Source: Pseudomonas sp. (lineage in GTDB: Bacteria; Pseudomonadota; Gammaproteobacteria; Pseudomonadales; Pseudomonadaceae). From it: DNA of 38,437 bases. How positions within the stretch are numbered: position 1 is the first letter of the stretch; the number at the start of each line of letters is the position of its first letter. Under the pieces are notes generated by a model. The model was given only the letters and a program-made list of their open reading frames with translations, was not told the DNA's origin and searched no databases. A program made the position numbers and the translations under genes. Below are positions 1 to 38,437 of the stretch, piece by piece. The stretch covers positions 1 through 38,437 of the forward strand of contig JAUYKV010000020.1 of NCBI GenBank assembly GCA_030699825.1. Direction: 5' to 3'.

Positions 1-1
1 G

Positions 2-943
<942 letters not shown>

Positions 944-1067
944 GTCAAATGTTGCTCCTCGGCGCACGTGCTCCCGTGCGCCGGGTTACCCTGCGATAGG
1001 CCCCTTAGGGCGAGATTTGCAGCAGGCTGCAGCGGCCTGATCTTTACGGCAGCAAATCACTCTCGCA

Positions 1068-1090
1068 ACGCGGCTTCGGCCGCGTTTTTT
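1068..1090 (+). terminator. Rho-independent terminator after the aldehyde dehydrogenase
   Basis: A perfect 7-bp stem (ACGCGGC / GCCGCGT) closes on a UUCG tetraloop of the extra-stable C(UUCG)G type and is followed directly by six T. It is the best intrinsic terminator in the left part of the window. Confidence 0.92.
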
Positions 1091-1470
1091 ATTGGTGCGC
1101 CATGGCGTGTTGCGCGCAAGCGCAACCTGATAGGTCTGGGGCATTGAGGTGTGCGTCTGGATGTCGATGGTCAACCACGTTCTTACCCATGAACCGCGAC
1201 TCCTGCGGGTTGGGTTAGGTGCCTGTTGCCGACAGCGATGAACCCGCAAGATCCGTTGCGGCGCAACCCGGCATGTCGCCTGGCGGGTTACGCGGCGCGC
1301 CACGATTGAGGTGGCTGTTCGTGCGAAGCTTGGCGCCGCTAAGCCACCCTGCGGTGTTCCGATACTTCGGGATTGACACCTCAGGCGGCTAGCGAAGCAG
1401 CAGTGGGATCGACTTGGTTGATCAGCAAGCTTGCCTGTCAGGGGCGGGAGCCATCCCGCCGCCTGTTCGA
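1091..1470. other. Intergenic stretch with short palindromes, no gene seen
   Basis: No frame here has a convincing start, ribosome site or recognisable protein. It holds a perfect 7-bp hairpin at 1109-1126 (GTTGCGC / GCGCAAC) and a segment around 1195-1300 with several AACCCG/CGGGTT inverted motifs that looks like a decayed palindromic intergenic repeat. Confidence 0.5.
1443..1460 (-). terminator. Hairpin downstream of the DUF934 gene, possible terminator
   Basis: A perfect 7-bp stem GGCGGGA / TCCCGCC with a 4-nt loop lies 10 bp past the DUF934 stop codon. There is no T tract on the minus strand, so it may be a 3'-end stabiliser and not a true intrinsic terminator. Confidence 0.35.
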
Positions 1471-1977
1471 TTACGAGGCTTGGGCGCGGCGGCGAAACAG
1501 CGGTTGCGGCTGGTCGCTGGAGGCCTGATAAACCTCCGAGAACTCCTCGAAGGCCTTCAGGGCGTCCAGCGGATCCTTGTCTTCGCGCAGGGCGAAGGCA
1601 TCGAAACCGCAGCGCTTGAGGAGAAATAACTGATCACGCAGTACGTCGCCGATGGCGCGCACTTCACCCTTGTAGCCGTAGCGGGTGCGCAGCAAATAGG
1701 CGGTGGAGCAGTGGCGGCCGTCGGTGAAAGCAGGAAAGTTCAGCGCGATCACCTGGAAATTATCCAGCTGATCGGCGATTTCCTCTATCTCCTCGCCGGC
1801 TTCCAGCCAGACGCCCAGGCCGCCGTCGCGAGCCTTGAGTGCGCACGGATGTTCGATCCACAGCGCCAGGGGCACGATCAGGTCATCGCAGTTGCTCAGG
1901 CCGTCAAGGGTCGTGTCCTTGGGCAGCAGATGCCAGGTTTCGTCGACCACCTGGCCATTCTTAATGATTCGCTGCAT
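1471..1977 (-). CDS. DUF934 family protein, partner of the cysI-type reductase
   Basis: A 168-residue soluble protein of the DUF934 family, a family commonly encoded directly after Pseudomonas and Burkholderia nitrite/sulfite reductases. Its biochemical role is not established; an accessory role in assimilatory sulfite reduction is inferred from context. The start was placed at the ATG at 1977 (MQRIIKNG), since family members begin there; longer in-frame starts lie inside the upstream gene. Its first 17 bp overlap the 3' end of cysI, indicating translational coupling. Visible features include a conserved central segment with NFPAFTDGR and ARTRYGYKG-like residues (here LLRTRYGYKGEVRAIGDVL) and the DQLFLLKRCGFDAF motif near the C-terminus, all typical of the family. 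Confidence 0.88.
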   Translation of the reverse strand: MQRIIKNGQVVDETWHLLPKDTTLDGLSNCDDLIVPLALWIEHPCALKARDGGLGVWLEAGEEIEEIADQLDNFQVIALNFPAFTDGRHCSTAYLLRTRYGYKGEVRAIGDVLRDQLFLLKRCGFDAFALREDKDPLDALKAFEEFSEVYQASSDQPQPLFRRRAQAS

Positions 1978-3619
1978 ATACGCGCTCCTTGAACGGGGCG
2001 ACACCGATACGGCGGAAGGTGTCGAGGAAACTTTCTTCATCGGTGCGTTGCTCGACGTAGACCTTGATGATCTTGTCGATCACATCGGGCATATCATCCT
2101 GGGCAAAGGATGGACCGAGAATCTGCGCCAGGCTGGCCTCGCGGCCGGAGTTGCCGCCGATCGATACCTGGTAGAACTCCTGACCCTTCTTGTCCACGCC
2201 GAGAATGCCGATATGGCCGACGTGGTGGTGACCGCAGGCGTTCATGCAGCCGGAGATGTTCAGCTCGATGTCGCCGATGTCGAACAGGTAATCCAGATCA
2301 TCGAAACGACGCTGGATGGCTTCGGCCACCGGGATCGACTTGGCGTTGGCCAGTGAGCAGAAGTCGCCGCCCGGGCAGCAGATGATATCGGTCAGCAGGC
2401 CCACGTTCGGGGTGGCGAAGCCGTGTTCGCGCAGTTCGCCCCAGAGGCTGAACAGTTGGCTCTGCTCGACGTCGGCGAGAATGATGTTCTGGTTATGGCT
2501 GTTGCGCACCTCGCCGAAGCTGTAGCGATCGGCCAGCTCGGCGATGGCGTCGAGCTGCTTGTCGGTGACATCGCCCGGCGCGACGCCGGTTGGTTTGAGC
2601 GACAGGGTGACAGCGACATAGCCGGGTTGCTTGTGGCCGAAGGTGTTGCGCTGGCGCCAGCGGGCGAAACCCGGGTGCTCGGCATCCAGTTGTGCCAGAA
2701 GCCTGTCCTCGTCGTGCAGGGGCTGATAGGCCGGGTCGACGAAATGCGCCGCGACGCGCGCCACTTCGGCTTCGGTCAGGGTGGTTGGACCATCCTTGAG
2801 GTGCGCCCACTCGGCGTTGACGCGCTCGGCGAACACTTCGGGCGTCAATGCCTTGACCAGAATCTTGATGCGCGCCTTGAACTTGTTGTCGCGCCTGCCG
2901 TAGCGGTTGTAGGTGCGCAGGATGGCTTCGAGGTAGCTGAGCAGGTGTTGCCAGGGCAGGAATTCGTTGATGAAGCTGCCCACCACCGGGGTACGGCCCA
3001 GGCCGCCACCGACCGAGACGCGGAAACCCAGCTCACCCGCGGTGTTACGCACTGCTTCCAGGCCGATGTCATGCACCTCGATGGCGGCGCGGTCGCTGAC
3101 GGCGCCGTTGACGGCGATCTTGAACTTGCGCGGCAGGCGGATGAACTCGGGGTGGAAAGTCGACCACTGGCGGATAATCTCGCACCAGGGCCGCGGATCG
3201 ACGATCTCATCCTTGGCCACGCCGGCGAACTGGTCGGTGGTGGTGTTGCGGATGCAGTTGCCGCTGGTCTGGATCGAATGCATCTGCACGGTGGCCAGTT
3301 CGGCGAGGATATCGGGCACGTCTTCCAGATCAGGCCAGTTGAACTGGACGTTCTGTCGGGTGCTGATGTGCGCATAACCCTTGTCGTAGTCACGGGCGAT
3401 CTTGGCCAGCATGCGCACCTGCCTGGAAGACAGTAGGCCGTAAGGCACTGCGATACGCAGCATCGGCGCGAAGCGCTGAATGTACAGGCCATTTTGCAGA
3501 CGTAGCGGGAGGAGCTCTTCGCCACTCAGCTCACCTGCCAGGTAACGGCGGAGTTGATCACGGAACTGCTTGACGCGGTCCTCGATGATTTGTTGATCGT
3601 ACTGGTCGTATACGTACAT
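1961..3619 (-). CDS. cysI: Nitrite/sulfite reductase hemoprotein (assimilatory sulfite reductase, CysI type)
   Basis: A 552-residue siroheme / [4Fe-4S] enzyme that carries out six-electron reduction of sulfite to sulfide in cysteine biosynthesis, in the cytoplasm. The C-terminal half holds the four cluster-binding cysteines in the two family motifs: CCPGGDFC (C-x5-C) and CMNACGHHH (C-x3-C). The N-terminal half has the ferredoxin-like repeat with GLGRTPVVG. Length fits the single-subunit Pseudomonas enzyme. The start ATG at 3619 has an AGGA ribosome site about 6 nt upstream. It overlaps the following DUF934 gene. An assimilatory nitrite reductase cannot be excluded from motifs alone, but the DUF934 partner favours sulfite. 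An AT-rich stretch at about 3700-3760 upstream, including CATATG, could hold a CysB site; this is only a suggestion. Confidence 0.93.
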   Translation of the reverse strand: MYVYDQYDQQIIEDRVKQFRDQLRRYLAGELSGEELLPLRLQNGLYIQRFAPMLRIAVPYGLLSSRQVRMLAKIARDYDKGYAHISTRQNVQFNWPDLEDVPDILAELATVQMHSIQTSGNCIRNTTTDQFAGVAKDEIVDPRPWCEIIRQWSTFHPEFIRLPRKFKIAVNGAVSDRAAIEVHDIGLEAVRNTAGELGFRVSVGGGLGRTPVVGSFINEFLPWQHLLSYLEAILRTYNRYGRRDNKFKARIKILVKALTPEVFAERVNAEWAHLKDGPTTLTEAEVARVAAHFVDPAYQPLHDEDRLLAQLDAEHPGFARWRQRNTFGHKQPGYVAVTLSLKPTGVAPGDVTDKQLDAIAELADRYSFGEVRNSHNQNIILADVEQSQLFSLWGELREHGFATPNVGLLTDIICCPGGDFCSLANAKSIPVAEAIQRRFDDLDYLFDIGDIELNISGCMNACGHHHVGHIGILGVDKKGQEFYQVSIGGNSGREASLAQILGPSFAQDDMPDVIDKIIKVYVEQRTDEESFLDTFRRIGVAPFKERVYAANH

Positions 3620-3966
3620 GAAGAGTCCTGTTTTCAGGCTGCTTACAGCAATTCAGCGCGCACGGCCGCGCACCCCTAACGGAGCTGCAGGAAGATACCA
3701 GCTCAAGGTTATGCGCAAAAGTGAAGTTTAAGCATATGGTTAGAACTTTGAAGACTAAGGATGGGCGAGAGCATAACCTCAGCGGTTGTGAAAATGGCGA
3801 ACGCTGTCGCGAGGCTGTAGTCAGGTGTTCGCAACGTCGGTAGCCGGTGATGGAGGCAGCCGCGGCAGGCGAGAGTTTTTCATAGTCTCTCGGCACTTGA
3901 GCTGACACGCCTCCTGAGCTTAACTGCACAGGCGAACCATTCATAACCACAATAAAAAGGTAGCCC
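3620..3966. promoter_or_regulatory. Divergent control region of cysI and a small membrane-peptide gene
   Basis: No protein gene is evident in these 347 bp. The part nearest cysI (3705-3770) is markedly AT-rich for this genome and contains TTAAGCATATGG, which resembles CysB-regulated Pseudomonas promoters; the assignment is an inference by resemblance. The rest holds nothing recognisable. Confidence 0.35.
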
Positions 3967-4080
3967 ATGAGCGATCACACAGAACTCGACAGCCGAGACA
4001 GCATTGCGGACGCCCGAGCGATCTTCACCCTGATATTGATAGTGGTGGCATCAGCGGTTTTCTGGATCAGTCAGCAATAG
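3967..4080 (+). CDS. 37-residue single-span membrane peptide
   Basis: A short frame with a hydrophilic, charged N-terminus (MSDHTELDSRDSIADARA) followed by a hydrophobic span of about 17 residues (IFTLILIVVASAVFWI) and a polar SQQ end. A ribosome site AAAGG (3956-3960) lies 6 nt before the ATG. Predicted topology is a single inner-membrane helix. It is transcribed divergently from cysI. I recall similar small ORFs at this position in other Pseudomonas but cannot verify this, and no function is known to me. The coding call rests on the ribosome site, the clean amphipathic-then-hydrophobic design and the tidy stop. Confidence 0.7.
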   Translation: MSDHTELDSRDSIADARAIFTLILIVVASAVFWISQQ

Positions 4081-4264
4081 TCAGGACTGGTTGAAAACCA
4101 ACTCCGGCTCGTTGCCAGCGGTTGTATACGTTTGCCGATAGTCGACGGCAAACAACCTCCGCCGGGTGCACATGCTGCTCGCGTTTGTGGGCGGAAGCTT
4201 GACGCGCGCCAAGGTCTGCTGATGTTTCGTCGTGGCTCGCGGTGAAACGTCTACAGGCTCTGGT

Positions 4265-4489
4265 TCAGACTCCCGCGAAATACAGCACCAGTTTGACCGC
4301 GGCAAAGATCAGCAGCACGAACAGCAGGGTGAACAGCAGCCCGAGGATGATGAAATGGCTGGGTTTGCCGCGGCTGAAGTCACGGCTGCGCTTCTTGCCG
4401 CTCTGTACGCCGATGGCCGCCGCCAGCACGCTCTGCAGCATTTCCCATAGAGTCAGCGGCTTGTCGTCTGGATCATCCTGTTTGCTCAT
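4265..4489 (-). CDS. DUF2970 family small membrane protein
   Basis: A 74-residue protein with the DUF2970 pattern: a polar N-terminus, the conserved PLTLWEMLQSVLAAAIGVQS segment, a basic stretch KKRSRDFSRGKP and one strong C-terminal transmembrane helix (about residues 46-72). The function is unknown. AGGGGT lies upstream of the ATG at 4489. It starts 54 bp after the MATE gene on the same strand and may be co-transcribed with it. Confidence 0.88.
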   Translation of the reverse strand: MSKQDDPDDKPLTLWEMLQSVLAAAIGVQSGKKRSRDFSRGKPSHFIILGLLFTLLFVLLIFAAVKLVLYFAGV

Positions 4490-4543
4490 ATTTACCCCTG
4501 AATGGCGCTTTGTCAGGCCTATCGATCACACACCGATAGTTGC

Positions 4544-5869
4544 TCACAGCTGTATCCGGGTCCAGCCTCGCCGTTGCCACATCACGGCGAAGATCACCGA
4601 GGCGAGGCCACGCTGGAGAATCTGCAGGCTCCAGATGGCCAGCAAACCATAGCCCAATATGGGGCCGAGTAGATAAGCCAAGGGTAGAAAGAACAGCCAC
4701 TGGTTGCCCAGGCTGACCAGCATCACCGTGCGGCTGGCGCCGGCGCCGAGCAGTGCCTGGGTGAGCACCAGGGCGGTGGCATCCAGCACCATGCCCATGC
4801 CGGTCAGGCGCAACGGCCAACTGCCCAGTTCGATCAACGCCGGATCGCTGACGAACAGCCGCAAGATCAGTTCCGGGTACAGCCAGAAGGGTGCGCCCAG
4901 CAGTATCAGGCCGACTGCCGCGACCTTGACCACATCCCAGCCCCAGCGATGGGCGGCGTCGACGTCCTTTTCGCCCAAGCTGTGGCTGACCAGGGTGGTG
5001 GCCGCCATGCCCAGGCCGATGGCCGGCAGGATCAGCAGCAGCGCCAGGTTGATCAGCACGTGGGCCACCGCCAACTCGGCGGTGCCGACCTGGCCGATGA
5101 TCCAGAACAGTGCGGTAATGCCGGTGGCGAAGAAGAATTGCTGGGCCGAGTTGGGCAGCGACAGGCGCAGCATGCTGCGCAGGTCAATGGCGCTGGGCAG
5201 GCGGGTCAGAAAACCCTGGCGGCGAGCGCTGTGCCAGGTTTGCCCGGCATAGATCAGTGAACCCAGGTACAGCGCCAGAGTGGTGCCCAGCCCTGAGCCG
5301 GGCGCACCCATCTCCGGTAAGCCGAAGAGGCCGTGGATCAGTGAGTAGCTGATCAGCACATTGGCCAGGTGCATGATCACCAGGGTGCGCATATAGACGC
5401 CGGAGCGGTGGTTGCCATTCCAGTAGCCGCGGAAGGAGAAGTTCAGGCCGACGGCGAAAATCGCCAGCACCCGCCACTCGAAGTAGGCGGTGCCGATGCC
5501 CAGTACTTCGCGGTCGCCCGACAGCAGTCGAATGATCGGTTGGGCGTTCAACCAGCAGAACACCGTCAGTGGCAGGGCTAGGCACAGCGCGATCAGCATG
5601 CCGACATTCAACGGTGCCGCCAGTTCGTCCAGGCGTCCTGCGCCGCGGCGCCGCGCGACCTGGGCCTGCACGCCGGCACCAAGGCCCATGACCAGGGCGA
5701 TGGCCATGAAATTGGCATAACTGCCGATGCCGACTCCGGCCAGTGCCTTCTCGCCGAGGTGGCCGACCATGGCCGCATCCACCAGGTTGAGCAGGCTCTG
5801 GCTGAGCATGCCGCCGATAATCGGTAGGCCGAGAGTGAGGATATGCCGTAGGCGTTGACGCTCGATCAT
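4544..5869 (-). CDS. MATE family multidrug/cation efflux transporter
   Basis: A 441-residue inner-membrane protein with about twelve transmembrane helices in two homologous halves, of the MATE family that exports cationic drugs or metabolites against Na+ or H+. Family features include GLPIIGGMLSQSLLNLVDAAMVGHLG in helix 1 and the GMAATTLVSHSLGEKD segment of the second half. The start is set at the ATG at 5869 (MIERQRLRHILTLG); an in-frame TTG seven codons upstream (5890) is less likely. The DUF2970 gene follows on the same strand. Substrate cannot be told from sequence. Confidence 0.92.
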   Translation of the reverse strand: MIERQRLRHILTLGLPIIGGMLSQSLLNLVDAAMVGHLGEKALAGVGIGSYANFMAIALVMGLGAGVQAQVARRRGAGRLDELAAPLNVGMLIALCLALPLTVFCWLNAQPIIRLLSGDREVLGIGTAYFEWRVLAIFAVGLNFSFRGYWNGNHRSGVYMRTLVIMHLANVLISYSLIHGLFGLPEMGAPGSGLGTTLALYLGSLIYAGQTWHSARRQGFLTRLPSAIDLRSMLRLSLPNSAQQFFFATGITALFWIIGQVGTAELAVAHVLINLALLLILPAIGLGMAATTLVSHSLGEKDVDAAHRWGWDVVKVAAVGLILLGAPFWLYPELILRLFVSDPALIELGSWPLRLTGMGMVLDATALVLTQALLGAGASRTVMLVSLGNQWLFFLPLAYLLGPILGYGLLAIWSLQILQRGLASVIFAVMWQRRGWTRIQL

Positions 5870-6018
5870 GCAGGGTTCGCTGTGGGCCAATTAACCCGGC
5901 ATGCAGGATGCTCGACGCCGGAGGTGGTGCGCATCTTAACCCGCGGGCAGATGCTCAAGCATGTCGCAGGACATCGACAATCGCCTATGTCAGCAGCGGC
6001 TCGCCGCGTGCCTCGGTC

Positions 6019-7065
6019 TCACACGCCAACTGTGCGCTCACCCCGGCGACGGCGGTCGAGCACCTCGACCGCCCGCGCACGCAACTGGCCGCAGCCTCCG
6101 TCGATATCCTGGCCGGCGGAGTTGCGCACCTTGGTCAGCACGCCGCGGCTGTGCAGGTAGCGCACGATCTGCACGATGCGCTCGCCATCCGGGCGCTGGA
6201 ACTCATCGTCTTGCAGGCTGTTATAGGGGATCAGGTTCATGATCGCGTACTTGCCCTTGAGCAGCCGCAGGATGCCGTCCATTTCGGCCTGGCTGTCGTT
6301 GATGCCCTTGAGCAGCGTCCACTGGTACTGGATCGGATAATCGATCTGCCGGGCGTAGGTTTCGCCCAGCTCGACCAGCTCCTCGGGGTCGATACGTGGC
6401 GCGCGCGGCAACAGTTGCTGGCGCAGTTCGCGATCGGTGCTGTGCAGTGACAGGGCCAGCGCCGGCTTGATCCGCTGTTGCGGCAGGCGCTCGAACACCC
6501 GCGGATCGCCTACGGTGGAGAACACCAGGTTGCGCTGACCGATGCCGCCATCGGTGCCGAGCAGGTCGATGGCTTGCAGCACGTTGTCGAGGTTGTGCGC
6601 CGGCTCGCCCATGCCCATGAACACCACCTTCTTCACCGGGCGAAAACGCCTGGCCAGCGCCACCTGGGCGACGATCTCGGCCGTGCTCAACTGGCGCAGC
6701 AGGCCGCTCTTGCCGGTCATGCAGAACACGCAACCCACCGCGCAACCGACCTGGCTCGACACGCACAGGCCATCGCGCGGCAGCAGCACGCTTTCCACCA
6801 TCTGCTTGTCGGCCAGCTCCACCAGCAAGCGTGCCGAGCCGTCCGCCGCCGGGTGCTCGGAGCTGAGGCGGGCGAGGGCGGCGAGTGCTTCCGTCAACTG
6901 CGGCAGGGCATTGCGCACCGCCAGCGGCAGGAAATTCTCGGTCTTCTGGTTGCGCGTACCGCTATCGAGCGGTTTGCCTTGCAGCCAGGCACGGCTGATC
7001 CGCCCGATATGCATGGGCTTGGCGCCGAGGTCGGCGAGGCGCTGGTGAAACTCTTCGATCTGCAT
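6019..7065 (-). CDS. Radical SAM RNA methyltransferase, RlmN/Cfr family paralogue
   Basis: About 348 residues. The radical SAM cluster motif CAVGCVFC (Cys108, 112, 115) is preceded at the family spacing by LCVSSQ with Cys101, and followed near the C-terminus by DIDGGCGQL with Cys325, the methyl-carrying cysteine position of the RlmN/Cfr mechanism. GMGEPAHN and the KYAIMNLIPYN segments are also family hallmarks. RlmN methylates C2 of A2503 in 23S rRNA and certain tRNAs; Cfr methylates C8. In Pseudomonas the housekeeping rlmN lies elsewhere (near pilF/ispG), and this gene matches the second copy known next to cysI, so its true target is uncertain. Start taken as ATG 7065 (MQIEEFHQRL); an in-frame GTG at 7074 is possible. 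It is monocistronic and divergent from the DUF1883 gene. Confidence 0.88.
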   Translation of the reverse strand: MQIEEFHQRLADLGAKPMHIGRISRAWLQGKPLDSGTRNQKTENFLPLAVRNALPQLTEALAALARLSSEHPAADGSARLLVELADKQMVESVLLPRDGLCVSSQVGCAVGCVFCMTGKSGLLRQLSTAEIVAQVALARRFRPVKKVVFMGMGEPAHNLDNVLQAIDLLGTDGGIGQRNLVFSTVGDPRVFERLPQQRIKPALALSLHSTDRELRQQLLPRAPRIDPEELVELGETYARQIDYPIQYQWTLLKGINDSQAEMDGILRLLKGKYAIMNLIPYNSLQDDEFQRPDGERIVQIVRYLHSRGVLTKVRNSAGQDIDGGCGQLRARAVEVLDRRRRGERTVGV

Positions 7066-7217
7066 GGGGCGCACATGCTATCACCGCGCAGGCGGCGGCG
7101 GTATCCGTGGTCTGGCGAGGTTTATTGCCTGGCGGCGTGACGAGTGCTTTGCTCAAGCCCGCCCGCACACTCATACTAGCGCCTTGATTGGCCTGACCCA
7201 GCTGTGCGGAGCGGTAG

Positions 7218-7520
7218 ATGAAATACATACACCAGCGCGAACACCTCAATGAAGACGACGTCGTCGTGATCGAGTGCTCGCAGACCTGCAATATCCGCCT
7301 GATGAGCGACGCGAATTTCCGCAGCTTCAAGAATGGCGGCCGGCATACCTACCACGGCGGCGCGTTCGATACCTTCCCGGCGAAAATCACCGTACCCAGC
7401 AGCGGCTTCTGGAATATCACCATCGATACGGTTACCCGCAAGGCGATCAGCGTGACGCGCAAGCCGACGCTCAAGCACTCGATCAAGATCGTGCGCAAGT
7501 CGACTACGCGGTTGAGTTGA
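7218..7520 (+). CDS. DUF1883 domain protein
   Basis: A 100-residue protein matching the DUF1883 domain across its whole length: MKYIHQREHLNEDDVVVIECSQTC at the start, then FRSFKNGGRHTYHGG and the end of a beta-rich fold (KHSIKIVRKS). In other proteins this domain can sit in front of a TIR domain; here it stands alone. Function is not known. GGAG (7208-7211) lies 6 nt upstream of the ATG. It is divergent from the radical SAM gene. Confidence 0.88.
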   Translation: MKYIHQREHLNEDDVVVIECSQTCNIRLMSDANFRSFKNGGRHTYHGGAFDTFPAKITVPSSGFWNITIDTVTRKAISVTRKPTLKHSIKIVRKSTTRLS

Positions 7521-7549
7521 GCTGCGCATAGCGCTGCACCTGGATGCAG

Positions 7550-7590
7550 CGGTAAAAAGGGTGGATGAACAAGCTTCACCCATCCCTGCG
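7550..7590. repeat. Intergenic GGGTGGATGAA...TTCACCC inverted repeat
   Basis: GGGTGGATGAA and TTCACCCATCC face one another across a short loop between the DUF1883 gene and the convergent kinase gene. It resembles a family of imperfect palindromes common between Pseudomonas genes and may serve as a bidirectional transcript end. Confidence 0.4.
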
Positions 7591-7701
7591 GGATTTAAAG
7601 CCCCGAAGCATTCTCCACCGCAAGCTTCTGCCGGCATGGCCTGAATTCGCTGCCAGCCGGCGCTATTGCGCGTCTGCCGTGGAGTTGGCCCTCGTGTTGC
7701 C

Positions 7702-8229
7702 TCAGGTCGACTCGAGCCACTGCCGCACCACTTGCAAGGCCTGGGTCTGGCGCTGCTGCCAGTCGCCCTGGATGCACTGCAGTGGCTGGCGATGCAAGCG
7801 CAACCAGCGCTCACAACGCTGATGGAACTGTTGCCGCTGCGCCAGCTCTGGCTGGCAGCGCTGGCCATCATCCACCCACGGCACCTGGTTTGGGCTGAGC
7901 AGCAGGTGCAGATGGTATTCGCGCTCAAGCAGCGCCTGTTCCAGCCAGGCCGGGCAGTCGGCAAACAGTTCCTGGCTCCAGAGCATGTTGCTGAGCAGGT
8001 GGGTGTCGAGTATCAGCAACTCCGGACGGCTGGCACGGGCCTGGTCTTCCCATTGCAGTTGGCCGCGCGCGATCTGCTCGATATCTGCATAACAGGTGTC
8101 ACGCTGGGTTTGTTCGATGAAGTGGCGAACGTACTCACCGACCACCACGCCGCCAAACTCGCGATGAAGGTTACCTGCCAGCCAGCTTTTGCCGCTGGAC
8201 TCCGGCCCGGTCAAGACCAGTACCTTCAT
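7702..8229 (-). CDS. NadR-like AAA/P-loop kinase (nicotinamide riboside kinase domain)
   Basis: A 175-residue protein with a Walker A motif GPESSGKS at residues 8-15, the VGEYVRHFIE segment and LLILDTHLLSNMLW (Walker B region), all as in the C-terminal ribosylnicotinamide kinase domain of NadR. It lacks the NMN adenylyltransferase and helix-turn-helix parts of enterobacterial NadR. The likely reaction is phosphorylation of nicotinamide riboside to NMN in the cytoplasm. Its ATG overlaps the TGA of pnuC (ATGA at 8229-8226), which couples uptake and trapping of the substrate. A different nucleoside or vitamin as substrate is possible. Confidence 0.85.
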   Translation of the reverse strand: MKVLVLTGPESSGKSWLAGNLHREFGGVVVGEYVRHFIEQTQRDTCYADIEQIARGQLQWEDQARASRPELLILDTHLLSNMLWSQELFADCPAWLEQALLEREYHLHLLLSPNQVPWVDDGQRCQPELAQRQQFHQRCERWLRLHRQPLQCIQGDWQQRQTQALQVVRQWLEST

Positions 8230-8792
8230 GCAGGGGCCAGGGCGCGGTCGCGGCGCCAGGTCAGCCAGCCATTGAGCGCCAGCACGGTGAACAGCGCATA
8301 CAGCCCTGCAGTCAGGTACAGACCGTGTTGCAGGAACAGCCCCACGAACAGTACGTCGAGGATGATCCACAACGGCCAGCACTCCACGCGTTTCTGCGCC
8401 ATCCAGACTTGTGCAACCAGGCTGAAAGCGCTGAGCGTTGCGTCCTGCCAGGGCGCGGCGGCATCGGTGAATGCCAGCATCAGGTAGCCCAGCAGCAATG
8501 CGCCTATAGCCCCGGCAGCCAGGCTGAACAGCACGCCGTACCGGTTCAGCCGATTGACCCGTACACCGGTTTGGCCATCGCCGCCACGCGTCCATTGCCA
8601 CCAGCCATAGAGTTGCAGGGCGGCATAAACGCCCTGCAGCAGCATGTTCGAATACAGCGCCGCGTCGTAAAAAATCCAGCCATACATAACCACCATGACC
8701 AAACCGATGGGCCAGCACCACGGGTTTTGCTTTACCGTCAGCCAGACAGCCACAACGCCAATAACCGATGCAATTAATTCCAGGGTCGACAT
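8226..8792 (-). CDS. pnuC: PnuC-type nicotinamide riboside transporter
   Basis: A 188-residue inner-membrane protein with about seven hydrophobic spans and the PnuC pattern: MSTLELIASVIGVVAVWLTVKQ at the start, NPWCWPIGLVMVVMYGWIFY, the LYGWWQW motif, and CWPLWIILDVLFVGLF near the end. Members move nicotinamide riboside by facilitated diffusion that is pulled by phosphorylation. GGAG lies 4 nt upstream of the ATG at 8792; longer in-frame starts have no ribosome site. The following kinase gene overlaps by 4 bp. PnuT-type thiamine carriers are close relatives, but no TPP riboswitch pattern is seen upstream. Confidence 0.9.
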   Translation of the reverse strand: MSTLELIASVIGVVAVWLTVKQNPWCWPIGLVMVVMYGWIFYDAALYSNMLLQGVYAALQLYGWWQWTRGGDGQTGVRVNRLNRYGVLFSLAAGAIGALLLGYLMLAFTDAAAPWQDATLSAFSLVAQVWMAQKRVECWPLWIILDVLFVGLFLQHGLYLTAGLYALFTVLALNGWLTWRRDRALAPA

Positions 8793-8904
8793 AAGACTCC
8801 AGCCAAGGTGTATCGAAATACGCGAGGCGAGATTGTAGCGATTACTCCGCGCCATGGCTTGGCCTGCACGCAGCATGGTCATGGTTCAGCACGGCGTGAA
8901 ACAG

Positions 8905-8940
8905 GCCGGCGGATTCGGAGCGCAGCGACAGCCCGCCGGC
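8905..8940. repeat. Inverted repeat, 8-bp arms GCCGGCGG / CCGCCGGC
   Basis: Perfect 8-bp arms flank a 20-nt loop that contains GGAGCGCAGCG. There is no T tract on either side, so it is a palindromic repeat unit and not a terminator. Confidence 0.55.
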
Positions 8941-8986
8941 TCCGCGTTGCGCCCGCTATCCAAGGGGTGCTGCCTGCTGCGAGTGA

Positions 8987-9007
8987 CACCCTGCGGAGCG
9001 CAGGGTG
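8987..9007. repeat. Perfect 9-bp inverted repeat CACCCTGCG / CGCAGGGTG
   Basis: The arms enclose only GAG, giving a very stable hairpin. It lies about 50 bp from the preceding palindrome and shares the GGAGCGCAG core with it, which suggests a common origin. Confidence 0.6.
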
Positions 9008-9166
9008 CTTAGCAGCTTTTTCGGCTGCAATGATGATTCGGATCAAGATTGAGTTGACTTGCGTCTGCCGTGATTGGCGCCGATTCAAGAGGTCGAAGTT
9101 CCTGGGTTTTTACGATTTTCCGGCCTAACGTGAAACCTCAAACCATTACCGAATCAAGGGGTCGCC

Positions 9167-10417
<1,251 letters not shown>

Positions 10418-10719
10418 GGGTCGCGCCGGCGTGGCAAGATTTTCGAGTGTCTGGTGCGTCCGGCGTTTCCGGCGGACGGCAAGGGCTGGCCTTGTGCAGG
10501 GCAAATCCTGGCCTGACAACTTGTGCAAAAAATATCGCCTACTGCGAGCGCCTCCAGGTGCTGGATCTGTTCACAACCTCTGAGGCGTAGGCGCGGGGGC
10601 GTTAGGCCGGTCGGGATGGGTATATACTCTCGTTCGCAGCAATTGCGGCAAGACGAGTTACTTCCGGTCGGCTCACCCCAAGGCAGGTTTGCGGCAGATT
10701 GCCGCACAGGGGGCGCGGC
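10418..10719. other. Intergenic region upstream of the nos promoter, no gene seen
   Basis: No coding frame is supported. A TATACT hexamer at 10623-10628 could act as a -10 element of a second, weaker nos promoter, but no matching -35 or FNR box was found for it. Confidence 0.4.
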
Positions 10720-10733
10720 TTGACCTGTGTCAA
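10720..10733 (+). promoter_or_regulatory. Anr/Dnr (FNR-type) box of the nos operon
   Basis: TTGACCTGTGTCAA is a perfect palindrome of the FNR-type form TTGAy-N4-rTCAA. Its centre is 29.5 bp upstream of the first base of the TACCAT hexamer, which puts it at -41.5 relative to a start near 10768, the activating class II position. Confidence 0.9.
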
Positions 10734-10755
10734 TCGAAATAGGGGACGGGGTCAG

Positions 10756-10761
10756 TACCAT
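10756..10761 (+). promoter_or_regulatory. Predicted -10 element of nosR (TACCAT)
   Basis: The hexamer fits TANNNT and sits exactly where an FNR-activated sigma-70 promoter needs it relative to the box at 10720-10733. The implied transcription start is near 10768. Confidence 0.6.
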
Positions 10762-10795
10762 GCAGACATATTCATTGTCGGCTTTAGATAACCCC

Positions 10796-12985
10796 ATGAA
10801 GGTCAATCGGTTTTTAGCGAACAGTCATCTGTATTCATGGAAAAATGTTTGCTTGTTTTTGCTGGTGTTGGCTTGTGCGGCGCTTCAGGGCGTGCAGGCC
10901 AAGTCTTACGGCGACATCGAGCAAGAGCGCATCGACCAGGCCTTGCCTGCGGTCGATAGCGTTTCCGAGCCGCAGGGCAAGTTCAAGGTGCGCACCCTGT
11001 CGAGTGGCGACAAGGTGCTCGGCTATGTGTTCCAGAGTCTGGATGTGGTCGATATTCCGGCCTATTCCGGCAAGCCGATCAACATGCAGGTGATCCTCGA
11101 CACAGCCGGCGTGATTCAGGACGCCTATGTGCTCGAGCACCACGAACCGATCCTGCTGATCGGCATTCCCGAAGCCAAACTGCACGCCTTCAACGCCAAG
11201 TATCAGGGCATCAAGGTCAACCAGCGGGTAGTCGTCGGCCGTTCCAGCGACCCCGATGCGGTCACCGTCGATGCGGTCACCGGCGCCACCGTGACGGTCA
11301 TGGTGGTCAACGAGGTGGTGATGCGTGCCGCGCATAAGGTAGCGGTGTCGCTCGGTCTGGTCGAAGAGGCTGCCGGCCTGGCGCAGAAGCCGGCCACGGT
11401 GCGCGAGGATCTCTATCAGCCCGCCGACTGGGCCGAGCTCACCGGCAACGGCGCCATCCGCCGCCTGCACCTGACCCGTGGTCAGGTCGATGAGGCCTTC
11501 AAGGGTAGCGAAGCCGAGGGTTTCGACGAGGCCGCGCCCGATCAGGTCGACGAGACCTTCATCGACCTCTACGCCACGCACCTGAATGCGCCGACCATCG
11601 GCCGCAATCTGCTGGGCGACAGCCAGTACCGCTTCCTGATGGACGCGCTCAAGCCCGGCGAACAGGCGATTGCCGTACTGGGCAGCGGCGAGTATTCGTT
11701 CAAGGGTTCGGGTTATGTGCGCGGTGGCATCTTCGATCGGGTGCAATTGCGCCAGTTCGGCGAAACCATCAGCTTCCATGACAGCGATTTCGAACGTCTG
11801 AGCGATGTCTATGCCGAGGGCATGCCGGATTTCAAAGAGATGGCGATCTTTATCGTGCGCGAGCCGTCCGGCTTCGATCCCGGCTCACCCTGGGTCCTGG
11901 AACTGCTGGTGAAACGGCAGACAGGTCCGATCAGCGGCATCTTCAGCAGTTTCGAACTGCCCTATCAGATGCCCGAGGAGTACCTCGAGCGACCGCTGCC
12001 GACCGCCGCCGAACTGGCTGCCGTCGAAGAAGCCAATCGGCCGCTGTGGCTGAATATCTGGTACCAGAAGAGCTTCCAGATCGGTGTGATCAGTGTGGCG
12101 TTGTTGCTGCTCACGGTGATCCTGTTCCTCCAGGACAAGTTCACCCAACGCCCGCATTTCCTCCACTGGCTGCGCCGTGGCTACCTGATCTTCACTGTGG
12201 TGTACATCGGCTGGTATGCCCTGGGCCAGTTGTCGGTGGTCAACGTACTGACCTTCGTCCACGCCCTGGTGCAGGACTTCCGCTGGGAACTGTTCCTCAC
12301 CGACCCGATCATCTTCATTATCTGGACCTTCACCGCCGCCAGCATCCTGCTCTGGGGCCGCGGCGTGTTCTGCGGCTGGCTGTGCCCGTTCGGCGCGTTG
12401 CAGGAGCTGATCAACGAGGCCGCGCGCAAACTGAAAATCCCCCAGTACGAGCTGCCCTTCGCGCTGCATGAGCGGCTCTGGGCGATCAAGTACATCATCC
12501 TGTTGTTGCTGTTCGGCCTGTCTCTGGAGTCGCTGGCCACCGCCGAGCGCTTCGCCGAAATAGAGCCGTTCAAGACCTCCATCACCCTCAGGTTCGACCG
12601 CCAGTGGTGGTTCGTGCTCTACGCGGTGATTCTCCTGGTAATCAACATCTTCACCCGCAAGGTCTACTGCCGGTATATCTGCCCGCTGGGCGCGGCGCTG
12701 GCCATTCCGAGCAAGTTCCGCCTGTTCGACTGGCTCAAGCGGCGCAAGGAATGTGGCAATCCGTGCCAGCTGTGCGCCAAGGAATGCGAGATCCAGGCGA
12801 TCCATCCCGACGGTCATATCAATGCCAACGAGTGCCACTACTGCCTCGATTGCCAGATGACTTACCACAACGACGACAAGTGCCCGCCGCTGATTCTCAA
12901 GCAGAAGAAACGCAGCAAGAAGGCTCCTGTCAGTGCCGAGTTGATACCCGTAGTACAAGTAGTCGTCCCTGAACGAGCCCTATAA
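10796..12985 (+). CDS. nosR: NosR, membrane flavoprotein/iron-sulfur electron donor for nitrous oxide reductase
   Basis: A 729-residue polytopic protein needed for nosZ expression and for electron supply to NosZ. After a signal segment (LFLLVLACAALQGVQA) comes a periplasmic FMN-binding domain with DAVTGATV, where the Thr carries covalent FMN. A block of transmembrane helices follows, with two CxxxCP loops facing the cytoplasm (CGWLCPFG and CRYICPLG), and a C-terminal ferredoxin-like domain with CGNPCQLCAKEC and CHYCLDCQMTYHNDDKCPP. The start is uncertain. ATG 10796 was chosen because the predicted transcription start (10768) lies downstream of ATG 10760; yet 10760 has the better ribosome site (GGGGACGGGG). 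A GTG at 10727 lies within the FNR box and is rejected. First gene of the nos operon. Confidence 0.95.
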   Translation: MKVNRFLANSHLYSWKNVCLFLLVLACAALQGVQAKSYGDIEQERIDQALPAVDSVSEPQGKFKVRTLSSGDKVLGYVFQSLDVVDIPAYSGKPINMQVILDTAGVIQDAYVLEHHEPILLIGIPEAKLHAFNAKYQGIKVNQRVVVGRSSDPDAVTVDAVTGATVTVMVVNEVVMRAAHKVAVSLGLVEEAAGLAQKPATVREDLYQPADWAELTGNGAIRRLHLTRGQVDEAFKGSEAEGFDEAAPDQVDETFIDLYATHLNAPTIGRNLLGDSQYRFLMDALKPGEQAIAVLGSGEYSFKGSGYVRGGIFDRVQLRQFGETISFHDSDFERLSDVYAEGMPDFKEMAIFIVREPSGFDPGSPWVLELLVKRQTGPISGIFSSFELPYQMPEEYLERPLPTAAELAAVEEANRPLWLNIWYQKSFQIGVISVALLLLTVILFLQDKFTQRPHFLHWLRRGYLIFTVVYIGWYALGQLSVVNVLTFVHALVQDFRWELFLTDPIIFIIWTFTAASILLWGRGVFCGWLCPFGALQELINEAARKLKIPQYELPFALHERLWAIKYIILLLLFGLSLESLATAERFAEIEPFKTSITLRFDRQWWFVLYAVILLVINIFTRKVYCRYICPLGAALAIPSKFRLFDWLKRRKECGNPCQLCAKECEIQAIHPDGHINANECHYCLDCQMTYHNDDKCPPLILKQKKRSKKAPVSAELIPVVQVVVPERAL

Positions 12986-13029
12986 GCGCGTGAGCGCGGC
13001 TGTATTTATCTAGTCAAGGAGCAGAACCT

Positions 13030-14973
13030 GTGAGCGATAAAGAACCGAAGAACAAGCCCGCAATCGATAGCAAAGAGCAGGCGCAAATGCTGGAAAAGGC
13101 CGGCTTGAGCCGCCGTGGCTTCCTGGGTGCCAGCGCCATGACAGGCGCGGCCCTGGTCGGCGCGACAGCCTTGGGCAGCGCGGTGATGACCCGCGAATCC
13201 TGGGCGGCGGCGGTCAAGGACTCGCAACAGAATTACCATGTCGCGCCGGGCGAGCTGGACGACTACATTGGCTTCTGGAGCGGTGGTCACCAGGGCGAAG
13301 TACGCGTGTTGGGCATTCCGTCCATGCGCGAACTGATGCGCATCCCGGTGTTCAACGTCGACTCCGCCACCGGCTGGGGCCTGACCAACGAAAGCCGCGC
13401 CATCATGGGCGATAGCGCCAAGTTCCTCAACGGCGACTGCCACCACCCGCACATCTCCATGGTTGACGGCAAGTACGACGGCAAGTACGTGTTCATCAAC
13501 GACAAGGCCAACACCCGTGTCGCGCGTATCCGCCTGGATATCATGAAGTGCGACAAAATGCTGACTGTGCCGAACTGCCAGGCCATCCACGGTCTGCGCC
13601 TGCAGAAGGTGCCGTACACCAAGTACGTGTACGCCAACGCCGAGTTCGTCATCCCCCATCCCAACGATGGCAAGATCTTCGATCTGCAGGATGAAAACAG
13701 CTACACCATGTACAACGTCATCGATGCCGAGACCATGGAGATGGCCTACCAGATCATCGTCGACGGCAACCTCGACAACACCGACGCCGACTACACCGGC
13801 CGTTTCACCGCAGCCACCTGCTACAACTCGGAGAAGGCCTACGATCTCGGCGGCATGATGCGCAACGAGCGCGACTGGGTCGTGGTGTTCGACATGCATG
13901 CCGCGGAGAAGGCGGTCAAGGCCGGCAAGTTCATCACCCTGGGCGACTCCAAGGTGCCGGTGCTGGATGGTCGCAAGAAGGGCGACAAGGACAGCGAGTT
14001 CACCCGCTACATCCCGGTGCCGAAGAACCCGCACGGCCTCAACACCTCGTCGGACGGCAAATATTTCATTGCCAACGGCAAGCTGTCGCCAACCGTATCG
14101 ATGATCGAGATCGCCAAGCTGCCTGACCTGTTCGCCGGCAAGCTCAAGGATCCGCGCGACACCATCGTTGCCGAGCCGGAGCTGGGTCTCGGCCCGCTGC
14201 ACACCACCTTCGACGGTCGCGGCAATGCCTACACCACGCTGTTTATCGACAGCCAGGTGGTCAAGTGGAGCATGGCCGACGCGGTGCGCGCCTATAAGGG
14301 CGAGAAGGTCAACTACATCAAGCAGAAGCTGGACGTGCAGTACCAGCCGGGTCACCTGCATGCCTCGCTGTGCGAAACCAGCGAAGCCGATGGCAAGTGG
14401 CTGGTTGCCCTGTGCAAGTTCTCCAAGGACCGCTTCCTGCAGGTCGGCCCGCTGCACCCGGAGAACGACCAGTTGATCGACATCTCCGGCGACGAAATGA
14501 AGCTGGTGCACGACGGCCCGACCTTCGCCGAGCCGCACGACTGCACCATGGCGCGTCGTGATCAGGTCAAGACCAAGAAGATCTGGGATCGCAACGACCC
14601 GTTTTTCGCTCCCACAGTCGCGCGGGCGAAGAAAGACGGCATCAACCTGGAGACCGACAACAAGGTCATCCGCGACGGCAACAAGGTGCGGGTGTACATG
14701 ACCTCCATGGCACCGTCCTTCGGTGTGCAGGACTTCACCGTCAAGCAGGGCAGTGAAGTTACCGTGACCATCACCAACATCGACCAGATCGAAGACGTAT
14801 CCCACGGTTTCGTCATGGTCAACCATGGTGTGAGCATGGAGATCAGCCCGCAGCAGACCTCGTCGATCACCTTCATCGCCGACAAGCCGGGCCTGCATTG
14901 GTACTACTGCAGCTGGTTCTGCCATGCGCTGCACATGGAAATGGTCGGCCGCATGATGGTCGAGCCGGCGTAA
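13030..14973 (+). CDS. nosZ: NosZ, nitrous oxide reductase
   Basis: A 647-residue periplasmic multicopper enzyme that reduces N2O to N2, the last step of denitrification. The N-terminus carries a twin-arginine signal, SRRGFLG, followed by a hydrophobic span ending near AWAAA-like residues (SWAAAVKD), so this is the clade I, Tat-exported type. The middle is the seven-bladed propeller that supplies the CuZ histidines (for example GDCHHPHIS, HLHASLCE, EPHDC). The C-terminal cupredoxin domain has the CuA motif CSWFCHALHMEM with both Cys, His and Met ligands. It starts with GTG at 13030; AAGGAG (13016-13021) lies 8 nt upstream. Follows nosR by 44 bp. Palindromic repeats follow the stop. Confidence 0.97.
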   Translation: MSDKEPKNKPAIDSKEQAQMLEKAGLSRRGFLGASAMTGAALVGATALGSAVMTRESWAAAVKDSQQNYHVAPGELDDYIGFWSGGHQGEVRVLGIPSMRELMRIPVFNVDSATGWGLTNESRAIMGDSAKFLNGDCHHPHISMVDGKYDGKYVFINDKANTRVARIRLDIMKCDKMLTVPNCQAIHGLRLQKVPYTKYVYANAEFVIPHPNDGKIFDLQDENSYTMYNVIDAETMEMAYQIIVDGNLDNTDADYTGRFTAATCYNSEKAYDLGGMMRNERDWVVVFDMHAAEKAVKAGKFITLGDSKVPVLDGRKKGDKDSEFTRYIPVPKNPHGLNTSSDGKYFIANGKLSPTVSMIEIAKLPDLFAGKLKDPRDTIVAEPELGLGPLHTTFDGRGNAYTTLFIDSQVVKWSMADAVRAYKGEKVNYIKQKLDVQYQPGHLHASLCETSEADGKWLVALCKFSKDRFLQVGPLHPENDQLIDISGDEMKLVHDGPTFAEPHDCTMARRDQVKTKKIWDRNDPFFAPTVARAKKDGINLETDNKVIRDGNKVRVYMTSMAPSFGVQDFTVKQGSEVTVTITNIDQIEDVSHGFVMVNHGVSMEISPQQTSSITFIADKPGLHWYYCSWFCHALHMEMVGRMMVEPA

Positions 14974-14983
14974 GGTGTAGCTC

Positions 14984-15054
14984 TGTAGCCTGGATAAGCG
15001 AAGCGCAATCCGGGATGACGCCCCGGATTGCGCCAAGGCTTATCCGGGCTACGG
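14984..15054. repeat. Long imperfect inverted repeat between nosZ and nosD
   Basis: Two arms of about 30 bp, GTAGCCTGGATAAGCGAAGC.. and its near complement ..CTTATCCGGGCTAC, face each other across ATGACG. The GGATAAGC..GCGCAATCCGG core is a widespread Pseudomonas intergenic palindrome. Its place inside the operon suggests a processing or stability role, adjusting nosZ above nosDFY; this is an inference. Confidence 0.8.
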
Positions 15055-15063
15055 GCCATCACT

Positions 15064-15102
15064 GGCTCCCATGTCGAGGCGTCGAACCTCTGCGTGGGAG
15101 CC
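15064..15102. repeat. Hairpin repeat, copy A (TCGAGGCGTCGAAC loop)
   Basis: Arms GGCTCCCA / TGGGAGCC enclose a loop holding GTCGAGGCGTCGAAC. A second copy with the same loop but different arms lies at 37089-37129 upstream of moaA. Confidence 0.7.
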
Positions 15103-15152
15103 CCACCTGGGACGCTCCGCGTCCCGCTTGGTGGCGGTCGGACTACGGCTAA

Positions 15153-16478
15153 ATGACTCAAGGTAAAAATACAGTGTTAAACACCCAGGCAATGGCATGG
15201 CTTCGCGTCACAGCGCTATTGCTGCTCATTTTCTGCGGCGCTGCCCAGGCGGCACCGCAACCCATCACCTCGCTGCCGCTGCAGGCCGAGGGTGACAATC
15301 GCTGGCGGCTGCCCGCCGGAGAATATCAAGGTTCGTTCCGCGTCGATCAGCCGATGCATATCCGCTGCGAACCGGGCGCCGTGTTGCAAGGCCAGGGCCA
15401 GGGTAACGGCCTGATCATCAGTGCCCCAGAGGTGACCATCGAGGGCTGCACGCTGCTCGACTGGGGTCGTGACATGACCGCCATGAACGCCGCCGTGCTC
15501 ATCCAGCCCAAGGCGCGTGGCGCGGTGATCAAGAACAACCGCATGCAGGGCCCGGGCTTCGGCATCTGGGTCGACGGCACGGCGGACGTCAGCCTGATCG
15601 GCAACAGCATCCAGGGCGATCCGAGCATCCGCTCGCAGGATCGCGGCAATGGTATCCACCTGTTTGCGGTGCACGGCGCCAAGGTCATCGGCAACCAGGT
15701 ACGCGATGCCCGCGACGGTATCTACATCGACACCTCGAACGGCAACCTGCTCGAAAACAACACCCTGGAAGACCTGCGCTACGGCGTGCACTACATGTTT
15801 TCCAACGACAATCAGGTGCTCGGCAATATCACCCGGCGCACCCGCACCGGCTATGCCCTGATGCAGAGCCGCAAGCTGACGGTAATCGGCAATCGTTCCG
15901 AGCAGGACGAGAACTACGGCATCCTGATGAACTACATCACCTATTCCACCCTACGCGACAATTTCGTCAGCGATGTGCGCAGCGGCTCGACCGGTGACAG
16001 CATGATCTCCGGTGCCGAAGGCAAGGCGTTGTTCATCTACAACTCGCTGTTCAACAGCATCGAGCACAACCATTTCGAGCGCAGCGCTTTGGGCATCCAT
16101 CTGACTGCAGGTTCCGAGGACAACCGTATCGCCGGCAACGCCTTTGTCGATAATCAGCAGCAGGTCAAGTACGTCGCCAGCCGCACCCAGGAATGGTCGC
16201 TGGAGGGACGCGGCAACTACTGGAGCGATTATCTGGGCTGGGATCGTAACGACGATGGCCTGGGCGATATTGCCTACGAACCCAACGACAACGTCGACCG
16301 CCTGCTGTGGCTGTACCCGCAGGTGCGTCTGTTGATGAACAGCCCGGGCATCGAGTTGCTGCGTTGGGTACAGCGCGCCTTTCCGGTGATGAAATCCCCT
16401 GGCGTGCAGGACAGTTACCCACTGATGCAACTGCCTACTACCGATCTGCTGCCAACCCGCCAGGAGCCAACGCCATGA
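15153..16478 (+). CDS. nosD: NosD, periplasmic copper-site maturation protein
   Basis: A 441-residue Sec-exported protein needed, with NosF and NosY, to assemble the CuZ centre of NosZ. A signal peptide ([17 protein letters not shown]) is followed by repeated right-handed beta-helix turns of the CASH type ([41 protein letters not shown] repeats, each about 22 residues). The ATG at 15153 has no good ribosome site; a GTG at 15174 lies 10 nt after AAGG (15160-15163) and would leave a more ordinary 26-residue signal, so it may be the real start. The stop overlaps the nosF ATG (ATGA). Confidence 0.94.
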
Positions 16479-17401
16479 ATGCCGTCGAAATCGAAGGCGT
16501 CAGCCAGCAGTACGGCAGCATGACCGTGCTGCACGACTTGAACCTGTGTCTGGGCGAAGGCGAAGTGCTCGGCCTGTTCGGCCATAACGGCGCCGGCAAG
16601 ACCACCAGCATGAAACTGATTCTCGGCCTGCTGCAGGCCAGCAGAGGCCGGGTGCAGGTGCTCGGGCGCAGTCCGAATGACGCTATGGTGCGCCGTCAGC
16701 TCGGCTATCTGCCGGAGAACGTGACCTTCTATGCACAACTCAGCGGACGCGAGACCTTGCGCCATTTCGCCCGCCTCAAGGGCGCTGCGCTGGGGCAGGT
16801 GGACGATCTGCTGGAGCAGGTCGGCCTGGCCGACGCCATGCAGCGACGGGTCAAGACCTACTCCAAGGGCATGCGCCAGCGTCTCGGCCTGGCCCAGGCA
16901 CTGCTCGGCGTGCCGCGCCTGTTGCTGCTCGACGAGCCCACGGTCGGCCTCGATCCCATCGCCACCCAGGATCTCTACCAACTGGTCGATCGTCTGCGCC
17001 AGCAGGGCACCAGCATCATTCTCTGCTCCCATGTGTTGCCGGGGGTCGAGGCGCATATCAACCGCGCCGCGATCCTCGCCCATGGTCGCCTGCAGGCGGT
17101 CGGCAGTCTGGCCAGTCTGCGCGAAGACGCCGGCCTGCCGGCGCTGATCCGCGCCAGCGGGCTGAAACAGAGCGCGCAGTTGTTGCAGCGCTGGCATGCC
17201 GACGGGCATCAAGCCCGCTCGGTCGGCGTCGATGGCGTCGAAGTGGTCGCCGTCAACGGCCACAAGCTCGGCCTGCTGCGCCAATTGCTCGGCGATGGCG
17301 AGGCGCAAGACATCGACATCCACCAGCCTTCGCTGGAGGATCTGTACCGCTATTACATGGACAAGGCCCGGAGCATCCAGGCCGGGGAGGGCGCGGCATG
17401 A
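16475..17401 (+). CDS. nosF: NosF, ABC transporter ATPase for NosZ maturation
   Basis: A 308-residue cytoplasmic ATPase that partners with NosY and powers copper- or sulfur-site assembly with NosD. Walker A is GHNGAGKT (residues 36-43), the signature is [10 protein letters not shown], and Walker B is [12 protein letters not shown] followed by an H-loop CSHVLPG. Start ATG at 16475 has CAGGAG 8 nt upstream and overlaps the nosD stop by 4 bp. Its own stop overlaps the nosY ATG in the same way, so nosDFY are tightly coupled. Confidence 0.95.
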
Positions 17402-18228
17402 CGCAGATCTGGAATATCGCCCGCAAGGAACTCAGCGACGGCCTGCGCAACCGCTGGTTGCTCGCCATCAGCCTGCTGTTCGCCGTGTTGGCGGTGGGCA
17501 TCGCCTGGCTCGGCGCGGCGGCGTCCGGGCAACTGGGCTTCACTTCGATCCCGGCGACCATCGCCAGCCTGGCCAGCCTGGCCACCTTCCTGGTGCCGCT
17601 GATCGCCTTGTTGCTGGCCTACGACGCCATCGTCGGCGAGGACGAGGGCGGCACCCTGATGCTGTTGCTTACCTATCCCCTGGGCCGCGGTCAGTTGCTG
17701 CTGGGCAAGTTTGTCGGCCATGGCCTGATCCTGGCGCTGGCCACCCTGATCGGATTCGGTTGCGCGGCCCTGGCCATCGCCGTGCTGGTCGAGGATGTCG
17801 AGTTGGGCCTGCTGGCCTGGGCCTTTGGCCGCTTCATGTTGTCCAGCACGCTGCTCGGTTGGGTGTTCCTGGCCATGGCCTATGTGCTGAGCAGCAAGGT
17901 CAGTGAAAAATCCAGCGCCGCCGGGTTGGCTCTGGGTGTGTGGTTCCTCTTCGTGCTGGTGTTCGATCTGGCGCTGCTGGCACTGCTGGTGCTGAGTCAG
18001 GGCAAGTTCAACCCGGATCTGCTGCCCTGGCTGCTGTTGCTCAATCCGGCTGACGTCTACCGCCTGATCAACCTGTCCGGTTTCGCGGACAGCGGAAATG
18101 CCGTCGGCGTGATGGCCCTGGGCGGCGACCTGCCCATCGGCGGCCTGGGGCTGTGGCTGTGCCTGTTGTTGTGGGTCGGGGTGCCGCTGCTGTTGGCCTA
18201 TTGGGTATTTCTGCGCCGACCGAGCTGA
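17398..18228 (+). CDS. nosY: NosY, ABC transporter permease for NosZ maturation
   Basis: A 276-residue inner-membrane protein with six predicted transmembrane helices, an ABC-2 type permease that forms a complex with NosF and NosD. The N-terminal cytoplasmic segment [20 protein letters not shown] and the acidic loop [22 protein letters not shown] after helix 2 (shown here only as landmarks) are typical of the family. It overlaps nosF by 4 bp (ATGA). A palindromic repeat separates it from nosL. Confidence 0.95.
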
Positions 18229-18270
18229 TTTTTAAGGCTACGTATAGTTATGTGTTGCGCGCCGCAAACC

Positions 18271-18371
18271 TTGTGGGAGGGGCCGGGCGGCGCTCCGCTT
18301 TAGCCGCGATGCCTTGCGCTGTGTCAGCGCGGGCGGTGGAACTTGGGTCGCGGCTAAAGCCCCTCCCACAA
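18271..18371. repeat. REP-like palindrome (TGTGGGAGGGGC...GCCCCTCCCACA)
   Basis: Left arm TGTGGGAGGGGC and CTTTAGCCGCGA are separated by a 14-nt insertion; the right arm GTCGCGGCTAAAGCCCCTCCCACA is uninterrupted. This is the well-known GTGGGAGGGGCTTTAGCCGCGA intergenic palindrome of Pseudomonas. It lies between nosY and nosL. Fragments recur at 19359-19383 and 37054-37076. Confidence 0.85.
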
Positions 18372-18466
18372 AAAACTATCGCCTGGCGCAACAGTGAAGC
18401 CCCCCGGAATCGATCTTGCTACATATAACTGGAGCAGAGCCATTTTTAACCTATCAAGGAGCAATG

Positions 18467-19021
18467 ATGAAACGCCTGTTCAAACACACCACCCGGACCC
18501 TGTTGGCGTTATTGATCGGTCTGGGACTGCTGGCCTGCAGCGAGCCTGAAGCCGAGCAGAAAAGCCTGGTTCCCGTGGCGTTTCACGACACTGACGAGTG
18601 CCATGTGTGCGGCATGATCATCACCGACTTTCCTGGGCCCAAGGGTCAGGCGGTGGATAAATCCGGAGTGAAAAAATTCTGCTCCGCTGCCGAAATGCTC
18701 GGTTGGTGGCTGCAACCGGAAAACCGAATCGGCGATGCCAAGCTCTACGTGCACGACATGGGTCGTAGCGAGTGGGCCAAACCCGATGACAGCCACCTGA
18801 TCGATGCCACCAGCGCCTTCTATGTGGTCGGTCTCGGCGACAGCGGCTTGAAGGGCGCCATGGGCGCGGTGCTGGCCTCGTTCGCCGATGAGCAGGCGGC
18901 CGGCAAACTGGCCGCCATCCACGGCGCCCGGGTGTTACGCTTCGAGCAGATCGATCAGGACGTGCTGCAACAGGCCGCCGCCACGCAGCATGTGGGTATG
19001 CACGGGCAAGCCACGCATTGA
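18467..19021 (+). CDS. nosL: NosL, copper chaperone lipoprotein
   Basis: A 184-residue lipoprotein that binds Cu(I) and delivers it for NosZ maturation. The signal ends in a lipobox LLAC with the lipidated Cys at residue 24. The metal-binding motif is ECHVCGM (residues 44-50), with a later Cys (KKFCSAAEM) and the WAKPDDSHLIDA region typical of NosL. Two adjacent ATGs exist; the second (18467) has AAGGAG at 5 nt, the first only 2 nt, so the second was taken. Part of the nos operon, beyond a REP-like repeat. Confidence 0.95.
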   Translation: MKRLFKHTTRTLLALLIGLGLLACSEPEAEQKSLVPVAFHDTDECHVCGMIITDFPGPKGQAVDKSGVKKFCSAAEMLGWWLQPENRIGDAKLYVHDMGRSEWAKPDDSHLIDATSAFYVVGLGDSGLKGAMGAVLASFADEQAAGKLAAIHGARVLRFEQIDQDVLQQAAATQHVGMHGQATH

Positions 19022-19068
19022 GTCCAGGTCGTAAATGTTTGCCATTATTCGCAAAGTAGGAGATCCAA

Positions 19069-19242
19069 ATGGGTATCAGCATCTGGCAACTTCTGATCGT
19101 TCTGCTGATCGTGGTCATGCTGTTCGGCAGCAAGCGCCTGCGCAGCCTGGGCTCCGACATTGGCGGAGCGATCGGCGGCTTTCGCAAATCGATGGGCAGC
19201 GACGATGCTCCGCAACAGCCGGAATCGACCAAGCAGCCGTAA
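19069..19242 (+). CDS. tatE: TatA/TatE-type translocase component at the end of the nos operon
   Basis: A 57-residue protein with the TatA/E pattern: an N-terminal transmembrane helix ([17 protein letters not shown]), the conserved [10 protein letters not shown] hinge and an amphipathic helix [16 protein letters not shown], then a polar tail ending in [13 protein letters not shown] (19058-19062) lies 6 nt before the ATG. In Pseudomonas stutzeri a tatE gene also ends the nos operon; a role in exporting Tat-dependent NosZ is the natural reading. Just 47 bp downstream of nosL. Confidence 0.93.
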
Positions 19243-19284
19243 TCTGTTGCTCCCGGTCTACCAAACATCCCTGTAGGAGATTGC

Positions 19285-19303
19285 GCTCCGTCTTCGACGG
19301 AGC
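19285..19303 (+). terminator. Hairpin after tatE, possible end of the nos operon
   Basis: A perfect 8-bp stem GCTCCGTC / GACGGAGC encloses TTC 42 bp after the tatE stop. No T tract follows, so termination is unproven. Confidence 0.4.
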
Positions 19304-19358
19304 ACTGTCGCGCAGCAAACTGGGGAGATTTAACGTGCCTGTCGGCTTGTGGATACCT

Positions 19359-19383
19359 GTTGGAGGGGCCGGTGCTCCCACAA
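19359..19383. repeat. Short fragment of the GTGGGAGGGGC palindrome
   Basis: TTGGAGGGGCCGGTGCTCCCACA carries both outer arms of the repeat seen at 18271-18371 with the centre missing. Confidence 0.55.
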
Positions 19384-19612
19384 AAAGGCCCATCTCAAAG
19401 AGCGCGTCATAAGCAATAAAATCAATGACATGCAGGTTGTTTGATGAGCGACGCGTCTCGCGGCGAATGCAGCCCAGCAGGGCTGCCGACTCATCGTTTG
19501 GCGGATACAGGGCGAAGTTCGCCCCTGGGGTGGGCCGTCTTCAGGAAAATGCTGCTCGCTCGACTCAAACGAACAGTATTGCCAGCGCTGGGCTAGCGTT
19601 TTTTACACGCGC
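19384..19612. other. Convergent intergenic stretch between the nos operon and dnr
   Basis: No gene is supported. It contains small hairpins CAGCCC/GGGCTG near 19466-19485 and GGGCGAA/TTCGCCC at about 19510-19524, and a weak plus-strand terminator candidate at its end. Confidence 0.45.
19586..19604 (+). terminator. Weak plus-strand terminator candidate facing dnr
   Basis: A short stem CGCTG / TAGCG (one G-T pair) is followed by six T on the plus strand. It would stop transcripts leaving the nos operon before they run antisense into dnr. Confidence 0.35.
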
Positions 19613-20290
19613 TCACTCGTGGTAACTGGCCAGTTTGAGTGTATTGATGATGCGAATGTTGCGCTGCTCCATGGCGATCAGCCCGGCATCGATCAGCCGA
19701 TGAAGAATGCGCGAGAAGGTTTCCGGCTGGATGCCCAGCTGCGAGGCAATCAGGCGTTTCGACACGTTGAGTTTGATTTTCCCATTGCCGGCGGCCTGCT
19801 CCTGGCAGAGGAAACGCGCCACCCGGCGGCTGGCATTGGCCACGGCCAGGGTGTCGATTTCAGCCAGCCGCTGGTGCAGGCGGATGCTGAAGCTGGCCAG
19901 CAGTTCCAGGCAGATGCTCGGTTGCTCTTCAAGCAGGCGACGATAGTGGGCGCCATCGATGCTTATCAGGCCGCTGGATTTCAGTGCGCTGGCGGTTACC
20001 GGATAGTGGCGGGTATCGCAGAACAGCAGGGAATCGGCAAAGATCTGCCCCGGCTGGATAACCTCGACCAGTTTCTCGTTACCTTCCGGCAGCACGCGGG
20101 TCAGAATGATCTGCCCTTCCAGCAGCAGGTAGAACCGCTCCGCCAGGTCGCCCTGATGGAAGAGGATGTCGAGGTTGTGCAGGCGTCGATAAATCGCCAG
20201 GTTGCCGACTTCCTGAAATGCGCTGTCGGGTAGCCTGTCGAACAGCTGATGCTCGCGCAGAAGGGCAAGTGTCGTAGAGTCGCTCAGCAT
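19613..20290 (-). CDS. dnr: Dnr-type Crp/Fnr family transcriptional regulator
   Basis: A 225-residue regulator with an N-terminal cyclic-nucleotide-like beta-roll, a long dimerisation helix and a C-terminal winged helix. The recognition helix reads LGIQPETFSRIL, with the E-x-x-S-R pattern that reads TTGAT half-sites. It lacks the N-terminal cysteine cluster of Anr/Fnr, which places it with the haem-based NO-responsive Dnr/NnrR class that activates nir, nor and nos. Location between nos and nar operons supports this. GAGG lies upstream of the ATG at 20290. A strong -10 candidate TAAGAT (20316-20311) and a NarL palindrome further up suggest nitrate control. Other Dnr paralogues (DnrE, DnrS) exist in some denitrifiers, so the exact paralogue is open. 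Confidence 0.9.
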   Translation of the reverse strand: MLSDSTTLALLREHQLFDRLPDSAFQEVGNLAIYRRLHNLDILFHQGDLAERFYLLLEGQIILTRVLPEGNEKLVEVIQPGQIFADSLLFCDTRHYPVTASALKSSGLISIDGAHYRRLLEEQPSICLELLASFSIRLHQRLAEIDTLAVANASRRVARFLCQEQAAGNGKIKLNVSKRLIASQLGIQPETFSRILHRLIDAGLIAMEQRNIRIINTLKLASYHE

Positions 20291-20310
20291 GATTCACCTC
20301 AGTGGACACC

Positions 20311-20316
20311 ATCTTA
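20311..20316 (-). promoter_or_regulatory. Predicted -10 element of dnr (TAAGAT)
   Basis: TAAGAT on the minus strand lies 20 bp before the dnr ATG; implied start near 20304. The NarL palindrome is then centred near -57. A degenerate FNR half-site (AGCAA, 20344-20340) is close to -41.5 but its partner half is poor. Confidence 0.5.
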
Positions 20317-20353
20317 GGTGCGCCAGCCTGGGCTGCCCATTGCTCATCGGAAC

Positions 20354-20369
20354 TATCTCTAAAGAGGTA
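20354..20369 (-). promoter_or_regulatory. NarL-type 7-2-7 site upstream of dnr
   Basis: On the minus strand TACCTCT-TT-AGAGATA fits the NarL heptamer pair (TACyymT facing AkrrGTA) with one departure. It overlaps the stop codon of the upstream P-box gene and has the same sequence form as the sites at 22558 and 26092. Confidence 0.75.
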
Positions 20370-21132
20370 GCTCGGCGTAGGCTCGAGTCAGGTCTTCCAT
20401 CTGCTTGAGCAGTGTCTCGCTGGTGATGCTGATCAGCGTCGGCACATAGCGGGCATCCTCGGACAGGTGAAAACCCTGTTGCGAAAATTCCCATTGTGCG
20501 CTGGCTTTGACCAGCGCCGCGTTGATCTCTGTAGTGTTTTCCGGTGCGATGCGCAACTCTTCCAGAGCCTGGCTGAACTCGTCCACTGCCTGGCCGAACT
20601 GGGTCTGCAGTTCTTGCTGTGGCAGCTTCCAGCTCAGTGCCAGATACAGCTTGGCGATGCGCTGGCTGAGCATGCGCTGGCGGCCGCTACGGTTGACCAG
20701 TTGCGCGGTGCGCCCGGCGCCGGATCGTTCGATCTGCGCCACCAGGGTCTCGCACTCGGCGAGCAGTTGATCGCTGAGGCTCAGTACCCGCACCGCGGAT
20801 TCGCGTTCGGGCCGCTGCAGAACCAGGCTGCGGTATTCCTGCCAGTGCAGGCTGACCCGTTGCAGTTGCTGCTCGATGGCTGGGCTGGCGGCATAGTCAT
20901 CCAGGGTGAGAAGGTTGCTTTCGAAGCGCGCCAGGCTCTCATCGAGCTGCCGACTGGCCTGTTCAGTCCGAACCTCGGTACCGATCATCAGGTAATTCTT
21001 GGCGATGCGTTGGCTGAGCATGCGCTGCATGCCCGACAGGTTGACCGCCTCAGCGACGCCGATGGCCGCCCACAGCGAAGGGCTGAGGAACACCAGGCCG
21101 AACAGCAGTCCGCACCAGTTTTTCTTGCGCAT
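20359..21132 (-). CDS. Secreted protein with two NarX-type P-box (PilJ/nitrate sensor) domains
   Basis: A 257-residue protein with a Sec signal (residues 1-22, ending SPSLWA) and no further transmembrane span, so it should be periplasmic. It consists of two copies of the four-helix PilJ/NarX-type sensor domain; each begins with a P-box-like motif: NLSGMQRMLSQRI (31-43) and NRSGRQRMLSQRI (148-160). In NarX/NarQ, the arginines of this motif bind nitrate and nitrite across a dimer interface. Here no HAMP, kinase or chemotaxis module follows. It lies 83 bp after the porin and 68 bp before dnr, all on the minus strand. Start ATG 21132 has GGAGAG upstream; the longer frame start lies in the porin spacer. 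A role in binding nitrate or nitrite is inferred. Confidence 0.88.
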   Translation of the reverse strand: MRKKNWCGLLFGLVFLSPSLWAAIGVAEAVNLSGMQRMLSQRIAKNYLMIGTEVRTEQASRQLDESLARFESNLLTLDDYAASPAIEQQLQRVSLHWQEYRSLVLQRPERESAVRVLSLSDQLLAECETLVAQIERSGAGRTAQLVNRSGRQRMLSQRIAKLYLALSWKLPQQELQTQFGQAVDEFSQALEELRIAPENTTEINAALVKASAQWEFSQQGFHLSEDARYVPTLISITSETLLKQMEDLTRAYAELPL

Positions 21133-21185
21133 GGAATCTCTCCAGAAAGTGCGCCCTCCCGTAGGGGAAGACGCGCCCAGGGTGC

Positions 21186-21208
21186 GCTCGGTAAAAAAAC
21201 GACCGAGC
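21186..21208 (-). other. Intercistronic hairpin with A/T-rich loop between porin and P-box gene
   Basis: A perfect 7-bp stem GCTCGGT / ACCGAGC holds a loop with seven T on the minus strand, starting 8 bp past the porin stop codon. The T run is in the loop and not after the stem, so it is not a standard terminator; it may be a 3'-end stabiliser or partial terminator. Confidence 0.45.
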
Positions 21209-21215
21209 CTATCGC

Positions 21216-22436
21216 TCAATAGCTGTACTGCGCCTGCAGCCAGAGCTTGTCGGTGTCCACGGCGAAATCGTCGGCATCATAGCCGGCGTACTTCACCAGG
21301 CCGACCAGGCCCTTCACGCCGGGAATCGCATGGGCGTAGGAAACATCGATCTCCGAGCCGTAGTTGCTGCTGCCCCGCTCGGCGCGAAAGTCGTGATACC
21401 AGGCCTGCAGGCTGCCGCCGAACAGCGGTGCGGTGGCGCCGAAGTAGGCGTCCTTGACCCCGTTGGCCGGGGTCAACAGGAAGAGGTCGGCCCAACCCTG
21501 GAAGGCGTGCTTGGTCGCCAGCGGGGTCTGGAAGGCACGGTTGCCCGGTCCCGAGTCGCCACCGAGCACTTCGTAGCCGCCCTTCAGCGCCACGCCTTTG
21601 AGTGTATAACCCAGTTCGGCCAAGTAGTACTCGCTGTCCAGATCCTGCGGATTGTCGGCATAGTCCTTCTGCTGTGCATATTCCAGGGCATAGCTGAGCC
21701 CCGAGATGGCGCCGTTCAGGCGCAGGCCGCTGGTCTGGCTCGACTGGTTGCCGGCCAGCAGGTTATCCAGGCTCAGACGGTACTGGTAGGCGGTGGCAGT
21801 CAGTTCCGGCATGAGCACATATTGGACATTCAGCAGGTGACTGTGGCCTTCGATATTGGCCGGGTTGCTGGCGTTGTCGAAACGATTGTCGCCGGGGCCG
21901 AAGATGCTGTTGATATTGTCGATGTAGGCGTAGGTCAGGGTCAGGCCGTCCAGTGGCTTGAGCTGGCCGAGCACGCCGTCGTAGGTCTGCTCGTTCTGGC
22001 GCCAGGCGACGCCGCCGACGAAGCGCTGGTTGTCCAGGTTGATGCGCTGGCGGCCAGCCACGGCATTGCCGAGGGCGAAATCGTAGCGCAGCAGGGCCTG
22101 ATTGATCTCGCTGCCATCGGGGTCGGCGACCACCGAGTAGTCGCCCTGGCCGTTGCGCGTGCTGTTGTAGCTGGCATCGCCGATGCGGCTGACGTTGTCG
22201 GCTTCGATGAGGCCGGAGAGGCCGTACCACTTGCCGCTCTGGAAACCGACGCGGGTGCGGATGGTCTGGGCGTTGGCGTTGTTCAGGGCGTTGTCCTGGT
22301 CGACGTGTTCGTAGCGGTAACGCAGGTCGAGGATCGGCTTGCCGTCCTTGAACAGGTTGACGAAGTTTTCGCTGGCCCCGGCGCTGCTGATGCAGGCGAG
22401 TAGGGCAAGGGCGATTGGCGTCATGCGGATTTTCAT
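21216..22436 (-). CDS. Outer-membrane porin, alginate-export-like beta-barrel family
   Basis: A 406-residue protein with a Sec signal (MKIRMTPIALALLACISSAGA) and a body of alternating amphipathic strands typical of a 16-18 stranded barrel: LRYRYEHVDQDN, RTRVGFQSGKWYGLSGLIEA, GRQRINLDNQRFVGG and so on, ending in the aromatic strand KLWLQAQYSY. It resembles alginate-export-type (AlgE-like) barrels found beside many metabolic operons. GAGG lies 8 nt before the ATG. An Anr/Dnr box (22496-22509), a TAACGT -10 and a NarL palindrome (22558-22573) lie upstream, so expression during nitrate respiration is expected; nitrate or nitrite passage is the obvious but unproven role. Confidence 0.87.
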   Translation of the reverse strand: MKIRMTPIALALLACISSAGASENFVNLFKDGKPILDLRYRYEHVDQDNALNNANAQTIRTRVGFQSGKWYGLSGLIEADNVSRIGDASYNSTRNGQGDYSVVADPDGSEINQALLRYDFALGNAVAGRQRINLDNQRFVGGVAWRQNEQTYDGVLGQLKPLDGLTLTYAYIDNINSIFGPGDNRFDNASNPANIEGHSHLLNVQYVLMPELTATAYQYRLSLDNLLAGNQSSQTSGLRLNGAISGLSYALEYAQQKDYADNPQDLDSEYYLAELGYTLKGVALKGGYEVLGGDSGPGNRAFQTPLATKHAFQGWADLFLLTPANGVKDAYFGATAPLFGGSLQAWYHDFRAERGSSNYGSEIDVSYAHAIPGVKGLVGLVKYAGYDADDFAVDTDKLWLQAQYSY

Positions 22437-22468
22437 GGTGATGCCTCATGTGATGAATTCTGCGAGGC

Positions 22469-22474
22469 ACGTTA
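22469..22474 (-). promoter_or_regulatory. Predicted -10 element of the porin gene (TAACGT)
   Basis: On the minus strand TAACGT fits TANNNT. The FNR-type box centre lies 28.5 bp upstream of its first base, one base short of the ideal class II spacing; implied start near 22462. Confidence 0.5.
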
Positions 22475-22495
22475 GCGGCGCAGCGATCGAACTTA

Positions 22496-22509
22496 TTGAC
22501 GGCCATCAA
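22496..22509 (-). promoter_or_regulatory. Anr/Dnr (FNR-type) box of the porin gene
   Basis: TTGACGGCCATCAA (plus strand) has both half-sites intact, TTGAC and ATCAA. Its place relative to the -10 points to activation of the minus-strand porin gene. Confidence 0.85.
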
Positions 22510-22557
22510 GATGGCAAAAATATTGTTGCCGGCCTGCAGCCGCGTGTTTGGGCGGAC

Positions 22558-22573
22558 TACCTCTAAAGAGGTC
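22558..22573. promoter_or_regulatory. NarL-type 7-2-7 site between porin and carbonic anhydrase
   Basis: TACCTCT-AA-AGAGGTC is a near-perfect NarL palindrome with a single end mismatch. It lies between two divergent Anr/Dnr promoters, about 104 bp upstream of the porin start and about 90 bp upstream of the carbonic anhydrase start, so it may serve both. Confidence 0.8.
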
Positions 22574-22607
22574 GTCCTGGTTCAGGGTGGGTAGAGGGGA
22601 TGGAATA

Positions 22608-22621
22608 TTGACCTGCAGCAA
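22608..22621 (+). promoter_or_regulatory. Anr/Dnr (FNR-type) box of the carbonic anhydrase gene
   Basis: TTGACCTGCAGCAA matches TTGAy-N4-rTCAA with one mismatch (G for T in the second half). Its centre is exactly 29.5 bp upstream of the TATCCT hexamer, the same spacing as in the nosR and narK1 promoters. Confidence 0.65.
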
Positions 22622-22643
22622 TTCTGCCGCCCTGCGCCATGCC

Positions 22644-22649
22644 TATCCT
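22644..22649 (+). promoter_or_regulatory. Predicted -10 element of the carbonic anhydrase gene (TATCCT)
   Basis: TATCCT is placed for a start near 22656, which would give a 35-nt leader to the ATG at 22691. Confidence 0.55.
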
Positions 22650-22690
22650 TGCGCATGCCCCTGCCGCCGGCGGGGAAATCGGGAGCATCG

Positions 22691-23317
22691 ATGGACGTTG
22701 AACAGTTGTTGGCCAATAACCGCTTCTGGGCTGAGTCGCTCAAGGCCAGGGATCCGGAGTTCTTTGCGCGCCTGGCGCGGCAGCAGCGCCCGGAGTTTCT
22801 CTGGATCGGTTGCTCGGACAGCCGGGTACCGGCCAATGAGGTGGTCGGCCTGATGCCGGGCGAGCTGTTCGTGCACCGCAACGTGGCCAATATGGTGGTG
22901 GCCACCGACATGAATTTCCTCTCGGTGCTGCAATACGCGGTGGACGTGCTGCAGGTCAAGCAGGTGATCGTCTGCGGCCACTATGGCTGTGGCGGGGTGC
23001 GCGCGGCCCTGGGTCACGAGGCGCTGGGTCTGATCGACAACTGGTTGCGGGCGCTCAAGGCGCTCTATCACCAGAATCTGGAGCGGTTTCACGGTCTGGA
23101 GACGGAAGCCCAGGTCAATCTGTTGTGCGAGCTGAACGTGCAGCGCCAGGTGCGCAACGTCTGCCACACCACCATCGTGCAGAACGCCTGGAAACGCGGT
23201 CAGGCGCTGGCGGTGCACGGCTGGATCTACGGGCTCACCGACGGCCTGGTCAACGACCTGCAGGTAACGGTCAATGGGGCGGATCAGCTTGACGACAGCT
23301 TTCTCTACGATCAGTGA
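22691..23317 (+). CDS. Beta-class carbonic anhydrase
   Basis: A 208-residue zinc enzyme that interconverts CO2 and bicarbonate in the cytoplasm. Zinc ligands are visible in GCSDSR (Cys41, with Asp43 and Arg45 as the catalytic dyad) and in CGHYGCGG (His97, Cys100). The rest, such as NVANMV and LAVHGWIYGL, follows the family. The start is at ATG 22691 (MDVEQLLANN) with GGGAG 5 nt upstream; a longer frame start lies upstream of this site but lacks support. It is divergent from the porin gene and shares its control region. The promoter suggests use under denitrifying conditions, where respiration releases CO2. It may be one of several anhydrases (can/cynT-like) in the genome. Confidence 0.95.
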   Translation: MDVEQLLANNRFWAESLKARDPEFFARLARQQRPEFLWIGCSDSRVPANEVVGLMPGELFVHRNVANMVVATDMNFLSVLQYAVDVLQVKQVIVCGHYGCGGVRAALGHEALGLIDNWLRALKALYHQNLERFHGLETEAQVNLLCELNVQRQVRNVCHTTIVQNAWKRGQALAVHGWIYGLTDGLVNDLQVTVNGADQLDDSFLYDQ

Positions 23318-23319
23318 AA

Positions 23320-23418
23320 CGTAGGATGGGCCGGGTCGCGTAGGTCGGGTCGCGCAGGTTGAGCCTGCGATACCCAGCAATCCGGCGATGGGTATCGCTG
23401 CGCTCAACCACATCCTAC
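23320..23418. repeat. GTAGGATG...GTTGAGC...CATCCTAC inverted repeat
   Basis: Right arm (23386-23418) reads GATGGGTATCGCTGCGCTCAACC.. and ends CATCCTACG; the left arm repeats the same motifs in reverse but is split by an insertion rich in GGGTCGCG units (23330-23356). It is the GTAGGATGGGTTGAGCGCAGCGATACCCATC palindrome commonly found between Pseudomonas genes. Confidence 0.8.
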
Positions 23419-23442
23419 GGGAGGGGGCGGTCGGAGCTTGGG

Positions 23443-23470
23443 TGGGATGGGTTGAGCGTAGCGATACCCA
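23443..23470. repeat. Third, direct copy of the GGATGGGTTGAGCG..CGATACCCAT unit
   Basis: GGGATGGGTTGAGCGTAGCGATACCCATG repeats one arm of the neighbouring palindrome in the gap before the convergent narL end. Confidence 0.7.
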
Positions 23471-23530
23471 TGCTGTCGGGCGGTAGCGCATGCATCTGGC
23501 ACCTGCGCTACCTGTTGGGTTATCGCTGTC

Positions 23531-24187
23531 CTAACGCAGATGCTCCATCGCCCAGACTGCGGCCTCGACCCGCGAGCGCAGACCGAGTTTGTGCAGCAGG
23601 TTTTTCACATGGACCTTGACCGTGCCTTCGGTGATGCCGAGTTTGTGGCCGATGACCTTGTTGCTGTGGCCGGCGGCGATGGTTTTCAGCACCTGGCGTT
23701 CGCGGTCGGTGAGGTCGACTTGCGAGCTGGTATGGGGCGAGCGCAGGGCCTGGGCGAGGATTCGGGTCAGGGTGGGGCTGACCACCAAACTGCCTTGCAG
23801 GGCGTCGCGGATCAACTGGATCAACAGCTCCGGTTCCATGTCCTTGAGCAGGTAGCCATCGGCATCCAGGCGCATGGCATCGCGGATGTCGTCTTCGGAA
23901 TCGGACACGGTGAAGATCAGCACCTTGCCTTGATAGTGCCTCTCGCGCAGGCGGCGCAGGGTTTCCAGGCCGTTCATCTGCGGCATGTTGTTGTCCAGCA
24001 GGATCAGCTCGGGTTGTAGCTGGCCGATCAGATCCAGGGCCTCCTGGCCATTTCCGGCTTCGCCGACGACTTCCAGGTCTTCCTCTAGCTCGAGCAGCTG
24101 GCGCATGCCGCGACGCATCATCGGGTGATCGTCGACCAGCAGGATGCTGTGGCGCAGGGGCGTGCTATGGCCGATGGATGGTTTCAT
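23531..24187 (-). CDS. narL: NarL, nitrate/nitrite response regulator
   Basis: A 218-residue response regulator. The receiver domain (about 13-130) has the acidic pair LLVDDHP, phosphoacceptor Asp65 in LILLDNNMPQMNG, the switch Thr in IFTVSD and Lys in LLKDME. The C-terminal LuxR-type helix-turn-helix (about 150-212) reads LTDRERQVLKTIAAG..NKVIGHKLGITEGTVKVHVKNLL in its parts. It binds TACyymT heptamers; three 7-2-7 pairs lie in this window. Its ATG overlaps the narX stop (ATGA), so the pair is translationally coupled. Convergent with the carbonic anhydrase gene. Confidence 0.95.
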   Translation of the reverse strand: MKPSIGHSTPLRHSILLVDDHPMMRRGMRQLLELEEDLEVVGEAGNGQEALDLIGQLQPELILLDNNMPQMNGLETLRRLRERHYQGKVLIFTVSDSEDDIRDAMRLDADGYLLKDMEPELLIQLIRDALQGSLVVSPTLTRILAQALRSPHTSSQVDLTDRERQVLKTIAAGHSNKVIGHKLGITEGTVKVHVKNLLHKLGLRSRVEAAVWAMEHLR

Positions 24188-25983
24188 GCGGCGCTACCTT
24201 CTTCGTGATGCCCGAGGAACTCGGGGTGGAACTGCAAATGGATACGGGTGCCCGAGGGCGTGCGGGCTTCGATGCTGAGTTGGCCATGCAGGCTGCGCGC
24301 ACGCTCCTGCATGATGGTCAGGCCGTGGTGCTGGCGCGGGTCGAAGCCCGCAACCAGGCCGCAACCATCGTCCTCGACCGACAATTCGACCTGTTCGCCG
24401 ATCTGCCGCAGGCGCAGCCAGGCGTGGTTGGCCCGGGCATGCCGGGCACAGTTGGACAGCGCCTCGCGGGCGATCTGCAACAGATGAATCTGCTCGTTGG
24501 CCGAGAGCTGGAAGGCCAGGCGGTCGATCTGCAGTTCGGCGCTGAAATCACCGCGTTTGGCGAACTCCTGCATCGTGTCCTTGAGTTCCTGGTCGAGTCC
24601 GCCGTCCTGAATCTGCAAACGGAAGGTGGTCAGCAGTTCGCGCAGTTGCCGGTAGGCGCTGTTCAGACCGTCGCGCAGCTCGTTAGTGACGGTCTCCAGA
24701 TTCTGTGCGCTTTCACCACGACGGATCAGGGTCTGCAGGCGGCTGACCTGTAGTTTCATGTAGGACAGTGCCTGGGCCAGCGAGTCATGCAGTTCGCGGG
24801 CGATGATGGTGCGCTCGTCGAGCAGCAACAGACGGTTTTCCTGCTCGCGCTGACGCTTGAGCGACAGTGCCGTACCAACCTGGTTGGCCAGGGCCTGAAT
24901 CAGCGCGGTTTCCCAGGCCTGCGGTCTGCGTCCGTCGCGGAAGTGGGCTTTCAGTTCGCCCAGATTATTGCCCTGGTTGTTGATGCTGAAGACGGCCTGG
25001 TCGGGGTTGATCTTGCGCTCGCAGGTGGCGCAATCGCTGCGCGCACAGACCTCGCGGGTTTCGCTGCCATGCAGGGCCAGCAACTGCTCGCTGGGTGCAT
25101 GGACATTGTCCTCCAGGCACAGGGTCAGGCGCAGGCCCGGCAGGCGCTGCTGGAAACGACTGATCAGCTCGTCGAGGCGTTCGACGTTGGCCTGGCGGGT
25201 GGCCAGGCTGCGGCTGTTCTGGTAGAGCAACTCGAGGGCCGCATTGGTTTGCGCCAGGGTCTGGGTCTTCTGCGCCACCCGGCTTTCCAGGGTGCGGTGC
25301 GACTCCTCAATGGTTTCGGCCATGGCGTTGAAACTCTCGGCCATCTGTCCCAGCTCGTCCTCCGAGCGGAATTCGACCCGCGCAGAGTGATCGCCGTTGC
25401 GAAAACGCTCGGCCACCCCGACCAGTTCCTGCAGCGGGCTGATCACATTGAGCTGCAGTTCGTACATACCCACCAGCAGGATGATCACGGTAATCAGCAG
25501 GGCGGCGCCCTGGATGCTCTGCTGCCAGCTCTGGCGGTGTTCGCTCTGTTTCTGCAGGAGCATGACGAAGTGTTCCAGCTGGGCGACGAAGTTCTCGGTG
25601 TGCTGCACGAAGGAGGCCTTGTCGCCGCGATCCAGGGCCGGACGCAACTGTTCCTGCCATAGCCTGTTGATCTCGCGGTGAGCCTTGTACAGCGGGTCGT
25701 CCGGCTTGCTGCTGATGCGCCGTTGCAGGCTGCCGTCCAGACGCTGCTGCAGGTCGTCGCGCAGCGCGGCTATGACTTGCGCAGGTGCGTTGGCCTCGAG
25801 TTGCCAGTTCAGGCGGTAGGTGGCCATGCGCAGGGAGCCGGCGGTATTGATCGCTGCTGCGTCGTCTTCGCTGAACCAGGCGATCAGTCCGGCGCTGATT
25901 GAGCTGCCAAGGGCCAGCACGGCAATCAGGGTCACCGCCAAACCGGCCCTTACCGGTACCGAACTGCGCATCCATCTCAACAT
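24184..25983 (-). CDS. narX: NarX, nitrate/nitrite sensor histidine kinase
   Basis: A 599-residue inner-membrane sensor. Order of parts: transmembrane helix 1 (about 12-35); periplasmic four-helix sensor domain with the P-box DAAAINTAGSLRMATYR (41-57) that binds nitrate; transmembrane helix 2 (about 158-178); HAMP; a central GAF-like module with a Cys cluster (Cys313, Cys318, Cys321); a HisKA_3 domain with phosphoacceptor His399 in ARELHDSLAQAL; and a HATPase domain with EALSNCARHARA and DDGCG. Start is set at ATG 25983 with GGAGGT 10 nt upstream; an in-frame ATG at 26037 has no ribosome site. Divergent from narK1 with a shared NarL site between them. Confidence 0.95.
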   Translation of the reverse strand: MLRWMRSSVPVRAGLAVTLIAVLALGSSISAGLIAWFSEDDAAAINTAGSLRMATYRLNWQLEANAPAQVIAALRDDLQQRLDGSLQRRISSKPDDPLYKAHREINRLWQEQLRPALDRGDKASFVQHTENFVAQLEHFVMLLQKQSEHRQSWQQSIQGAALLITVIILLVGMYELQLNVISPLQELVGVAERFRNGDHSARVEFRSEDELGQMAESFNAMAETIEESHRTLESRVAQKTQTLAQTNAALELLYQNSRSLATRQANVERLDELISRFQQRLPGLRLTLCLEDNVHAPSEQLLALHGSETREVCARSDCATCERKINPDQAVFSINNQGNNLGELKAHFRDGRRPQAWETALIQALANQVGTALSLKRQREQENRLLLLDERTIIARELHDSLAQALSYMKLQVSRLQTLIRRGESAQNLETVTNELRDGLNSAYRQLRELLTTFRLQIQDGGLDQELKDTMQEFAKRGDFSAELQIDRLAFQLSANEQIHLLQIAREALSNCARHARANHAWLRLRQIGEQVELSVEDDGCGLVAGFDPRQHHGLTIMQERARSLHGQLSIEARTPSGTRIHLQFHPEFLGHHEEGSAA

Positions 25984-26091
25984 CGAACTGACTACCTCCA
26001 AAGAACTCGGGCTGCCCGCAGGCTCGTGGGCAATCATTTATATCAGTTATAACTATCTGTTTTTAAAGACTTTTAGTAAGAAAAAACGGAC

Positions 26092-26107
26092 TACCACTTA
26101 AGAGGTA
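26092..26107. promoter_or_regulatory. NarL-type 7-2-7 site between narX and narK1
   Basis: TACCACT-TA-AGAGGTA fits the facing heptamer pair. Its centre is about 93 bp upstream of the predicted narK1 start and close to the AT-rich narX promoter area, so it can serve activation of the nar operon and autoregulation of narXL. Confidence 0.85.
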
Positions 26108-26130
26108 GGCGGGGTCGCGGTGGGTCCAGG

Positions 26131-26137
26131 TACCTCT
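26131..26137 (+). promoter_or_regulatory. Single NarL heptamer next to the narK1 Anr box
   Basis: TACCTCT is a lone NarL half-site 7 bp upstream of the FNR-type box, without an opposed partner. Confidence 0.45.
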
Positions 26138-26144
26138 GCATTAA

Positions 26145-26158
26145 TTGACCCAAGTCAA
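26145..26158 (+). promoter_or_regulatory. Anr/Dnr (FNR-type) box of the nar operon
   Basis: TTGACCCAAGTCAA is a perfect TTGAC/GTCAA palindrome whose centre lies 29.5 bp upstream of the TAGTGT -10 hexamer, hence -41.5. Confidence 0.92.
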
Positions 26159-26180
26159 GTGCACCACCTCCTTGCCTATC

Positions 26181-26186
26181 TAGTGT
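26181..26186 (+). promoter_or_regulatory. Predicted -10 element of narK1 (TAGTGT)
   Basis: TAGTGT fits TANNNT at the ideal distance from the Anr box. The implied start near 26193 leaves a 27-nt leader with AAGGGG (26208-26213) before the narK1 ATG. Confidence 0.6.
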
Positions 26187-26219
26187 GCCGCCCATGGTTC
26201 GGGAATCAAGGGGTGCGCT

Positions 26220-27500
26220 ATGGCAAGTTTGAGAATACAGCAGAGCCTGGTTCTGGGTATGAGCACCTTGGCGTTTACTATCTGCTTCATGATCTGGATG
26301 ATGTTCGCTGTACTCGGCGTTCCGATCAAGGAGTTACTGCAACTCAACGATACCCAGTTCGGCCTGCTGGCCGCCACGCCGGTGCTCACCGGTTCGCTGG
26401 TGCGCCTGCCGCTGGGCATGCTCACCGACAGGTTCGGCGGGCGCATCGTGTTCTTCCTGCTGATGCTGGTTTGTGTGCTGCCGATCTACATGATCAGCCT
26501 GGCTACCGAGTACTGGCATTTCCTGGTCCTTGGACTGTTCGTCGGCATGGCCGGCGGTTCCTTCTCGGTCGGCATCGCCTATGTCGCCAAGTGGTTCGAA
26601 AAGCAGAACCAGGGCTTCGCCATGGGCGTCTTCGGTGCCGGTAACGCCGGCTCCGCGCTGACCAAGTTCGTCGCGCCGGCGATCATCGCCGCGGCCAGCT
26701 GGCAGATGGTGCCCAAGGTCTACTCGGCGATCATGTTCATCACCGCGCTGCTGTTCTGGTTCTGCACCTACGAGAACAAGAGTCATCGGGTACGTAGCAA
26801 CGTGTCCCTGGCCGATCAACTGCGCACCCTGAAAGATCCCAAGGTGATGCGCTACTGCCAGTACTACTCGATCGTCTTCGGCGGCTATGTGGCCCTGGCC
26901 CTGTGGATGACCAAGTATTACGTCGAGGAGTACGGCTTCAACCTGCAGAGCGCCGCCTTGCTGGCTGCCTGCTTCTCCCTGCCGGGCGGCGTGCTGCGCG
27001 CCATGGGTGGCTGGATGTCGGACAAGTGGGGCGCGCAGAGCGTGACCTGGTGGGTGATGTGGGTGAGTTGGGTGTGCCTGTTCCTGCTGTCCTACCCGCA
27101 GACCGAGTTGATCATCCAAACCATCAATGGCCCGCAGACCTACAACATCGGCCTGAATGCCTGGGGCTTCACCATACTGCTGTTCATCGTCGGTATCGCC
27201 TTCGCCTTCGGCAAGGCCTCGGTGTTCAAGTACATCTCCGATGACTACCCGAACAACATGGGCGCCATCTCCGGCATCGTCGGCCTGGCCGGCGGCCTCG
27301 GTGGCTTCATTCTGCCAATCATGTTCGGTGCCCTGGTCGACCTGACCGGCATACGGTCCTCAAGTTTCATGCTGATGTACGGCGTGGTCTGGGTCTCCCT
27401 GATCTGGATGTACTTCAGCGAAGTTCGCAAAACCTCCGTTATGGGCCAGGCCTCCGAAAGGTCACCGGCTCCCGCTATCCTGCCGCTTGAAGGAGAATGA
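26220..27500 (+). CDS. narK1: NarK1, nitrate transporter (MFS nitrate/nitrite porter)
   Basis: A 426-residue inner-membrane transporter with twelve predicted helices. It has the family nitrate-signature glycine motifs GVFGAGNAGSALTKF in helix 5 and GIVGLAGGLGGFILP in helix 11, and the MFS loop GMLTDRFGGR. NarK1-type porters are proposed nitrate/proton symporters. RBS AAGGGG lies 6 nt before the ATG. First gene of the nar operon; its stop overlaps an ATG of the next gene. Confidence 0.95.
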   Translation: MASLRIQQSLVLGMSTLAFTICFMIWMMFAVLGVPIKELLQLNDTQFGLLAATPVLTGSLVRLPLGMLTDRFGGRIVFFLLMLVCVLPIYMISLATEYWHFLVLGLFVGMAGGSFSVGIAYVAKWFEKQNQGFAMGVFGAGNAGSALTKFVAPAIIAAASWQMVPKVYSAIMFITALLFWFCTYENKSHRVRSNVSLADQLRTLKDPKVMRYCQYYSIVFGGYVALALWMTKYYVEEYGFNLQSAALLAACFSLPGGVLRAMGGWMSDKWGAQSVTWWVMWVSWVCLFLLSYPQTELIIQTINGPQTYNIGLNAWGFTILLFIVGIAFAFGKASVFKYISDDYPNNMGAISGIVGLAGGLGGFILPIMFGALVDLTGIRSSSFMLMYGVVWVSLIWMYFSEVRKTSVMGQASERSPAPAILPLEGE

Positions 27501-27502
27501 GC

Positions 27503-28918
27503 ATGTCCGCAATCAAGAACCCGGCCTTGGGGGGCAAGCCCAAGGTGGGCCCGGTGATCGATGACTGGCGTCCGGAAGACCCACACTTCTGGGGCAGCAT
27601 CGGCAAGTCGATAGCTTCGCGCAACCTGTGGATCTCGATCCCCGCGCTGTTTCTGGCATTCGCCGTGTGGATGGTGTGGAGCGCGGTGATCGTGCGCCTG
27701 AACAGCATCGGCTTCACCTTTACCAACGACCAGCTGTTCTGGCTGGCGGCGTTGCCGGGCTTGTCCGGCGCCACCCTGCGGATCTTCTACTCGTTCATGG
27801 TGCCGATTTTCGGTGGCCGTAGATGGACGGCGCTGAGTACCGCGTCCTTGCTGATTCCGGCGTTGTGGATGGGCTTCGCGGTGCAGGACCTGGCCACCCC
27901 CTACAGCGTGTTCGTGATCATCGCCTTGCTGTGCGGCTTCGGTGGCGGCAACTTCGCATCGAGCATGTCCAACATCAGCTTCTTCTTTCCCAAGGCCCAG
28001 CAGGGCACCGCGCTCGGTTTGAATGCCGGCCTCGGTAACCTCGGCGTATCGGTGATGCAGTTCGGCGTGCCCTTGGTGATCGGCATGGGCCTTTTTGGCG
28101 CCGTCGGTGGCCAGGCCCAGGAACTCGGCGATGGCAACCAGCTGTGGCTGCAGAACGCCGGCTTCATCTGGGTACCGTTCATTGCGGCGGTGACCGTGGC
28201 GGCCTGGTTTGGCATGAACGACCTGAGCAGCGCCAAGGCCTCGTTCGCCGAACAGGCGGTGATCTTCAAGCGCAAGCACAACTGGTTGATGTGCTGGCTG
28301 TACCTGGCCACTTTCGGTTCCTTCATCGGCTTCGCCGCCGGCTTCCCGATGCTGATCAAGACCCAGTTTCCTGGCGTCGATCCGCTCAAATTCGCCTTCC
28401 TCGGCCCGCTGGTCGGCGCCCTGGCGCGCCCGCTGGGTGGCTGGCTGGCAGACAAACTGGGCGGCGCGCGGGTCACCCTGTGGAATTTCGTGCTGATGAT
28501 CGCCGCGGTGTTCGGTGTGCTGGCCTTCATTCCTCAGGCCGGCGTCGAGGGCAACTTCTACGGTTTCCTGGCCATGTTCATGCTGTTGTTCATCACCACC
28601 GGTATTGGCAACGGCTCCACCTTCCGCATGATCCCGGTGATCTTCCGCACCCTGCACGAGCGCGACAGCATCGGCAAGACGGCGGCGGTCAAGGAGCAGG
28701 CGCTGAAAAATGCCGGTAAGGAAGCAGCAGCGGTGCTAGGTTTTAGTTCGGCAATGGGCGCCTACGGGGCGTTCTTCATTCCGAAATCCTTCGGCACCTC
28801 GATGGCGCTGACCGGCGGTCCGCAGATGGCGCTGTACGTGTTCGCCGGCTATTACGTCAGCTGCATCCTGGTGACCTGGTGGTGGTACTCGCGCAAAGGC
28901 GCGGAAACCCCCTGCTAA
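27503..28918 (+). CDS. narK2: NarK2, nitrate/nitrite antiporter
   Basis: A 471-residue MFS porter with twelve helices. The N-terminal DWRPEDPHFW segment and the signatures GLNAGLGNLGVSVMQF and VLGFSSAMGAYGAFFIPK mark the NarK2 group, which exchanges nitrate for nitrite. Two nearby ATGs exist; 27503 was chosen because AAGGAG (27490-27495) is 7 nt away, while the ATG at 27497 (overlapping the narK1 stop) is only 1 nt away. Paired with narK1 as in other Pseudomonas. NarG follows after 117 bp. Confidence 0.95.
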   Translation: MSAIKNPALGGKPKVGPVIDDWRPEDPHFWGSIGKSIASRNLWISIPALFLAFAVWMVWSAVIVRLNSIGFTFTNDQLFWLAALPGLSGATLRIFYSFMVPIFGGRRWTALSTASLLIPALWMGFAVQDLATPYSVFVIIALLCGFGGGNFASSMSNISFFFPKAQQGTALGLNAGLGNLGVSVMQFGVPLVIGMGLFGAVGGQAQELGDGNQLWLQNAGFIWVPFIAAVTVAAWFGMNDLSSAKASFAEQAVIFKRKHNWLMCWLYLATFGSFIGFAAGFPMLIKTQFPGVDPLKFAFLGPLVGALARPLGGWLADKLGGARVTLWNFVLMIAAVFGVLAFIPQAGVEGNFYGFLAMFMLLFITTGIGNGSTFRMIPVIFRTLHERDSIGKTAAVKEQALKNAGKEAAAVLGFSSAMGAYGAFFIPKSFGTSMALTGGPQMALYVFAGYYVSCILVTWWWYSRKGAETPC

Positions 28919-29035
28919 CGGGCATGACGTCGCCCTCAGCCGGCGCTTGGCGCTGGATGAGGGCGGCGCGGTAAAGAATCGAATCATTGCGTGTGCGGGA
29001 CGCAGAGCCCGCAGCAAGCCTGAGAGGAAAAAAAG

Positions 29036-32000
29036 ATGAGTCACATACTCGACCAGTTGCGTTTCTTCAACCGTAAACAGGGTGAGTTCGCCGATGGTCA
29101 TGGCGAAACCCGCATCGAGTCACGCGATTGGGAGAACGTCTATCGTTCGCGCTGGCAGTACGACAAGATCGTGCGTTCCACCCACGGGGTGAACTGCACC
29201 GGCTCGTGCTCCTGGAAGATCTACGTGAAGAACGGCCTGATCACCTGGGAAACCCAGCAGACCGACTACCCACGTACCCGCAACGACCTGCCCAACCATG
29301 AGCCGCGCGGCTGTCCGCGTGGTGCCAGCTACAGCTGGTACATCTACAGCGCCAACCGTCTCAAGTATCCCAAGGTGCGCAAGCCGCTGTTGAAACTCTG
29401 GCGTGAAGCCCGAGCCACCATGGCGCCGGTGCAGGCCTGGGCGAGCATCGTCGAAGACCCGGTCAAGGCCGAGTCCTACAAGAGCAAGCGCGGCATGGGC
29501 GGCTTCATCCGCTCGAGCTGGAACGAAGTCAACGAAATCATCGCCGCGGCCAACGTCTACACCGTCAAAGAGCACGGCCCGGACCGGGTGATGGGCTTCT
29601 CGCCGATCCCTGCCATGTCGATGGTCAGCTACGCCGCCGGCAGCCGTTACCTGTCGCTGATCGGTGGCGTGTGTCTGTCCTTCTACGACTGGTACTGCGA
29701 CCTGCCGCCGGCTTCGCCGCAGGTGTGGGGTGAGCAGACCGACGTGCCGGAATCGGCCGACTGGTACAACTCCAACTACATCATCGCCTGGGGCTCCAAC
29801 GTGCCGCAGACGCGTACCCCGGACGCCCACTTCTTTACCGAAGTGCGCTACAAGGGCACCAAGACCGTGGCCATCACTCCGGACTACTCCGAAGTGGCCA
29901 AGCTCACCGATCTCTGGCTGAACCCCAAGCAGGGCACCGATGCGGCGCTGGCGCAGGCGTTCAACCACGTTATTTTCAAAGAGTTTCACCTCGACAAGCC
30001 GAGCGCCTACTTCACCGACTACGTGCGTCGCTATACCGACTTCCCGATGCTGGTGATGCTCAAGGAGCACGCCGAGGGTAGCTATCAGCCGGATCGGTTC
30101 CTGCGCGCCTCTGACCTGGCCGCCAACCTGGATCAGGCAAACAACCCCGAGTGGAAGACCATCGCGCTGGACAGCGAGACCAATCAACTGGTGTCGCCGC
30201 TGGGTTCGATCGGCTACCGCTGGGGCGAGAAGGGCAAGTGGAACATCGAGGCCCGCGAAGGTGGTGACGGTCGTGAAGTCAAGCTGCAACTCAGCCTGAT
30301 CGGTGAAGATGTAGCCGAAGTAGCGTTCCCGTACTTCGGTGGCCAGACCCACGAGCACTTCCAGCATGTGGCCGGTGACGAAGTACAGTTGCGCCGTGTA
30401 CCGGTACGCAGCATCACCCTGGCTGACGGTTCGCAAGCCAAGGTCGCCACCGTGTTCGACCTGTCGGCGGCCAACCTGGCGATCGACCGTGGTCTGGGTG
30501 GCGGCAACGTCGCCAAGGATTACAACGACGCCAACGTACCGGGCACCCCGGCCTGGCAGGAGCAGATTACCGGCGTCAGCCGCGAGAAGGCGATTCAGAT
30601 TGCCCGCGAATTCGCTGACAACGCCGACAAGACCAAGGGTCGTTCCATGATCATCGTCGGTGCGGCGATGAACCATTGGTACCACATGGACATGAACTAC
30701 CGCGGCCTCATCAACATGCTGATGATGTGCGGTTGCGTAGGCCAAACCGGTGGTGGCTGGGCCCACTATGTCGGCCAGGAAAAACTGCGTCCGCAGTGTG
30801 GCTGGTTGCCGCTGGCCTTCGGCCTGGACTGGAGCCGTCCGCCACGCCATATGAACGGCACCAGCTTCTTCTATGCGCACAGCTCGCAATGGCGCCACGA
30901 GACGATGAACATGCACGAAGTGCTCTCGCCTCTGGCCGACAAATCGCAGTTCCCCGAGCATGCGCTGGACTACAACATCCGCGCCGAACGCGCCGGCTGG
31001 TTGCCGAGCGCGCCACAGCTCAACCGTAACCCGCTGCAAATTACCAAGGATGCGGCAGCAGCCGGCATGTCGCCGGTGGATTACGTACTCAAGTCGCTGC
31101 AGGACGACTCGCTGCGTTTCTCCTGCGAGCAGCCGGACAGCCCGGAGAACTTCCCGCGCAACATGTTCATCTGGCGCTCCAACCTGTTGGGCAGCTCGGG
31201 CAAAGGCCACGAGTACATGCTCAAGTACCTGCTGGGCACCAAGAACGGCGTGATGAACGAAGACCTTGGCAAGCGTGGCGGGGTCAAGCCGAACGATGTC
31301 GAGTGGGTTGACGAAGGTGCGATCGGCAAGCTCGATCTGGTCACCACCCTGGACTTCCGCATGTCTTCCACCTGCGTTTACTCGGACATCGTTCTGCCGA
31401 CGGCGACCTGGTACGAGAAGGACGACATGAACACCTCGGACATGCACCCCTTCATCCACCCGCTGTCCGCGGCCATCGATCCGGCCTGGGAATCGCGTTC
31501 CGACTGGGAAATCTACAAGGGCATCGCCAAAGCCTTCTCCGAGATGTCGGTCGGCCATCTGGGTGTCGAGCAAGATCTGGTCACCATTCCGATGCAGCAC
31601 GACAGCGTCGGCGAACTGGCTCAGCCGTTCGGAGGCATCGACTGGAAAACTGCAGGTGAAACGCCGGTACCGGGCAAGAACTGCCCGAATATGACCGTGG
31701 TCGAGCGCGACTACCCGAACGTCTACAAGAAGTTTACCTCTCTTGGCCCGCTGCTCGACAAGCTGGGTAACGGCGGCAAGGGCATCGACTGGAACACCGA
31801 GCACGAGGTCGAATTCCTCGGCGAGTTGAACCACAAGGTGCGCGACGAAGGCGTCAGCAAAGGTCGGCCGCAAATCGAATCGGCCATCGATGCCTGCGAG
31901 GTGATCCTCACCCTGGCCCCGGAAACCAACGGTCACGTGGCGCTCAAGGCCTGGGCGGCGCTGTCGGAGTTTACCGGCCTGGATCACAGCCACCTGGCGA

Positions 32001-32791
32001 TCAACAAGGCGCATGAGGCGATCCGCTTCCGCGACATCCAGGCGCAACCGCGCAAGATCATCTCCAGCCCAACCTGGTCGGGTCTGGAAGACGAGAAGGT
32101 CAGCTACAACGCCGGCTACACCAACGTTCACGAGTTCATCCCGTGGCGCACCATCACCGGCCGCCAGCAGTTCTTCCAGGATCACCCGTGGATGCAGGCG
32201 TTTGGCGAGGAGCTGATGAGCTACCGGCCGCCGATCAACACCCGCACCATCGATCACGTGAAGGGCAAGCGGCCTAACGGCAACACTGAGATCGTTCTCA
32301 ACTGGATCACTCCGCACCAGAAGTGGGGTATCCACAGCACCTACAGCGACAACCTGATCATGCTTACCCTGAGCCGTGGCGGGCCGATCATTTGGCTCTC
32401 GGAAATCGACGCCAAGCGTGCCGGCGTCGAGGACAACGACTGGGTTGAATGCTTCAACGTCAACGGTGCTCTGGTCGCCCGCGCGGTAGTCAGCCAGCGG
32501 GTCAAGGAGGGCATGGTCATGATGTACCACGCCCAGGAACGCATCATGAACATGCCTGGCAGCGAGATGACCAAGACTCGCGGTGGCCACCACAACTCGG
32601 TGACCCGCGTAGTGCTCAAGCCGACCCACATGATCGGTGGCTATGCCCAGCAGTCCTACGGTTTCAACTATTACGGCACGGTCGGTTGCAACCGCGACGA
32701 GTTCGTCGTGGTACGCAAGATGGACAAGATCGACTGGCTTGACGGCACAGACGACGAAGCCCTGCCACAACCCCTGCCACAAGACATTTGA
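29036..32791 (+). CDS. narG: NarG, respiratory nitrate reductase alpha subunit (catalytic)
   Basis: A 1251-residue molybdo-bis-MGD subunit on the cytoplasmic side of the membrane that reduces nitrate to nitrite. The FS0 cluster ligands are His50, Cys54, Cys58 and Cys93 in THGVNCTGSCSW and PRGCPRG. The Mo ligand Asp lies in FYDWYCDLPPASPQVWGEQT (about residue 223 by alignment with the E. coli enzyme). The absence of a twin-arginine signal but presence of the remnant start fits the membrane-bound cytoplasm-facing NarG type and not Nap. AGAGG lies before the ATG at 29036. Length is standard. The narH gene starts 11 bp after its stop. Confidence 0.98.
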   Translation: MSHILDQLRFFNRKQGEFADGHGETRIESRDWENVYRSRWQYDKIVRSTHGVNCTGSCSWKIYVKNGLITWETQQTDYPRTRNDLPNHEPRGCPRGASYSWYIYSANRLKYPKVRKPLLKLWREARATMAPVQAWASIVEDPVKAESYKSKRGMGGFIRSSWNEVNEIIAAANVYTVKEHGPDRVMGFSPIPAMSMVSYAAGSRYLSLIGGVCLSFYDWYCDLPPASPQVWGEQTDVPESADWYNSNYIIAWGSNVPQTRTPDAHFFTEVRYKGTKTVAITPDYSEVAKLTDLWLNPKQGTDAALAQAFNHVIFKEFHLDKPSAYFTDYVRRYTDFPMLVMLKEHAEGSYQPDRFLRASDLAANLDQANNPEWKTIALDSETNQLVSPLGSIGYRWGEKGKWNIEAREGGDGREVKLQLSLIGEDVAEVAFPYFGGQTHEHFQHVAGDEVQLRRVPVRSITLADGSQAKVATVFDLSAANLAIDRGLGGGNVAKDYNDANVPGTPAWQEQITGVSREKAIQIAREFADNADKTKGRSMIIVGAAMNHWYHMDMNYRGLINMLMMCGCVGQTGGGWAHYVGQEKLRPQCGWLPLAFGLDWSRPPRHMNGTSFFYAHSSQWRHETMNMHEVLSPLADKSQFPEHALDYNIRAERAGWLPSAPQLNRNPLQITKDAAAAGMSPVDYVLKSLQDDSLRFSCEQPDSPENFPRNMFIWRSNLLGSSGKGHEYMLKYLLGTKNGVMNEDLGKRGGVKPNDVEWVDEGAIGKLDLVTTLDFRMSSTCVYSDIVLPTATWYEKDDMNTSDMHPFIHPLSAAIDPAWESRSDWEIYKGIAKAFSEMSVGHLGVEQDLVTIPMQHDSVGELAQPFGGIDWKTAGETPVPGKNCPNMTVVERDYPNVYKKFTSLGPLLDKLGNGGKGIDWNTEHEVEFLGELNHKVRDEGVSKGRPQIESAIDACEVILTLAPETNGHVALKAWAALSEFTGLDHSHLAINKAHEAIRFRDIQAQPRKIISSPTWSGLEDEKVSYNAGYTNVHEFIPWRTITGRQQFFQDHPWMQAFGEELMSYRPPINTRTIDHVKGKRPNGNTEIVLNWITPHQKWGIHSTYSDNLIMLTLSRGGPIIWLSEIDAKRAGVEDNDWVECFNVNGALVARAVVSQRVKEGMVMMYHAQERIMNMPGSEMTKTRGGHHNSVTRVVLKPTHMIGGYAQQSYGFNYYGTVGCNRDEFVVVRKMDKIDWLDGTDDEALPQPLPQDI

Positions 32792-32802
32792 GGAGCTCTG
32801 CC

Positions 32803-34341
32803 ATGAAAATTCGTTCGCAAGTCGGCATGGTCCTCAATCTGGACAAGTGCATCGGTTGCCACACCTGTTCGATCACCTGCAAAAACGTCTGGACCAGCCG
32901 CGAAGGTATGGAATACGCCTGGTTCAACAACGTCGAAACCAAGCCAGGTATCGGCTACCCCAAGGAATGGGAAAACCAGGACAAGTGGAGAGGCGGCTGG
33001 ATCCGCAACAAAGACGGCTCGATCAATCCGAAGATCGGCGGCAAGTTCCGCGTACTGGCGAATATCTTCGCCAACCCGAACATGCCGACCATCGACGACT
33101 ACTACGAGCCGTTCGATTTCGACTATCAGCACCTGCACACCGCTCCCCTGGGCGAGCACCAGCCGACTGCTCGACCACGTTCGGTGATCAGCGGCAAGCG
33201 CATGCAGAAGATCGAGTGGGGCCCGAACTGGGAGGAAATTCTCGGTACCGAGTTCGCCAAGCGTCGCAAGGACAAGAACTTCGACCAGATCCAGGCCGAC
33301 ATCTATGGCGAGTATGAAAATACTTTCATGATGTACCTGCCGCGTCTGTGCGAGCACTGCCTTAACCCGGCGTGTGCGGCGTCCTGCCCGAGCGGTGCGA
33401 TCTACAAGCGTGAAGAGGACGGTATCGTCCTGATCGACCAGGAAAAATGCCGTGGCTGGCGCATGTGCATCAGCGGCTGCCCGTACAAGAAGATCTACTT
33501 CAACTGGAAGAGCGGTAAATCCGAGAAGTGCATCTTCTGCTACCCGCGCATCGAGGCCGGCATGCCGACCGTGTGTTCGGAAACCTGCGTGGGCCGTATC
33601 CGCTACCTCGGCGTGCTGCTGTACGACGCCGACCGCATCCATGAAGTGGCGAGCACGCCGAACGAGCAGGATTTGTACCAGAAGCAACTGGACATGTTCC
33701 TCGACCCGTTCGATCCGAAGGTCATCGCCCAGGCCCTGGCCGACGGCGTGCCCATGTCGGTGATCGACGCTGCGCAGAAATCCCCGGTGTACAAGATGGC
33801 GGTGGACTGGAAGCTGGCCCTGCCGCTGCACCCGGAATACCGCACCCTGCCGATGGTCTGGTACGTACCGCCGCTGTCGCCGATCCAGAACGCCGCGACT
33901 GCGGGCACCGTGGGCATGAACGGGGTTATCCCGGATGTCGACAGCCTGCGCATTCCGCTGCGCTACCTGGCCAACCTGCTTACCGCCGGCGACGTCGTAC
34001 CGGTCAAGTTGGCGCTCAAACGTCTGTTGGCCATGCGTGCCTACAAGCGTTCCGAGCAAGTGGATGGCGTGCAGGATCTGCAGGTGCTGGCTGATGTCGG
34101 CCTGAGCGTGGCGCAAGTCGAAGACATGTACCGCTACCTGGCGATCGCCAACTACGAAGACCGTTTCGTGGTGCCAAGCACCCACCGCGAGGAAGCCATG
34201 AGCGATACCTTCGCCGAGCGTTCCGGCTGTGGCTTCAGCTTCGGCAGCGGTTGCAGTGGCTCCTCCGACACCAACATGTTCGGGGCGAAGAAGTCCAACC
34301 AGCGCGACATCCTCAAAACCGTACAGTTGTGGGAGGACTGA
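32803..34341 (+). CDS. narH: NarH, respiratory nitrate reductase beta subunit (iron-sulfur)
   Basis: A 512-residue electron-transfer subunit with four clusters. The first motif is CIGCHTCSITC (Cys16, 19, 22, 26); the second and third groups are CEHCLNPACAASCP and CRGWRMCISGCP, where Trp replaces one Cys and so marks the [3Fe-4S] site; the last group is CIFCYPRIEAGMPTVCSETC. The C-terminal ERSGCGFSFGSGC segment is normal for NarH. AGGAG (32791-32795) lies 7 nt before the ATG at 32803. Electrons pass from NarI haem through NarH to NarG. Confidence 0.98.
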   Translation: MKIRSQVGMVLNLDKCIGCHTCSITCKNVWTSREGMEYAWFNNVETKPGIGYPKEWENQDKWRGGWIRNKDGSINPKIGGKFRVLANIFANPNMPTIDDYYEPFDFDYQHLHTAPLGEHQPTARPRSVISGKRMQKIEWGPNWEEILGTEFAKRRKDKNFDQIQADIYGEYENTFMMYLPRLCEHCLNPACAASCPSGAIYKREEDGIVLIDQEKCRGWRMCISGCPYKKIYFNWKSGKSEKCIFCYPRIEAGMPTVCSETCVGRIRYLGVLLYDADRIHEVASTPNEQDLYQKQLDMFLDPFDPKVIAQALADGVPMSVIDAAQKSPVYKMAVDWKLALPLHPEYRTLPMVWYVPPLSPIQNAATAGTVGMNGVIPDVDSLRIPLRYLANLLTAGDVVPVKLALKRLLAMRAYKRSEQVDGVQDLQVLADVGLSVAQVEDMYRYLAIANYEDRFVVPSTHREEAMSDTFAERSGCGFSFGSGCSGSSDTNMFGAKKSNQRDILKTVQLWED

Positions 34342-34343
34342 GC

Positions 34344-35099
34344 ATGCAAATTCTCAAAGTAATTTCCCTGCTGCTTGACTATCCCACTGAGCAATTGGTG
34401 GTCGGGCGTGACGAGTTGGCTCAGGCAATTTCCAGCAGCCGCGAAATCAGCCCGGAGCAGCGCAATGCGCTGCACGAGCTGCTCAAGCTGATCTGCGACA
34501 ACGATCTGATGGACGGCCAGGAGCACTACGGTGCCCTGTTCGGCCGTGGTCGCTCGCTATCGCTGCTGCTGTTCGAGCACGTACACGGCGAGTCGCGTGA
34601 TCGTGGTCAGGCCATGGTCGACATGATGGCGCAGTACGAAGAGGCCGGTTTTGCGATCGGCATCAAGGAACTGCCTGACTATATTCCGCTGTATCTGGAA
34701 TTCCTCTCCACCCGCGAGGATCTGGAAGCCCGCGAGGGCCTGGCAGATGTCAGTCATCTGCTGACGCTGTTGGCTACTCGTCTGGACGAGCGCGAAAGTG
34801 CTTATGCCAGCTGCTTCCGTGCCCTTTTGCAGATCGCCGGGGTCGAGCCTCAAGAGGCCATGGCAGGGATGCGCGAGCAGGTCGCCGCCGAGGTACGCGA
34901 CGACTCGCTCGAAGCCCTCGACAAGATCTGGGAGGAGGAGGCCGTGGACTTCCTCCAGGCCGAGCAGCAGGACCGCTGCCCGAGCCAGACGACCTTACCG
35001 GGCAAGACCCGCGAAGAAGTGCCGGTGCCGCTGCACTGGGTGGATTTCAAGCATGAAGGGCCGGCCGCCGCGCCGGTTCAGGAGGTGCGCAATGTCTAA
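34344..35099 (+). CDS. narJ: NarJ, nitrate reductase assembly chaperone
   Basis: A 251-residue soluble chaperone of the TorD/NarJ group that keeps NarGH ready for cofactor insertion and membrane docking. Typical segments are QILKVISLLLDYPTE at the start, LFEHVHGESRDRGQAMV in the middle and LPDYIPLYLEFLS. GGAGG lies just upstream of the ATG at 34344, which follows the narH stop by 2 bp. The C-terminus overlaps the narI start by 8 bp. It is not part of the final enzyme. Confidence 0.95.
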   Translation: MQILKVISLLLDYPTEQLVVGRDELAQAISSSREISPEQRNALHELLKLICDNDLMDGQEHYGALFGRGRSLSLLLFEHVHGESRDRGQAMVDMMAQYEEAGFAIGIKELPDYIPLYLEFLSTREDLEAREGLADVSHLLTLLATRLDERESAYASCFRALLQIAGVEPQEAMAGMREQVAAEVRDDSLEALDKIWEEEAVDFLQAEQQDRCPSQTTLPGKTREEVPVPLHWVDFKHEGPAAAPVQEVRNV

Positions 35100-35904
35100 C
35101 ATCAATCTGTTGGCGTTCGGGGTGTATCCCTACATCGCCCTGGCCATCTGCATCATCGGCAGCTGGGCGCGTTTCGACCTGTCGCAGTACAGCTGGAAGG
35201 CCGGATCGAGCCAGATCTTCGCCCGTTCGGCGGCCGAGCAACGCTACATGCGCATCGCCAGCAACCTGTTCCACGTCGGCGTGCTGTTTGTCCTGGCCGG
35301 CCACTTCGTCGGTCTGTTGATGCCCGAGGCGCTCTACCACTCGGTCATCAGTACGCAGAACAAGCAGCTGCTGGCCATGGTCACCGGTGGTTTCTTCGGC
35401 ATTCTCTGCCTGATCGGTCTGGTCATGCTGCTCAAGCGTCGCTTCAACGATCAGCGGGTGCGGGCCAGTTCCAGCACCTCGGACATGATGGTGTTGATCG
35501 TGCTGCTGGTGCAACTGGTCCTCGGCCTGCTGACCATCGTCGCTTCGACCAGCCACATGGATGGTTCGGTGATGGTGATGCTGGCCAACTGGGCGCAGTA
35601 CACCGTAACCCTGCAACCGATGGCAGCCGCTGCAGCTATCGAACCGGTGGGCCTGGTCTACAAGCTGCACGTATTCCTCGGTCTGACCCTGTTCGTGCTG
35701 TTCCCCTTCACCCGCCTGGTGCACATCGTCAGCGCACCGGTGTGGTACTTGGGCCGGCGCTACCAGATCGTTCGGCAGAAGGGCGTGCATCCGGTCGTGC
35801 AACGGCCGCAGGTTCGTCCGCTTGCGCAATCTGCTCGTGAAATCCCCGGGCAGCCGCAGCAGTCTGGCTATCCCATGGGCGCAGCCAAAGCCAAGGGCCA
35901 CTGA
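35092..35904 (+). CDS. narI: NarI, respiratory nitrate reductase gamma subunit (cytochrome b), with C-terminal extension
   Basis: A 270-residue membrane cytochrome with five helices that oxidises quinol and holds two b haems. Haem-ligand histidines occur in FHVG (His61) and AGHF (His71), with the later pair in YKLHVF and RLVHIV. GGAGG (35081-35085) lies 6 nt before the ATG at 35092. The core ends at about residue 225 with RRYQIVRQK as in E. coli NarI (225 residues); about 45 more residues of polar, Pro/Gln-rich sequence follow (PVVQRPQVRPLAQS.. to AAKAKGH). Whether this tail is common in Pseudomonas I cannot verify. Confidence 0.96.
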   Translation: MSNINLLAFGVYPYIALAICIIGSWARFDLSQYSWKAGSSQIFARSAAEQRYMRIASNLFHVGVLFVLAGHFVGLLMPEALYHSVISTQNKQLLAMVTGGFFGILCLIGLVMLLKRRFNDQRVRASSSTSDMMVLIVLLVQLVLGLLTIVASTSHMDGSVMVMLANWAQYTVTLQPMAAAAAIEPVGLVYKLHVFLGLTLFVLFPFTRLVHIVSAPVWYLGRRYQIVRQKGVHPVVQRPQVRPLAQSAREIPGQPQQSGYPMGAAKAKGH

Positions 35905-35922
35905 TACGCCAATGAAATGAGG

Positions 35923-35951
35923 TGGGCCGGGCGGCGATCCGCTTCGGCCCA
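35923..35951. repeat. Hairpin between narI and the PpiC gene
   Basis: Arms TGGGCCG / CGGCCCA enclose GGCGGCGATCCGCTT. It has no T tract, so transcription into the downstream gene is likely to continue. Confidence 0.5.
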
Positions 35952-36003
35952 TCCCATACCTGGCGTTTGAGTGAATGAATCAAGCATTAACGAGGAACTT
36001 GTC

Positions 36004-36975
36004 ATGGGATGCGGATGTGGTGGTGGCAATGCAGAGCAGGGCGGTTGCGGCGGACAAAAGCCGCCAGTCGATCTGATGGTCGATGCCCCTGGCGTACAAG
36101 AGGTAACCCCGGAATCACAGCCCACGGCCGATGAGCCGGAGGCTCTCGCCGAAGAGGTCGAGTCAGCTCCCACGCTGATCGCCAGCAGCGAGCAGGAATG
36201 GCCACGGATCACGGTCAACGGCGTGACTATCGCGCCCGAGGTCATGGCCCAGGAGCTGCAATATCACCCGGCGGAAAGCCGCGAGGAAGCGGTGTTCCTG
36301 GCCGCCCAGGCGTTGGTGATTCGTGAGTTGTTGCAGCAGCGCATCGCCGAGCTGGGCTTGACGGTGCAAGCCGATCCTGGCGAAAGCGCGGAGGAGGCCG
36401 CCACTCGCCAACTGATCGAGCTGGAAGTGACGCTACCGGAATGCGACGAGCAAAGCTGTCAGCATTATTACCAGAGCAACCAGGCACGCTACGTCACCGC
36501 TCCTTTGTTGGCGGCGCGGCATATCCTGCTCGAGTGCGCCCCGGATGATGCCGAGGCCCGCAGCCTGGTACGCGAAAAGGCCGAGCAGTTGCTCGAACTG
36601 TTGCGCCAGGATGGCGGTCGTTTCGCCGAATTGGCCCTGGCCCATTCGGCTTGTCCGTCCAAGGCCCAGGCCGGCGCGTTGGGGCAACTGAGCAAAGGCC
36701 AGACCGTGCCCGAGTTCGAACGGCAACTGTTCAAGCTGCCCGCCGGGTTGGCCGGCCAGCCGCTTGAAAGTCGCTACGGTTGGCATGTGGTCAGCGTCGA
36801 CCAGCGCATCGAAGGCAAGCAATTGCCCTACGAAGTGGTCGCCGGCTCCATCCGCGCGCTGTTGCAACAAGGGGTATGGCAGAAGGGCGTGGCCCAGTAC
36901 CTGCAGACCCTGATTGGCGCGGCGGATATCGTTGGCATCCGCTTGCAATGCGCCGATTCGCCGTTGTTGCAGTAG
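36004..36975 (+). CDS. Parvulin-type (PpiC) peptidyl-prolyl isomerase with Cys/Gly-rich N-terminus
   Basis: A 323-residue protein starting at ATG 36004 with GAGGAA 8 nt upstream. Residues 1-18 are MGCGCGGGNAEQGGCGGQ, rich in Cys and Gly; residues about 20-70 form an acidic, disordered-looking linker; a SurA_N/NifM-like helical part follows (PRITVNGVTIAPEVMAQEL); then the PpiC domain with AARHILLE, GGRFAELALAHSACPS, GALGQLSKGQTVPEFE and YGWHVVSVD motifs. No signal peptide is seen, so a cytoplasmic role is expected. The corresponding gene is known directly after narI in P. aeruginosa and other pseudomonads; NifM serves nitrogenase similarly, so help in nitrate reductase folding is inferred. Confidence 0.9.
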   Translation: MGCGCGGGNAEQGGCGGQKPPVDLMVDAPGVQEVTPESQPTADEPEALAEEVESAPTLIASSEQEWPRITVNGVTIAPEVMAQELQYHPAESREEAVFLAAQALVIRELLQQRIAELGLTVQADPGESAEEAATRQLIELEVTLPECDEQSCQHYYQSNQARYVTAPLLAARHILLECAPDDAEARSLVREKAEQLLELLRQDGGRFAELALAHSACPSKAQAGALGQLSKGQTVPEFERQLFKLPAGLAGQPLESRYGWHVVSVDQRIEGKQLPYEVVAGSIRALLQQGVWQKGVAQYLQTLIGAADIVGIRLQCADSPLLQ

Positions 36976-37053
36976 CCACGACGGCGGTAGGCAAGCCATA
37001 AGCTGCAAGCGAAAAGCCCCGGATTGCATCCGGTCAGGACAGTATCCTTCCAG

Positions 37054-37076
37054 GGGGAGGGGCTTTAGCCGCGATG
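37054..37076. repeat. Half copy of the GGGAGGGGCTTTAGCCGCGA palindrome
   Basis: GGGGAGGGGCTTTAGCCGCGAT matches one arm of the repeat at 18271-18371 without the opposing arm. Confidence 0.7.
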
Positions 37077-37088
37077 ATTGTTGATGAT

Positions 37089-37129
37089 CGTTCCCTCGTC
37101 GAGGCGTCGAACGCGTCCGCGTGGGAACG
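37089..37129. repeat. Hairpin repeat, copy B (TCGAGGCGTCGAAC loop)
   Basis: Arms CGTTCCC / GGGAACG enclose GTCGAGGCGTCGAAC as in copy A at 15064-15102; the arms differ between copies but pair within each copy. Confidence 0.7.
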
Positions 37130-37146
37130 CAGGCATCGGAGAAACC

Positions 37147-38139
37147 ATGGACACACAACTGCAGGATGGCTTCGGCCGCACAGTCGATTACCTGCGCATG
37201 TCGGTCACTGACCGCTGTGATTTCCGCTGTGTCTATTGCATGGCCGAAGACATGACCTTCCTGCCGCGCCAGCAGGTGCTCGGTCTCGAGGAACTCTACC
37301 GGCTGGCGGCGCTGTTCGTCGGCCTGGGGGTGAAGAAGATCCGTCTGACCGGCGGCGAACCCCTGGTACGCACGGGCATCGTCGAACTGTGCCAGCGCAT
37401 CGCCGCTTTGCCCGGCCTGCGCGAGCTGGTGATGACCAGTAACGGCTCGCAGTTGGTGAAGCTGGCCAGGCCGCTGGCCGACGCCGGGGTCAAGCGTCTG
37501 AACATCAGCCTCGACAGTCTGGATCCGGGCAAATTTCGCGGCATCACCCGCACCGGCAGCCTGCGCCAGGTGCTGGACGGCATCGAAGCGGCGCGCGATG
37601 CCGGCTTCGAGCGGATCAAGCTCAACGCGGTCATCATGAAAGGACGCAACTTCGACGAAGTGCTCGACTTGGTCGACTACGCCATCGCCAGGCAGCTGGA
37701 TATCAGCTTTATCGAAGAAATGCCCCTGGGCGATGTCGGCCGTTCGCGCGGCGAGTCGTACTGCTCCAGTGAAGAAGTGCGCAAGCTGATCGTCAGCCGA
37801 CATGCCCTGCTCGACAGCGCCGAACACAGCGGCGGTCCGGCGCGCTACATGCGCCTGAAGGAGCATGCGGCTACCCGTATCGGCTTCATTTCGCCGAATT
37901 CACACAACTTCTGCAGCACCTGCAACCGCGTGCGCCTGACCGTCGAAGGTCGTCTGTTGTTGTGCCTGGGCCAGGAAAATTCCATCGACCTGCGCGCCCT
38001 GTTGCGCAGCCATCCGCTGGACGATCAGCCGATCATCGACGCGGTGCAGCAGGCCCTGCAACGTAAACCACTGCGTCACGAATTCAGTGCCGATGGCGAG
38101 GTGAAAATCCTGCGTTTCATGAACGCCAGCGGCGGCTGA
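37147..38139 (+). CDS. moaA: MoaA, GTP 3',8-cyclase of molybdenum cofactor synthesis
   Basis: A 330-residue radical SAM enzyme that turns GTP into 3',8-cyclo-7,8-dihydro-GTP, the first step of molybdopterin synthesis. The N-terminal cluster motif is [19 protein letters not shown] is the SAM-binding segment; the C-terminal cluster motif is [20 protein letters not shown]; and the protein ends in Gly-Gly (NASGG), needed for activity. GGAG lies 5 nt before the ATG at 37147. Its place at the end of the nar operon supplies the cofactor for NarG; a second moaA elsewhere is usual in Pseudomonas. Confidence 0.96.
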
Positions 38140-38189
38140 AGCGTTGCTTCGGCAGCCCACTAGATTTACCCCTTTTTACCCTCCCATTT

Positions 38190-38214
38190 GGTCGCCTTGA
38201 GCGGCCATTTTTTT
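38190..38214 (+). terminator. Rho-independent terminator of the nar operon
   Basis: Stem GGTCGC / GCGGCC (one G-T pair), loop CTTGA, then A followed by seven T. It lies 50 bp after the moaA stop and abuts the presumed end of an insertion element. Confidence 0.75.
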
Positions 38215-38437
38215 GGCTATGTACCCATTAACTGTCCTGATTAGCAATGATGATCAGCCAAGCTGGCCGCCCGTGGTCACCGGGCCTATGCTGTATATGC
38301 GTACAGTTATTTCGGTGAGGGGTGGAATCATGGCGATGAACCGAATTCAGTTTCAACCTGGGCTGTCGATGCCCGAGTTTCTCAAGCGCTACGGTACCGA
38401 AGCCCAGTGCGCGGCGACATTGGAGCAAGCGCGCTGG
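38215..38437 (+). mobile_element. IS1595-like insertion sequence, left part (cut by window edge)
   Basis: The transposase start lies at the right edge. The element's left end is taken to be near GGCTATGTACCCATTAAC at 38215, right after the T run of the terminator; this boundary is a guess since the right inverted repeat and target duplication are outside the window. Confidence 0.6.
38330..38437 (+). CDS. IS1595 family transposase, N-terminal fragment (3' end outside window)
   Basis: Thirty-six codons are visible: MAMNRIQFQPGLSMPEFLKR and YGTEAQCAATLEQARW. The FQPGLSMPEFLKRYG pattern is the start of IS1595-group transposases, whose next part is a zinc-ribbon and then a DDE-type domain (not in view). 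GAGGGG (38317-38322) lies 7 nt upstream of the ATG. Whether the gene is intact cannot be known here. Confidence 0.8.
   Translation, partial: MAMNRIQFQPGLSMPEFLKRYGTEAQCAATLEQARW

Follow-up and report, generated by a model that had tools for sequence, protein, structure and literature searches.

We found that a 38,437-nucleotide stretch of a Pseudomonas sp. genome (the window; contig JAUYKV010000020.1) encodes a free double-PilJ protein, here labeled PJ2, that may be a single-chain imitation of the nitrate-sensor dimer and act as a periplasmic nitrate/nitrite receptor or carrier in an uptake module with a porin, a reading to which we give slightly less than an even chance. PJ2 is a real protein from a conserved family. 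It contains two PilJ domains with paired P-boxes that keep a fixed spacing in close relatives, and its gene recurs both beside a porin and within nitrate loci; the packing of the two domains into a pseudo-dimer is predicted from structural models.

The PJ2 gene (20359 to 21132, minus strand) was read from the ATG at 21132 and encodes 257 amino acids. Its product belongs to the PilJ family, based on a Pfam match to PF13675 in two stretches (87.8 bits; cut-off, 26.6). The most hydrophobic part of the sequence, a 19-residue stretch from residue 9 with a mean hydropathy of 2.0, marks a predicted export signal covering residues 1 to 22 (21067 to 21132, minus strand), with a cleavage site read by eye (...SLWA/AIG); past residue 25, the Kyte-Doolittle mean does not exceed 0.96. 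Because the hydrophobic stretch occurs at the N terminus only, PJ2 is predicted to be exported and to have no further membrane span. This agrees with the initial annotation, as does the finding that the Pfam HAMP, kinase, and methyl-accepting models gave no match to PJ2 with E up to 1. The NIT model and the solute-binding-protein families likewise gave no match within that limit. None of the features of NarX/NarQ kinases (transmembrane helices, HAMP, and histidine kinase) was found in PJ2, and the NarQ model reached 22.1 bits (cut-off, 553) over one repeat only.

The two halves of PJ2 align with each other (E value, 4e-9; 20/49 positions identical), and each repeat opens with a P-box. Box 1, N31-LSGMQRMLSQRI (N31-L-S-G-M-Q-R-M-L-S-Q-R-I43), spans residues 31 to 43 (21004 to 21042, minus strand), where the initial annotation had put it; box 2, N147-RSGRQRMLSQRI (N147-R-S-G-R-Q-R-M-L-S-Q-R-I159), spans residues 147 to 159 (20656 to 20694, minus strand), one residue away from the 148 to 160 given there. 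A relaxed box pattern, with A or S at position 4, matched twice in a six-frame translation of the whole window, both times in PJ2. R61 of the chemoreceptor McpN forms the two hydrogen bonds with the nitrate that sits on the dimer axis (PMC6381276, in excerpt), and both R37 and R153 of PJ2 align to this residue. The strict N-box of the same source, [IVL]-[ND]-x-A-G-x-Q-R-M-L-[ST]-Q, is absent from PJ2, which has S for A in both boxes and fits at the remaining positions. The nitrate-contacting G-x-x-R is present twice (G34-x-x-R37 and G150-x-x-R153) and is kept in all 89 sequences of alignment A2, which consists of representatives at 75% identity. Invariant among these are G34, R37, M38, and L39 in the first repeat and G150-R151-Q152-R153-M154-L155 in the second.

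Protein searches from three starting points yielded 4223, 5126, and 3645 proteins above the threshold, making the family a large one (at least 3645 members in each search; range, 3645 to 5126). The best 120 of each were listed, giving 359 different relatives (one protein occurred twice), which lean toward close kin because they are the best matches. Listed members are about 235 to 380 residues long and usually contain two PilJ-type domains; they are annotated, for example, as a chemotaxis-transducer fragment, a histidine kinase, or a pilus protein. Exactly two boxes occur in 354 of the 359 best-listed relatives, one in 3, and three in 2, and 342 of the 354 two-box proteins have their boxes 116 residues apart. 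The strict N-box is found once in 168, twice in 27, and not at all in 164; with A or S allowed, 343/359 have two. A third repeat unit at nearly equal spacing was seen in P0007 (381 amino acids; boxes at 30, 146, and 262) and P0127 (377 amino acids; 31, 148, and 265).

Among the 44 carrier genomes of the survey described below, 34 have two intact boxes and 10 do not, so that box conservation is a property of the closer relatives and not of every member. A sister clade from the genus or family of the window (L039, L042, L043, L068, and L071) has altered boxes, with MNMAGLQRSL in repeat 1 and, in L043 and L071, INRSGWNRVLT in repeat 2; its ligand may differ, and L043 lies near nirB. One or both boxes are lost from eight distant full-length members (L070, L091, L086, L092, L069, L085, L072, and L084), where, for example, SAWQRTL or SSQQSML takes the place of SGxQRML; none of these eight loci is a nitrate locus.

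Two confident AlphaFold models predict that PJ2 forms two four-helix bundles packed together in one chain, a NIT-like architecture, in line with the pairing of repeats 1 and 2 that the initial annotation had proposed. The first bundle superimposes on McpN with an rmsd of 1.6 over 112 residues. For both models, NasR (4akk) was the top whole-length match by Z, and Foldseek returned no match with E up to 0.001; the Foldseek E values for NasR were 0.026 and 0.038 with model 1 and 0.16 and 0.21 with model 2, for which NasR ranked fifth and eighth by E value and first by TM-score. Coupling analysis of the face between the bundles gave one strong symmetric pair, the others being weak and noisy, so the couplings fall short of proof that the two P-boxes lie opposite one another. 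We infer that R37 and R153 would hold one anion between the two halves.

Upstream of PJ2, 83 bp away on the same strand, lies a predicted outer-membrane porin gene of the Alginate_exp type (PF13372; 21216 to 22436, minus strand), whose product gave no sequence match with E up to 1 among solved structures. A terminator-like hairpin with a T run (21202 to 21220, minus strand) lies ahead of PJ2, overlapping the porin gene at its end, and is weak, as the window contains 4 such elements versus 3.5 expected. For regulatory sites, we matched NarL-type and Anr/Dnr-like consensus patterns. Upstream of the porin, an Anr/Dnr-like site, TTGACGGCCATCAA (22496 to 22509), and a NarL-type 7-2-7 palindrome (22558 to 22573) each matched with one mismatch, bearing out the sites that the initial annotation had placed there. 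The former is weak by itself because the window contains 14 such sites at up to two mismatches versus 7.7 expected; NarL-type palindromes at up to one mismatch number 3 versus 0.10 expected. The other two palindromes lie in the narX/narK1 interval (26092 to 26107; one mismatch) and across the PJ2 stop codon, upstream of a dnr-like gene (20354 to 20369; no mismatches). Based on these sites, the porin and PJ2 plausibly form one nitrate- and anoxia-controlled unit, and the dnr-like gene plausibly has a NarL-type site of its own.

The dnr-like gene (19613 to 20290, minus strand), downstream of PJ2, encodes a regulator that we presume to be Dnr from its position, as the family models place it in the CRP/FNR group only. 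The placing of PJ2 between a porin and dnr in the initial annotation thus stands for a porin-type gene and a CRP/FNR regulator, with the name dnr as a presumption. Farther upstream are narL (23531 to 24187, minus strand; NarL model, 286.9 bits versus a cut-off of 250) and a narX/narQ-type sensor kinase gene (24184 to 26037, minus strand), whose product has one PilJ domain with the P-box AAINTAGSLRM and scores below the cut-offs of the NarQ and NarX models. On the plus strand follow two NarK-type nitrate/nitrite transporter genes (26220 to 28918), the first below and the second above the NarK family cut-off, and narGHJI for the respiratory nitrate reductase (29036 to 35904). The window also holds nos genes, with a small TatA/E-like reading frame, read by eye, after nosL (19069 to 19242, plus strand). 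A carbonic anhydrase gene (22649 to 23317, plus strand) is divergent from the porin gene; L007 and L009 to L011, all close Pseudomonas relatives, retain it in the interval from narL to the porin gene. A NifM/PpiC-type peptidyl-prolyl isomerase gene (35971 to 36975, plus strand) follows narI in the nar cluster.

We surveyed 292 genomes of the order and identified 44 carriers of a clear free double protein (E < 1e-25, near full-length coverage, and a frame of <340 amino acids) among 109 matching genomes in all. Weaker or partial matches were set apart from the 44; by frame length, many of these are single-domain kinases or chemoreceptors, and a few are more divergent free double proteins (e.g., in G039, G108, G117, and G179). 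The scan covered the best place in each carrier genome and additional copies in G305 and G269, leaving aside weaker second copies (e.g., in G094, G143, G182, G198, G220, and G238). The nitrate reference list comprised NrtA, NrtB, NrtD, NarK, NirB, a NasA-like protein, NarG, and NarX; NrtA was assigned by PF13379 and position, and NasA by its place behind nirB, its matches to the assimilatory nitrate reductase and formate dehydrogenase models all being below cut-off. Nitrate genes were present within 9 kb of the best copy in 8/44 carriers and absent in 36/44, with contigs ending inside 9 kb at L037, L040, L045, L053, L070, and L081. The eight cases (the window, G058, G101, G233, G250, G267, G311, and G313) are all among the 34 two-box carriers. 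By comparison, 0/40 random 18-kb stretches from carrier contigs contained nitrate genes (p = 0.006); surveyed genomes supplied 34 of these, with one genome contributing two, and carriers of a first survey supplied the other 6. Four of the eight cases fall within a single family, including three from one genus, which the names of matching proteins indicate to be Microbulbifer; the number of independent cases is therefore about five.

A family-wide link to the respiratory nitrate reductase was rejected: NarG occurs in 12/44 carriers versus 50/248 other genomes (p = 0.32). The first survey, which was genus-heavy and covered 57 genomes (15 with a PJ2-type gene, 14 with NarG above cut-off, and 2 with both), gave NarG in 2/15 carriers versus 12/42 noncarriers. 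NirB was found in 42/44 carriers versus 157/248 others (p = 5e-6, without kinship correction). Given the missing NarG enrichment and the 36/44 best copies outside nitrate loci, the family is broader than nitrate respiration. The initial annotation had expected homologues to accompany nar genes and had named a predominance away from nitrate or nitrite respiration genes as evidence against its reading of PJ2 as a sensor-dimer mimic binding one nitrate or nitrite. That predominance was found, yet contexts of nitrate uptake and assimilation recur more often than in random stretches; the reading is partly supported, without a purely nitrate role across the family.

On a 60-member tree, the nitrate label required 10 changes, a count from a quick method with many open forks and long-branch warnings; seven loci (L046 to L052; one decayed and six very divergent) were outside the tree, L008 and L012 were labeled as without nitrate genes only because their contigs end, and the label of the window was set by hand. 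The close relatives L007 to L012 (81 to 85% identical) come from Pseudomonas aestuarii, P. borbori, P. benzenivorans, and three further Pseudomonas species. There, the dnr-like gene adjoins in 6/6 and the porin in 5/6, the sixth contig starting just before the gene, and NarX is still present in 4/6, the contigs of the other two ending. In L015 (P. songnenensis) and L053 (another genus of the family), the gene lies beside narXL and narK. Elsewhere, copies were seen beside D-Tyr-tRNA deacylase and TatC, ABC-F ATPase, or CheA-like genes (L054 to L057, L076, L087, and L089; L069, L079, and L085), and no common theme was apparent among these loci. A plasmid search returned three records with distant copies.

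The porin is a recurrent neighbor. It lies directly upstream of the gene in 6 of the 8 surveyed nitrate cases, and neighbor clustering over 59 of 61 loci (a length filter removed L009 and L013; the window, L007, L008, and L010 to L012 were outside the set) placed it in 8 loci, level with a response-regulator-like family (8 loci) and after ABC-transporter ATPases (12 loci, not all of nitrate type). In L080 to L082, the order is nrtA-nrtB-nrtC/D-porin-gene, with the ATPase above the TIGR01184 cut-off, the permease below the TIGR01183 cut-off, and a PF13379 binding protein. L073 combines narK, porin, gene, nirB, and a nasA-like gene, and L067 has nrtABC and a porin on the opposite strand. Nitrate loci without a porin are L015, L043, and L062, the last with nrtABC and narK flanking the gene; conversely, porin and gene occur together without nitrate genes in L014 and L046. 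The copy behind the intact porin of L046 (G014; about 7825 to 8625) looks decayed, with an internal stop and a match over half of the protein. In tree-independent pairs, porin and nitrate context were concordant in 4.3/6 on average (median p = 0.125), short of significance because the pairs are too few.

These observations are consistent with a route in which nitrate entering through the porin would be captured by PJ2 in the periplasm, the anion (nitrate or nitrite) would be held between the two halves by the paired arginines, and PJ2 would hand it to an inner-membrane route, NarK in the window and NrtABC or NarK elsewhere. The Anr/Dnr-like and NarL-type sites would make expression responsive to anoxia and nitrate. 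A more specific version, in which a sensor domain has turned into a free solute receptor that holds one nitrate at an internal pseudo-twofold axis, docks under a dedicated porin, and passes its ligand to NarK/NrtABC, strikes us as rather doubtful. In that version, respiratory and assimilatory nitrate loci would share a nitrate-specific outer-membrane uptake module. If the general prediction for PJ2 is right, a sensor dimer reduced to one chain would capture nitrate in the periplasm, and an outer-membrane step in nitrate uptake would be indicated. PJ2 would then also allow each half of a nitrate sensor site to be altered without the other in a simple soluble system.

A purely nitrate-uptake role fails to cover the family, because most best copies (36/44) have no nitrate gene nearby. 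This count, the absent NarG association, the 10 carriers without two intact boxes, and the copies beside deacylase/TatC, ABC-F, or CheA-like genes favor the view that PJ2 has the PilJ fold but a different ligand, or a structural or envelope role, the nitrate neighborhood being incidental for most of the family. The PilJ chemoreceptor, whose tandem domains are without an N-box and bind no nitrate (PMC6381276, in excerpt), points the same way and, by analogy, speaks against uptake, since tandem PilJ domains need not bind nitrate; that nrtABC loci already encode their own binding protein also counts against it. We nevertheless consider a non-nitrate role unlikely for PJ2, given that the nitrate-contacting Gly and Arg of both boxes are kept in every close representative and in 34 of the surveyed carriers and that nitrate neighborhoods exceed those of random stretches. 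The wider family, with distant members that lack the boxes, may have further roles.

Two other alternatives accept an anion site in PJ2 and differ in its use. As a periplasmic accessory sensor, PJ2 would dock, loaded or empty, on NarX or other PilJ-type receptors and tune their signaling. Hetero-pairing with NarX is conceivable because PJ2 is built only of the sensor-domain type of NarX; narX lies near the gene in the window, L007, L009 to L011, L015, and L053, and precedents exist in GltB for GtrS-GltR (PMC7927077, in excerpt) and QseG for QseE (PMC12691602, in excerpt). The nrtABC, narK-nirB, and nirB loci, however, have no NarX within 9 kb, the porin is the commoner partner, and the predicted intramolecular pairing would use up the sensor-pairing face of PJ2, which makes tuning of NarX improbable in our view. 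Alternatively, PJ2 could be an abundant, partnerless nitrate/nitrite buffer that evens out supply or toxicity, as its predicted free periplasmic state, its conserved putative anion site, and the many copies away from nitrate genes and porins would allow. We regard buffering as quite unlikely, since the recurrent porin and transporter neighbors point to a partner and the protein level would have to be comparable to that of the substrate.

A full-text search of open-licence literature, in the excerpts it returned, found no description of a free double-PilJ protein. PA3880 (AnvM) was rejected as the P. aeruginosa counterpart, as it has 131 amino acids and 11 cysteines and is mainly cytoplasmic (PMC6650552, in excerpt). 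PA0526, next to dnr in that species, is given as DnrP (PMC8575079, in excerpt) and is induced along with dnr in a sigX mutant (PMC3832394, in excerpt).

The closest solved sequence to PJ2 is the ligand-binding domain of McpN (PA2788; PDB 6gcv), with an E value of 2.8e-5 alone and 4.3e-10 by profile; both belong to PF13675 (for McpN, PMC6381276, in excerpt) and share the G-x-x-R-M-L box. Two chains of the chemoreceptor McpN bind one nitrate between them, whereas PJ2 has two domains in one predicted exported chain and is without membrane or signaling parts. NarX and NarQ (3ezh, 5jef, and others) are histidine kinases with transmembrane helices, HAMP, and kinase domains, none of which was found in PJ2. 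The periplasmic region of the PilJ chemoreceptor (7zjr and 8wdf) has tandem PilJ domains like PJ2 but belongs to a membrane receptor, and it fits the PJ2 models poorly over the whole length (TM, 0.24 to 0.27). NasR (4akk), an antiterminator with a NIT nitrate receptor domain, has two bundles in one chain, as predicted for PJ2. It is a cytoplasmic protein in which NIT is joined to an ANTAR output, and its nitrate site lies between the two bundles, with R49 and R236 as what we take to be the nitrate-binding arginines. No direct sequence kinship between PJ2 and NIT emerged (hhalign probability, 0.2, with a NIT alignment of 3 rows only; no PF08376 match). If the more specific version given above is correct, PJ2 would be a periplasmic counterpart of the NasR NIT receptor, by convergence or ancient kinship. 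The NrtA-type ABC nitrate-binding proteins (PF13379, NMT1_2) are unrelated to PJ2 in sequence, and PJ2 would resemble them in binding nitrate in the periplasm as the product of an uptake locus; the two types occur in one locus in L082 (NMT1_2, 326 bits), as they do in L080 and L081.
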